NCBI GenBank assembly: GCA_002049455.2
Contig: KV918835.1
Span: forward strand, 124,001 to 188,000
Source of the DNA: Porphyra umbilicalis
Taxonomy: Eukaryota; Rhodophyta; Bangiophyceae; Bangiales; Bangiaceae
Direction: 5' to 3'
DNA: 64,000 bases
Within the stretch, counting starts at the first letter, position 1, and the number at the start of each line of letters is the position of its first letter. A program made the translations under genes and the position numbers. Below are positions 1 through 64,000 of the stretch, piece by piece. Below the pieces are notes generated by a model. That model ran no database searches. It had not been told where the DNA came from and was given only the letters and a program-made list of their open reading frames with translations.

Positions 1-1221
1 TGCGCCATGCCTTGTCGGGTGTGTGGCCAACTTCGTGACAGCATGCGGTGCGCAATCGAATCGTTACCATGTGACCGGGCTCCCAATGTTTGTAATGATG
101 ACGACACCTGACGTAGAGACATCTGTCAAATGATGCGGCTAGATTTAGTCGAAGTTGCACGACATATAATGATCTAGTTACTGGATGATATTGCTGCTTA
201 CCATATCAGAAAATTACCGTCTGTCACATTTTGACTCTTAGCTCGGGTCGTATCTGACGCAGGGGCCAACCTATTCGACCGTCACGTGCACCGTGAACAA
301 TGAAACTTGCGTGTGCATTTGGTAAGGATGGGATGGCTGTGGACGGCGCCGTGTGGACACATCGGTGCGGCCACCCGCGACGCTGGGGCGGATCGGGCGG
401 TCAACGGAAGTGGCGGACCGCGGCGTGCCGGGACTGGGCGGGGAACGTCGCGGCCGCCGCCTCGACAGCGGGCACGCGTCTCTGTGTGGGGTGGAATGGT
501 CGGTGGTAGTGCCCTCTGTGGCGCGAGCGGGCTGGGTATGAAGGCGGCCGTGGCAGCGCCGGAACGGTCCGGCGGACAGCCGCGAGCCATAGCCACATTA
601 GCCACCAGGTGGAGCGGTCGGCTGCAGCCTGGCGGCTGCCGTGGTCCGCGAACCTCGCTGGCGCACCCTCGCTGCTGCCGCCACCGCCGCTGTCAATGCA
701 CACTGTCGACCGTTCCGCTCTGCACGGACACCTCGACGACTGGCGTCTGCTCGACGAATGCGACCGGCCGGTGGCGTGGGGCGGCTGTCGCGTGGGGCCA
801 CCGTTTTCATCTGACGCCTTTCGTGCAATTTTGTGTAGTAGGCTGGTGGGGGGCGGGACGGGTGCGGCGGCTGCGGTGTGGCGTCCGCCGGCAGCGCGAA
901 TCGCCCACCTGAGTGGTGTATGTGCCTCTTACGAAGTACTGGCGGGTTGCTTCGTTGGGTGTGGTTGGGCGCAGGGCCGGGCTGAGGGCGGTGTGCCTCC
1001 ATGCCGCCCGTTTGCAGGCGACGGGTGGCAGCTGCGTCTGCGGCTGCGCTGGCCGCCTGTGCTTGCTTTTGTTGCCCATGTTTGTTCTGCGGGCCGCTCC
1101 AGCGCTGAGCGCGTGTCGGACGGACGCCTAGAATCGAGTTGGTGCTCAGGAAGCTCTTTTCATGCCCCGCAGAGTGGCGATTCATCACTCACAAGAAAAT
1201 GAGCCCGTCTGTTCTTTGCAT
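1..1221. other. No recognised gene
   Basis: The first 1.2 kb has several overlapping open frames on both strands, all arginine/alanine/glycine-rich and without a recognisable domain. They look like composition-driven frames. I see no RNA gene, repeat end or convincing exon here. Confidence 0.5.
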
Positions 1222-2286
1222 CTACGATCCACGCAACATGACAGAGCAAAACGTGTGCACCTCGTTATATCCAAACCGCTGTCCTCGCCCAGCCCGCTTC
1301 ACGCGCTCCTCGCGAAGCTGGTCACGGAGTGCTGCCCACCCACCGGCTCTGCTCGCAGCCTTGGCAATTGCTCGGCGCTTGGCGAGCATGGAAGAAGATG
1401 CCCGTCCAAAATGCTGCTTCTTGTCCAGCTCGCGTCGTTCAGGCTGGCCCTGTTGAAGCTTTTTGAGCGCGATGGTGGAACCAACACCTTCTTCCCAAGA
1501 CCGCTCGACGACATCCATCATGAGCTCCCAGTCACGGGGAAGCCGCTCCATTGCAATTGGCTTAACACGGATCTGCAGGGCAGCGGATGAGCTCTGCTTA
1601 CGAGGATGAACGCTGCAAGTGCACGAAGAACAACCGCTAGCACTGGTGACCATAGACGGTGGCAAGTTCCCTGCGGGCAGCGCGCTTGACCGCATCGGCT
1701 GGGACCTTGCCGCCTCGAGAATCGGTTGCCCAAAAGAAGCACTGGCAAGAACCGAGGCCGACTGAACGAACTGGGCGGCCAAATCCACGGAGGCAGCGCC
1801 TCGGCGATGGGCTTCTTTGATGTTCTTGAGCCGAGCCTCGATGGAGTTGCAAAGCGCGCGGACCGGCGCAGATATTTGTTGCTGCCGTCGACCAGCCACG
1901 AGAGCGTGCGCGAGACGCAAATGACCGTCAATGTTGTCAGGAAGAGGACGCGGTACAAAAGCACGGTTCAACGGGTTCACGGCAGCGGCAATCCCCACGA
2001 CGAGCTTGTCTTGGGTTGGATGGCGGGCTTCATCTTGTGCAGTTCGCCCTTCCGATGCACTGGCCGCGGCATCTGCTTTCAGCAAAGGAGGGCGGGCGGC
2101 TGTCGGAGGAAGAGCCATCAGACGACGCAGAATTCTGACTTGCTCACGACAGAGACTGCTCGTGACACGTCCGAGGTTGGCGAGGCAACGCAAGATGTCG
2201 GTCCCGTTCTGCGGGCCAAGGAAACCCCCGATAAGGGACGAGTTTTGCTTCCATATGGTCCGAGCCGTTATGGTCAGAAACCGCAT
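1222..2286 (-). CDS. Hypothetical protein with GCR1_C-like C-terminus
   Basis: An uninterrupted 354-codon frame starting at an ATG, with balanced amino-acid composition unlike the shadow frames around it. The N-terminal half is helical and Leu/Arg-rich (roughly residues 30-160). The C-terminal part (about residues 245-335) has the spacing of the GCR1_C DNA-binding domain: a conserved Trp followed by EEG, a Leu-containing helix, then an RR-A-I helix and a basic tail. GCR1_C is known from Crypton recombinases and some fungal regulators; here it would be a separate gene, on the opposite strand and about 1.6 kb upstream of a tyrosine recombinase. The family call rests on pattern only and could be wrong; an unrelated helical protein is the alternative. 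No intron was needed. Confidence 0.4.
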   Translation of the reverse strand: MRFLTITARTIWKQNSSLIGGFLGPQNGTDILRCLANLGRVTSSLCREQVRILRRLMALPPTAARPPLLKADAAASASEGRTAQDEARHPTQDKLVVGIAAAVNPLNRAFVPRPLPDNIDGHLRLAHALVAGRRQQQISAPVRALCNSIEARLKNIKEAHRRGAASVDLAAQFVQSASVLASASFGQPILEAARSQPMRSSALPAGNLPPSMVTSASGCSSCTCSVHPRKQSSSAALQIRVKPIAMERLPRDWELMMDVVERSWEEGVGSTIALKKLQQGQPERRELDKKQHFGRASSSMLAKRRAIAKAASRAGGWAALRDQLREERVKRAGRGQRFGYNEVHTFCSVMLRGS

Positions 2287-3851
2287 GTGGACGGGCGTCG
2301 CAATTGTGGCCCACTGATGTCAGATTGCACGCCTGTCGTGATTATCGAGGGAGAGAAATACATCGCCTTTCCAATCGCTTAAGTAAATTGAGAATCCGGT
2401 ACGGGATAACACCATCCCGTCACCGAATTGCAGACATAATCGGGTAGGTAATTGTATTTGTCTGGGCATATCTTGTCTGTCGCGCACAACGCGTCCCGAC
2501 GGCCAATCGGATCTGCGCAGCAACAGCCCGCTGAGAGTGGCTGATCCGGTGGCCCGATCCAGTCCCTGGTTTGTCGGCCCGGTGGGCCAGGCTGCCGCAG
2601 TCGACGCTTGTCGAACGCCGATCCGAGCTCCTGACGCGCCCACCTTTGGAGTCAGCCGCCCCAACTCGTGTCTCATCACCGTTTTTGTTTTTCTCTGCTC
2701 ACATACACACACTGTGCCTCACTGTCCGGCCCCCTGAAGTGTACTGGAGATTGATTCTCTAGGACGTGAACAGCCTGGTCGTCAGCAGCCGCGGGGACTC
2801 GTCTTTGCGACCAGTCGCTTTCGAGGAGCTCTACATATTTTGGTTTTCCTATCGTGGCGCACTCTCCTCATACCTCATGGTCTCGTCCCTGCTGACCAAT
2901 CCTGCCCCACAGGCGTCCCCTCCATTTGATGTATCTGCGCACCGTGATGGCAACGCAGTCGGGAAGGCGGACGAATCGGCGCGGACTGCTCCACCCGTGT
3001 TGCGCGTTGTGAGCGGATACGCTGTACGGGCCCATCCTCCGCAATCATGTAGTGTGCTTTTGGCAGCTTGTCCGCGACAAGGTGCCGGGGCCCTGCTCAG
3101 AGAATAAGGGGAAGCAACCGATTCTTGCTTATGACGCTGCTCCTCGAAGTCATCCCTGCTACTTGTAGTCCTGTTTTTCATCTGCGTGCGCGACTTGGCT
3201 GTTGAAGAGCTGGCTCACACTAAGAATGTGCTATCGTGCTTGTTGCTTTGTCAGTGGAGATTTTTTTCTTCGTGCGCTGTGAGCTTGTGCCTGGTCTTGT
3301 GCTGATCAGACATGGGATGCCGTACTTTCTTCGAGCTTCGCTGCTGTCAACAGGGCCTCCTTGCAACCCGGCAACAGGGCGTCCGTGCAACCCGACGTAC
3401 GACAGGGGTACCGCATTCTTATCCAACGAAAGAGACGTTTTAACATGGTGATGCAATGTTCGAGAAGGCCCCAACGCATTGATGTTGCGAAGTTCTTTGG
3501 AGCTGGCGATTCTCGAGCCACGTTGTTTGTCAATGCCACAGACAGGCGGGAAGAGTACATCGCTTGTTTTTCCGTACGTAAACGATATTCGAGTACAACA
3601 CAAAAGATCCAGTCACAAGGTTCGTAAATACATACGACAGCAAAGCGAAACCTCGTAGGTCATTCGCCAAGATTTTCGAAGAGGCTGCATGCGGATAATT
3701 TGTCAGCTCGCGCACGAATCACGTTCCCACGTCATGGTGCGAGGTGTCTTCATTATGGCGATCATATCCTCTCGCTGCGGCGTGCACTCTCGCTGCACGC
3801 ACGCTCTCATCTGGCAGGCAGGCCCGCGCGTCGACATCGGCTGTGAGCAGA
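2287..3851. other. Divergent intergenic region between GCR1_C-like ORF and recombinase
   Basis: No gene recognised. Short frames on both strands show no domain. The stretch would contain the promoters of the two divergent genes on either side; I cannot point to specific motifs. Confidence 0.4.
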
Positions 3852-5278
3852 ATGCCATCTGCGGCTTCCGTGGATTGCGGTTCGTCGCGGCTTTCCGGCT
3901 TACAAGATGGCCGCACGAGCGCAGCGCGGAGCGTAGCGTGGTTAAGTCTTGCACCCTCTGCCAACACGTATGATCCTGTGGCTTCTACAGCGGCCGTTGT
4001 TGAGACGGCTCGCTCACAAAGCAGCTCCGAAGTACACAAGCGCACCCGGAAGGAATACCTCGAGCATTGCGCAAAGGTCGGCGTTGATCCGTTCAAGGTG
4101 AACGCAACCACTGCGGCGCACGTCGCCACGTTCTACAAGGCCCGCACCAAGAACTTCGAGCTCGGTACGTCGACTTCCAAGCATGTGTCTGCCCAGATGA
4201 CATTGTTTTTTACTGAGCTAGGTTGCACCGGTCGTTGGACGACGGGCGAGATCGACGGAAAGGCGTTTGTCAACGGCAACCCGAACGACAGCAAGGCTGT
4301 CGAGGACATGAAGCGAGCTCATAAGGTCAAGCTCGCTCGCGATGGACGCGTGTCACTTCCAATGGACCCGCTGGAGTACGGGCACATCTGTGCCTACTAC
4401 GATCACGTCATTTTCGACCAAGACAACGTCTCCCCGAGAATTTTGTCGCAGTTTGCCGCCATGATGACGGCCACCTTTCTTCTTATGCGCTTTGACGAGG
4501 TGACCAAGATCAAGTACGTAGATGAGAGTTCACGCCGAGTGCGCGACTAATCCATCTTTGCGCCTGTCCGAGCCGAGGCCTGGTCATTTGTACTCGGCTT
4601 GTCTCGATCTGATCTTCAAGGGCACTGATACGAACCAGCTTGAGCTCATCTGTCCGAATGCGGTTCTTGTTTGGAGCGTATTGTATACACGGCGCTTTGT
4701 GACGCAGGCGAGAAGACGTCCTGCAGACGGAGGACGTGCGAGGTAACCTGGTGTTTCGCATCAACATCCTCGACGGAACGAAGACGTCAACGTCAGGCCG
4801 ACGGTACTACCTTGAAGGTGGGCCTGGTTTGGTGGGCGACCCCCGCGTAGATCCTGTTCTGGCTTTGGCCATGTACCTGATGGTGCGTGGAGATGCGGAC
4901 GGCTTCTTGTTGTGCCCATTTCACGCCCTGCCGTCTGTGGGTTGGGAGATGTCGGTGCACATCAAGCTCAAGGACAACCTCTTTGTCGAGTCCTTGCGCC
5001 ATTCGCTTGATGAAGCTGGTGTGGACTCGTACAAGTTCTTGGGGACCCATTCCTGCAAGCGTGGAGGTGTCCAGCTTTATCGTCTTCTGGGTGTGGCCGA
5101 TACGGAGATTAAGGAACGCGGTGGTTGGCATACCATGGCCGCGTACTGGGCCTACGTCCAAGCATCTAATCGGCTTGAAAAGCGCTTTACGTACACGTCA
5201 CCGGCGGCGGCGCTGGCAGATGTGATTGTCAATGGGGGAGAGGTGCCCGAGTGCGTGCATCGGAGTTTGGAGATGTGA
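3852..5278 (+). CDS. Tyrosine recombinase/integrase (Crypton-like), spliced
   Basis: Site-specific DNA recombinase of the tyrosine family, expected to cut and rejoin DNA through a 3'-phosphotyrosine. Exon 1 is 3852-4513; the first in-frame ATG is at 3852 (the frame is open further upstream but without ATG). The intron is 4514-4707 (GTACGT donor, CAG acceptor), and exon 2 is 4708-5278 ending TGA; about 410 aa. The N-terminal helical core-binding domain contains KRTRKEYLEHC. The catalytic residues visible are Arg in FLLMRFDEVTKIK at the end of exon 1, Lys in DGTKTS early in exon 2, the THSCKRGG box, the second His in GGWH, and the nucleophile Tyr in AYWAYV. After splicing, the frame reads KIK-REDVLQTEDVRGN across the junction, a sensible continuation. 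An alternative junction (donor 4518, acceptor 4726) also keeps frame. A RecQ-like helicase follows on the same strand after 434 bp. Family is secure; the Crypton assignment is inference. Confidence 0.8.
4514..4707 (+). other. Intron of tyrosine recombinase
   Basis: GT-AG intron of 194 bp, phase 2, with donor GTACGT and acceptor GACGCAG. It removes in-frame stops that separate the catalytic arginine exon from the His-Tyr exon. Confidence 0.65.
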
Positions 5279-5712
5279 GGAGTTAGTCACAACGCCCGGT
5301 TCAGCATGATTGCCTACTGCCAAGAAATGGTGACGATCTTCTCTTTGCTTTGTACGATGATTTTTGTTCGAACAGCATCGTGTGATGGTAGAACATTGGT
5401 TGCGACATGGTCATCATGCCTTCTCTATTTCCTTGTGCATACTTTCCAGTCGTGAGATGGTCACGCGCTCTGATGCGCGCTGAAAATTCATGTAGGCATG
5501 TATACGTGATTTTGAACTGGTACGGTACGCTGTATTGTGGTTACCAAATCACGCCATAACGTAACGCGATTATCGCGTTCAAGGAGAGGGCTCGCGCGGA
5601 TGCCAAATTCGTCAGCTGGGGCCTTCGTAAAGAGACTTGAGGGGCGGCACCGTGCGGCCGCGGCCAGCTCCGAACGTCGTGCACGTGCTCGGCGACACGC
5701 TCGTGCGTAGCC
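5279..5712. other. Spacer between recombinase and helicase
   Basis: 434 bp without a supported gene. It is relatively AT-rich and probably contains the recombinase 3' end and the helicase promoter. Confidence 0.4.
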
Positions 5713-7994
5713 ATGGAGCGATCCGATGTCGAGGCAGCCGCTCTGGACACCCTCGACCATAAGTTTGGCGATGCAAACTTTCGGGCTGGACAGCTTGAAG
5801 CTATCATTCCACTTCTCGAACAGGACCGTGATGGGGCGGACGTCCTGTCTGTGATTGCCACGGCATCGGGCAAGGTATGCTACATCTCGTCTTTGGGCGG
5901 AGGTCGTGCTACTCGTTCTGGTTCCCGTTCAGCGTGTGTGGCATGTGCGGCAGCGACCTTCGCATTTATTATTCTTTTTGTCAGTGCGCTGATAAGATTG
6001 ATTCTGCTCGCTATTGCCGTCGTTTTCCTGCTCCATCTGTAGACGACTATCTTTGGTGTTGCTGCTACCCTCCTCTAAGAGCGACGCAAGGCTTTAAGCG
6101 TTATGCTGGTCCCTCTGAAGGGCCTTGGCCGTCAGCACGCGGACATGATGACAAAGGCTGGCGTGCCGGCATTGGCACTTTCTTCTTCTAGCACGACGGC
6201 GGAGTGGGCGCGCTGCAAAATGATGATCATCGAGAAGGCTCTGTGCGCGCTCTTCATCTCTCCAGAGGTGTTGTGCCACAACCCGGGCTTCGTAAAGCTG
6301 TTGAACGAGCACAACATCGCTATTCTTTGCTTCGACGAAGCTCATCTCTACAACGACTGGTACCTTTGGAGGCCCACCATGTCAATGGCGGCATCCTTGG
6401 TGAGCGCTCAACGCCGCCTGGGTCTGACGGCCACCATGCGTCGTCGGGACCAGCAGCTTGTCGTTAGGCGCACGGGGATGTCTGCCCCCATCGTGCAGCG
6501 TGGACGCTTCCTCCGGTCAAATCTGCTTCTTCAAGTCATCAAGCGGCCGGCTGCCCTGACCTTTGGCCGGGCGTCACTGGCGGACCGACTTTCGGCGGCC
6601 ACTGAGGCCAAATGGCGGATTGCACGCACTCTTCGTATGGCCATCAAGGCTCGGTCGCTCCAAGGCAACACCATCGTTTACGTTCCTTCACGTGCACAGG
6701 CCGAGACAGTTTGCAAGCAGCTGGTGCAGGCAGCTAAGGACCAGAAGTTGGTTGCTGTAGGGGCGGCGCTCAAATTTCGCCCTTATCATGCAGGCCGTAC
6801 GGACCGCTCCGAGGTCGAACAGCTGTTCTTGTCCCAGCGCGGAGTCGTCGTAGTCGCGACAATTGCGTTTGGTCTTGGCGTAGACTGCGCCCACGTCCGC
6901 GTGATCATCCATTTCGTACGTTGTTGGTACTTTGCTCACCTGTTTTGGTCACCATGTTCTATACTTGTAACCATCTTAGCTGGATTTCTCGTGCTTCGCA
7001 CTGGCAGCCAGCTTGATGTCCGGTCTTGAACAGCGACGTGGACAGCTCGAGCTCACCATCTTCTTCGTTATATGCGTGCGCTTTTCTTGGCGTATCTTCT
7101 TTTCTCTCTTGTTTGTTTTTCACACGTGGCCTCTATGTACGTCTGATTCAGTCAGGGGCGAGGTCCTTGGCTGAGTACGCTCAGCAAGTCGGCCGCGGCG
7201 GACGTGACGGTGAAGACGCGTACTGCTTGTGCTTCTACAATCCAAGCGACAGCCAAGGGATCCGGCGCAGCATCGAGTCGGCGGTTTTGACGACGTCGAC
7301 GACGACTGCCCTCATGCGCAAGGTAGCAGAGCGCACAACCGAACGCGGCCCAACTTCATTTTTACATTGGGCCGACTTCCACAGGGCTGGCATCGACGAC
7401 GACAACACGGATGCTGTCTTAGCCGCGCTCTGCCGCACAGGCTTGGCGCTAGCAGGTAAGCGACAACCCGCGCGCATCTCGGCAATGAAGGGCTCAAAGT
7501 GGACCATTCAGCCGCTCCCCGCGTTGTCCAGGTTTGCTCTAGCGCTGTGGCAGGATCGCTTTCAGGCCGCGTTCGCTTCGGGCAAGCTCAATGTGGCTGT
7601 TCGATGTGATGTGCGAGACGTGTGCACGGTGCCACCCTTCCTGGAGATGGGCGCAGGTGGGCCCACGGTGGTTCACGACGCGCTGGGGGACCTGGCTGCT
7701 GCAAAACTCGTCGACATCGACTATAGTGATGACTACCCGTTGGTTCAACCCCTGGCAGTGCTCGATCGCCAAGATGCGCGAGCTGCCGGGCGGCTGCTTT
7801 CCAAGTCCATGAAGTCGGCTGCGGCGCAGCAGCTCGCTGTGCTTGACGAAGCCCTCGACTTCATGGAAGCTGATGGGTGCCTTCAACGTCGGCTTTGTGA
7901 CGTTTTCGATGCACCTGATGATTTGGACGCTGCTGTTGAGTCCTGTCGTTGCGGTATGTGCGAGCCCGCGACGATTGGAGCCGGTTTTGCTTGA
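5713..7994 (+). CDS. RecQ-family DNA helicase, spliced, with an in-frame stop
   Basis: ATP-dependent 3'-5' DNA helicase of the RecQ type, about 625 codons. Exons are 5713-5874, 6043-6915 and 7152-7994, both introns phase 0. Visible motifs in order: motif 0 (FRAGQLEAI), Walker A variant ATASGK plus T from exon 2, VMLVPLKGL (Ia), CFDEAHLYNDW (II), LGLTATMRRR (III), IVYVPSRAQAE (IV), VVVATIAFGLGVD (V) and YAQQVGRGGRDG (VI). Near the C-terminus a Cys pattern (CLQRRLC...CRCGMC) matches the RecQ zinc-binding module. With the best acceptor (6041-6042) exon 2 holds an in-frame TAA at 6076-6078, soon after Walker A. An acceptor at 6089-6090 avoids it but deletes the Walker A Thr and motif Ia lead-in. 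The gene may therefore be decayed, mis-sequenced or differently spliced. It lies just downstream of a tyrosine recombinase on the same strand, so it could belong to the same mobile unit. Confidence 0.8.
5875..6042 (+). other. Intron 1 of RecQ-like helicase
   Basis: GT-AG intron of 168 bp, phase 0, donor GTATGC directly after the Walker A lysine, acceptor CATCTGTAG. It separates SGK from the TT-IFG continuation. Confidence 0.6.
6916..7151 (+). other. Intron 2 of RecQ-like helicase
   Basis: GT-AG intron of 236 bp, phase 0, donor GTACGT, acceptor TGATTCAG. It separates motif V (VRVIIHF) from the SGARSLAEYAQQ run leading into motif VI. It is T-rich, like the other introns in the window. Confidence 0.75.
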
Positions 7995-8019
7995 CCTCTG
8001 GGTTGCTTCATGAGACGTG

Positions 8020-8570
8020 ACCTTTGCGTGTGCCCGCGCGATGTGGGCGCCACCTCTTTCTTGAGTCTGTCGGTGCTGAGAGGAACCCTGCGGGTGTTTT
8101 GCGGCAACGTGTTTTAGATACTTGTACGTGCTACAGCAACCTTGGTTTTTTGTCCCATCGGCATGAGCAAGGTCTCAAATGAGCTGTGCGTGTGTTCCTG
8201 CTTTGTTTTGCTCCGTGCCATTTTGTTTCAGGGTCCACGTGCATGCGCGAGATGTTACTTCTTGCGATTTATGGATACCGAAGTAGGACGTGCATGATTC
8301 ATCAAACTGGGTATGTGTGGTCACGGAATTCCAGTTTGATTACGGTATAACAGGTCTCTTATATTGTCACATGTCGCTTGACAGTTTCAGAGAGATGTTT
8401 TCCCACCGTGTTTGTCAACACGGTGCTGCGATCCGGCCGCTCTCTTCGTGCACATCCCGCCTTTTTCTTCGTTGCGCACTACTCGTGTACAGGTCCTTTT
8501 AGACGCTTCAGTTGTTCCGCAAGCAAAAGTTTGCTGAGACAGGCGCCAAGATCGTGCCATGTACTTTGGA
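8020..8570 (+). repeat. Diverged direct repeat, copy 1 (downstream of helicase)
   Basis: The 3' flank of the helicase gene is similar to 9150-9556. Shared landmarks are a CAGGGTCC-GCATGC block (8229 and 9227), AAACTGGGTA, a TCACATG-TGCTTG block, AGAGAG-TGTTTT, and a GACAG-C-CAAGA-CG-GCCATG block at the end. The spacing differs by about 130 bp along the length, so the copies carry indels and are old. Confidence 0.6.
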
Positions 8571-8784
8571 ACACCCTAGAGGTCGTCATACCCCGCGTCA
8601 GTGACCATGTCATCACCGATGCGAGCTTCAGCGAGGACGAAGAACAGATGCCAGCTTCAGCGGAGACGACGCAAAAACATTGTGAGCCCGGAAATAGCTC
8701 TTCGGATTCAGCATGCCGCATAACACTCTCTTTCTTTCGTGTACTTACATGTCAAGGGAGGCGGACGTGGTGTAGAGGCTGAGG

Positions 8785-9279
8785 GGTTGTGCGCATGCCG
8801 GCTACAAACTATGGCTTACTGACCAACTGTTACGGTGGAAGCGCCACGTTGCTCGTGAATGTCTTGCGGGCGAGCACCCTGCGCTGACTACTTCACTTCG
8901 TGTTGGATGGCTTTGGCATGCGACAACGCGCGTGCTTGTGAGCACGCAGACACCAGGGAAAGCACGTTTTGGTGCTCCCGTTGAGCCCAGCACTCAGCCC
9001 CCCAGAAGGCAAGCTGTTCCGAATGAGAAAAAGAGGCGTTCGCCCAGCCCTAGTGAGACACCCGCATACGCGAATCGCGCAGCGGGCGCAAGGCTGAGCG
9101 CGGATGAGCTTGCTGTGGCGACGCGTTTATTTTTTGTGTCTTTTTTCCTGGCGTTTGCCCGCCAGATGTGGTTGTTACCTCTTGCTTTAATCTGTCTGTG
9201 CTGTGCCATCGACAAGAATGTTGTTGCAGGGTCCGCATGCATGCCCCCGACGGTGCTTCTTGTTTTTCAAGGCTACTAG
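8785..9279 (+). CDS. Possible exon of an unrecognised gene
   Basis: An open frame beginning near an AG at 8782-8783 has protein-like composition in its first 115 codons (for example the run WLTDQLLRWKRHVARECLAG and, later, a basic Ser/Pro segment NEKKRRSPSPSE). An acidic open stretch at about 8585-8680 (SEDEEQMPASAETTQ), followed by a GTGAGC donor-like site, could be a preceding exon. I recognise no domain. It lies between the two copies of a diverged direct repeat, so it could be the 3' part of a second, degraded gene of the same unit as the helicase. True ends are unknown. Confidence 0.3.
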   Translation, partial: GCAHAGYKLWLTDQLLRWKRHVARECLAGEHPALTTSLRVGWLWHATTRVLVSTQTPGKARFGAPVEPSTQPPRRQAVPNEKKRRSPSPSETPAYANRAAGARLSADELAVATRLFFVSFFLAFARQMWLLPLALICLCCAIDKNVVAGSACMPPTVLLVFQGY

Positions 9280-9556
9280 ATTACGATGGACAGGATTGAT
9301 AAAACTGGGTACGTCTAGTCCTTTTAATCATGTACCATATGACGGGTCTTTTCTCACATGTTGCTTGGTAGCCTAAGAGAGCTGTTTTGTTGTCTTGTTT
9401 GCCGAGACGCCGCTAGAACACCGCCGCTCGTCTCATGCGTGTCTCGTCTTGGCCTCTTTTTCGCACCAGTCGTGCAGAGGTATTTTTGAACGCTTTCGTC
9501 TCTGTGCATGCGAAGCTATGCTCAGACAGTCCTCAAGAACGCGCCATGGACATTGC
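9150..9556 (+). repeat. Diverged direct repeat, copy 2
   Basis: Partner of 8020-8570. It follows the possible exon at 8785-9279 much as copy 1 follows the helicase, which suggests duplication of a gene end rather than a simple satellite. Confidence 0.6.
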
Positions 9557-10360
9557 ATCCCACTTATGGCCGTTGCGCCCCTAAATCGGGCGACAGCTAC
9601 CGGGCCCAGCGCGGTCGAGCCTATCGGTGAGACGCCATTTTTCAACGCCCTCGGTAGAGCGACCGAGACCACCGTGCGCGCGCGCGCTTCCACACGGCCG
9701 CAAGAACACAACAGCAGAGTACCACGTCTGTGTAGTGCTGGTCCGCTCAGGAACGAATGCCAGCGTGCATGCCTGCGGCGGCAGGCCCCGCCGCCCCGCC
9801 ATCGTCGACGCGGCGGAGGCCGCCCCCCCCCCCACTGGCCGGACGGGGGCCACGTACGGCTGCCGTTAAGAGCAAATAGGGGGGTGGCCGCCCGTGTCTG
9901 CGCACGCGTGCACCCCGATGGTTGCGCGTCGCGCGTGTGTGTAGGGCGCCGCCGCCATGTTGAGAGGCAAGGCGCCGGCGGCGCGTTTTACGCGGGAGGT
10001 CGGCCGGCCAGTGCGGGCAGCGTGCTTTCAACGCACACGTGCCATGCTCGGAACACCAATTGCAGCCGCGCGACATATGTTTTCAAGCTCCGCACGTGAA
10101 GTCAAGTCATGAATAATTCCGAAAGAAGTGCACGAGCACCGCCCTGATGGGCCGCGTATCCGGCGAGCTGGCTGCCTAATACATGCGATCGACTGATCCG
10201 ACTGAGCGATTACGTGCGATCAAGCTGGTTAAGAGGTCGATCACATGCCTGGTAATCCGCGATCGGCCAGATTGACGCCGCCACGGCACCCCCTCCGGGA
10301 AACGCAATCGGGAGCCAGTAAGCCGATTCGCTCTTCCTGAACGCCTCTAACCCCCAGGTA
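9557..10360. other. No recognised gene; GC-rich then mixed
   Basis: Contains a GC-rich block (about 9770-10020) with CpG-rich runs and frames on both strands, none with a domain. No RNA gene seen. Confidence 0.4.
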
Positions 10361-10362
10361 TA

Positions 10363-11516
10363 TTGCTAACCTCCAAAAAATGGCGGTTGCAGAGAGAAGG
10401 CAGGCAGAGCCGACGACACAGCATAGAAATGCAGTCGGATTGGCTGTTCGACAAGGCACGATCGTACTATGGGCTGAGAGTTGCCGCCAGTAATCTTGCA
10501 AGCCAATCAACGTGTCTTGCGGGGGTCACGCAGAGCCATTGCAACCCACAATGAGATTTCCTGAGATTTTTGGGCGGCTTGCTTGGGCCTGAAGAGGGCA
10601 TGGAGAGGGTTCTGAGCTAGACCTGTGATTTGTCATGAGATCAACAAACTTCTCCAGATTTCCCTGGCCTTTAGGACAGGGTGCTCTCAAAGTGTAGTGA
10701 TGCACACATTTACATAGATCAAGGGACTTGCTCTCCGTTTCAGAGGTGGCAGTCTGCATTCGTGTCCTCAGGGATCTGAGGGCGTGTCAGTGTTGGAAGG
10801 GTCGCGATGACGCTAAAAGCGAATGGAGTTACGTGGCTGAGAAGGACTGTCCTGCCACAGGGGTCACTGGGCCCGGACGGCGCCTGCCTCCGTGCCCCCT
10901 CTACCGCCCCGAGCTGCGCGCGGTGACCGCGCGCAGCGACTTCCGGGGCTTGACGCGTCCACGATGACCCGCGGGTGATCGTGCCTGCCCGCCGTTTTCT
11001 GTTGCGGCGGCGCGTCGGCGGTTGCTGACGCCATCAAGCGGCGCGGTTACAGGCGCCTCGTCGCGCGGCGATCAGTCCCACCGGCCCGCCCGTGCGCCGT
11101 GTCGGCCGCCCTGCGCGCCATGCGCAGGTGCGCTGCGCGGCGGAGTGACGGCCTCGCCCGTGGGCGCCGCGCGACGCCGGCGGGCCGCCGCCGCTGCGGT
11201 GGCGGAGGCGGCACCTCTTTCCCCGCCCGACGCCCCCCCCACCACGGCAACGTGGCTGTACGTGCCCCCGTGCGCGCTCGCGGCCATAGAGCCGGCCGGT
11301 GTCAATGCGTCGCCGAGCGCGCCACCGCCCTGAAGGTCAGGGTATTGCACGCACGTGCCTGGAATTCTTGAGATCCTGATGTGCGTTTCCAGCGCCCAGA
11401 GCTGCATGAGGAGACTGTGTAAGGAACTGACAAGATTCCTAGCGTTTCCATTGGTCCACGTACGCTGTTGAATGATTGCAACCAGACTGCAACCGCCATT
11501 TTTTGGAGGTCAGCAA
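10363..11516. mobile_element. Terminal-inverted-repeat element (MITE-like) holding an R1 copy
   Basis: Perfectly placed 30-bp inverted repeats lie at 10363-10392 and 11487-11516. They start TTGCTRACCTCCAAAAAATG and differ at one position. The flanking dinucleotide is TA on both sides (10361-10362 and 11517-11518), consistent with a TA target duplication. Inside is a complete R1 repeat (10660-11367). Without R1 the element would be about 450 bp and non-coding, the size of a MITE, so R1 probably inserted later. Superfamily is not certain: TA duplications are typical of Tc1/mariner elements, but the TIR sequence is not one I recognise. Confidence 0.65.
10660..11367 (+). repeat. R1 repeat, full copy (forward)
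   Basis: R1 is a family about 0.7 kb long defined here by comparison within the window. One end is TTCCCTGGCCTTNAGGACAG and the other, read inward, is TTCCAGGCACGTGCGTGCAA followed by a related CCCTG-CCTTCAGG block. The core is GC-rich with a GCC/GGC hairpin. No open frame is conserved across copies in a way that suggests coding. Other copies: 38081-38796, 39211-39926, 40341-41056, 62417-63122, and an interrupted one at 59750-61444. Confidence 0.8.
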
Positions 11517-11518
11517 TA

Positions 11519-13011
11519 ATAGCACCGTCTGGATCCTTCTCAATCGACATGAAGACGGGTCAACACTGGGCAGTTTCATGTTGGATCGGCTCTCACGACC
11601 CCTGCAGATAGGGTACGCCAAATTTGATTGGGAGGCTACTTTATCGAAGCGCACTCACAGAAGGTCGGTTGGATCTTCTGCGGGTATTCTGCAAATTGTG
11701 TCGCACTTGCAGTTTTCCAGGAAGTCTCCGGCACAGCGGCGTCTCTCAATTCTGTGCAACCAGCAACAGGACTTTGTGCGGGGCCGTACTATACAGTATA
11801 ATTGACGTGCCCCGAAGAGCAATCGCGTTGACTTTTGGACCTCCTGTTGTGCTTCCAATTCGATCTGTTGGACAAGAGGCGTCCACTGGATCGCGTGATC
11901 CGCGGCCGAGTCCGAGTGCGGCGTTGCAGGCGATGACAGTCGGTCACGGCCGCTGCTGAGAGCCCCTTTCCCCTTTGGCGACACGCATGTGGGCGTGGCA
12001 GCTGCACCTGCACGTGTGTGAATTGCAGCTCGTTGGCATTGATTGCGCTGGATGGGCAGGCGTGGCAGACGCCCGACCGCTCCCCCCCCCCTGACCCTCC
12101 CCCGAGAAGATGTTTTCTGCCATCAGCGACAGCGCGCCGCCTGGCGTGCGAGTGACACCCGCCAGCGGCCAGGGGTGCATCTCGACGGGGGGTGCGCGAC
12201 GGCGAGCAGCCCCCCAAAGATCTCGAGTGCAGGAGGGTCGGCCATTGGGAGCTCCCAAGCCCCGCCTGGGCCTCCCACGCCCTTGGTTGGGGGGGGAGGG
12301 GCGCGCTTTGTGGGCCCTCACGCGGGTGTCTGCGCCCCCGCGAGCTGGCCGGCCGTCTGACGCCCGCGCGGGGGGGGGGGCGTGCCCGCAGTGGCCGTGT
12401 GGAGGGGCGCCGGTGGTGCCGCCCGAATCACCCCTGCCCGACACCCCATCTGCGGCCGCTGGGCCGCCCCCGACGACCGACAGCAGCGCCGCGCCTGCCG
12501 ACGTTTGGCACCGCCCGCGGCCGCAACCCGGACAGCCGGCGGCGGCGGCAGCGCTCGCGCCCGTCGACCGTCACCCGTCCAGACTTGCCGGCGCCGCGTC
12601 AAGCCGCGTCGATCGCCACAATCGCAAGCCCAGACGGCACGGCCGTCCGGCTTCACACCCGTGTCGGGCGACCGAGGGGGGGCGAGCCGGCCCGACGGTG
12701 GGTTGCTTTCGGGGCCGCGGCTGTGTCGGTGGTTCCTGTGGGGCACATTGGTGCGCGGGCGGACGGGCGTCCTTGTCTCTCCTATTGTCAAGCCGGCTCT
12801 CGTTGCGGGTGCCGCCGACTTGCGGCGGCGGCGGCGGCGGTGACGGTGGCTGTGGCGGTGGCGGCGGCGGCGGCAGCGGCAGCGGCAGTAACAACAGTAG
12901 CGTGCGCTAATACGGTGACGGACACGACCGACGCAGACCCAAGTGTTCAACACACAGGAGACTCCCCCACAGCTGCGATTGCAGTCAAGACGTGGTGGTG
13001 ACACCAGCACC
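11519..13011. other. Upstream region of the SANT gene; simple repeats
   Basis: No supported gene. The first half is unremarkable; from about 12050 it becomes very GC-rich, ending in a GGC/GCG microsatellite-like run at about 12825-12895. Open frames here are Arg/Pro/Gly-rich on all strands. It likely includes the promoter and 5' UTR of the gene starting at 13012. Confidence 0.4.
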
Positions 13012-14094
13012 ATGGCGACCTATAGTGACGCTGCGGCCAAGGCGGCGCACACCCGCTCTTTTGCTATGATGGTGGGGGAGTGGCGCAAGGCGGCGCTCGC
13101 CGCTGGATTCACTCTGCACCGGGTTGTGGTTGCGGAGGGCGCGGACCCGGACGCTGTCAAGCCGACCCTGTGCATCCGCCCCATGGCGACGATTGGGGCG
13201 ATGGGGGACCCCCCCAGCTCAGACCTGTCGCCCAGCCACAAGCGCCTGCGCGGGCCAGACTGGGGCGGCGCCCCCGGCGCTGCTGGTGCAGACCTGACGA
13301 CACCCCCGTCCAACGGGCTGGCCGCCGTGGAGGAGCGCGAGCGCCAAGCGGCAGCGGCCGCGGCGGCCTACCTCCCCGACTCGGACGAGGATGCGGGCAT
13401 GCCGCCGGCCGACCTCGGTCTGACGACACCCAGCATGGGGGGCTCGGCGGCGGGGGAAGCGGCGGGCACGCCCGCCACGGGCGGGACGGACGCGTCGGGC
13501 GGTTCGGTCGGCAGCAAGCGCCCCAAGGGCCGCGGCAGCCGCTCGGGCGCGCCCAAGCGCAGCCACTGGTCGGATGAGGACCACAACAAGCTCGAGGCGG
13601 GCCTCCGTAAGTACGGGTGGGGCAAGTTTGGCGTCATCCGCACCGAGTTTGGGTTGACCTCCCGCCTCGCCGCGTCGATTGAGCGCTACGCGTACCGCGT
13701 CAAGAAGCAGCAGCCCGACTCGTCCCTCGCGCAGACGTGGCACGACTCGCATGGGAAGCGGATGCGCAACATGGAGAATGATGGGGCGCCCAAGTTTTCC
13801 TACCTCCCGGATGGCTTCAAGCCCCTCGGCGCGGGCAAGCGCAAGGAGGCGACGGCCACGTACATTGCCGCGGCGGAAAAGGCCGGCACGCTCATCCCAG
13901 CGCAGATCATTCCGGTGGACGGCATCCTGCCGCCGTCGCCGCCGTCTGCGTCGGGGGCGGGCGCGGCGGCGGGCGCCACGACGGGGGGGCACCGCCGCCG
14001 CAACCGCCGGTCGGCGCCCCTGTGGCTCCCGCGGGGGACGCTGCGCCAGCGGCGGCTGTGGGGGTACCGGCGGCCGTGGGCACGGCCGCTCTGA
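13012..14094 (+). CDS. SANT/Myb-like domain protein (C-terminal frame uncertain)
   Basis: Starts at an ATG in the context CACC-ATG-GCG, the same as other host genes here. Residues about 185-240 form a single SANT/Myb-type helix bundle: SHWSDEDHNKLEAGLRKYGW, then GKFGVIRTEFGLTSRLAASI and YAYRVKK. The Trp spacing resembles Myb repeats, so a chromatin or DNA-binding nuclear role is likely. Before it lies a low-complexity Ala/Gly/Pro region with acidic SDEDAG and a basic KRPKGRGSRSG stretch that could be a nuclear localisation signal. After a 7-G run (13983-13989) the frame turns into an Arg-rich tail ending at 14094. A frame offset by one from that run continues the Ala/Pro/Gly style to a stop at 14327, so the true end may be 14327. 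Whether that is sequence error or slippage is unknown. Confidence 0.65.
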   Translation: MATYSDAAAKAAHTRSFAMMVGEWRKAALAAGFTLHRVVVAEGADPDAVKPTLCIRPMATIGAMGDPPSSDLSPSHKRLRGPDWGGAPGAAGADLTTPPSNGLAAVEERERQAAAAAAAYLPDSDEDAGMPPADLGLTTPSMGGSAAGEAAGTPATGGTDASGGSVGSKRPKGRGSRSGAPKRSHWSDEDHNKLEAGLRKYGWGKFGVIRTEFGLTSRLAASIERYAYRVKKQQPDSSLAQTWHDSHGKRMRNMENDGAPKFSYLPDGFKPLGAGKRKEATATYIAAAEKAGTLIPAQIIPVDGILPPSPPSASGAGAAAGATTGGHRRRNRRSAPLWLPRGTLRQRRLWGYRRPWARPL

Positions 14095-14327
14095 CGGCCG
14101 CCGCGCCTGTGGCGGCCGCCCAGGCGGGGGCCGCCCCCGGCGGCGTGCCGGTCGCTCTTCCCTTGGCGGCGCCCGCGGCGCTCGGCATGCCGGGGCAGCC
14201 CGTGGGGGCTCCGGTACTTTTGGCGCCGCCCGAGCCGGGGCGACCGCCGCTGGCAACGCCAGCGGCCGCGGCAGGAGCAGGAGCAGCTGTGACGAACGGG
14301 GCGGCGACGCCTGTCAACCACTCGTAG

Positions 14328-14975
14328 GGACGATGGTGGGGGGGAAAGCAGGCGGTTGACAAGTCGCAGAGTGCGATCGAGTGACGCGGTACGGCGTGGT
14401 GGTGGAGAGGATCGATGGAGGAACGCCGCCAAGGTGGTCGTGGAGGCTTCATCCGGGGGCGGCGGCCTCGAGGCGGATGCTGAAAATCACGTGATGGTAC
14501 ACTTCGGGTCGGGGAGGTCCCATGTCGGTTGGTTGTTGAGTTTACGACTGAGTGTCGAGCAGAGTGCGTATGCATTTGAGTGATGTGTGATCGTCTTGTC
14601 TTGTTGTTGACTGTGTAGAGCGCGTGGCTGCCACACGATGGGGGCCGAGTCTCCCTCGCTTTGGTGAAAGTGCACGCAAAAACGCTTGCGTCTAATTGAC
14701 ACCCGCACCCAAGCCGCCGTCGGCGCCGCCAATGGACAAGCCCTCCCGGCGATGGTCTGAGGCGTGGACTCAGACCGGAAACGAGCACCCCTGGTCGAGC
14801 CCGACACAGCACATCCCACCCAAGCCGTCCTCCCCCCACTGAATCGCTGTGGCTGAGGTAGCGGGGTCAGGCAGCCGCCCGTCGGTGCACCCCGCATCAA
14901 CACCGTGGCCTCCACCCCCCCACCACTGATCGTGCCTGACGACGAGCTCGGCAATGCCCCCAGCAGCCCCGTCAT
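14328..14975. other. Convergent intergenic region
   Basis: About 650 bp between the 3' ends of the SANT gene and the LYR gene. No gene or repeat recognised; it should hold two 3' UTRs and polyadenylation signals. Confidence 0.4.
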
Positions 14976-15538
14976 TCAACCAGCAGGTGCAGCAGGGGGT
15001 GCGCCGCCGGCTGCCGCGCCGCCACCCACCCCCCCCGCGCGCCGAGCCGCCTTCAGCGTCCCGGCGGACGCGGCGCCGTCAAACAGCTTGGTCAGCGCCG
15101 CCGCCCGCTTCAGCGCGCCCAACTCGTGGAGGCCGTCATAGTAGCGACGGCGAGCAACGCCCGGGTCGGCCTCACGCCTGTGACGGGCCACGTCGGCAGG
15201 ACGCATAGACCGCGTGCAGGGAAGAAGCCGAAGCAAGGAGAGCCCGCGTTGGACAAACAGCACAGGGGGAGCAGCAGGTCAGCCGCTGGCCGGTAAAGCA
15301 TCGAACCATAACAAGAGAAAAAAGTGCAGAGAAAGGTACACAGCCCATCAAACGCAAACCGACATGCGCCACAAAACAAAAGGAGAGGGCGACCGGCAGC
15401 GTACAAGGCCGTGCGGTAGGCGCCGAGCGTCTCCAACGGCGGCGGCGGCGAAGGCAACCGCGCCCGCGCACGGAGCAGCGCCCGGTACAGCTGCCGCAAG
15501 TCCACCCGCTTGATGGGCGACGGGGGAGGGGGGGCCAT
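14976..15538 (-). CDS. LYR-motif (Complex1_LYR family) protein, spliced
   Basis: Small mitochondrial-type LYR protein, 111 aa. Exon 1 is 15405-15538 (minus) and starts at an ATG in GGCC-ATG-GCC context. The intron is 15178-15404 (227 bp, donor GTACGC, acceptor GTCACAG, phase 2), and exon 2 is 14976-15177 ending TGA. The LYR motif is at residues 17-19 in LRQLYRALLRARARLP. Across the splice the protein reads AYRTAL then READPGVARRRYYDGLHEL, matching the family's second helix and its basic third-helix pattern. LYR proteins help assemble respiratory complexes or Fe-S proteins by binding acyl-ACP/ISCU complexes; which one this is cannot be told. The Ala/Gly/Pro tail (last about 30 residues) is low complexity. 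It is transcribed divergently from the PEMT gene, 382 bp away. Confidence 0.75.
15178..15404 (-). other. Intron of LYR-motif gene
   Basis: 227-bp GT-AG intron read on the minus strand, with T-rich stretches like the other introns here. Splicing joins helix 1 and helix 2 of the LYR fold in phase 2. Confidence 0.7.
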
Positions 15539-15920
15539 GGCGCCGCACCGTCGGCGGGCGGCCAGGCGGCCGCGGCGAGCGGCGGTGTGCCGCCAACGGC
15601 GTGCACGACAGAGCCGACGCACCGCGCATGCGACAACTCCTCAGGTATCAGGAATGCCCACGACAAGTATTCTATTACCTTTCAATTGTCCCTCTTAATC
15701 CGCCTATTAGGCTCATGACAGTGCCGCCGCTGCAGCGATGCTCCTGGCTCTTGATCGTGCCCATTGCCGCGGCCTGCCACCCTCCCCGCCACCGTCAGCG
15801 TGCCACTGCGACCGCCATCCACGTCGGCCACGCCGCCCCCCCCCCCCCCCCCCCCCCCTCCCAGCCCTCCTTTCCAAAGTGCTGCCGCGCAGCGCTCTTG
15901 CACTTTTTTTTCCCCCCACC
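15539..15920. promoter_or_regulatory. Divergent promoter region with a 23-C run
   Basis: This 382-bp interval separates the divergent LYR (minus) and PEMT (plus) start codons, so it must contain both promoters. It includes an uninterrupted run of 23 C at 15836-15858 and a T-run followed by C-run just before the PEMT ATG. I can identify no TATA box. Poly-C of this length could form unusual structure or simply be replication slippage. Confidence 0.5.
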
Positions 15921-17395
15921 ATGGCGCGCGCCGCCCCCCCCCCCCCCTCGCCCGCGGAGCTCTTCGCCGCCGCCCGCGGCGCGCTCGCCCCCGCCGCCAC
16001 CCGCCTCTCCTCCGCCGCCGCCGCCGCCACGGCCGCCGCCGCCACCGCCGGCGACGCGGTGCGGGCCGGGGTGGCCCCCCACCTGTCGGCGGCCGCCGCC
16101 GCCGCCACGGCGGCGCTCCCCCCCGACGCGGCCGCCGCCGTGCGCGGCGGCGCCGCCGCCGCGGCCGCCACGGCCCGCCGCCTCGCCACGTCTGGCCCGC
16201 CGCCGTCGGCGGCGCGCGCCCTCGACGGGGTGGCCCTCCCCCTGTCGGCCGCCCTGTCGGCCGTCCCCGCCGTCGTTGACGGCGCCCGCGGGGCGGGCGT
16301 CGACGTGACGGGCGCCGCCTTTGCGCGCGCCGCCGTGGCCATTGCGGCGGCGCCGCTCATTTGGAATGCGGCGGCGCGCGTTGAGTTTGGGACGCGCGCG
16401 TTGAGCCGCGTGTTTGGGCGCCGGGGGGGGTGCTGGGTGCTCGCCGCGTGGATTTTTGGGTTTAGCCTCTACCGCGACGCGCTGTTTGTCGGCGCGATGC
16501 GGGAGGGGGCGGGCTGGGGGGCGGCCGCCACGGGGGGGGGGGGTGGCTCGTCGACGTGGTCGTGGGGCTACGGGGGTGGGAGGGCGTGCTGGGGGGGATC
16601 GGCGGCCTCCTCGTCGGCAGCAGCATGTGGCGGCTGGGCGTGACGGGCACGTACCTGGGCGACTACTTTGGTATTTTGGTGCGTTGGGAGTGCCGCCGGT
16701 GGGGTGTGAGGTCGACCGTGTGGCACCGCGGCGGCTGCGGGGGGGGCGTGCGCCGTGTGCTGCGCCGTGCTTTGGCGTGCCTCTGGGGGACCTACTAACG
16801 TGCGTCGTCCGTTGTTGGCGGGGACCCTCTGCCCCTCGTGGACGTGCCCGTTCGCGTGCACCGTCCTTGGCCTTTTCGCTTGCGGTGGTGTTTTTTTTTT
16901 CACAGATGCCCGCCCGCGTCACTGGCTTCCCCTTTTCGTGGACGTCCGCGCCCATGTACGACGGCTCCACGCTGCTCTTCTTGGCCAAGGCGATTGCAGA
17001 GGGCTCCCCGGTGGGGCTCGTCCTGACCGCCTGGGTGTACATTGTCTACGCGCTGGCGCGCGCGTGGGAGGAGTACGTTGAGTACCGGGTCTTTGGTGCC
17101 GTCCCGTCACGTGTGTGTGGGAGCCCGTTGGTCGGGGTGAGTGCATGTGCCGGCGTGGTGGGTGATGGTTGACCGTCACCCGCAACTCCGGGCGGCGCGC
17201 GTCGGTGGGTGGCGGCCATGACTGCGGTTCCTAACGTGCCCGTTGTGTTTGGTTGTCCACGCGTCCATTTTGTCTTTTTTTTATGTGTGGCGTGTTTCCT
17301 TTGTCACCCCGTGCAGCCCCTTCACCGCCTACATTTACGAGAGGGCAGCGGCAGAGGCCGCCGCGGGTACAACGCCCGCCAAGAAGCGCCAGTAG
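15921..17395 (+). CDS. Phosphatidylethanolamine N-methyltransferase (PEMT/OPI3-like), spliced
   Basis: Membrane enzyme of the ER that methylates phosphatidylethanolamine derivatives with S-adenosylmethionine to make phosphatidylcholine. Exons: 15921-16678, 16906-17072, 17317-17395. Hallmarks in order are PLIWNAAARVEFGTRALSR, LGVTGTYLGDYFGIL (the FLGDYFGIL box), RVTGFPFSWTSAPMYDGSTL (the FPFN-NPMY-GS box), a hydrophobic helix, and WEDPFTAYIYERAA at the end, closely matching the animal PEMT C-terminus. The first about 125 residues are an Ala-rich extension not usual in the family; the start may lie later or this may be a targeting region. Within exon 1 the frame changes at a 12-G run (16532-16543): upstream and downstream parts both match PEMT, so a single consensus error is likely. 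Introns are 227 bp (phase 0) and 244 bp (phase 2). Confidence 0.85.
16679..16905 (+). other. Intron 1 of PEMT-like gene
   Basis: 227 bp, donor GTGCGT, acceptor preceded by a run of 10 or more T and then CACAG. It separates the GDYFGIL box from the ARVTGFPF box at a phase-0 junction. Confidence 0.8.
17073..17316 (+). other. Intron 2 of PEMT-like gene
   Basis: 244 bp, phase 2, donor GTACGT, acceptor CGTGCAG. Splicing gives WED-PFTAYIYE, matching the conserved PFT-IY motif of PEMT. Confidence 0.8.
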
Positions 17396-18051
17396 GCGCC
17401 CAAAGGTCGCCTGTCGCCAAGTCCCTGCCGTGTTCAGTTGCAACAGTTGTTTCTGGTCAATGCATTCGCTCTTTCTTAAACGTTCGGCACGGCAGCAGGT
17501 CTGATGCCCTTGCGTGTGTGCGGGCGCACAGCGCACGAGCGCAGGAGACGTCGTCGTGCGGTGGTGGGGGGGTGACCCATGCGGGGGACACGGTTTGGCA
17601 ATCGCAGCTGCCGCCATCTCCGCTGCAGTGAAGGCAACTTGTGCTTTGATGGGGTTGCCTTTGCAGCGCTGGTAGAGTCCGGATGGGCACCCGCCTCCTG
17701 GTGCCGCTCACGGTGCCGCGCGAGCAACATGCTGGGCGCAGCGGCCGCCGCACCGGCTCCCTATCGCCGGTGCGAGCGTATGGCAGTGGGGGTGGGGCGT
17801 GGGTGGACGGCCGACACGGCGACGCGTAGACGTCCCGTCTGCGGGGCGCCACAGTCACCCGCGGCCGTGGAGATTGGCCCCTATCATGCGAGCCGACGCT
17901 GGTGTGCAGTAGTGTCAGTGGTGTTCTCCTTTCTTTCCGTGTGCTCGACACAAACCAACGCGGAGTCCGCCACCTTCGCCTGCCCTTCCATCGGCTCATG
18001 CCGACGCCGTCGGGTGAAACCCGCTTACCCGCCCTCCCCCCCGCCCTGCCT
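17396..18051. other. Convergent intergenic region
   Basis: About 650 bp between the 3' ends of PEMT (plus) and the desaturase (minus). Nothing recognised beyond short shadow frames. Confidence 0.4.
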
Positions 18052-19563
18052 TCACGCCTCTACCGACGTCGCATTCACCGCGCCCAAAAACCGAAAGTGC
18101 GCCGCCACCGCCGCCCAATATGACCCAAACGGCGCGTAGGGGAGCCTGTGGTCGGCACAAAACGCTTCAAGCACCCCCTGCAGCGCGTCAAAGCGGCTCG
18201 GGTGCACGCTCGGCAGCAGGTGGTGGAGCACCTGCGCGTTGAGGCCGCCGCTAATGACGCGTGCAGCGGCCGACGACGGGCACCAGTCGACGGTCGACAG
18301 GATTTGGTGGGCGATCCACGAGTTGGCCGGGTTGGCGTCTGCGTACGCGGCCGACCCGTGCTCGACGGCCGTTGCGGGGCCGGTCAGGTGGTTGACCTGC
18401 GTGATGAGGTAAAAGTGGATGCCGTGCAGCGCGTGCGGCAGCACGACGAGAGTGCCGCCCCACCCCCACCCGTGGACGGCCACCTGTCGGGCGGCGAGGG
18501 CAAAGAAAAAGACGAGCTGCGCCGCCAACCCGAGGCGCGTCGCCGACGGCAGGCCGCCACTGATGGGTGGCGCCGCGAGGCCCGCCGCCCCCACCACCTT
18601 TTCCCCCATGTACGTGCCACGCAGCAGCACCTCGGCGCCGCGCACGTACGATGGGTCGAGGGAGGCCATGGGCAACACGGCCGGCAACGAAACCCACCAC
18701 GACGGGTGGTAGGACTGCTCGCGGCGCACGCGCCAGCCAAGGGGTGTCCAATACTTCTTGTCAAAGTGGTGCATGTCTGGGTCGTCGACCGTGTTGGTCG
18801 ACCCGTGGTGGCCCTCCACGTGCTGCCGCACCCACACCGCCGGCATGCAGTGCCAGCCACCAAACGCCGCGGCGGCAGCGCTATTGAGCGCGTGCGACGG
18901 AAACAGCGAGTGGTGCGTCGCGTCGTGCAGCGTCACCGCGTTGAACCAGTAGTAGAGGGCGGCGAGAGGGAGGATGCTCGCTGCAGAGCCGGCGAGCCAC
19001 GCCCGCATGGACACGAGAAACGCGATAAAGAGGGCGGCCATGAGCGCCTGCTGGCCGGGCGTGGCCTTCCACGCTGACCGCGGCAACAGGGGGGGGGTGG
19101 CGGCGACGGCGGCGGGGGTGGCGCCGCCTCGCTTGGCGGGCACCGCCGTTTCCACTGCCTTGCCGTCAATGTCGGCGTCAACGACACCCGCCTCTGGCGG
19201 TTGCCCCCGGAGTACCGGCGCCAGCCGCCGCCGCAAGTCGAGAAAGAGCGGGTCGGTGACGACCAGCTCCCCCTCTCCCCCAGCCGCATGTTCCGCCCAG
19301 TTAAACTTGCACCGCTGGCCCGGCGGTACCGCTGCAAGCGTCGCCACCGCGTCAGGGTGGTCGTCGGGCACGCGGTATCGGCGTAGCAGCCGCCACACGT
19401 CGATAGCGACCATGGCATGGTAGGAGAAAAATTGGTCCGTGCAATCCGTGCCGGCGGCGGCGGGGATGACCCAGGCAGGGCCGGGGTGGTCGAGTGTCGA
19501 CAGGTCATACACGCCGCCGGCAATGATCCACAGCGGGCGGGGGGGGGAAGCCGCCGCGCCCAT
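18052..19563 (-). CDS. Cytochrome b5-fusion front-end fatty acid desaturase
   Basis: Membrane di-iron desaturase, 503 aa, single exon, no frame problem. The N-terminal cytochrome b5-like domain (about residues 8-65) has haem ligands His26 (in LDHPGPAW) and His49 (SYH), 23 residues apart. The second Gly of the usual HPGG is replaced by Pro. The desaturase domain has the three His boxes of front-end enzymes: HDATHH at 213-218, HVEGHH at 248-253 and QVLHH at 444-448, whose Gln marks front-end (delta-4/5/6/8) desaturases and related sphingolipid desaturases. Hydrophobic helices lie between. It would introduce a double bond into an acyl chain in the ER, taking electrons through its own b5 domain; regioselectivity cannot be read. 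The N-terminus MGAAAS is a possible N-myristoylation motif. It is convergent with PEMT, another membrane-lipid enzyme. Confidence 0.88.
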   Translation of the reverse strand: MGAAASPPRPLWIIAGGVYDLSTLDHPGPAWVIPAAAGTDCTDQFFSYHAMVAIDVWRLLRRYRVPDDHPDAVATLAAVPPGQRCKFNWAEHAAGGEGELVVTDPLFLDLRRRLAPVLRGQPPEAGVVDADIDGKAVETAVPAKRGGATPAAVAATPPLLPRSAWKATPGQQALMAALFIAFLVSMRAWLAGSAASILPLAALYYWFNAVTLHDATHHSLFPSHALNSAAAAAFGGWHCMPAVWVRQHVEGHHGSTNTVDDPDMHHFDKKYWTPLGWRVRREQSYHPSWWVSLPAVLPMASLDPSYVRGAEVLLRGTYMGEKVVGAAGLAAPPISGGLPSATRLGLAAQLVFFFALAARQVAVHGWGWGGTLVVLPHALHGIHFYLITQVNHLTGPATAVEHGSAAYADANPANSWIAHQILSTVDWCPSSAAARVISGGLNAQVLHHLLPSVHPSRFDALQGVLEAFCADHRLPYAPFGSYWAAVAAHFRFLGAVNATSVEA

Positions 19564-20936
19564 GGTGCCGTCACAAGGGCACAGAGGCCGCCCTCGAGAA
19601 GGTAGGGTGGGGGAGAGGCGCAGGGGTGGAGGTGACGGAGAGGCAGCGGTGAGGGCTGCAAGAGGGGCCGCCGTAGGGGTGAGCCACAGTCACCGACGGC
19701 GCGTGCCGCGCTGGTGGCTGTACACCGACGGCGCGTGCAGCGCTGGTGGCTGTAGTGAGTCCGCGAGAATCGGGCGCTACGGCCACTACCGTGACGACGG
19801 TGGCCACAGTGGCGCCAGAGTGGCGGCCGCGGGCAAGGAGCTCTGGGGGCGGCGCATGTGCCGCAGTGACGGGGTGGGGGGCCTCCACCAGCTGCCACCC
19901 TCGGCACCGTGCTGCCGGTTCATGTTGTGGCCAGAGATCGGCGGCTTGCGGTTGCCGGGACAAATGGCTGACGGGCTGCCTGCCTCCTTCCACGGACCAC
20001 GTTGACCGCGCTTCCGCCGCCAACCGTCAAGGATCGTTTGCAGATTCATGCGTCACGGCCCCGTTCGCCCACTGATTGGCCGATGTGAGGCTGTCGCTCA
20101 GGACGGTGCAGCGGCCGCGTCGCCCTTCACAGTTGCGTGTCAGAGTAATTAACAAATTATCTTTTTTAAACTTCAATCTATCAGCTTCACCTGCGCGGAC
20201 AGGCTGCTAAAGTGGGATTCCCAGATCAGGGTGATCCGAGCCACGTCAGCGCGTGTGGCACGCTCCCACCTCCCCGAATCCGCCCAGACTCCAGCGCGGA
20301 AGCCCGCAAACGGGGTCCGCAAACCGTGCACGCAAACCGGCGGGCGCCGATTCGCCAACGCAGCGGCGCCCGCGTCGCCGGTCGTGCGGCCACCATTGGC
20401 CGCCGCCGGATGGGCGGTCGCAGCCGGCCAACGGGCGGCCGACCTTTGCACGCGACGAGGCGGCACAACGCCGCCGGGCCTCTCGCGGTCGGCCGAGGCC
20501 GATTTTGACCAGCGGGGCCACCGGCGGCGCCGCCGTCGCAACCGCCGCGGCTTTGCTGCCCAGAGACGCCCGGCCGCGGGCAGCGGCGTGCCTGTCGGCG
20601 GCCGTACACCGGTGTACACCCGAGCGTTGCCGACGGCGGCGCCGCGAAGACGTGGGGGCGGGCAGCCTGGCCGCCACCATCTCGCCACCCATCTCGGCCG
20701 TCGCCACCACCCCGCTGCCGTTCACCGCCACCACCACCACCACCGCCGCTTGCGCTGCCGCCTGCGCTGCCGCCGCCGCCGCTGCTGCCGCCGCCGCCGG
20801 CACGTCCGCTCCGACTGCGTTGTTGCGCCTTCCTAGCGGCTCACGGCCGACGCCGCCCCGCCGCCGCCGGCGACCGCGCGCGGCACTCGATCGGGGTGCC
20901 CCCCCCTCCCTGCGGCCACTGGCGATCGCACGCGCC
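19564..20936. promoter_or_regulatory. Divergent intergenic region between desaturase and carrier
   Basis: About 1.37 kb between divergent start codons, so both promoters should be here. A short AT-rich island at about 20142-20190 stands out in GC-rich surroundings. Open frames continue upstream of the carrier ATG but lack protein-like composition. Confidence 0.4.
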
Positions 20937-21150
20937 ATGGCGTGCCCCACGCGGCGGGCGTGCGCGGCGGGCCGCCCGCCGGGCGGCGGCACCCCGCCGC
21001 TCCCCACGTTTGTGGCGGCGGGCGCGGCGACCGCCGCCGCCGCGGCGGCGGGCATGGGCGGCGCCATGGGCGCAGCGTCGGCGCTGCCGCCCGTCGCGGC
21101 GGGCGTCTTGGCGCGCTCCGCGTCGGGGTTTGGGGGTGGCGGCGGTAGCG

Positions 21151-21182
<32 letters not shown>

Positions 21183-22319
21183 GGTGGTGGTGGCGGCGGC
21201 GGCCCCACTCTGCCCCCGCCGGCACCCGCCCACGCACCCGCCCGTGGGGCGGCGTGCCACGCCTTCCCTGCAGCCGCTGGCGCCGCCGCGACTGGGGTCT
21301 CTGCCCTCCCACCGGGACACCACGGCGGCGGCGGCGGTGCCCCCCCCCCCCCCGCCGACGCGTCGCGGTCGCCCCTGCGCCAAGCGGCCGCCGCAGGCGC
21401 GTCGGCCGCCGCGGCGGTGACGGCCCAGTACTCGCTGTTTGGCCCCCTCCAAACGACCGTCATTTACCAATACCGCACCGCCCTGGCCACGGCGCCCGCC
21501 TTCCGCACGCTCCTCGCCATGGGCGGCGTGCGGCGGCTCTACGCGGGCGCCCCGTTCGGCATTGCCCACGCGGCGCTATCCAAGGGCGGCGACACGGCCT
21601 TTAACGCGGTCGCGCTGACGACCATGGGCGGCGCCGCCGCGTCGTCACGGTCGGCGGCGCCGACGGCAACGACAACGGCGGCGGCGGCGGGGGACGGGGG
21701 CGGCGGGGACCCCCCCCCGCCGACGCTCGGCCGCGTCCTTGCGGCGACGGCGCCCGCGTCGGCGGCGGCCGCCGCGTGGCGCACCGCGCTGCTGCCGCTG
21801 GAGGTGGCGCGCACCAACCTCCAGTCTGCGGGCGCGGCGGCGGGGGGCTCCCGCCTGCGCGCGGGCCTCGCCGCCGCCGGCTGGCGCTCCCTCTACGCCG
21901 GCGGCCTCGCGTCGGCGGCGAGTACCGGGACGGGCCACTTGGTGTTTTTTTCGACGCTCAACGCCCTCGACGCCCGCGTGCCGGCGGCGCCCGAGGCGGC
22001 GGGGGAGGGCGCGTCGCTCGCACGGTGGGGGGCCCTCGGCTTGGCGTCGTCGGCGGCGGCGGACGCGGCCAACAATGGCTTTCGTGTCGTCACGACGGCG
22101 GCGCAGACGCGGGGCGGGGCCGCCGCGGGGTGCCGCTCGTACGCGGCGCTCGTGCGGGGGCTCGCCGCGCAGCCGGGGGGGGTGTGGGGGCTCCTGGGGC
22201 GGGGGCTCGCCACCCGCATGGCGAGCAATGCGGGGCAAGCCGTGTTTTTTTTGGTCGCGTGGAAGGGGCTCGAGGCGCGCGTGCGGGTGGCGTTGGGGAT
22301 GGACGGGCACGAGGGGTGA
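20937..22319 (+). CDS. Mitochondrial carrier family (SLC25-like) protein
   Basis: Inner-membrane solute carrier of about 460 aa, uninterrupted. I chose the ATG at 20937 (GCC-ATG-GCG context); the frame is open 684 bases further upstream but that part is composition-driven. The N-terminal about 165 residues are Ala/Gly-rich, including a polyglycine run. Three carrier-type repeats can then be traced. The first has FGPLQTTVIYQYRT followed by GVRRLYAGAPFGIAHAALSK. The second has LPLEVARTNLQ and GWRSLYAGGLASAASTGTGH. The third has NNGFRVVTTAAQTRG and GVWGLLGRGLATRMASNAGQ. The canonical Px[DE]xx[KR] signature is degenerate in all three (only PLEVAR is clear), so this is a divergent member. Substrate unknown. 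Confidence 0.75.
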
Positions 22320-22801
22320 GGGGGGGGCGCCGCTGGCAGAGGCGCCGTGGCGGCTGCCGTGGCGGGTGGGCGGTAGGACTTTCGCCCACCGCTCGGGGTG
22401 GTGGCCACCCCGCTGTACATATGTAAAACACTTGCGTCGAGCAAACTGAGCGACAGGCGCATCAAGCAGGTTGTCTGTGTGTGTGCGCGCAGCGGGCGGG
22501 GCGACCCAACGGCGCGTCGCGTGTGTGCTGGTTGGAAAGCAAGTGCGCGAGCGTCGTCTTCGTCGCTGCAGCGCTGTCCTGTGACTAAAGTTTTCTTTTT
22601 ATCAAAAGTCGCTGCGAGCGCACCAAGTGTGGCAACCTATTTTGTCAATTCCACTCCACTGCCAATTAATCCGCCCCCAGCGCCCATGACGCTGCTGCTG
22701 GGGCGCCATGGCCCGCCAACCATCGCCGCCACCCCCGTCTTCCCCACCCTGTGTTCCTGGCCGACAGCTCGACGCCCTTTGCCCCTCCCCCCCCCGCTAC
22801 C
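22320..22801. other. Intergenic region upstream of COA5
   Basis: 482 bp between the carrier stop and the COA5 start; it contains an AT-richer part around 22590-22670. No gene seen. It probably holds the carrier 3' UTR and COA5 promoter. Confidence 0.4.
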
Positions 22802-23340
22802 ATGTCCAAATCCTGCACCGGCCTCTTTGACGACATGGTCCGCTGCCTCTCGGACAGCCCCTGCGTGCGCCAACACCCGACGCCCGCCGAGGCGCTGCGC
22901 GACTGCGCGCGCGCCGAAGCAGACGGCGTGGCCGACACGTGCAAGGCGGTGATTGCGGCGTACGCAACGTGCCGCAAGAGCCAGGTACGTTGGGCGGGGG
23001 GCGGTGGAGGGAGGGGGGGGAAGGGCATTGGGGCAGCTGTGTGTCTGATGCCGATCCTTTTGTTGTTGTTTTTTTGTTCTTGGGCGGCCGCTGGGCTGGT
23101 GACGTCGGGGCGAGCCCACGCCTTCCGCCGCCACGCGGCCGCCCGCGGTGTTACAGAGCGGGAATCTCACACATGCCGCTCGGCTGCGCTGTTTCTTTTC
23201 CCGTTGCTGCCGTGCCGTGCGCGCCCTCCTCGTGCCGCGTGGACCCCGCGCGGCGCCCTGGTTGCGGTGCGCGCGCCGCGTCGCGTCCCCCCCCGCAGCT
23301 CAACATGCGGCGGCGCATCCGTGGCATGCCCGGCTATTGA
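22802..23340 (+). CDS. COA5: Cytochrome c oxidase assembly factor COA5/PET191, spliced
   Basis: Small twin CX9C protein of the mitochondrial intermembrane space needed for complex IV assembly. Exon 1 is 22802-22984 (61 codons), the intron 22985-23298, exon 2 23299-23340 ending TGA; total 74 aa, the same length as human COA5. Family landmarks: SCTGLFDDMVRCL, SPCVRQHPTPAEAL, C35, C47-x9-C57 (the second CX9C), and the C-terminus MRRRIRGMPGY, matching the family's DMR-RFRG--GY ending. Cys5-x9-Cys15 is the first CX9C pair. The start context is CTACC-ATG-TCC. It follows the mitochondrial carrier gene on the same strand. Very likely correct because both ends of the protein match. Confidence 0.92.
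22985..23298 (+). other. Intron of COA5
   Basis: 314-bp GT-AG intron, phase 0, donor GTACGT, acceptor CCCCCCGCAG, with an internal T-rich stretch (TTGTTGTTTTTTTG). It separates RKSQ from LNMRRR. Confidence 0.88.
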
Positions 23341-23566
23341 TGCCACCCGCCCCGCGCCGCCGCCCCCCCGCGACCGCTGCACGCACGCACGTGGCCACTG
23401 CACGGCGTCGTCCCGTAAAGCTTGCGCGTCTTGCGCGGCCCGCTCGCCACCCACGTGGTCGGGTCTGTACACTGGGTCCCGCGTCTGTACACTGGGCGCC
23501 GCCACCCGCCGCAGCCGCCGACCCCCCCCCACCCGCGTCCGTCAGCCCCCCACGCCCCGCCGGCGC

Positions 23567-24186
23567 TCACCACCCCGCCGCCGTTGGCGCGCCCACATCC
23601 CACGGGGTGTCCCCCCCCCCCGCCCCCACAATCCGCTCGTGGTAGGTCACGTAGGCCGCCCGCGCCGCCCGTGCCGACTGGCGGTGGTGTCGGCGGTCCG
23701 CTCCCCCCCCCCCTCCCCCCCCCCCCACCCCCCAACGCGAGGGCCAACCACGACGACCGCGCGTCGTCGCCCGCCACCCCCCGCGCGAGAATGCACACGA
23801 GCACCCCCCCGACGCGCGGCGTCGCGCGCAGGTGCGCGACGCCCGCGGCGGCGACGGCGGCCGCCTCCCACGGGCGTGCCGTCGCGTCAATGGCGCCCGG
23901 CAGCGCGGCCTCCATCGCGTCGAGCAGCGGGTGGAGGGCGGCGGCCACGTCGGCGGCCGCCGCCGCGAGGCGGGGAAGGAAAAAGTGCGGGAACCGCACA
24001 ATGTTGGCGGGCGCGGTGCCGCCGACGCGGGCGGCGGCGGCAGCCGCCGCGTCGTGGATGGCTTGCCGCTCGGGGCGGGACGGGAAGCCACGGATGGGGG
24101 GGGGGGGTGGCCCCGACGCCGTCGGGGAGGGGACCCGGACGGGGTGGGGCGGGCGGCGCCCGTGGCGCCGCCGCCGCCGCCATCGC

Positions 24187-24223
<37 letters not shown>

Positions 24224-24795
24224 GCCGCTGCCGCTGCCGCTTCCGCTGTCGGTCGCGGGACCGCTGCGACAGCCGCTGCCGCTGCTGGTGTGGGTGGTGC
24301 CGGCGGCGGCGCCCGCGGCGTGCCCCCCCCCCCCGCCCCCAGACGGCGGCGGTAGGCGCGGTCCCCCCCCCCCCGCGGCGGGTCCCCCTCCAACCACGCA
24401 AACAGCGTGTCGGCACACACGACGCCGGCCCAGTGGTGGAGGAAGCACTCAAAGAGGTCGAACCAGGCGAAAAAGTCGGCCACGTCGGGGGCGGCGAGCA
24501 AGCCGCCGCCGGCCGCCGCCGTCAGGCGGCGGACGAGCGTGTCGAGGTCGGCCAACTCGGCGCGCAACGCGCCGACGGGGATGGAGATGAGCTCCCGCGC
24601 CGCGTCGCTCGGGGGGGGGGGGGGGGGGGGCGCCGTCGGCCGCGCCGGCCGTGGCGGCAACGGCGGCGGCGGCATCGGCGGCACCTTGGCCCCCGCCCCC
24701 GCGCCGGCCGACGGCGCCGCGTCCGTGCCGGCGGCGGCAGGCACGACGGTGGCGGCCGCCGCCGCCGCCGCCCGCCGGCGGGCGGCGGCGCCCAT
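23567..24795 (-). CDS. Unrecognised helical protein, perhaps hemerythrin-like; frame broken at G/C runs
   Basis: The minus-strand frame from an ATG at 24795 gives an Ala-rich leader and then a protein-like helical segment: ELISIPVGALRAELADLDTL, then VADFFAWFDLFECFLHHWAG followed by VVCADTLFAWLEGDPP. Downstream, in another frame, is a second convincing segment with RQAIHDAAAAAAARVGG, NIVRFPHFFLPRL and LHPLLDAMEAALPGAI. The AL-AEL...F--W---F--FL-HH...LF-WLE pattern is reminiscent of the first two helices of hemerythrin-like (HHE) domains, but the first metal His and the Glu are not in place, so I do not assert the family. The frame changes lie at C runs at about 24361-24373 and a G run near 24098. 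A possible C-terminal frame ends at 23567 (TYHERIVGAGGG). Function unknown. Confidence 0.4.
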
Positions 24796-25249
24796 GCGCC
24801 CCCTCGCCCCCCCGTCGGGGGCTCGCCGCCGTCGGCGATGCGCACGCCCCGCAGCGCGCGCGGCGGCGCGTCAGGGGCGGGGCGGGGCGCCGCCCGCGTC
24901 GCACCGCCGGCGGGGGCGGGGGCGTGCAAAGGCGGCGGGCGGCACCACGGCGCGCGAGACGCCCGCGGCGAGCCGGCGGCCCGCCGCGGCGCGGGCGGCG
25001 GGCGCACCGGCGGCCGCGCGCCGCCGCCGCCGCTCCCGCGCGGGCGCCCCCGCGGCGCGCCGGTGGCGGGCGCCCCCTCACACCCGCCCCGACGCTCACG
25101 CTGCGCGGCAGCGCCGAGAGGCCGGCCGGGTGTCGGGCGGCGGCGGCAGTGTCCCTCCCCCCCCCGCGAGATTCCGCACCCGCCGCCGCTGCGCGCGCGC
25201 GCGCCGCCGCGCCGCGGCGCCCCACAGGAACGCAATCGATGGTCCTCAC

Positions 25250-26700
25250 GACCGTGACAGGTACTTGGAGGGGGCATATATCGCAGACGAACTATCTTTG
25301 CTCTTTTGCAGACATCTACTGTTCTGTCATTTTCTCCGACATACTGCGCGAGTGCGGGTGCCAGAAAAAACATGTTCAGCAGCTTCTCACACTTTTAATC
25401 AAACATCTTGGTCATCGGGGTTGGGCCGGTTCTCCAATCTCGTCGCGCCCCTTTCCGACCCAGGAATGCAAGCTCGCTGCGACTGCAGCAAGGTGTGCCC
25501 AGCTGGGACCCACGCTGCAGCTTGGGTGCTCACGCCCGAGACCGAACGTGTGCAGCAGCGGTTGCTGGTTGGGCATCGCCAGCCCGGCAGCTGGCGCCCT
25601 TGACCCGCGTTCTTAGTGTGCTCTTCCGCCTGTCGGCTCGCCTCCGACTTCGCTGCAGTGCCGGCTTCCTCGCTGTTGCCGGCGCCGCCAGCACCGCAGT
25701 CCTTTGTGGGCGGTGTGTAGGGTGTTGCGCTGTTGGCCTCAATATCAACGTGGTCTGGAAGTGGACGGGGCGGGGGGGGGGGGGGGGGTGACGGGATGTG
25801 TGACAGTGATGCTGTTTCTGACGCCTGGCGCTTTTCCTCGGGACAGTCCCTGTCGGTTTTCCTTCGTTCACCCTGTACGCAGAACTGCTGATATTGGCGT
25901 CCTCCTCGTGCAGAGCGCCTGGCGTGTGTGATTGTTGGAGAGAAGCGTGGTCCATGGGGGTATGGTGTGGGGTGTTGCGCTGTCGGCCTCGGTATCAGGA
26001 TGGTGTGGAAGAGGACGGGGCGGTGAGGGGGGAGAAGGTTGAGGGGACGTGAGAGTGATAGTACTGTTTCTGACCCCTGACGCTCTTCCTTGGGACAATC
26101 GCTGTCCGTTTTTCTTTGCACGTCTTGTGCGTGGAAATGTTGGCCTTGGTGTCCCTTTCACGCAGAGCGCCCGGCGTATGTGTTGTTGGTAAGCAGTGTG
26201 GTGTCTGTGTGTAAGGAAGGGCGGCTCCTGCGGGGATGGGAGGGTTGGGCCAGTGGGGCGGGTGGACGGTGTATGTCGAGGCGGTAGGACGGTGTCAGTG
26301 GAGGGGTGAGGGCAGCGCATGTGGAGTGGTCTTGGAGTAGAGGGAGGCAGGTGAGATGGACTTTGTGCGGTAGTACGTGGTGCACGAGGCGACGGTACCC
26401 ACACGGTGGAGGGAGTGTAGGCAACAACCACAGTGTCCGCTTTTCCTGAAATGTTCCCTTGTCCAGGAAGCACCGGTACATACCGACATCCGAAGAGCCA
26501 TTCCTTTCCGAAATTCTCAGACATATACCGTTTTAATGTTACGGGCATAGGCGATTCTTGGAAGACTCTCACGGTGCAGGTATTTCGGAGTTCTCTGGGG
26601 ATGTCGAAACAGGATTGAGCCGCGTTGCTGTGCGCCGCGCACGTGCTGACAAGGTCGCCATCCATCAGATCGTGTCAGACGTGAGCTGCGTTTCCAGGTC
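25250..26700. other. Lower-GC intergenic stretch with a 250-bp tandem repeat
   Basis: No gene supported. It contains a 17-G run at 25772-25788 and the tandem repeat listed separately. Minus-strand frames show the repeat as recurring peptides (KTD-DCP-E-RQ-SET), but with no known domain. Confidence 0.4.
25721..26210. repeat. Imperfect tandem repeat, period about 250 bp
   Basis: Two units start with GGTGTTGCGCTGTYGGCCTC at 25721 and 25971. A later landmark, CAGAGCGCCYGGCGTRTGTG, recurs at about 25912 and 26164, giving a 250-252-bp period and roughly two copies. The units differ by many substitutions and by the G-run in the first, so the duplication is not recent. Confidence 0.7.
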
Positions 26701-28751
26701 GTGACAGGGGGTAAACATGAAAATCTGCAAGGGCCCTGCTCAACCACCGAGCGGATGGCGAGAACTCACTGTATTCGCGGGACTGGGTGTCGGCGCACGG
26801 GGGGGTGGGGCACCGCCAAGCCGTGGACGGCGCGGCCGCCGACAGCGACGAGCGGCGGTCGCCCACGGCGGCAAAGAGGAAGCGCACGCCGCGACGGTAT
26901 ACAGCCCACCGACACGATCTCGTACCGCGGCCGCGGGCAGCGCCACGGGAAGCACCGCAACACGGCGCACGTCGCCGACCGATTCAGTGCGTGCGCGGTC
27001 CGGGACGAGAGAAGTCGGCGGGCGGCACCCAGCCTTCCAGCACGCCTGCCGCAGGCTGCCAACGTGGGGCGCGTGGCCGTGGCGGCTACGGCGGCGCGCC
27101 GTTACCACGCCGTCGGCCGCCGTCACCGCGCTGCCAGCCGCCGTCACCGCCGGCCGACCGCCACGACCATGGTCGCAAAACGCGCCAACAGGCGACACAT
27201 CACGTCCGCCGCACCGGCCCAAAGCAACCAGGTGGCAGCGACCGCCCGCGTCGCAACCCGCTGACCGCCGAGGCGCCCGCTAATGAGGGTGCACGTCAGG
27301 GAGCAGACCCCCGACGCTGCAACGAGAGGGGTAGCACCGTGGGTGTCAACCAGATGGGCCTCACGGGCCGAGAAAACCACCAACCGTCCATAGGGGGCGG
27401 GAGAAGAAGGGCGCCGACCGCATGCCCCAGAAGTTCAATCCAGACTGCCCCGCCGGGTGTGTCGCGGCCGTGGAGCCGCGACGCCCCGACGGGGCCGCCC
27501 ACCACGGCGGGCGGCTATGACGCCAGACGCGGCGACGGCACGGAACCGCGCAGCGACACGACGCGGTGGGGTGGCGGCGCACGCTCTACGCGGCACCCGC
27601 CGCCCGCTGCGGCGTCACGGGACACGCCGACACGGCCGCGGCGGGCGCCCGCACGGTCGGCGACACGGCGGCGGCGACGGCGGCGGCGGTGGCGGCGGCG
27701 CCGTTAGTTGCGGGGGTGGGCGCCGCGCTGCTGCGCTGGTGGCCCCGGGGCGGGGGGCACGCGCGCCGGCCTGCACGCGGACGTGCTGCTGGTCGGCAGG
27801 CTGCGCGGACGCTGCGCACGACGGGCGTGGCGCCGTGCCTCGGCCTACATGGGCGGTCCGCGGTCACGGGTGCGGGGGACCCTCTCGTTTGCCAGGCGCC
27901 TCGCGGAGGGAGCCGGGACCACTCCACGGACCACGAGTGTGGTGCTTGCTGCACGGCGCCGGCGTGGCGCCGCCGTCGGTCGACGCCCGCGCCGCCGCGC
28001 CGCACCGTCGTTCGAGCTCTGGCCAAAAAAAAAGAAAAAGCGCCATGCCCGCCGCCCTGTCAAACGACTAATGACGGACGGGTTGACCACGGGGGCGCAA
28101 AACACGTCGCGATTCCTTTTATCCGATCCCCGCAGCGACGCGCCGCGGCGTTTCCACCCCCACCCCCACTGCCCAACGCAAAAGAAAAATCGCTTGCAGT
28201 GGCCGTTGCCACGCCCGTGGCTGCCGACCTCCCCCTCCCCCCCCCGCCCCTGCCACACCAAAGGGCACGAGCACGCCCGCCACCACCGCGGCGGCAGGCA
28301 CCCACCCCCACCGACAACGGACCAGCCGCCGCCGCCCATGGGGCGACGGCGTGCGGGCGCGCCACGGCCGCCACAGGGCCGGCATGGGCGCGCCCGCGCC
28401 ACCGGCGGGCGGGGTCTGCCCCGCCCCACCCCGCCCTACGGCCGTCGGCGCCGACGCGGCACGGGCGCCAACCACCCTACGACCGTGGGGACGGCCGCCA
28501 CGGCCACGGGCCCCGTCGGCGTGGCCCGCGGCCGCCGCCGTCGCGGTGACAGCGGCGGCATCGACCCGCCAAACAACGTCGGGGGTGGGCGCGCATCGCG
28601 CCCGCCACCCGGCGGGCGTCTGGGCGGGCGACCGCGTCGCCGTCGGCAGCGGCGGAGCGCGCCGCCCAGGCGCGCCGCGTGTCGTCGAGTCCTTGGCGGT
28701 GGAAGCCACCACCTGCTCCCCCCCCGCCTCCCGCCCGCCGCGGTGACCATG
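26700..28751. other. GC-rich region, coding status unclear
   Basis: Frames on both strands are open and Arg/Ala/Gly-rich. One plus-strand stretch at about 27755-28070 (LHADVLLVGRLRGRC... ending in a lysine-rich KKKKKRHARRP) has somewhat protein-like composition, preceded in another frame by a hydrophobic stretch. I could not delimit a gene or recognise a family. Confidence 0.25.
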
Positions 28752-31700
28752 TCAAACCGGGTCCTCGCAGTGGCAATCGCCGACGGGGGCGGCCGCCCCC
28801 TGTGTGGCACACACCTTGCGGAAAAACGAGCACATGCCGACGCGGGCAGAGAGGCGCGCAGACGCTGCGGCCACGGCGGCGGGGTCGGCGTCCATGACCC
28901 CCCCGGGAGCCCCGCCCACGGGTCGTCCTCAATGGTGGCCCCGTGCCCGCCGCTGCCACCGTTGGCCACCGCCGGCGCGTCCGCCGCCGCCGCTGCCGCC
29001 GCCGCCGACGCGTGGTCGCCCGTGTCCACCGGCCCGCCGGCGCCGCCCATGCCACCGTCGCGGACGGCACCGCCGTCGGCGGCAGCGGCAGCCGCCACCG
29101 CCGCCTCCCCACGGGCGCGGGCGACCGCCGCCAAGCGGGCGGCAAGGCGAACCGACGCAGCCGCCGCCGCCGCGGGGGGGACCGTGGCGTCGTCGGCGCC
29201 GCCCGGGAGCCCCGCCCACGGGTCGTCCACGGTGGCGCGCACGCCCGCACCGTCGGCGTCGAGGGCGGCGACGGGGACCGCGGGCGTGGGGGTCGCCGGT
29301 GGTTTCAACGGCTCGCCGTGCGCGTCGGCCGCCCCTTTGGCCGACGGCGGCGACGGCGGCGACCGCAGTGGCGGCGGCGACGGCGGCGGCGGTGACGACG
29401 CGCGCGCCTTGGCCATCACCGGCGGCGTTTGATTCGGCGACGGCGACGGCGACGGGGGCACCCACCCGACCGCCCGCCACAGGCCCTGCCACAGCCCCTC
29501 GACGCGCGCCTCGTCCCACGGGGGACGCTGCGGGAGGAGCGTCCTCTGCGTCGGGCTGTCGGGCGCTGGCGTCGGCGTCGGCGTCGTGTATGGGTGGCGC
29601 CCCCCAAAAACGTCCAAAACGCACGGCGGCTCGGCGGCGGGGCCGGCCAGCCACGCGCCCACGGCGGACCGAAAGGGCGTCGGCGTCGGCGTAGCGGTGC
29701 TACAAGCGGGGGGGGGGCCCAGGGGGAGGGGGTCGGCGGCACCGGCGTCGCCCACCAGGTGGTGGCAGGGGGGGGGGGGGGGGGGGGGGGGTGACCGCGC
29801 GCCCCCGTCGCCGCCGCTGCGGCCGCCGCCGCTGCCGCCGCCGCCTCTGCGTCGGCCGCACGCTCCGCACCGTCGGCGGCCGCGGCTCGGGCGCGCCGCC
29901 CGGCAGCGTCGGTCGCCGCGGCCGCCACCGACGCGGCGCGCCAGCCGTGCGGCGCGGCTGCGACCGCGTCGCCGCCGCCACCCCGGCCGGCACCCGCCAC
30001 TGGCGGCACCCGCTCGTGTCGGGCGGCCGTCCCCGGCTCGGCCGCGCCCGCCCCCGCCGCCCCGCCGGCCGCCCACGGGGCGCCCGGCGCCTGCGGGCGC
30101 CCCTGCTCAAACGACGTGTCGTCGGCGGGTCCCCCCCACCCCCCGGCGGCGGTCATGGCAGCGTCCCACCCCCCCCACACGAGGGCCCATTGGGCCCCCA
30201 AAACGGCTCGCACGCCCGCCGTCACGGCGGCCCAGGTGCCCCACGCGGCGGCCGCGACGGCGCCCCGCACGCCCCGCACGGCCGCCGACACAGACTGCCC
30301 GCCACCCCGCCCAGCGGCCGCCCCAGCCGACGCCGCGCCGCGCACGGCCGCGCCCACCGCCGCGGCCCCACCACGCACGCGCGTCGCCACGGCGCGGCGC
30401 ACACGCCGGCGCGCCGGCATGGCGTCGCCCGCCGCCGCCACCGCCACCCCCACCGCCCGCACCGACGCCAACGCCCACCTGCCGCACCGCGCGGCGGCCA
30501 CGTCCACCGGCCGCGCCGCCGCGGCGGCCACGTCGAGCGCCACCGACGCGCCCGCGGCGGCGGCCGCCCGCCCCGCCGCCGACCGCGCGTCGCCGGCGGG
30601 GGCGGCGGCCGTCACGGCCGCCACGGAGCCCGCAACCGCCGCCGCCTTGGCGGCCGCAATGACAACGGCGGGCGCCGCCGCCGCCCGCAACCCGTCAATG
30701 GCCACAACGGCGGCGGCGGCGGCGGGCACGACCACCACCGCACGCGCGGGGGGCACCCCTTCGGACACCGCACCGGCGGCGAGGGTGGCGGCAACCACCC
30801 CGGCGCGCGCCGCTGTCGCCGCGTCCACGTGGGCGGGGGCGGCGGCGGCGAGCCGCCACGGAGCCGCAACGGCAGCCGCGGTGGTGGCCGCGGCCGCCCG
30901 TGCGGCAACGGCGGCGGCGCGTGAGGCGAGGTCCCCCACCACCGCCGCCACGTCGGCGGCCGCCCGACCTGCCCGAGCCGCCCGACGCATCGCCGCCGCC
31001 GCTGCCGTTGCCGCCGCCCGCCGGCGGGCGCGCGCCGGGCGCCGCCACCCCCCCCCGCGCACGGCGCGCCACGCGCGGGCGGCAGCGACGGCCGCCCGCC
31101 CCGGCGGCGACGCCCACCCCGCCGCCCGCACCGTCGCCGCGCGGCCGGGGCGGGAAAAGCACCACGCGGCCGCCGACCGGCGGGCGTGCGCCGCCCGCCC
31201 CCCCCCCGGCACGCACCGCCGCGGCGCGGCGGCGGCGGCAGACGCCGACGTGAGGGACCCCCACGCCCCCCACGCGGGCGCGCGGGTGGCCGCGTCCGCC
31301 TCCTCCACCCCAAAAACGTCGACGGTGCACCACGGCCGCTGCGGCGGCAGCGGCGGCGCCACCGCCCGCCAACACGCGTCGCTCACCGCACGGTTGACGG
31401 CGGCGGCGACGGCGGCAGCGGCGGCGGCGGCGGCGGCAGGCGCGGCGGCGGCCGCGGCGGCGGCCGTCGCCGCCACCGACGCGCCCGCAGACGTGAGTTC
31501 GGGGCGCCACTCGGCAGCGGCGGCGGCGGCGAGGAAGAGCGCCGCGTACGCGGCCACGGACGTGGCGGCGGTCGCGGCGGCGGCGCCGACGCGGCGGCGG
31601 CGCGCCGCCCACAACGGCGGCGGGGGGGGGGGGGGGGCGTCGCCCCCCGCACGAGGCGGTCGGCCACCCACGCGGCGGTGGCGAGGGCGGCCGCCGGCAC

Positions 31701-32000
31701 CGCCGTCGGCGGCCGCGTCACCCCGCACCCGCCGCCCCCCCCCCCCCAGCGGTGGGGGCGGCGTCGAGCCCCGCCAGCACCGCGTCTGCGGTCGCGGGGC
31801 GGCGGCGGCGGCGGGCGCCCGGCGGCGGCGGCACCGCCGCCGCCGGCGCGGGCCCCCACCCCGTCGCCGACGCTGTGTGCGCGACGACGGCGGAGCCGTC
31901 GGGGTAGGCCGACCCGGCGGCGGCCACGGCGGCGGCCAGCCCGAGCGCCGCCCCGTGCGTGATTGGGGGGGGGGCGGGGGGGGGGGGGGCGCCGCGCCGA
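28752..32000 (-). CDS. Large Ala-rich protein with two DPW repeats; frames fragmented
   Basis: Protein-like segments occur along the minus strand in several frames that switch at G/C runs. They include a hydrophobic segment at about 31530 (AAYAALFLAAAAAAEW), PWCTVDVFGVEEAD, a long Ala/Val-rich helical region, CVLDVFGGRHPYTT at about 29600, and the acidic repeats VDDPWAGLPGG (about 29203-29234) and IEDDPWAGLPGG (about 28905-28938). The C-terminus after a 7-C run (28898-28904) reads best in a frame ending TGA at 28752, with RVGMCSFFRKVCATQG. DPW is the AP-2 appendage-binding motif of epsins, but two copies are weak evidence for endocytosis. The start is unknown and may lie as far up as 33.6 kb. 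A 25-G run at 29767-29791 lies inside. I recognise no family. Confidence 0.35.
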
Positions 32001-33953
32001 GCGCGCCCGCCGGGTGCCCATGGCTGCCCCCACCCGCGGCGGTGCGGGAGGTTGGGGGGGGGGGAGGGGCGACGCGCGACGCGGCGACGCGGCCGACGAG
32101 GGAAGGGGGGGCGGCGCAGCGGGGGCCACAAGCGCCCGGGAGACGGCGCCGCAGCACCAAAAAAAAAAAAAAACAGGGGCGACGGCCACGACGGCAGGCG
32201 CCGCGCGGGCGAGCACGCGCACACCCCCAGCGGCGCGGCGGCGCCCTCGCCGCCGAGGCAACGGCCGCGCCCCGCACGTCGGCGGCGGCCGCTCGGCACG
32301 CGCGCGGGGGTGGCGGCACGCCGGCGGCGCGGCGCGGCGGCGGCGGCCGCGGCGCGCCGTCGGCCGACGCGCCCCACCCGCGGCGCGGCGCGGCGGCGGC
32401 GGCGGCGGGGCGGCGTTGGAGACGTCCCCCCGGTCGCCCGCCCGCCCGCGGCGGCCGCCCGCCGAGGCGGCCCCGCCAGCGGCCGCGGGCGCGACCGACC
32501 GACCGCCGCCGCCGCCGCCGTACCCCCGCCCGACGCGCGCGCGCCCGCGCGGCGGGGCGCGCCCCGCAACGGGCGCGCGGCGCGGCGCGGGCCCGACCGC
32601 CGCGGCCGCGGGGCGGCGGGGGAAATCATTTGCGCGGCCCCCCCCCGCCGCCGCCGTTGGGCGGCGCGCGGGCGCCTCGACGGCCGCCCGCCCGCCGCCG
32701 CCGCCGCCGTCGGTGCGTCGGCCCGCCCGCCCGCTCCGGCAGTGGTGGGGGCGCCGCGTGGCACGCGCTCCCCCCCCCCCCCCGCCCCCAGCCCCCCGCC
32801 GCCCGCCCCCCCGCGCGCGTCACGCGGCGCACCTCGCGCACGGGGCGGGGGCGGGGGCGGTCGCGCCCCCCCCCCCCCCCCCGCGCGGCAGGCCACGGCA
32901 CGGCACGAGGGGCGGCCGCCGGCGCGCGGCGGCGAGGCGGCGGTCCCCCCCCCCCCCCCCCCCGCGCCCCCGCCGCCCACGTGGTGCCGCTCGGTTGCGG
33001 CGTGACCGCCACGCTCGCGGCGCGCGCGCGGGGGGGCGGGCGGCCGCGTCGGCGGGCGGTGCGGCCGCGTTGGGCGCCACGCCGCCGCGCACCGCCGCCG
33101 CGGGCAATGGCGGGGACGGGGCGCCCGGTCGGCAGCAACGACGACCATGGGGGTGGGGGGGGGGAGGGCGGCGCTGGGGGGGAGCGGGGGGGGGGGGGGA
33201 CGGGGGGACCCGCACCCGCCGCCGCCCCGTCGGTCGGGACGGCCGGCGCACCCCCTGGTGGGGCGCGTGGCGCGCGGCCGCCACCGCCGGGAGCGCGGCG
33301 CGCACGTCCACGGGGGAGGGGGGTGCAGGGCGCCCGCGGCGCCCGCTGTCCCGCGCGGCGGTGACTCCCCCAACGCCGTGACCAGCGGCGGGCGCGACCA
33401 CGCGGCCGCCGGCAGGCGCGCGCCGCCCCCGCGGCGCGCGTCAGCACCGCCACACCACGACCGGGGTGCCCGCCCACCGCGGTGGCGCCGCCGTCGTCCA
33501 CGCGCGGTGCGCCCGTGTGCCACGGCGGTGCGCGCCACTGGACGGCGGTGGCGGGGCGGTGCGCATCGTTGCAGCGGCGGGGGGGATGGCACGTGACGGC
33601 CGTGGCGGCGGGGGGGGGGATGGAAGGGGACGGTCGTGGCGGCGTGGGGGGGGCCCCCCGCAGTTGCCAGAAAATTCAGACGAGAGGGCGGGGACGGTCG
33701 TCCCGACCCGCCGTGACGGCGACGCGCGTCAAACCCGCGTCCGGGAGGTTCAACAAGGACGGGGGGAGGGCGGTGGGCGTGGCAGACCGTCACTCCCCCA
33801 ATTGTCGAGCGAAAGCAAAGGGTCGACATCACCGAAAAGGACGCGGCCAGGCCCTCGCCGCGCACGCCATCACGACGTGACCGCCTCTCCCTCGGCACCC
33901 CCCAGTCGCCGGTCGCATTCACGGCGCTCCGCCCTGGACGCACACATGTCGGA
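32001..33953. other. Extreme GC region, no gene delimited
   Basis: Very high GC with many runs of 8 or more C or G and one 15-A run (32159-32173). Long frames are open on both strands because stops are rare at this composition. It may contain the 5' part and introns of the minus-strand gene below; no exon could be supported. Confidence 0.35.
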
Positions 33954-35668
33954 TCAATAGGGCTCCCCCTCGGGTGACATCCACCCTTCGTCCCCGGCAG
34001 CCGGTCGCCTGCTCGGCGGCGTGAGCTGCCGCGTACTCTTGCGGGCGGTCTGCTTGGTCCGCCCCCTCCCGTGTCCCCTCCCCCACCCGCCCACGTTCAC
34101 TGGCAGCGGCGATGACGCTGGGGAGACGTCGGCCACCCGCCCGTCGAGCAGTGCGCGCACCCCTTCCACCGCGGGATCAGCCACCCACCGGGCGGATCCG
34201 GCGGTGCCAGGCCCCGTGCACCACGTCGAGCGGATGCGCACCGAGGTGCCTTCCAAGTCGACGAGCGCCGCGAGGACGTGACCGTCGCGGACGCGGCTTT
34301 CGCTTGGCGGCCGGCGTTCTTCCCAGACATCGGGCTCCAACCAGTCGTTGCCGAAACGGTTGGTGAGCGTGGCGGCCGCCGCCCGCACTGCGGCAGCGGG
34401 CGTCGCGACGACCGCCACCAGGGAGGACACGTCGGGCTCGTACGGGGTACTATGGACCTCCGTCAACACCCACACGGCACCACTCGCCACCGCGCCGGCG
34501 GCCCCATCTAGGGTGCGCACTGCCACCGTGACCCGGTTGTACGTGCCCTCCCCGTCGCTCACCTTCACAAGTGTCGCCCCGTCGACGACCCGCGCGGCGG
34601 CGGTGACTACCTCACGGAAGAGGCCCCCGCCACCGTCGGCGCTGTCATCCCACCGCCACCCCGCGTGGGTGGCCATGACGGCGGTGGCACCGCGCAGGGC
34701 GGCGGCCTTGGACCCGACGACCTGCGCCACCGCCGAGCGGGGGTCGGACCACCCGTCGCATTCCGTGTAGGTGAGCACATAGACGATGGGGGCGGCGGGG
34801 GTGGCGGCCGCCGCACCCGCCCGACCATCTCCATTGGCAGCCTTGGCAGCGGTGGCGGCGGGAGGCTTGGCTTTGGCCGCCGCCGCGACCGCAGCTTTGG
34901 TGGCCTTGGCCGCCGGTTTCTTGGTGGGCGGCACGGACGCAGCGGGGGGGGCGGTGGAGGCCGCCGCTTTGGCCACCGGTGCAGCGGAGCGAGCGGGGGG
35001 GTGCGACGCCGCCGCCTTGGCCGCCTTGGTGTGCGTCTTCTTGGGCGGCTGCGCGGCGGCGTTGGCGTGCGTCTTCTTGGGCGGCTGCGCGGCGGCCTTG
35101 GCCCGGGGCTTTTTGGCCGGCGCGGGAGCTCCGGTGGTGGCCCCCTCGGCACCGGCCTTTTTGGTCGGTACCGCGGCCGCCGCTTTGGCCGCCGTTGTGG
35201 CCCCCTTCTTTGCCGGTTGTGTCGCAGACGCCTTGGCCGCCTTGGCGGGAGGCTTTGGGGCCACCGCCGTCGTCTGGTCGGGCGCCGCCGTCGGCCGCGT
35301 CGCCTTGCCCCCCCCGCCACCGCCGCCGCCGCCGCCCGCTTGGGCGGCGGTGCCCCGCTCCCCGCCACGAGCGCGATGCGCACGCGCGCAAACAGCCCCT
35401 TGGGGTCGACCACGTGGATGACCGTCCCCACATCCGGGCAGTCGACGCCTCGCCGCGCCGCCTTGTGCACGTCAAACCCCTCGGCCGACGCCCACGCGTC
35501 GCCCCACTGGCAGCGGCTGTTCATGGCGGCGGCCGCCCGGCGGACGGCGCCGACCTTGGTCGTCACCGTCCCGAGGGGCACCGCCGTCGGCGCGCCCGAC
35601 GCGTTGCCCGACTCAAACGTCAGGGCATAGTGGGGGGCGGCGTCGGGGGCGTTGCGCTTGGGCGCCAT
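33954..35668 (-). CDS. Basic protein with triplicated unknown domain, H1-like linker and histone H3 tail mimic
   Basis: Starts at the ATG at 35668 (GCC-ATG-GCG context). The N-terminal frame runs to an 8-C run (35308-35315, plus strand), after which the adjacent frame continues the protein to its stop at 33954. Three diverged copies of a domain of about 95 residues can be seen: near the N-terminus (YALTFESGNASG...VHVVDPKGLFARVRIA style), then VYVLTYTECDGW...VKVSDGEGTYNRVTVAV, then VWVLTEVHSTPY...LVDLEGTSVRIRS. I do not recognise this domain. Between copies 1 and 2 is a Lys/Ala/Pro linker with QPPKKTHANAA and QPPKKTHTKAA repeats, like histone H1 tails. Near the C-terminus, RTKQTARKST (34032-34061) is identical to residues 2-11 of mature histone H3, flanked by GRG-rich and PSRRP sequences. 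A nuclear, chromatin-associated role is inferred. Confidence 0.6.
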
Positions 35669-36022
35669 GGCCGTCGTGGGGGGGAGAGGTGGGGGGGGAC
35701 GGACGCAGAATCAAGTTTGTGGGGAGGGAAGCGAGGGAGCAGCGGCGCGGCGTGCGTGGGCAGGGGGAGGGGGGGGAGGCGCACAGCTGCTGCAGCGGCT
35801 GCGACCGAGACCACCGCGTGGGACGGCGGGACGGGGGTACAGTAGGGAGCGCAGCGATCGAAGAATGGGAAGTGGCAGACCGATATAAGGATGGCGACAC
35901 CGGGTGTAGGGTCCCATGTCCATGCAGTCGGTTGACGGGTATCCGCGTCAGGCGGTGCGGAGCGTTTGACGTTGAGATTTGAAAGCTTGCAAGAACGGGA
36001 TTTGTGGCGCGATACAATAGGA
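35669..36022. promoter_or_regulatory. Upstream region of the H3-tail-mimic gene
   Basis: 354 bp between the gene's start and a partial R1 copy. It is purine-rich on the plus strand (pyrimidine-rich on the transcribed orientation) close to the start codon. It would contain the promoter; no specific element is assigned. Confidence 0.35.
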
Positions 36023-36134
36023 TTCCCTGGCCTTTAGGACAGGGTGCTCTCAAAGTGTAGTGATGCACACATATACTTAGATCCAGAGACTTGTTCTCCG
36101 TTTCAGAGGAGGCAGTTTGCATTCGTGTCCTCAG
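36023..36134 (+). repeat. R1 terminal module, solo copy
   Basis: A 112-bp fragment comprising only the TTCCCTGGCC end of R1. It stops at GTGTCCTCAG, exactly where a second solo copy (61488-61599) also stops; full copies continue with GGATCTGAGG. Confidence 0.75.
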
Positions 36135-38080
36135 CACAGCACGTTGTCAAATTGGGTCACGGAGAACTTAAAATATATGCGAACCGTGAGAGGTCGTGAG
36201 AGAAATGTTTTTCCATGCAGCAAACCTCGTGACACCATCCTCGCAAATGTCGCTGTGTCGATCTCTAAAAGGCTCTGTCTGAGAAGGCTTTCTGACACCC
36301 CCAGAGACCTTCTTACCCCACCCACCTGGTCACCCCTACCCATGTGCGTACTCGTCTACTCCCAATAGCTGCGGGCACCGCCCAACCACGGACACTTGTG
36401 CTTGCCTCCTTTCCTGTCCTCTCCCACTCCTTTCTCCTGCTGGCAGGGGGGGGGGGGCGAGGGGGGCTGCACATACATGCCGAGGGGGTCGGGGAGGATG
36501 GGGGCGCAAACGGTGTCGCTAGAGTGGGACGGCTGCTGGCATTGCCGTGCAGAGCTCTGGCAGGGTCATGGGGCAGGTCCTCCTTGCGCGATCAAACGGC
36601 ACCCTTCACACCCAGTTCAAGGCAGACTTGGCGTACACAGTATGCATTCTTGCGGGCACATGGAGACCTCTGCTCGGACGCCTCACCGTCGTAGCTTGTG
36701 TCAGCCAGACTTTGTTCAGTACCTGTTGGCATGATAGTCTGCTACCAATGGGGACCCAGGATGCGCCCCCGGTCAACCGGGCAGCCAACCAGCGGGCTGG
36801 AAAACGTCAAGCCTTGTGCTTGGGGATAGCGGGGCGATTAATAATAATTCGAAGTGCTGGGCGGCGCCAATGCGCGCCCTCGGCATGTGTGCAGGTGACT
36901 GCCATGCTGCCCCCAGCCCCGCTCCTGGCTGCCGCCCAAGTGCACAAGTGCTGCCAACATCCCCGCTCGCTCTCCTGGCCGACCGCTCGGCCCACCCTCC
37001 TGGCGGACCGCCCCGCCCACCCTCTGGTCGACCGCCCCACCCACCCTCCTGGCCGGAAGCCCCGGCCACCCTCTGTTCGATCGCCCCGCCCACCCTCCTG
37101 CCGACCGCCCTCGTTCCTGTCGTATTCTTATCTGCATCCCCTCCATCCCACGCATTCTCTCCAGCTCGCACGGGGGCGGGGGGGAGTCACTCTACGACGG
37201 GCCGGACGACGTTTGCAGTCGCTGGACTAGTGGTGGTGGCGATTGGGTGGGGATCCACACTGGCGCAGTGTGGATAGTGTGACGCGCGCGGTGGGTGGGT
37301 GGTGGATGGGTTGGATGAACTGACCACGTACTTCTTTTTCGTGTTCGCTCGCCCGTCCCCCATGTATCCTTACCATGCATATGTGCGATGGCTTCCTCTT
37401 TCTTGGCTTCTGTTTCTTTGCAAACCAATGGGTGTTGCTGACATCGAAGTCGAGTAACTTGTGTCATACGCACATGCATGCGTGGTGTCCGCGAGTCGCT
37501 GACATGGTGAGCTTGCTGTTGTCCGGTGGCCTGTAGCTCTGTCAGAGTTTGCGGCTGTGTGCAGTTAGCTACATGTCTGCGTGACTCTGTAGCACACCGT
37601 GGCTTTCTTATCGATTTCGTGTCTGCTCTGCCACCCGTGCCCGCGCCGAGCAACAATAAAGCGACCGTGTCTTTCAATGCATCTTTGGCATGTATCCTCA
37701 ATGCTGGCCGGTGTCACATCCTTTCCTCCGTCAGGGTCTTGCTCCACTTCTTCCCCGAGACCTCCGAGGGATCATTGCGGCGAGTCTCGCAACATATGTC
37801 TCGAAGGATGTGAACTTCTCCTTAAAGATTGGGCAAAGAGGAGTTATGTACTCATTTTCGATCTCTCTCTGAACGCAAAGGGGTCGAGCAGCAATACGGT
37901 TCGGCCTTGTTGCAGATACCTTGGAACCTGACACGAGATTTCATCAACGCGCTGTGAGCGCAGCGGGCCCAAAACCGTCGTCAAGAGCACGTCTGCTTTT
38001 GGGTGTTTTGGGATGAACAGATAATCTGCCAACCGCCCTCGGGCTCTGTCAGGGCTGCTTTTTGCCAGAAAGGGCGCCAA
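36135..38080. other. Unassigned region with a small minisatellite
   Basis: No gene recognised on either strand. It contains G-rich tracts near 36450 and the tandem repeat at 36971-37110. Its right end (about 37957-38010) is similar, in inverted orientation, to part of the 411-bp spacer of the R1 array (about 39081-39133). Confidence 0.4.
36971..37110. repeat. Minisatellite, period about 24 bp
   Basis: About six degenerate units built on CCCACCCTCCTGGCSGACCG. Units vary by substitution and small indels. Non-coding as far as can be seen. Confidence 0.7.
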
Positions 38081-41056
38081 TTCCAGGCACGTGCGTGCAA
38101 TACCCTGGCCTTCAGGGCGGTGGCGCGCTCGGCGTCGCATCGACACCGGACACGCCGGCCGGCTCCATAGCCGCGAGCGCGCACGGGGGCACGCACAGCC
38201 ACGCTGCAATGGCGGAGAGAATTTGGGGCGGGGAAAAGGGTGCCGCCGCCGCCACCGCAGCGGCGGCGGCCCGCCGGCGTCGCGCGACGCCCACAGGAGG
38301 GGCCGTCACTTCGCCGCGCAGCGCACCTGCGCAAGGCGGGCAGGGCGGCCGACACGGCGCACGGGCGGGCGGGTGGGACTGATCGCCGCGCGATGGGGCG
38401 CCTCCAACCGCGCCGCTAGGTGGCGTCAGCAACCGCCGACGCGCCGCCGCAACAGAAGACGGCGCGCAGGCACGATCATCCGCGGGTCATCGTGGGCGCG
38501 TCGAACCCCGGAAGTCGCTGCGCGCGGTCGCCGCGCGCAACTCGGGGCGGTGGTGGTGGGCAGAGGGGCAGACGCCGTCCCGGCCCTGTGACCCTTGTGG
38601 CAGGAGAGTCCTTCTCAGCCACGTAACTCTATTCGCTTTTTAGTGTCATCGCGACCCTTCCAACGCTGACACGCCCTCAAATCCCTGAGGGCACGAATGC
38701 AGACTGCCACCTCTGAAACCGAGATCAAGTCCCGTTATCTAAGTATATGTGTGCATCACTACACTTTGAGAGCACCCTGTCCTGAAGGCCAGGGAAAACC
38801 ATCTGTTCGCCGGGATAGGTGCATCTCCACTCGTAAAAAGAGAGACACAGCATAATACTTATACACTTCACCCTTCCAGAAAGAGAGAGAGACGGAGAAG
38901 CATCTATGGCCCTGCCAGCAGGCGCAATGTGTGGAGTGAGGAACGATTCCTGTTCTCGCAAACACAAATATGCAAGGACCTCGCATGGAATGGCCTCTGA
39001 GAGCCTGTCAAGGGGGGTCGATCTGTTTTTTGCACAGGAATTCTGTTTCATCAAACATGAACACGGGCCTCCAAGAGGCTCAAAACAGGCAAAAACAGAC
39101 GCGCTTTTGACGACAGTTCTAGACCCGCTGCGCAGGGATCTGACGCAGGGATGGAAAAAATCGCGAGTTTTTACATCTCGGATAGATTAATCTATAGATT
39201 AACATAATAGTTCCAGGCACGTGCGTGCAATACCCTGGCCTTCAGGGCGGTGGCGCGCTCGGCGTCGCATCGACTCCGGACACGCCGGCCGGCTCCATAG
39301 CCGCGAGCGCGCACGGGGGCACGTACAGCCACGCTGCAATGACGGAGAGAATGTGGGGCGGGGAAAAGGGTGCCGCCGCCGCCACCGCAGCGGCGGCGGC
39401 CCGCCGGCGTCGCGCGACGCCCACAGGAGGGGCCGTCACTTCGCCGCGCAGCGCACCTGCGCAAGGCGGGCAGGGCGGCCGACACGGCGCACGGGCGGGC
39501 GGGTGGGACTGATCGCCGCGCGATGGGGCGCCTCCAACCGCGCCGCTAGGTGGCGTCAGCAACCGCCGACGCGCCGCCGCAACAGAAGACGGCGCGCAGG
39601 CACGATCATCCGCGGGTCATCGTGGGCGCGTCGAACCCCGGAAGTCGCTGCGCGCGGTCGCCGCGCGCAACTCGGGGCGGTGGTGGTGGGCAGAGGGGCA
39701 GACGCCGTCCCGGCCCTGTGACCCTTGTGGCAGGAGAGTCCTTCTCAGCCACGTAACTCTATTCGCTTTTTAGTGTCATCGCGACCCTTCCAACGCTGAC
39801 ACGCCCTCAAATCCCTGAGGGCACGAATGCAGACTGCCACCTCTGAAACCGAGATCAAGTCCCGTTATCTAAGTATATGTGTGCATCACTACACTTTGAG
39901 AGCACCCTGTCCTGAAGGCCAGGGAAAACCATCTGTTCGCCGGGATAGGTGCATCTCCACTCGTAAAAAGAGCGACACAGCATAATACTTATACACTTCA
40001 CCCTTCCAGAAAGAGAGAGAGACGGAGAAGCATCTATGGCCCTGCTAGCAGGCGCAATGTGTGGAGTGAGGAACGATTCCTGTTCTCGCAAACACAAATA
40101 TGCAAGGACCTCGCATGGAATGGCCTCTGAGAGCCTGTCAAGGGGGGTCGATCTGTTTTTTGCACAGGAATTCTGTTTCATCAAACATGAACACGGGCCT
40201 CCAAGAGGCTCAAAACAGGCAAAAACAGACGCGCTTTTGACGACAGTTCTAGACCCGCTGCGCAGGGATCTGACGCAGGGATGGAAAAAATCGCGAGTTT
40301 TTACATCTCGGATAGATTAATCTATAGATTATCATAATAGTTCCAGGCACGTGCGTGCAATACCCTGGCCTTCAGGGCGGTGGCGCGCTCGGCGTCGCAT
40401 CGACACCGGACACGCCGGCCGGCTCCATAGCCGCGAGCGCGCACGGGGGCACGTACAGCCACGCTGCAATGACGGAGAGAATGTGGGGCGGGGAAAAGGG
40501 TGCCGCCGCCGCCACCGCAGCGGCGGCGGCCCGCCGGCGTCGCGCGACGCCCACAGGAGGGGCCGTCACTTCGCCGCGCAGCGCACCTGCGCAAGGCGGG
40601 CAGGGCGGCCGACACGGCGCACGGGCGGGCGGGTGGGACTGATCGCCGCGCGATGGGGCGCCTCCAACCGCGCCGCTAGGTGGCGTCAGCAACCGCCGAC
40701 GCGCCGCCGCAACAGAAGACGGCGCGCAGGCACGATCATCCGCGGGTCATCGTGGGCGCGTCGAACCCCGGAAGTCGCTGCGCGCGGTCGCCGCGCGCAA
40801 CTCGGGGCGGTGGTGGTGGGCAGAGGGGCAGACGCCGTCCCGGCCCTGTGACCCTTGTGGCAGGAGAGTCCTTCTCAGCCACGTAACTCTATTCGCTTTT
40901 TAGTGTCATCGCGACCCTTCCAACGCTGACACGCCCTCAAATCCCTGAGGGCACGAATGCAGACTGCCACCTCTGAAACCGAGATCAAGTCCCGTTATCT
41001 AAGTATATGTGTGCATCACTACACTTTGAGAGCACCCTGTCCTGAAGGCCAGGGAA
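38081..41056 (-). repeat. R1 tandem array, 1130-bp period
   Basis: Three R1 copies in reverse orientation at 38081-38796, 39211-39926 and 40341-41056, separated by two 414-bp spacers (38797-39210 and 39927-40340). Units and spacers are nearly identical; only scattered single-base differences were seen. The array is therefore recent. The spacer is lower in GC and ends in or near a TTAATCTATAGATTAA palindrome. Confidence 0.88.
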
Positions 41057-41547
41057 ATATCGATTTTCCAATTAATTAATAGTTTTATTGCTGCCTGTTA
41101 ATTCGACTGCGGGCTGTGTCTGACCATCCATGTCGCCGCCGCTTCGCTGGTCCGAGGGTGTTCGCTTGCCTCGATCGGTGGTGCACTTGTTACACTTCAC
41201 ACTGAGTGGCGCGTCGGTAATCCCAAGGTGAAAGAGAGACGAGCGGAGAGGCCGAGGTGGTCGCCGATGTCCGTCCAGTGCGAGGTGAGGGTGAGTGAGG
41301 AGCCGCCACTGTAGCCGAGGCCGCCCCCGCTGCCGCTCTCCACCGTTGTGACCACCCCGCCTCCGCACCGTCAGCCACCAAAACGCGTGTCGCACCACAG
41401 GCTGCGGCCGAGACCCGAGGCGACAGCCTTCTAGCATTAAGTTAAAAAACACATAAAAAACGGGAGAACGGCAACTGATTACTCTATAGACTAAATATGT
41501 ATTAAATCGATTTAATGTAATGCATGCATTTTATTGGTGCCAACCCT
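41057..41547. other. Unique segment between R1 array and hAT element
   Basis: 490 bp, AT-rich at both ends and without a recognised gene. Its last 8 bases before 41556 are the left target duplication of the hAT element. Confidence 0.4.
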
Positions 41548-42154
41548 GATCTGAGTAGGGTTGCCCAACTGGTATATCGAAATTGGTTAAAACTGGTTTA
41601 CATTGGGTAAAAATCGGACATCACTTGCAAACTAGTTTCGGATGCAAAATATTGGTTAAACTGGTTATTTTTTAAATACGGAACAGTTGCGGTCACGTGA
41701 CCGGAATTGTCCCATTTCTTTGGCGTTAAGTGCGTGACGAGTCACAACTTGATGACGCGTGCACGACCAGATCCGACGACTCGTGTCTTCGTCTCTCACA
41801 CCAGCCCCGTCGCCGACGCTTCCCGTGCTGCGAGCCCACCATGGCTCCCGCACACAAGTCGGGTAACCATACCCCACACCCCCGCACAGGAAAAGGACCG
41901 CCACGCACGCATCACGCCGCCGTGCGGAAAGAGTGAAGGTGCATGTACCTAGCAGCCTCGCATAGATCTGGGAAAGAAAAGAAAGAAGGAGGACCAATGC
42001 GCATGCCAAGAACACATCGTGCACACAGAAGCAATAGAGAAGGGAACGCCGCGCAGAGGAGACAGATGCTCGTGTCAGACGCGCTGCACACAGAAAGCAT
42101 CACATGAACTGGCAGCTCGAGCGACGTCCACATATCACCTACAAGCGTACCACC

Positions 42155-42521
42155 TGTGAAGTCGATGACGTTGAGTGGGTGCGTTGTTTTACTAGGCACT
42201 GCGTTCCCAGGCCTGCGAAGGCGTGCCTGATATCCCCCAGGCCGCCTCAGCCGCAGGGCCTTCCCAGGCACCCCCAATGGCGCGGCCGACAAGGCCCGCA
42301 CGGCACCTCCCAGGGCAGCTCCCGCACCTCCGGAGGGCGCCCACAGCCTCACACTCCAGGCGCCGCTCCCCACACAAATCTCCCCCGGAGCTCAACCCCT
42401 AATGGGTTCCCCGCTGAAAGATCTATAATCAAGTACATGCAGTGTCACCACACAAATACAAAGACTTACGACTGACGCAAGGGCCAATTGTTCCTGGGGG
42501 ACTGCGGAAGTACACTTCACA
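42155..42521 (-). repeat. Copia LTR 1 (leftmost; 3' LTR of unit 1)
   Basis: 367 bp with inverted termini TGTGAAGT...ACTTCACA. It differs from the other three LTRs at one position that I could see. Confidence 0.93.
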
Positions 42522-42529
42522 CTCCCCCC
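42522..42529 (-). other. Polypurine tract, Copia unit 1
   Basis: GGGGGGAG on the minus strand directly next to the 3' LTR, the expected plus-strand primer site. Confidence 0.75.
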
Positions 42530-43390
42530 AGTACCCCAGGGATAATTCCTCCCACCCGGTCAAATTCCCGTCATCGAAAGTCCATGGAAGGCTCTCCGTG
42601 GACGATCTGACCGAGGGGTCTAAAGCCCTTTAGACCCCTTTCATGCAGAGGGGTCTAAAGCCCTTTAGCCCCATGTCCAGAGGTCGGTTTTTCAACCGAC
42701 CTCCGATGGGGCCAAAGCAGACCCGCGAGGATGCCAAAGGCACCTCCGGGCCTCCCTGATGCCCGTAGGACCCCATCCGGTCCATCGGGCACCACCCCCA
42801 CGTGACCGTTCTGGCCGGGGGTCTAAAGCCCTTTAGCCCCATGTCGAGAAGTCGGTTTTTCAACCGACCTCCGATGGGGCCAAAACAGGCCCGCGAGGAT
42901 GCCAGAGGCATCTCCGGGCCTCCCTGGTACCCGTAGGACCCCATCCGGTCCATCGGGCACCACCCCCACAATGACCGTTCTCACGGCGGGGCTAAAGCCC
43001 TTTAGACCCCTTCCAAATCTCGGTTTTTCAACCGACCTCGGAAAGGGCCCAGGAAGGACCGGGCAGGTGCCCTGACCACGCCCGACCCGTCCGGGTGCCA
43101 GTACGACCACATCCGGCCCGTCGGGCACCACCGGAAGAGGGCCCAAAGCACTTTAGCCCCATCGCCACGTGTTGCACCGACACCACGTGTTACAACGGTA
43201 CCACGTGTTGCAACGGTACCACGTGTTGCAGCAGCGCCACGTGTTGCAACAGCGCCACGTGTCGGTCCCGGGACGATCTTCCAGGCCGCGACATCCGGGC
43301 CCGAATTCTTGAAATCGGCGCCCGGGCCCGCCCAGCCGGATGCGCTAAAGCCCTTTAGCGCCCCAAAGCCGGGCAGAGTGACGACGTGCG
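42530..43390 (-). repeat. Copia 3' non-coding region with hairpin and short tandem repeats
   Basis: Between the polyprotein and the 3' LTR lie several CTAAAGCCCTTTAG-like near-palindromes, three hairpins of the GGTCGGTTTTTCAACCGACC type within a repeated block of about 170-180 bp, and about six CCACGTGTTGCAAC-type repeats of 16-17 bp near 43166-43260. The same arrangement recurs in units 2 and 3 (48095-48955 and 53660-54520). Confidence 0.8.
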
Positions 43391-46300
43391 TTAGCACGCC
43401 GGGTCGGGCTCAAGCGCGCCCGCCGCCGCGCCCAAGTCGGGCCCGACACCCGCTGCGTCACGGAAGGCCTTGAACGCCGGCCCCGGCAGCGCCTTGGTGA
43501 GCCCGTCCGCGGGCATCTCAGCGCTCGGCAGGAAGTAAAAGGTCACGTGGCCGCGCGCCACGTAATCGCGCACCATGTGGTACGCGACGTCCACGTGCTT
43601 GGTGCGTCCCGTTGCCTCGGGGTTGTTGACGAGCGCCAGGCACGCCTGGTTGTCTTCCCCCATGGGAACGGCACCGCCGTCGACGCCAAGCGCCGATAAA
43701 TGCTTTCGTAGCCAAAGGGCCTCCTTGGTCGCCATCGCGGCGGCCACGTACTCGGCCTCAGCCGTCGACGTTGCCACCGTCGACTGGCGCTTGCTCGCCC
43801 ACGAGACCGGCCCGCCGTTGAGGGTGAAGATAAAACCCGTCGTCGACCGACGAGCGTCAACGTCGCCCGCCCAGTCCGCGTCGACGTACCCTTGGAGAGG
43901 CTTGTAGGTGCCGTACGCGACCCCGAGGCGCGAGGCCCCGCGAAGGTACCGAAGCACCCCCTTGGCCGCGCGCATGTGGTCCTCCTCGGGGCAGGCCATG
44001 TAGCGCGACAGCACGCCCACGGCAAAGGCAATGTCCGGCCTCGTCGTTGAAGAGAGATAGAGCAGGGAGCCGACAAGTTCGGCATATCGGTTGCCGTCGG
44101 GCAAGAGGTTCTCCCCCGTCTTGGCCAGCTTGGCCCCCGACACCATTGGCGTCTTGTTGGGCGTGGAGTTGGACATTCCAAACGCCTCAAGGAGTGCGAT
44201 AACATGCCCCGGGTTGCTCAGGGTGAGCGTCTTGGCCGCCCGGTCTCGCATTACCTTCATGCCGATGAAGTCCTTGACCTCCCCCATGTCGCGCACGTCG
44301 AACGTTGCCGACACCGAGTTCTTTACCGCTTGAACCCCGTCGAGGCTCTTGCCCGCAACGATTAGATCGTCCACGTAGACGAGGATGTAAACCAGCCCGT
44401 GCACCGGGTGGCTCCATGTGTAGAGGCACGGGTCCACCTTGGACCGGACTGCCCCCATAGCCTTGAGCTCTTTGTCGAGCTTGATGCCCCACAGGCGCCC
44501 GGCCTGCTTTGTCCCATACAGAGCTAGGTTGAGACGGAAGACATCATGTGCCCCCCCGGGCTCGGTGCCGTCCGGAAGGTTGATGTACATCTCCTTGTCC
44601 ATTTTGGCGTTGAGGAATGCCGTCTTGACGTCCACGTGGTGAACCTCCCAGTCCTTGGCCGCGGCCACCGCGAAGAGTGCGCGCGTTGTTGTCGAGCTGG
44701 GCACTGGCGCCCATGTCTCGTCAAAATCACGCCCCGGCACTTGGTTGAAGCCTTGCGCGACCAGGCGCGCCTTGTACCTCGTCACGTTGCCTTCCGAATC
44801 GCGCTTGATGTCGTACACGTACCGAGTCTTGACGGCCTTGCGCTTGTTGTTGTTCTTGGTCTTGGACCAGGTACCAAGCTTCTTGTGCGCCACGTACTCT
44901 TCCTTCTCTGCCGCCTTCCATAGCGGCCAGTCCGAGCGTGCACGCGCCTCCTTCGCGTTGGTCGGCGGCTTGCTCAGGTCCCAGGCAGACTTAGCGTCAC
45001 CAAATGGCCCCGCTGCCACGTACGCCTTCGGGTTGCTCTCCCACCAGGTAACCTTTGGTGCCGGCTTGCGCTTGGACCGCCGGGGTGCTTGCGCCCCGTC
45101 GTCATCGCTCTCCGTTGTGGATTCAGGCAGAACTTGGTGCCCTTCTTGAGCCGCCGCGTCCTCGTTGTCGTCATCATCATCGCCGTCTTCCGCGTCATGG
45201 ACGGCCTCCTTGTCCGGCGCGTCGTCGCTCTCTGAAGACTGCTGCGGAGCATGCTCGTCCCCGCTGGGGACTTCCGCGTCCAGCATGTTCATCGCACCGT
45301 CCTCCTTGTCACCATCCGTCCACGCCGTCAGGCGAGGACTGGCGCTTGAACCAGAAACAGACGTCTTGTTCATTGTCTTGCTTGGGATCTCCTCCATGAG
45401 CACGTCTCGGCGCTCGAAGATCTTGTTTGAATCATCCTCGAGGATGCGGTAGGCCTTGCCACCAACGGTGTAGCCAACAAAACGGCCAACATCTGTCCTT
45501 GACTCCAGCTTGCGCTGCTGCTGCTTGGGCTTGAGAGCCCAGGCCCGGCTCCCCCAGACGCGAAACCCCTTCACGTCAGGGCGTCGCCCCGTGAGCGCCT
45601 CAAGGGGCGTCACATTTTGCCCGGCCTTGGGGGACCGGTTTAGCACGTGGATGACCGAGGAGAGCGCCTCAGCCCACAGCTCCTCTTCCGCACCGGCGTC
45701 CAGCAGTGCCGCGCGAACGCGCTCCATGATGTAGCGGTTGGCACGCTCCGCCTTGCCGTTCTGCTGCGATGAATACGGCGCCGTCTTCTCTGACGTGATG
45801 CCCTTGTTGTCATACCACGCCTTGAGGTCGTGGCTGACGTACTCCTTTGCGCCATCGTGGCGCACTCGCTTCACTTTGAGCCCGGTGAGGGTCTCAAGCT
45901 GCGTAATGCGGGCCTTGATGACGTCTGGTACCATCCCCTTCGTCTTGATGGGCGTCGCCGTGATGAAGCCAGTAGAGTCCTCCATCAGCGTCATGAAGTA
46001 TACTGAACCGCCCAACGACTCCGTCAAGGGCCCATCGACGTCGGTGTGAACCAACTCGCACTTGGTGCTCGTTGTAGTGGAGCGATGATGCGGGGAACGG
46101 GCCATCTTGCCGTCAACACACGGGACACACACCGTGCCAAGGATGCGCTTGGCGTCCGCCACCGAACCCGGAATCCCGTCGACCATCCCAACCACTAGCT
46201 TGAGGTTCTCGAAGCCCAAGTGGTTGAACCTGCGGTGCCACAGCTCCGCCTCGCCGTCCATGCGTGTTGAGGCGGCGCTTGCCGACGCCTTGACCGGCGT

Positions 46301-47446
46301 CACCTTAAGTACGTAGTTCTCGGATTCGTTGACCGAACCGATGACAGACGCGTTGCTCAACACCCCGCTTGAGAGTACCGCCTCTCCATCGCTGAGGATG
46401 TAGCAGGCGTCTCCGACAAACACCACCGCTCCGCCGCGGCGGTCAACCGCACGCACAGACAACAGGTTGTCCGTCAGGTCTGGCACGAGCATGGCCTCAC
46501 CGAGGACCATTCGTACCTTGGTGTTGCCCGCCCCCACGTCCATGGAGACGTATCCGTGCCCCTTAATGGACACCTTGTGACCGTCAGCCAGAGTGACCTT
46601 GGCCCCGCTTCCCGACGTCTTGACGGTGAAGCCCTTGTCCCCGGCGGCCATATGGTTGGTCGCGCCGGAGTCCAGCACCCAGGTCGACATCCCACTGGTG
46701 CTCTCGGGAGTCTTGTGCTCCCCGTCCTGGCCTGCCGACGCGGCGTAGGCCAATGCAGCACGGGGAGGTGCACCGCCGCCCCCGCCACCATCCCGACGCC
46801 CGCCGCTTGGCTTCTTGTTGCCCTTGGCGTCGTCGGCCTTCTTCTTGAGGCATTCGCGCTTCATATGCCCTCTCTTGTCGCAGTAGTAGCACACGACCGC
46901 CTTCTTGTCCCACGGCTTCTTGGTCGCCGATGCCGCAAACGCTTGCGACTTGACGCCAGTCGACGACGACGACCGCCCTCGGCTGGCGCGCTGCTCCACC
47001 GTGAGCAGCTTGGCGCTCACTTCGGCGAGGTTGCGCTTCCCGTCCATGTTCTCCAGGACGGTCTTGATCATGTCGTACTCTGCTGGAAGACCCGACAGGA
47101 TCTGCAGCACGAGTGTGTTCTCGTCCACCTGGTTGCCCAGCATGGCGAGTTCTTGGCGGAGGCCCTTGGCGCGCGACGTGTACTTGATGATGTTCTCGTC
47201 GCCGTCCTTCTTGAGGTTGCTCAGCTCGTGCATGAGCTGCAGCAGCCGTGCGTTGTCGCGCGCCTCAAAGATGTCCTTGAGCGCGTCCCACGCGTCCTTG
47301 GCCGTACTGACCGCCGTCACCGAATGGAGATGAACCGGCTTGACCGACATCTGGATGGTCGCCAACGCCGACTCGTTCATGATGTCCCACGCGTCCGCCA
47401 CCAAGTTGCCCTTGGAGTCGCTCCCGGACGCGGGGCGGTCGGTCAC
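43391..47446 (-). CDS. Copia Gag-Pol coding region, unit 1
   Basis: An open frame of about 1350 codons covers most of the polyprotein. Visible: a UBN2-type Gag region, zinc knuckle CYYCDKRGHMKREC (about residues 186-199), protease DSGA (about 258), the integrase HHCC region (HRRFNHLG...CVPC) and catalytic core with HTDVDG and QQNGKAERANR, an acidic linker, reverse transcriptase with VDVKTAFLNA and YVDDL, and RNase H with VDADWAGD, STAEAEY and KHVDVAYH. These are parts of a retrotransposon fossil; treated as such, the unit looks nearly whole with about one break. Confidence 0.9.
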   Translation of the reverse strand: MTDRPASGSDSKGNLVADAWDIMNESALATIQMSVKPVHLHSVTAVSTAKDAWDALKDIFEARDNARLLQLMHELSNLKKDGDENIIKYTSRAKGLRQELAMLGNQVDENTLVLQILSGLPAEYDMIKTVLENMDGKRNLAEVSAKLLTVEQRASRGRSSSSTGVKSQAFAASATKKPWDKKAVVCYYCDKRGHMKRECLKKKADDAKGNKKPSGGRRDGGGGGGAPPRAALAYAASAGQDGEHKTPESTSGMSTWVLDSGATNHMAAGDKGFTVKTSGSGAKVTLADGHKVSIKGHGYVSMDVGAGNTKVRMVLGEAMLVPDLTDNLLSVRAVDRRGGAVVFVGDACYILSDGEAVLSSGVLSNASVIGSVNESENYVLKVTPVKASASAASTRMDGEAELWHRRFNHLGFENLKLVVGMVDGIPGSVADAKRILGTVCVPCVDGKMARSPHHRSTTTSTKCELVHTDVDGPLTESLGGSVYFMTLMEDSTGFITATPIKTKGMVPDVIKARITQLETLTGLKVKRVRHDGAKEYVSHDLKAWYDNKGITSEKTAPYSSQQNGKAERANRYIMERVRAALLDAGAEEELWAEALSSVIHVLNRSPKAGQNVTPLEALTGRRPDVKGFRVWGSRAWALKPKQQQRKLESRTDVGRFVGYTVGGKAYRILEDDSNKIFERRDVLMEEIPSKTMNKTSVSGSSASPRLTAWTDGDKEDGAMNMLDAEVPSGDEHAPQQSSESDDAPDKEAVHDAEDGDDDDDNEDAAAQEGHQVLPESTTESDDDGAQAPRRSKRKPAPKVTWWESNPKAYVAAGPFGDAKSAWDLSKPPTNAKEARARSDWPLWKAAEKEEYVAHKKLGTWSKTKNNNKRKAVKTRYVYDIKRDSEGNVTRYKARLVAQGFNQVPGRDFDETWAPVPSSTTTRALFAVAAAKDWEVHHVDVKTAFLNAKMDKEMYINLPDGTEPGGAHDVFRLNLALYGTKQAGRLWGIKLDKELKAMGAVRSKVDPCLYTWSHPVHGLVYILVYVDDLIVAGKSLDGVQAVKNSVSATFDVRDMGEVKDFIGMKVMRDRAAKTLTLSNPGHVIALLEAFGMSNSTPNKTPMVSGAKLAKTGENLLPDGNRYAELVGSLLYLSSTTRPDIAFAVGVLSRYMACPEEDHMRAAKGVLRYLRGASRLGVAYGTYKPLQGYVDADWAGDVDARRSTTGFIFTLNGGPVSWASKRQSTVATSTAEAEYVAAAMATKEALWLRKHLSALGVDGGAVPMGEDNQACLALVNNPEATGRTKHVDVAYHMVRDYVARGHVTFYFLPSAEMPADGLTKALPGPAFKAFRDAAGVGPDLGAAAGALEPDPAC

Positions 47447-47705
47447 GACCGCCGACCAGACCTTCTCCTAGATGAGCTGTGCACGGCAGTACACGGCCCA
47501 GACCTTGTAATCGTCGTCCAGCTGCGCAAAGCGAGGGCCACCGTAGCGCCCGTACTCCGACATGACGACAACAACCGCGCCCCGAGGCGCGACACTGACG
47601 ACGTGGGAGGCTAAGCCCGCCCGCCCGACGCCGGAACACACAGCAGCCCAACGAGCGCCGTCCCGCAAACGATAGAGCGGAAGACGACGATCACCACCAG
47701 CGACA

Positions 47706-47719
47706 CTGGGCCCATAACC
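47706..47719 (-). other. Primer binding site, Copia unit 1
   Basis: GGTTATGGGCCCAG on the minus strand, adjacent to the 5' LTR. It is complementary to the anticodon stem-loop of eukaryotic initiator tRNA-Met rather than to a tRNA 3' end. Confidence 0.85.
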
Positions 47720-48086
47720 TGTGAAGTCGATGATGTTGAGTGGGTGCGTTGTTTTACTAGGCACTGCGTTCCCAGGCCTGCGAAGGCGTGCCTGATATCC
47801 CCCAGGCCGCCTCAGCCGCAGGGCCTTCCCAGGCACCCCCAATGGCGCGGCCGACAAGGCCCGCACGGCACCTCCCAGGGCAGCTCCCGCACCTCCGGAG
47901 GGCGCCCACAGCCTCACACTCCAGGCGCCGCTCCCCACACAAATCTCCCCCGGAGCTCAACCCCTAATGGGTTCCCCGCTGAAAGATCTATAATCAAGTA
48001 CATGCAGTGTCACCACACAAATACAAAGACTTACGACTGACGCAAGGGCCAATTGTTCCTGGGGGACTGCGGAAGTACACTTCACA
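47720..48086 (-). repeat. Copia LTR 2 (shared by units 1 and 2)
   Basis: 367 bp, serving as 5' LTR of unit 1 and 3' LTR of unit 2. Confidence 0.93.
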
Positions 48087-48094
48087 CTCCCCCC
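48087..48094 (-). other. Polypurine tract, Copia unit 2
   Basis: Same GGGGGGAG tract next to LTR 2. Confidence 0.75.
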
Positions 48095-48955
48095 AGTACC
48101 CCAGGGATAATTCCTCCCACCCGGTCAAATTCCCGTCATCGAAAGTCCATGGAAGGCTCTCCGTGGACGATCTGACCGAGGGGTCTAAAGCCCTTTAGAC
48201 CCCTTTCATGCGGAGGGGTCTAAAGCCCTTTAGCCCCATGTCCAGAGGTCGGTTTTTCAACCGACCTCCGATGGGGCCAAAGCAGACCCGCGAGGATGCC
48301 AAAGGCACCTCCGGGCCTCCCTGATGCCCGTAGGACCCCATCCGGTCCATCGGGCACCACCCCCACGTGACCGTTCTGGCCGGGGGTCTAAAGCCCTTTA
48401 GCCCCATGTCGAGAAGTCGGTTTTTCAACCGACCTCCGATGGGGCCAAAACAGGCCCGCGAGGATGCCAGAGGCATCTCCGGGCCTCCCTGGTACCCGTA
48501 GGACCCCATCCGGTCCATCGGGCACCACCCCCACAATGACCGTTCTCACGGCGGGGCTAAAGCCCTTTAGACCCCTTCCAAATCTCGGTTTTTCAACCGA
48601 CCTCGGAAAGGGCCCAGGAAGGACCGGGCAGGTGCCCTGACCACGCCCGACCCGTCCGGGTGCCAGTACGACCACATCCGGCCCGTCGGGCACCACCGGA
48701 AGAGGGCCCAAAGCACTTTAGCCCCATCGCCACGTGTTGCACCGACACCACGTGTTACAACGGTACCACGTGTTGCAACGGTACCACGTGTTGCAACAGC
48801 GCCACGTGTTGCAACAGCGCCACGTGTCGGTCCCGGGACGATCTTCCAGGCCGCGACATCCGGGCCCGAATTCTTGAAATCGGCGCCCGGGCCCGCCCAG
48901 CCGGATGCGCTAAAGCCCTTTAGCGCCCCAAAGCCGGGCAGAGTGACGACGTGCG

Positions 48956-51900
48956 TTAGCACGCCGGGTCGGGCTCAAGCGCGCCCGCCGCCGCGCCCAA
49001 GTCGGGCCCGACACCCGCTGCGTCACGGAAGGCCTTGAACGCCGGCCCCGGCAGCGCCTTGGTGAGCCCGTCCGCGGGCATCTCAGCGCTCGGCAGGAAG
49101 TAAAAGGTCACGTGGCCGCGCGCCACGTAATCGCGCACCATGTGGTACGCGACGTCCACGTGCTTGGTGCGTCCCGTTGCCTCGGGGTTGTTGATGAGCG
49201 CCAGGCACGCCTGGTTGTCTTCCCCCATGGGAACGGCACCGCCGTCGACGCCAAGCGCCGATAAATGCTTTCGTAGCCAAAGGGCCTCCTTGGTCGCCAT
49301 CGCGGCGGCCACGTACTCGGCCTCAGCCGTCGACGTTGCCACCGTCGACTGGCGCTTGCTCGCCCACGAGACCGGCCCGCCGTTGAGGGTGAAGATAAAA
49401 CCCGTCGTCGACCGACGAGCGTCAACGTCGCCCGCCCAGTCCGCGTCGACGTACCCTTGGAGAGGCTTGTAGGTGCCGTACGCGACCCCGAGGCGCGAGG
49501 CCCCGCGAAGGTACCGAAGCACCCCCTTGGCCGCGCGCATGTGGTCCTCCTCGGGGCAGGCCATGTAGCGCGACAGCACGCCCACGGCAAAGGCAATGTC
49601 CGGCCTCGTCGTTGAAGAGAGATAGAGCAGGGAGCCGACAAGTTCGGCATATCGGTTGCCGTCGGGCAAGAGGTTCTCCCCCGTCTTGGCCAGCTTGGCC
49701 CCCGACACCATTGGCGTCTTGTTGGGCGTGGAGTTGGACATTCCAAACGCCTCAAGGAGTGCGATAACATGCCCCGGGTTGCTCAGGGTGAGCGTCTTGG
49801 CCGCCCGGTCTCGCATTACCTTCATGCCGATGAAGTCCTTGACCTCCCCCATGTCGCGCACGTCGAACGTTGCCGACACCGAGTTCTTTACCGCTTGAAC
49901 CCCGTCGAGGCTCTTGCCCGCAACGATTAGATCGTCCACGTAGACGAGGATGTAAACCAGCCCGTGCACCGGGTGGCTCCATGTGTAGAGGCACGGGTCC
50001 ACCTTGGACCGGACTGCCCCCATAGCCTTGAGCTCTTTGTCGAGCTTGATGCCCCACAGGCGCCCGGCCTGCTTTGTCCCATACAGAGCTAGGTTGAGAC
50101 GGAAGACATCATGTGCCCCCCCGGGCTCGGTGCCGTCCGGAAGGTTGATGTACATCTCCTTGTCCATTTTGGCGTTGAGGAATGCCGTCTTGACGTCCAC
50201 GTGGTGAACCTCCCAGTCCTTGGCCGCGGCCACCGCGAAGAGTGCGCGCGTTGTTGTCGAGCTGGGCACTGGCGCCCATGTCTCGTCAAAATCACGCCCC
50301 GGCACTTGGTTGAAGCCTTGCGCGACCAGGCGCGCCTTGTACCTCGTCACGTTGCCTTCCGAATCGCGCTTGATGTCGTACACGTACCGAGTCTTGACGG
50401 CCTTGCGCTTGTTGTTGTTCTTGGTCTTGGACCAGGTACCAAGCTTCTTGTGCGCCACGTACTCTTCCTTCTCTGCCGCCTTCCATAGCGGCCAGTCCGA
50501 GCGTGCACGCGCCTCCTTCGCGTTGGTCGGCGGCTTGCTCAGGTCCCAGGCAGACTTAGCGTCACCAAATGGCCCCGCTGCCACGTACGCCTTCGGGTTG
50601 CTCTCCCACCAGGTAACCTTTGGTGCCGGCTTGCGCTTGGACCGCCGGGGTGCTTGCGCCCCGTCGTCATCGCTCTCCGTTGTGGATTCAGGCAGAACTT
50701 GGTGCCCTTCTTGAGCCGCCGCGTCCTCGTTGTCGTCATCATCATCGCCGTCTTCCGCGTCATGGACGGCCTCCTTGTCCGGCGCGTCGTCGCTCTCTGA
50801 AGACTGCTGCGGAGCATGCTCGTCCCCGCTGGGGACTTCCGCGTCCAGCATGTTCATCGCACCGTCCTCCTTGTCACCATCCGTCCACGCCGTCAGGCGA
50901 GGACTGGCGCTTGAACCAGAAACAGACGTCTTGTTCATTGTCTTGCTTGGGATCTCCTCCATGAGCACGTCTCGGCGCTCGAAGATCTTGTTTGAATCAT
51001 CCTCGAGGATGCGGTAGGCCTTGCCACCAACGGTGTAGCCAACAAAACGGCCAACATCTGTCCTTGACTCCAGCTTGCGCTGCTGCTGCTTGGGCTTGAG
51101 AGCCCAGGCCCGGCTCCCCCAGACGCGAAACCCCTTCACGTCAGGGCGTCGCCCCGTGAGCGCCTCAAGGGGCGTCACATTTTGCCCGGCCTTGGGGGAC
51201 CGGTTTAGCACGTGGATGACCGAGGAGAGCGCCTCAGCCCACAGCTCCTCTTCCGCACCGGCGTCCAGCAGTGCCGCGCGAACGCGCTCCATGATGTAGC
51301 GGTTGGCACGCTCCGCCTTGCCGTTCTGCTGCGATGAATACGGCGCCGTCTTCTCTGACGTGATGCCCTTGTTGTCATACCACGCCTTGAGGTCGTGGCT
51401 GACGTACTCCTTTGCGCCATCGTGGCGCACTCGCTTCACTTTGAGCCCGGTGAGGGTCTCAAGCTGCGTAATGCGGGCCTTGATGACGTCTGGTACCATC
51501 CCCTTCGTCTTGATGGGCGTCGCCGTGATGAAGCCAGTAGAGTCCTCCATCAGCGTCATGAAGTATACTGAACCGCCCAACGACTCCGTCAAGGGCCCAT
51601 CGACGTCGGTGTGAACCAACTCGCACTTGGTGCTCGTTGTAGTGGAGCGATGATGCGGGGAACGGGCCATCTTGCCGTCAACACACGGGACACACACCGT
51701 GCCAAGGATGCGCTTGGCGTCCGCCACCGAACCCGGAATCCCGTCGACCATCCCAACCACTAGCTTGAGGTTCTCGAAGCCCAAGTGGTTGAACCTGCGG
51801 TGCCACAGCTCCGCCTCGCCGTCCATGCGTGTTGAGGCGGCGCTTGCCGACGCCTTGACCGGCGTCACCTTAAGTACGTAGTTCTCGGATTCGTTGACCG

Positions 51901-53011
51901 AACCGATGACAGACGCGTTGCTCAACACCCCGCTTGAGAGTACCGCCTCTCCATCGCTGAGGATGTAGCAGGCGTCTCCGACAAACACCACCGCTCCGCC
52001 GCGGCGGTCAACCGCACGCACAGACAACAGGTTGTCCGTCAGGTCTGGCACGAGCATGGCCTCACCGAGGACCATTCGTACCTTGGTGTTGCCCGCCCCC
52101 ACGTCCATGGAGACGTATCCGTGCCCCTTAATGGACACCTTGTGACCGTCAGCCAGAGTGACCTTGGCCCCGCTTCCCGACGTCTTGACGGTGAAGCCCT
52201 TGTCCCCGGCGGCCATATGGTTGGTCGCGCCGGAGTCCAGCACCCAGGTCGACATCCCACTGGTGCTCTCGGGAGTCTTGTGCTCCCCGTCCTGGCCTGC
52301 CGACGCGGCGTAGGCCAATGCAGCACGGGGAGGTGCACCGCCGCCCCCGCCACCATCCCGACGCCCGCCGCTTGGCTTCTTGTTGCCCTTGGCGTCGTCG
52401 GCCTTCTTCTTGAGGCATTCGCGCTTCATATGCCCTCTCTTGTCGCAGTAGTAGCACACGACCGCCTTCTTGTCCCACGGCTTCTTGGTCGCCGATGCCG
52501 CAAACGCTTGCGACTTGACGCCAGTCGACGACGACGACCGCCCTCGGCTGGCGCGCTGCTCCACCGTGAGCAGCTTGGCGCTCACTTCGGCGAGGTTGCG
52601 CTTCCCGTCCATGTTCTCCAGGACGGTCTTGATCATGTCGTACTCTGCTGGAAGACCCGACAGGATCTGCAGCACGAGTGTGTTCTCGTCCACCTGGTTG
52701 CCCAGCATGGCGAGTTCTTGGCGGAGGCCCTTGGCGCGCGACGTGTACTTGATGATGTTCTCGTCGCCGTCCTTCTTGAGGTTGCTCAGCTCGTGCATGA
52801 GCTGCAGCAGCCGTGCGTTGTCGCGCGCCTCAAAGATGTCCTTGAGCGCGTCCCACGCGTCCTTGGCCGTACTGACCGCCGTCACCGAATGGAGATGAAC
52901 CGGCTTGACCGACATCTGGATGGTCGCCAACGCCGACTCGTTCATGATGTCCCACGCGTCCGCCACCAAGTTGCCCTTGGAGTCGCTCCCGGACGCGGGG
53001 CGGTCGGTCAC
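48956..53011 (-). CDS. Copia Gag-Pol coding region, unit 2
   Basis: Same domains and length as unit 1; the two differ by very few bases. Fossil retrotransposon copy, nearly whole, about one break. Confidence 0.9.
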   Translation of the reverse strand: MTDRPASGSDSKGNLVADAWDIMNESALATIQMSVKPVHLHSVTAVSTAKDAWDALKDIFEARDNARLLQLMHELSNLKKDGDENIIKYTSRAKGLRQELAMLGNQVDENTLVLQILSGLPAEYDMIKTVLENMDGKRNLAEVSAKLLTVEQRASRGRSSSSTGVKSQAFAASATKKPWDKKAVVCYYCDKRGHMKRECLKKKADDAKGNKKPSGGRRDGGGGGGAPPRAALAYAASAGQDGEHKTPESTSGMSTWVLDSGATNHMAAGDKGFTVKTSGSGAKVTLADGHKVSIKGHGYVSMDVGAGNTKVRMVLGEAMLVPDLTDNLLSVRAVDRRGGAVVFVGDACYILSDGEAVLSSGVLSNASVIGSVNESENYVLKVTPVKASASAASTRMDGEAELWHRRFNHLGFENLKLVVGMVDGIPGSVADAKRILGTVCVPCVDGKMARSPHHRSTTTSTKCELVHTDVDGPLTESLGGSVYFMTLMEDSTGFITATPIKTKGMVPDVIKARITQLETLTGLKVKRVRHDGAKEYVSHDLKAWYDNKGITSEKTAPYSSQQNGKAERANRYIMERVRAALLDAGAEEELWAEALSSVIHVLNRSPKAGQNVTPLEALTGRRPDVKGFRVWGSRAWALKPKQQQRKLESRTDVGRFVGYTVGGKAYRILEDDSNKIFERRDVLMEEIPSKTMNKTSVSGSSASPRLTAWTDGDKEDGAMNMLDAEVPSGDEHAPQQSSESDDAPDKEAVHDAEDGDDDDDNEDAAAQEGHQVLPESTTESDDDGAQAPRRSKRKPAPKVTWWESNPKAYVAAGPFGDAKSAWDLSKPPTNAKEARARSDWPLWKAAEKEEYVAHKKLGTWSKTKNNNKRKAVKTRYVYDIKRDSEGNVTRYKARLVAQGFNQVPGRDFDETWAPVPSSTTTRALFAVAAAKDWEVHHVDVKTAFLNAKMDKEMYINLPDGTEPGGAHDVFRLNLALYGTKQAGRLWGIKLDKELKAMGAVRSKVDPCLYTWSHPVHGLVYILVYVDDLIVAGKSLDGVQAVKNSVSATFDVRDMGEVKDFIGMKVMRDRAAKTLTLSNPGHVIALLEAFGMSNSTPNKTPMVSGAKLAKTGENLLPDGNRYAELVGSLLYLSSTTRPDIAFAVGVLSRYMACPEEDHMRAAKGVLRYLRGASRLGVAYGTYKPLQGYVDADWAGDVDARRSTTGFIFTLNGGPVSWASKRQSTVATSTAEAEYVAAAMATKEALWLRKHLSALGVDGGAVPMGEDNQACLALINNPEATGRTKHVDVAYHMVRDYVARGHVTFYFLPSAEMPADGLTKALPGPAFKAFRDAAGVGPDLGAAAGALEPDPAC

Positions 53012-53270
53012 GACCGCCGACCAGACCTTCTCCTAGATGAGCTGTGCACGGCAGTACACGGCCCAGACCTTGTAATCGTCGTCCAGCTGCGCAAAGCGAG
53101 GGCCACCGTAGCGCCCGTACTCCGACATGACGACAACAACCGCGCCCCGAGGCGCGACACTGACGACGTGGGAGGCTAAGCCCGCCCGCCCGACGCCGGA
53201 ACACACAGCAGCCCAACGAGCGCCGTCCCGCAAACGATAGAGCGGAAGACGACGATCACCACCAGCGACA

Positions 53271-53284
53271 CTGGGCCCATAACC
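53271..53284 (-). other. Primer binding site, Copia unit 2
   Basis: Same 14-base match to the initiator tRNA-Met anticodon region as in unit 1. Confidence 0.85.
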
Positions 53285-53651
53285 TGTGAAGTCGATGATG
53301 TTGAGTGGGTGCGTTGTTTTACTAGGCACTGCGTTCCCAGGCCTGCGAAGGCGTGCCTGATATCCCCCAGGCCGCCTCAGCCGCAGGGCCTTCCCAGGCA
53401 CCCCCAATGGCGCGGCCGACAAGGCCCGCACGGCACCTCCCAGGGCAGCTCCCGCACCTCCGGAGGGCGCCCACAGCCTCACACTCCAGGCGCCGCTCCC
53501 CACACAAATCTCCCCCGGAGCTCAACCCCTAATGGGTTCCCCGCTGAAAGATCTATAATCAAGTACATGCAGTGTCACCACACAAATACAAAGACTTACG
53601 ACTGACGCAAGGGCCAATTGTTCCTGGGGGACTGCGGAAGTACACTTCACA
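53285..53651 (-). repeat. Copia LTR 3 (shared by units 2 and 3)
   Basis: 367 bp, same termini; by eye identical to LTRs 2 and 4. Confidence 0.93.
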
Positions 53652-53659
53652 CTCCCCCC
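53652..53659 (-). other. Polypurine tract, Copia unit 3
   Basis: Same GGGGGGAG tract next to LTR 3. Confidence 0.75.
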
Positions 53660-54520
53660 AGTACCCCAGGGATAATTCCTCCCACCCGGTCAAATTCCCG
53701 TCATCGAAAGTCCATGGAAGGCTCTCCGTGGACGATCTGACCGAGGGGTCTAAAGCCCTTTAGACCCCTTTCATGCGGAGGGGTCTAAAGCCCTTTAGCC
53801 CCATGTCCAGAGGTCGGTTTTTCAACCGACCTCCGATGGGGCCAAAGCAGACCCGCGAGGATGCCAAAGGCACCTCCGGGCCTCCCTGATGCCCGTAGGA
53901 CCCCATCCGGTCCATCGGGCACCACCCCCACGTGACCGTTCTGGCCGGGGGTCTAAAGCCCTTTAGCCCCATGTCGAGAAGTCGGTTTTTCAACCGACCT
54001 CCGATGGGGCCAAAACAGGCCCGCGAGGATGCCAGAGGCATCTCCGGGCCTCCCTGGTACCCGTAGGACCCCATCCGGTCCATCGGGCACCACCCCCACA
54101 ATGACCGTTCTCACGGCGGGGCTAAAGCCCTTTAGACCCCTTCCAAATCTCGGTTTTTCAACCGACCTCGGAAAGGGCCCAGGAAGGACCGGGCAGGTGC
54201 CCTGACCACGCCCGACCCGTCCGGGTGCCAGTACGACCACATCCGGCCCGTCGGGCACCACCGGAAGAGGGCCCAAAGCACTTTAGCCCCATCGCCACGT
54301 GTTGCACCGACACCACGTGTTACAACGGTACCACGTGTTGCAACGGTACCACGTGTTGCAACAGCGCCACGTGTTGCAACAGCGCCACGTGTCGGTCCCG
54401 GAACGATCTTCCAGGCCGCGACATCCGGGCCCGAATTCTTGAAATCGGCGCCCGGGCCCGCCCAGCCGGATGCGCTAAAGCCCTTTAGCGCCCCAAAGCC
54501 GGGCAGTGTGACGACGTGCG

Positions 54521-57500
54521 TTAGCACGCCGGGTCGGGCTCAAGCGCGCCCGCCGCCGCGCCCAAGTCGGGCCCGACACCCGCTGCGTCACGGAAGGCCT
54601 TGAACGCCGGCCCCGGCAGCGCCTTGGTGAGCCCGTCCGCGGGCATCTCAGCGCTCGGCAGGAAGTAAAAGGTCACGTGGCCGCGCGCCACGTAATCGCG
54701 CACCATGTGGTACGCGACGTCCACGTGCTTGGTGCGTCCCGTTGCCTCGGGGTTGTTGACGAGCGCCAGGCACGCCTGGTTGTCTTCCCCCATGGGAACG
54801 GCACCGCCGTCGACGCCAAGCGCCGATAAATGCTTTCGTAGCCAAAGGGCCTCCTTGGTCGCCATCGCGGCGGCCACGTACTCGGCCTCAGCCGTCGACG
54901 TTGCCACCGTCGACTGGCGCTTGCTCGCCCACGAGACCGGCCCGCCGTTGAGGGTGAAGATAAAACCCGTCGTCGACCGACGAGCGTCAACGTCGCCCGC
55001 CCAGTCCGCGTCGACGTACCCTTGGAGAGGCTTGTAGGTGCCGTACGCGACCCCGAGGCGCGAGGCCCCGCGAAGGTACCGAAGCACCCCCTTGGCCGCG
55101 CGCATGTGGTCCTCCTCGGGGCAGGCCATGTAGCGCGACAGCACGCCCACGGCAAAGGCAATGTCCGGCCTCGTCGTTGAAGAGAGATAGAGCAGGGAGC
55201 CGACAAGTTCGGCATATCGGTTGCCGTCGGGCAAGAGGTTCTCCCCCGTCTTGGCCAGCTTGGCCCCCGACACCATTGGCGTCTTGTTGGGCGTGGAGTT
55301 GGACATTCCAAACGCCTCAAGGAGTGCGATAACATGCCCCGGGTTGCTCAGGGTGAGCGTCTTGGCCGCCCGGTCTCGCATTACCTTCATGCCGATGAAG
55401 TCCTTGACCTCCCCCATGTCGCGCACGTCGAACGTTGCCGACACCGAGTTCTTTACCGCTTGAACCCCGTCGAGGCTCTTGCCCGCAACGATTAGATCGT
55501 CCACGTAGACGAGGATGTAAACCAGCCCGTGCACCGGGTGGCTCCATGTGTAGAGGCACGGGTCCACCTTGGACCGGACTGCCCCCATAGCCTTGAGCTC
55601 TTCGTCGAGCTTGATGCCCCACAGGCGCCCGGCCTGCTTTGTCCCATACAGAGCTAGGTTGAGACGGAAGACATCATGTGCCCCCCCGGGCTCGGTGCCG
55701 TCCGGAAGGTTGATGTACATCTCCTTGTCCATTTTGGCGTTGAGGAATGCCGTCTTGACGTCCACGTGGTAAACCTCCCAGTCCTTGGCCGCGGCCACCG
55801 CGAAGAGTGCGCGCGTTGTTGTCGAGCTGGGCACTGGCGCCCATGTCTCGTCAAAATCACGCCCCGGCACTTGGTTGAAGCCTTGCGCGACCAGGCGCGC
55901 CTTGTACCTCGTCACGTTGCCTTCCGAATCGCGCTTGATGTCGTACACGTACCGAGTCTTGACGGCCTTGCGCTTGTTGTTGTTCTTGGTCTTGGACCAG
56001 GTACCAAGCTTCTTGTGCGCCACGTACTCTTCCTTCTCTGCCGCCTTCCATAGCGGCCAGTCCGAGCGTGCACGCGCCTCCTTCGCGTTGGTCGGCGGCT
56101 TGCTCAGGTCCCAGGCAGACTTAGCGTCACCAAATGGCCCCGCTGCCACGTACGCCTTCGGGTTGCTCTCCCACCAGGTAACCTTTGGTGCCGGCTTGCG
56201 CTTGGACCGCCGGGGTGCTTGCGCCCCGTCGTCATCGCTCTCCGTTGTGGATTCAGGCAGAACTTGGTGCCCTTCTTGAGCCGCCGCGTCCTCGTTGTCG
56301 TCATCATCATCGCCGTCTTCCGCGTCATGGACGGCCTCCTTGTCCGGCGCGTCGTCGCTCTCTGAAGACTGCTGCGGAGCATGCTCGTCCCCGCTGGGGA
56401 CTTCCGCGTCCAGCATGTTCATCGCACCGTCCTCCTTGTCACCATCCGTCCACGCCGTCAGGCGAGGACTGGCGCTTGAACCAGAAACAGACGTCTTGTT
56501 CATTGTCTTGCTTGGGATCTCCTCCATGAGCACGTCTCGGCGCTAGAAGATCTTGTTTGAATCATCCTCGAGGATGCGGTAGGCCTTGCCACCAACGGTG
56601 TAGCCAACAAAACGGCCAACATCTGTCCTTGACTCCAGCTTGCGCTGCTGCTGCTTGGGCTTGAGAGCCCAGGCCCGGCTCCCCCAGACGCGAAACCCCT
56701 TCACGTCAGGGCGTCGCCCCGTGAGCGCCTCAAGGGGCGTCACATTTTGCCCGGCCTTGGGGGACCGGTTTAGCACGTGGATGACCGAGGAGAGCGCCTC
56801 AGCCCACAGCTCCTCTTCCGCACCGGCGTCCAGCAGTGCCGCGCGAACGCGCTCCATGATGTAGCGGTTGGCACGCTCCGCCTTGCCGTTCTGCTGCGAT
56901 GAATACGGCGCCGTCTTCTCTGACGTGATGCCCTTGTTGTCATACCACGCCTTGAGGTCGTGGCTGACGTACTCCTTTGCGCCATCGTGGCGCACCCGCT
57001 TCACTTTGAGCCCGGTGAGGGTCTCAAGCTGCGTAATGCGGGCCTTGATGACGTCTGGTACCATCCCCTTCGTCTTGATGGGCGTCGCCGTGATGAAGCC
57101 AGTAGAGTCCTCCATCAGCGTCATGAAGTATACTGAACCGCCCAACGACTCCGTCAAGGGCCCATCGACGTCGGTGTGAACCAACTCGCACTTGGTGCTC
57201 GTTGTAGTGGAGCGATGATGCGGGGAACGGGCCATCTTGCCGTCAACACACGGGACACACACCGTGCCAAGGATGCGCTTGGCGTCCGCCACCGAACCCG
57301 GAATCCCGTCGACCATCCCGACCACTCGCTTGAGGTTCTCGAAGCCCAAGTGGTTGAACCTGCGGTGCCACAGCTCCGCCTCGCCGTCCATGCGTGTTGA
57401 GGCGGCGCTTGCCGACGCCTTGACCGGCGTCACCTTAAGTACGTAGTTCTCGGATTCGTTGACCGAACCGATGACAGACGCGTTGCTCAACACCCCGCTT

Positions 57501-58700
57501 GAGAGTACCGCCTCTCCATCGCTGAGGATGTAGCAGGCGTCTCCGACAAACACCACCGCTCCGCCGCGGCGGTCAACCGCACGCACAGACAACAGGTTGT
57601 CCGTCAGGTCTGGCACGAGCATGGCCTCACCGAGGACCATTCGTACCTTGGTGTTGCCCGCCCCCACGTCCATGGAGACGTATCCGTGCCCCTTAATGGA
57701 CACCTTGTGACCGTCAGCCAGAGTGACCTTGGCCCTGCTTCCCGACGTCTTGACGGTGAAGCCCTTGTCCCCGGCGGCCATATGGTTGGTCGCGCCGGAG
57801 TCCAGCACCCAGGTCGACATCCCACTGGTGCTCTCGGGAGTCTTGTGCTCCCCGTCCTGGCCTGCCGACGCGGCGTAGGCCAATGCAGCACGGGGAGGTG
57901 CACCGCCGCCCCCGCCACCATCCCGACGCCCACCGCTTGGCTTCTTGTTGCCCTTGGCGTCGTCGGCCTTCTTCTTGAGGCATTCGCGCTTCATATGCCC
58001 TCTCTTGTCGCAGTAGTAGCACACGACCGCCTTCTTGTCCCACGGCTTCTTGGTCGCCGATGCCGCAAACGCTTGCGACTTGACGCCAGTCGACGACGAC
58101 GACCGCCCTCGGCTGGCGCGCTGCTCCACCGTGAGCAGCTTGGCGCTCACTTCGGCGAGGTTGCGCTTCCCGTCCATGTTCTCCAGGACGGTCTTGATCA
58201 TGTCGTACTCTGCTGGAAGACCCGACAGGATCTGCAGCACGAGTGTGTTCTCGTCCACCTGGTTGCCCAGCATGGCGAGTTCTTGGCGGAGGCCCTTGGC
58301 GCGCGACGTGTACTTGATGATGTTCTCGTCGCCGTCCTTCTTGAGGTTGCTCAGCTCGTGCATGAGCTGCAGCAGCCGTGCGTTGTCGCGCGCCTCAAAG
58401 ATGTCCTTGAGCGCGTCCCACGCGTCCTTGGCCGTACTGACCGCCGTCACCGAATGGAGATGAACCGGCTTGACCGACATCTGGATGGTCGCCAACGCCG
58501 ACTCGTTCATGATGTCCCACGCGTCCGCCACCAAGTTGCCCTTGGAATCGCTCCCGGACGCGGGGCGGTCGGTCACGACCGCCGACCAGACCTTCTCCTT
58601 GATGAGCTGTGCACGGCAGTACACGGCCCAGACCTTGTAATCGTCGTCCAGCTGCGCAAAGCGAGGGCCACCGTAGCGCCCGTACTCCGACATGACGACA
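54521..58700 (-). pseudogene. Copia Gag-Pol coding region, unit 3 (broken)
   Basis: Same domain content as units 1 and 2 and more than 99% alike by eye. This copy is broken, with about one break. The span given is approximate at the Gag end. Confidence 0.85.
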
Positions 58701-58835
58701 ACAACCGCGCCCCGAGGCGCGACACTGACGACGTGGGAGGCTAAGCCCGCCCGCCCGACGCCGGAACACACAGCAGCCCAACGAGCGCCGTCCCGCAAAC
58801 GATAGAGCGGAAGACGACGATCACCACCAGCGACA

Positions 58836-58849
58836 CTGGGCCCATAACC
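58836..58849 (-). other. Primer binding site, Copia unit 3
   Basis: Same 14-base initiator tRNA-Met anticodon-region match, next to LTR 4. Confidence 0.85.
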
Positions 58850-59216
58850 TGTGAAGTCGATGATGTTGAGTGGGTGCGTTGTTTTACTAGGCACTGCGTT
58901 CCCAGGCCTGCGAAGGCGTGCCTGATATCCCCCAGGCCGCCTCAGCCGCAGGGCCTTCCCAGGCACCCCCAATGGCGCGGCCGACAAGGCCCGCACGGCA
59001 CCTCCCAGGGCAGCTCCCGCACCTCCGGAGGGCGCCCACAGCCTCACACTCCAGGCGCCGCTCCCCACACAAATCTCCCCCGGAGCTCAACCCCTAATGG
59101 GTTCCCCGCTGAAAGATCTATAATCAAGTACATGCAGTGTCACCACACAAATACAAAGACTTACGACTGACGCAAGGGCCAATTGTTCCTGGGGGACTGC
59201 GGAAGTACACTTCACA
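58850..59216 (-). repeat. Copia LTR 4 (rightmost; 5' LTR of unit 3)
   Basis: 367 bp; its right edge TTCACA abuts unrelated hAT sequence, which fixes the LTR boundary. Confidence 0.93.
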
Positions 59217-59749
59217 TCACCCACAAACACACACGAGCACAATTCCATGTATCATATTATGCGGCTGGACGTGATGATGAGGGATGGTGCCACAACCCTA
59301 TGCGATACAGTAGGCGGATACCTAGAACAAGTCAAAGACCAGCGTGGGTACAGCACATGGCACCAATGATCAACCGACGACAGAGCGTTTGGCGGGGGCG
59401 CGAGGAGGGAGGTAGACTTGCAACGGGCTCGTTAGGCGTGGCACCGAGAGCAACAGAGACAACGGAACAGGATAGGGTGGGGGGGGGGACGAGTGTGGCG
59501 CTTGGGTCGGCGTGGCCTGGGACAGTGGATTGCCCATGCCCGGAATGGGCTGAGGTTGCCGTGCGGGCTGTCCGTGCACCTGTCACCTCTTGGGTGGCTG
59601 CGACCCACTCGCTGCGGAGCCACAGACACCCAGTCTCATTTGTGGCTGGCGCTCGCCCTTGCCCAACTAACTAGTTTAAAAACTGGTTATTGGCTACCGA
59701 GCACATCGGATGAACTGGTTCGGCCGCGCGAACCAATTGGGCAACCCTA

Positions 59750-61444
59750 GATCTGAGGGCGTGTCAGTGTGGGAAAGGTCGCGATGACGCTAAAAGCGAA
59801 TGAAGTTACATGGCTGAGAAGGACTGTCCTGCAACCGAGGTCACAGCACAGTGGGGCTTAGACCATGTCCCTGAAAGATCTTGTATCTGCTTGAATATAA
59901 TCGGATACAATCTGGTACAAGGCTCGATTTCTTGTACGGATTGGGTGCTTTTCGTACAAAGTTCTTGTATGGCGCTTGCTCGACGCTTGCACGAAGTGCA
60001 CCGAATCGTTGCATGAGTCTTGCACGGTGCCGTACAGATTGTCTGTATCTGGTTGTACGGCGGTCGTACATGCGCTACATGCAGCTCGTATGGCTCGTTT
60101 CTCGATAGAGAAGAGTAAAGCTGCGGCTTCCAGGGGCAGTGCCCGTCCACAGAGACTGCGCCAAAGAAGTCGTTACCCACCTCACTGCCCATCAGGGCAG
60201 TCTACGCAGGGTATACAAAACGTCAAGCATCCAACTCCAGACCACCACCCCCCAGCGAAAGTACAGGTGTACCAATGAGATGAGGTGCTTCTCGCATGTT
60301 TGGAGACGACAGAGACCAGCTTCCGCTCATCTGAGGGGCGTGGATGTCGCCCGTTCGGCCTGAGTAGCTTCGGGCTATAATGCTGCCGTTTTTGGCAGCA
60401 CGAGTGATATGCATGCGGGGGGGGTGAAGGTGCGGGGAGGGTAGGGTAGTGTAGGTTACTGGGTTGATTATCAATAGGGAAGGTGTCCTGGTCGGGAGCA
60501 GTACCAGCAGTGACGGGCGCAGAGAAAAGCAGACACTGCCAGGTGATGCAAGAAATGTCCACTTTGGTGCGAAAGGACTACACCCGGTGCAAGGGCTCTG
60601 CACGAATCCCCGCAGATCTCGTGCAAGCTGCTTGCACGAAAACAGTGTCCCAGATACAAGTTTCTGGATGCAAGAAACACGTTTGTGGCCGCCATCGGTG
60701 CGCAAAACGACGGACTGGGCTCGTTTTTTTAGTCTCACATGCACCTCTTCTGCAGTGCGAACGGTGCCAAAATGGGCTCTGGAGACCGTTTTGCGCCCCG
60801 AGGAGCCCCCGTTTGTATGGCGCTTGTACGAGAAAACGGCCATCAGAGGGTCCCAATCGACACCTTGCAGCAATCGGTGGAAGTCAGATACAAGCAAATT
60901 CAAGGTCTTCCAGGTACCCTGTCTAAGATACACTGTGCAGGGCCCGGACGGCCCCTGCCCCCCTGCCTCCCCCCATCGCCGCGAGTTGCTCCAACAAACC
61001 GCGCGCTGCGAGATCCGGGGTTCGAAGCGCCCACGATGACCCGCGCGCGATCGTGCCTGCGCGCCGGCTGTTGTTGCGGCGGCTCGTCGGCGGTTTCTGA
61101 CGCCATCGAGCGGCGTGCTTAGAGGCGCCCCGTCGCGCGCGATCGGTCCCACCAGCCTGCCCGTGCGCCGTGCCGACCGCCCCGTCCGCCGTGCGCAGGT
61201 GCGCTGCGCGGTGGAGTGACGGCCCCTCCTGTGGGCGTCGCGCGACGCCGGCGGGCCGCCGCCGCTGCGGTGGCGGCGGCGGCACCCCTCTCCCTGCCCC
61301 ACGCGCCCCCCGCTACGGCAACGTGACTGTAAGTGCCCCCGTGCGCGCTCGAGGCTAGGAAGCCGGCCGGCGTGTCCGGTGTCGATGCGTCGCCGAGCGC
61401 GCCACCGCCCTGAAGGCCAGGGTATGGCACGCACGTGCCTAGAA
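59750..61444 (+). repeat. R1 repeat, forward, 5' part missing and split by a CACTA-like element
   Basis: R1 sequence starts inside the unit at GATCTGAGGGCGTGTCAG (the hAT target duplication), runs to 59846, is interrupted at 59847-60937, and resumes at 60938 to end at 61444 with the GTGCCTAGAA terminus. Confidence 0.8.
59847..60937. mobile_element. Non-autonomous CACTA (EnSpm)-like transposon
   Basis: 1091 bp inserted in R1 and flanked by a 3-bp duplication CAG (59844-59846 and 60938-60940). Termini are CACAGTG and CACTGTG, with imperfect inverted similarity over about 45 bp (for example CTTAGAC, GA-CTTG-AT-TGCTTG). Short CTTGTAC/CTTGTAT/GTACAAG/GCTTGCACG motifs are repeated in both orientations in the outer parts, like CACTA subterminal repeats. 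Three-base duplications plus CAC-G ends are typical of the CMC group. No transposase frame is evident. Confidence 0.75.
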
Positions 61445-61487
61445 TCCTGATCTGGCACACACAGTCGTTCTCTCCAGAATCTCGCAT

Positions 61488-61599
61488 TTCCCTGGCCTTC
61501 AGGACAGGGTGCTCTCAAAGTGTAGTGATGCACACATATACTTAGATGACGGGACTTGATCTCCCTTTCAGAAGTGGCAGTCTGCATTCGTGTCCTCAG
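61488..61599 (+). repeat. R1 terminal module, second solo copy
   Basis: 112 bp, same limits as the solo copy at 36023-36134; it lies 43 bp beyond the end of the split R1 copy. Confidence 0.75.
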
Positions 61600-62416
61600 G
61601 CCCAAGTTTCATGCACGTAGCGATTTTCAGCATTTGAATGCGGCCGAGAAGGAAGGATGAGGGCCACTTTACGATCTGGCGAATGATTTCACCATTCAAA
61701 ATAGGAACTCTGGGCACCTCACTGGAGCCTGCAAATGGATAAAAGCTTTCGCGTACTTTGACAGTCAACCTCTGCCAGTGAGTGAGCCAGTAACTTTCCC
61801 TCTCATGCTTTTCCTACCGGCCGATCACGCTCCAATTGTCGGCAACTGGTACTAAAGTCTGTCTCACTCTATTAGTCCTCTGAGAACCGCACTTTTTTTG
61901 GAGAGACCAGAACGCCGTCGCGACGACCGCAAATGAGAAGCAGTCTTCATACAATGTATAGAGACCCTCCCAAAGTTTTTACTGCAAGAAATGGTACGCA
62001 TTCTTCTATAGGAAGCCCTTCAACGGCACACCTATGTCAAAAAGATACGGCTCAGACGCTTCGTTTTCAGGCCTTCCGGCACACTGGGCTAGCCGCACGA
62101 GGTCACAGCACCGTTTTCGCATGTGTCCCATGTTCACATACCTCGTGCATTCGAGTGCACTATTCTGCGCAGCGCTCCAACTCCACTAGCCGAAGGTAGA
62201 CGTCCGTACAAAGTATGTCGTGAAGGAGCGTAAGCGTTTTGTTGCAGCGAACCCCTGACATGGGGAGGCTACTTAATAGTTCGCTCATCCAGAAGTGCGA
62301 TCTCTTGCGCAACTTTTGAGATTCGATCTCACGGGATCCGACTGTCCATCGAGTCGCGCGCTTCGTCAGTAGCCAATGAGCGCCTGTGCATGGGCACTCC
62401 CAAATTAAAGCCAGAA
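61600..62416. other. Unassigned lower-GC region between R1 copies
   Basis: About 0.8 kb with no recognised gene, RNA or repeat. Confidence 0.4.
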
Positions 62417-63122
62417 TTCCAGGCACGTGTGTGCAATACCCTGGCCTTCAGGACGGTGGCGCGCTGGGCGACGCATCGACGCCGGGCACGCTGGCCGGCT
62501 CCATGGCCGCACGCACGCACGGGGGCACGTACAGCCACGTTGCCGGGGCGGGGGGGGCGTGGGGCGGGGAAAAGGGTGCCGCCGCCGCCACCGCAGCGGC
62601 GGCGGCCGGCCGGCGTGGCGCAACGCCCACGGGCGGGGCCGTCACCACGCCGCGCAGCGCAGCTGCGCACGACGGGCGGGGCGGCCGACAGGGCGCACTT
62701 GCGAGCGGGTGGGGTCGACCGCCGCGCGACAAGGCGCCTCTAACCGTACCGGTAGATGTTGTCAGCAACCGCCGACGCGCAGCCGCAACAGAAGACGGCG
62801 CGCAGGCACGATCACCCGCGGGTCATCGTGGGCGTTTCGAACCCCGGAAGAAGCCGCGCGCGGTCGCCGCGCGCAACTCGGGGCGGTGGGGGAGGGCAGG
62901 GGGGCAGCCGCCGCCCCGGCCCTGTGACCGTTGTGGCAGGAGAGTCCTTCTCAGCCACGTAACTCTATTCGCCTTCAGCGTCATCACGACCCTGACACGC
63001 CCTCAGATCCCTGAGAACACGAATGCAGACTGCCACCTCTGAAACGGAGAGCAAGTCCCGTTATCTGAGTACATGTGTGCATCACTACATTTTGAGAGCA
63101 CCCTGTCCAAAAGGCCAGGAAA
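62417..63122 (-). repeat. R1 repeat, full copy (reverse)
   Basis: 706 bp with both R1 ends, more diverged from the tandem-array copies than those are from each other. Confidence 0.8.
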
Positions 63123-63709
63123 ATGCCTTCGAAAGCCTCTCTGAGTGGCTCAAGCGCCATCGCACACCTACCACCCCACCCTTCCCCCGCCGTAGCTGTC
63201 GTGCCTCCCGCGGTCGCCGTCGTGGGGCAGCGTTTGTGTGCCACTGCACCGGTGGCCGACGCGGAATATTCGCTCCAGAAATGCGACGGCGCCGCCGGGG
63301 AGCGCTATGTGGGGGGGGGCGGCGGGGGGGGGGGGGGGGATTGGGGGAACAGCTGCTCCGCAACTGCAGTTGCTTTGCGTCGGCGGTGACGAGCGTCGCG
63401 CCGGCGGCGACGAGCGCCGCACTGCACTTCGGCGCGGCGGCTGACGCCGCCGGCGACGGGCGTGCGACAACCGCCGACGTGGTCGCGTGCGCCGCACCCG
63501 TCGTGGCGAGCGGCGTCAGTGCTACGGCTGCACCCGCCGCTGCCGGCGCCGGGGCTGCCATCGCATCCGTATCCGCCACCACGCCTACATCCACCGCCCC
63601 GTTGCCGACCCCACAGCCCGCGCGGGACAACCGCGCCGGCCCACCACCAGAAGAGCCCGAGAGTGGGCGGGTGGGGGGGGGGGGGGGCTCCCTCTGGGAC
63701 TCTGATTAA
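63123..63709 (+). CDS. Possible Ala/Thr/Pro-rich protein, frame uncertain
   Basis: An ATG at 63123, immediately after an R1 end, opens a frame with HLPPHPSPAVAVVPPAVAVV. At G runs near 63310-63340 the adjacent frame takes over (LLRNCSCFASAVTS... then Ala/Thr/Pro-rich to a stop at 63709, ending SLWDSD). Switching at a G-run is the pattern seen in better-supported genes of this window. No domain; low complexity makes chance plausible. Confidence 0.25.
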
Positions 63710-64000
63710 GTATGGCTACGGCTGTGCTGGTTGTAGTGGTGGGGGTTGTGCGGGTAGAGGTGGGGGAGGGGTGGGGACGGAGAGCTGCGGCGGGGGGCAA
63801 CATTAGTGTTGTCTGGCACGGTCGCCGATGAGCGGGAGTGAGGGGGACCGAGGGACACGTCGATAAAGCACAAGACAGTATGTAGAATAGGCACGATGAC
63901 CCAAAAAAATGCGGGGAGGGGGGGGGAAGGAGGGGTGGCGAAGGAAGCTTGGGAAGGAGACGATCGAGCGGCTAAACCACGGACAAGCGAGTTGCTCTAT
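63710..64000. other. No recognised gene
   Basis: Purine-rich plus strand, no feature recognised up to the window edge. Confidence 0.4.

Follow-up and report, generated by a model that had tools for sequence, protein, structure and literature searches.

Does a run of ten residues identical to the histone H3 tail make a red-algal protein a histone mimic? The question comes from a minus-strand gene, BU14_0144s0026, in the nuclear DNA of Porphyra umbilicalis (G000:C75:124001-188000). Here 'the window' refers to this whole stretch of 64,000 nucleotides. At 34032-34061 on the minus strand the gene reads CGGACCAAGCAGACCGCCCGCAAGAGTACG, which translates as RTKQTARKST, residues 2-11 of mature histone H3. 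The sole relative found, P0002 (JGI), shares 84% identity with it across 521 aligned residues and was used in placing some of the following features.

33954..35668, minus strand: whole gene BU14_0144s0026, with a frame change near 35320 (translation, protein search, P0002 alignment)
35375..35635, minus strand: repeat domain 1, sharing its frame with the ATG at 35668; the second half lies within the GenBank intron and is coding in P0002 (internal repeat, P0002 alignment)
34791..35306, minus strand: H1-like linker rich in Lys, Ala and Pro, containing two PPKKTH units (translation, composition)
34500..34790, minus strand: repeat domain 2 (internal repeat)
34218..34478, minus strand: repeat domain 3 (internal repeat)
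34062..34091, minus strand: Gly/Arg-rich stretch (GGWGRGHGRG) before the motif (translation)
34032..34061, minus strand: RTKQTARKST, identical to mature H3 residues 2-11 (translation; single pattern match in the window; RTKQTARKS kept in P0002)
33954..34031, minus strand: the 25 residues after the motif and the stop (RQLTPPSRRPAAGDEGWMSPEGEPY), the first part diverged in P0002 and PAAGDEGWMSPEG kept

The ten residues are as the initial annotation had described them, K4 and K9-S10 included, but they are not the C-terminus of the protein that it took them for, because 25 further residues, RQLTPPSRRPAAGDEGWMSPEGEPY, precede the stop at 33954-33956. The residue preceding R2 is G, and the free A1 of H3 is absent. 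A degenerate 24-base pattern for the first eight residues of the motif has a single match in the window and none in any of 100 shuffles.

The carrier protein is built from three degenerate repeats of ~90 aa, an H1-like linker rich in K, A and P, and a basic tail. The linker sits between repeats 1 and 2. After repeat 3 come the Gly/Arg-rich stretch and the motif, and the protein closes with a conserved segment, GDEGWMSPEG. In P0002, the repeat copies match one another at pairwise E values of 6e-12, 2e-5 and 2e-7, computed with the composition correction and low-complexity filter off. The linker composition over 172 residues (A 41%, K 15%, P 15%) fits a linker histone H1-type tail, and the H1-like PKKTH repeats pointed out earlier are indeed there, as the two PPKKTH units. 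The absence of a histone fold, also noted earlier, agrees with Pfam finding no family on BU14_0144s0026 or P0002. While the linker resembles the H1 tail, the carrier differs from H1 in that no winged-helix globular domain of linker histone H1 is found by Pfam on either protein.

Searches of Pfam, NCBIfam and PDB give no convincing relative of the carrier, and the genome contains no convincing paralogue (best other match, E 0.03), the carrier being single-copy. Permuted_GreAB-C was considered as the fold of the repeats and rejected, its E value of 0.046 in only two of the six repeat copies being too weak. When the C-terminal 436-aa ORF, the C-terminal 273 aa of P0002 and P0002 domain 1 are used as queries, P0001 and P0002 are the only proteins returned, the searches with the 436-aa and 273-aa queries having scored the 8000 candidates that share most words. 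IMG/VR yields three pattern matches and no relative. A PDB search with the 42-residue tail does not list histone H3 itself at E 10; such searches are therefore unsuited to a census of ten-residue mimics.

The frame of the motif could be an artefact of the gene model and not translated. The ORF around the motif is 100% identical to BU14_0144s0026 in the protein search. The first domain, starting with the ATG at 35668, and the remainder are in different frames, joining near a G-rich run at ~35320, and the GenBank protein joins two exons across a 113-base GT-AG intron at 35358-35470 on the minus strand. This change of frame and the intron that the database model requires could favor an artefact, as could the last 43 codons, whose GC by codon position (0.63, 0.72, 0.81) does not follow the repeat-domain pattern. 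In the repeat 1 stretch and in the stretch of repeats 2 and 3, on the other hand, codon position 2 has the lowest GC and position 3 the highest. P0002 codes through the intron stretch in one frame, and most of the part skipped there corresponds to the second half of one repeat unit; the intron was probably introduced by gene modelling where the frame changes at the G-rich run. Because P0002 codes continuously through this stretch, reaching the same C-terminus in the same frame at 84% identity, the motif frame is identical under both gene models, and an untranslated motif is highly improbable. A piece of an H3 gene could also have been captured in a fusion with an unrelated protein. H3 copies are abundant in the genome (77 matches), some of them on transposons, and the RQL after the motif faintly resembles the RKQL of H3. 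However, there is no clear match beyond the ten residues, and the motif DNA agrees with the closest of three H3 genes tested at 25 of 30 bases, where random synonymous codons agree at 23.9 on average (P 0.39). The Ser codon of the motif is AGT, whereas it is TCG in the three H3 genes tested. With codons no nearer to H3 than random synonyms and a Ser of AGT rather than TCN, nothing points to an H3 gene as the source, and the codon simulation leaves such a descent unsupported. A 36-residue tail query matched only itself, although the same search missed the H3 genes and is thus insensitive to ten residues. Capture appears very unlikely, and the codons lead us to favor convergence as the putative origin.

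The basic low-complexity tail may also spell H3 2-11 by coincidence, without engaging any reader or writer of H3. Its richness in R, K, G and T raises the chance of such a match. With independent residues at the six-frame frequencies of the window, the exact 10-mer is expected 8e-5 times in the six frames of the 84-Mb genome, which speaks against coincidence, and any exact 10-mer from H3 residues 1-40 is expected 0.014 times per genome, again with independent residues. With the protein's own composition, the 10-mer is expected 1e-9 times in BU14_0144s0026. This model of independent residues is crude, and its figures are per genome and take no account of the number of windows screened upstream, which leaves more room for coincidence. 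The initial annotation's statement that ten identical residues are very unlikely by chance accords with the 8e-5 per genome under that model, and we grade a chance match as unlikely, though possible. Conservation bears on both sides. P0002 retains RTKQTARKS, nine of the ten motif residues, T11 being replaced by S, within an identical run of 14 residues (GHGRGRTKQTARKS), and six of the ten residues after S10 are changed; that the divergence starts right after S10 is a point against coincidence. However, identity over 14 residues is ordinary between these two proteins, which share eleven other runs of equal or greater length, up to 26, and motif conservation, seen in one close relative, is not above the average of the protein. 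The proposed check of whether orthologues keep the motif is thus answered in part, by nine of ten residues kept in a single available relative in which the run length is ordinary. Coincidence is a serious possibility, a little short of probable.

The other reading that we take seriously, tentatively and at about the same probability as coincidence, is that this single-copy H1-like protein bears its tail as a convergent, chromatin-bound, internal H3-like linear motif of the K9 type. What stands of the earlier H3-tail mimic claim is the identity itself, which is real, improbable at random and carried by a basic, H1-like protein that is not a histone; what counts against it is that the motif is internal and lacks A1. 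The carrier would sit on chromatin via its basic linker, with a presumably disordered tail, whose motif would have arisen by convergence and not from an H3 gene. Many K4 readers require A1, and recognition of the K9 site depends on QTARKS. Being internal and without A1, the motif should be a poor K4 ligand, which argues against many K4 readers; K4 recognition requiring a free N-terminal alanine is unlikely for this tail. QTARKS, on the other hand, is complete in the motif. The tail would most plausibly act as an internal H3-tail-like linear motif of this K9 type, which SET-domain methyltransferases or H3-tail kinases might modify, and the modified tail might recruit a chromodomain-type reader or compete locally with H3. 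As a function of such a mimic, a K9-type (QTARKS) substrate or ligand is plausible.

Possible writers and readers exist in the genome, as SET matches and chromodomains are both present. Among 85 SET matches, one locus (L041) is SET1-like by eye, and seven of the eight loci with frames read share a CXC-SET pattern with an E(z)-like look. At L069, Pfam places SET above its cut-off but preSET_CXC (23.2 vs 23.3 bits) and Ezh2_MCSS (16.4 vs 27) below theirs, so that the E(z) assignment is tentative. Chromodomains occur in one CHD-like protein (L032), and six of the seven chromodomain loci with frames read look by eye like Ty3-type retroelements. HP1 chromoshadow, SRA and Pre-SET have no match in this genome; since none of 14 control genomes matched either, leaving no positive control, their absence is not established. 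As a separate observation, the E(z)-like CXC-SET genes appear amplified (L069:2896-6744 and many SET matches; seven of eight alike, with open frames of 267-1292 aa). None of the first 52 SET matches has a scored Harbinger transposase or a copy of H3 nearby.

The H3-like motifs of G9a and GLP are short, in contrast to the ten identical residues R2-T11 of the carrier. Red algae are a deep branch, and to our knowledge H3-tail signalling is little studied in them. G9a and GLP are described as automethylating H3-like motifs, which then bind HP1 (PMC9768651). The carrier, a putative chromatin protein, is like them (PMC9768651) in that an H3-like stretch containing a potentially methylatable lysine sits within a protein other than a histone, and unlike them in that Pfam recognises no methyltransferase domain and that modification or HP1 binding of its motif is a prediction. 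The ADNP homeodomain likewise has ARKS in a host chromatin protein; the account in PMC3022755 gives ARKS a minor contribution to heterochromatin association and the methylated peptide no HP1 binding. Unlike the carrier, in which Pfam recognises no homeodomain, ADNP has a PGVLL motif and a homeodomain as well. Histone-tail sequences in non-histone proteins are also presented as mimicry for the ARSK tail of influenza NS1 and the KacXXR motif of hepatitis delta antigen (PMC6972770), which are viral with partners reported, whereas the carrier is an algal host gene with no reported partner. A functional motif would make the carrier a candidate histone mimic from a red alga, with a perfect H3-tail match that is unusually long for a non-histone protein of a host; literature searches found no earlier histone mimic in a red alga, judged by title among the matches listed. 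If coincidental, ten identical residues would still call for orthologues before mimicry is claimed.

A stronger observation than the tail motif comes from the same genome, in which PIF/Harbinger-type transposons carry H3 with both K9 and K27 changed to R. With tail positions aligned by eye, the 28 H3 places inspected comprise four with canonical tails (one of them, L004, frame-broken after the tail), 15 with R at both K9 and K27, four more divergent (L018, L023-L025) and five without an H3 tail in the fetched stretch. On C139 (L066, C139:68001-78000; with L070 and L071), one of these H3 genes with R at K9 and K27 has a Plant_tran/DDE_Tnp_4 transposase (E 2e-60) on one side and, on the other, an opposite-strand ORF of 552 aa. 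The element, C139:67067-81195, has perfect 21-base terminal inverted repeats, the outer base lying within TAA on both sides, which is the PIF/Harbinger signature. On C8 (L067), a transposase (E 3e-59) is beside the H3 gene, and the ORF on the far side beyond H3 matches NAM-associated (29.1 vs a cut-off of 27.7) and, weakly, Myb/SANT-like (18.1 vs 27). The copy on C276 (L068) has the same inverted repeat at its transposase-side end, with adjacent bases TCA rather than TAA; its other end was not found in the fetched stretch.

The association extends to the H3 matches at large. At 60-72% identity, at least 18 of 55 lie within 8 kb of a transposase match, at 3.4-5.3 kb, against an expected 2.9%, and at 70-72% identity at least 13 of 20 do so; these counts are lower bounds, with 150 of the 624 transposase candidates scored. 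None of the four matches at ≥93% identity (one a fragment) lies within 8 kb of a scored transposase. Comparison of the best-kept H3 groups, L006 vs L010, gives a dN of 0.0067 and a dS of 0.126, with few changes in all, and the degenerate copies L017 and L020 give ratios of ~0.40-0.92. Among the titles listed by literature searches, which do not reach everything in print, none concerns a transposon carrying such an H3.

Combined with the tail motif, these elements would allow a broader reading, which we consider unlikely. The internal H3 R2-T11 copy of the host H1-like protein would join K9-type signalling as a substrate, tether or decoy, and the host and the Harbinger-type transposons (H3 K9R/K27R) would both manipulate the H3 tail code, with E(z)-like genes apparently amplified.

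In the rest of the window, Pfam on 17 other ORFs scores helicase, fatty-acid desaturase and PET191 families to the left and a Copia-type retroelement to the right, all above cut-offs, with no further family above cut-off among those ORFs. Rfam at gathering scores has no match in the window, and bacterial promoter and terminator scans are not meaningful here. At 43394-59086 on the minus strand, three Copia-type polyprotein frames recur exactly every 5565 bases, in the manner of a tandem repeat; two are open over 1358 aa and the third is split by a stop, the Pfam scan covering the first. A dispersed repeat of ~720 bases is found at 38080-41058, 10655-11365 and 60938-63125, with three copies ~1130 bases apart, and is 81-85% identical to one beside the SET gene in L041. 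At 28001-34000, GC is 79-86% and both strands carry very long overlapping low-complexity frames; the H3 genes on transposons are flanked by GC-rich blocks of a similar kind.
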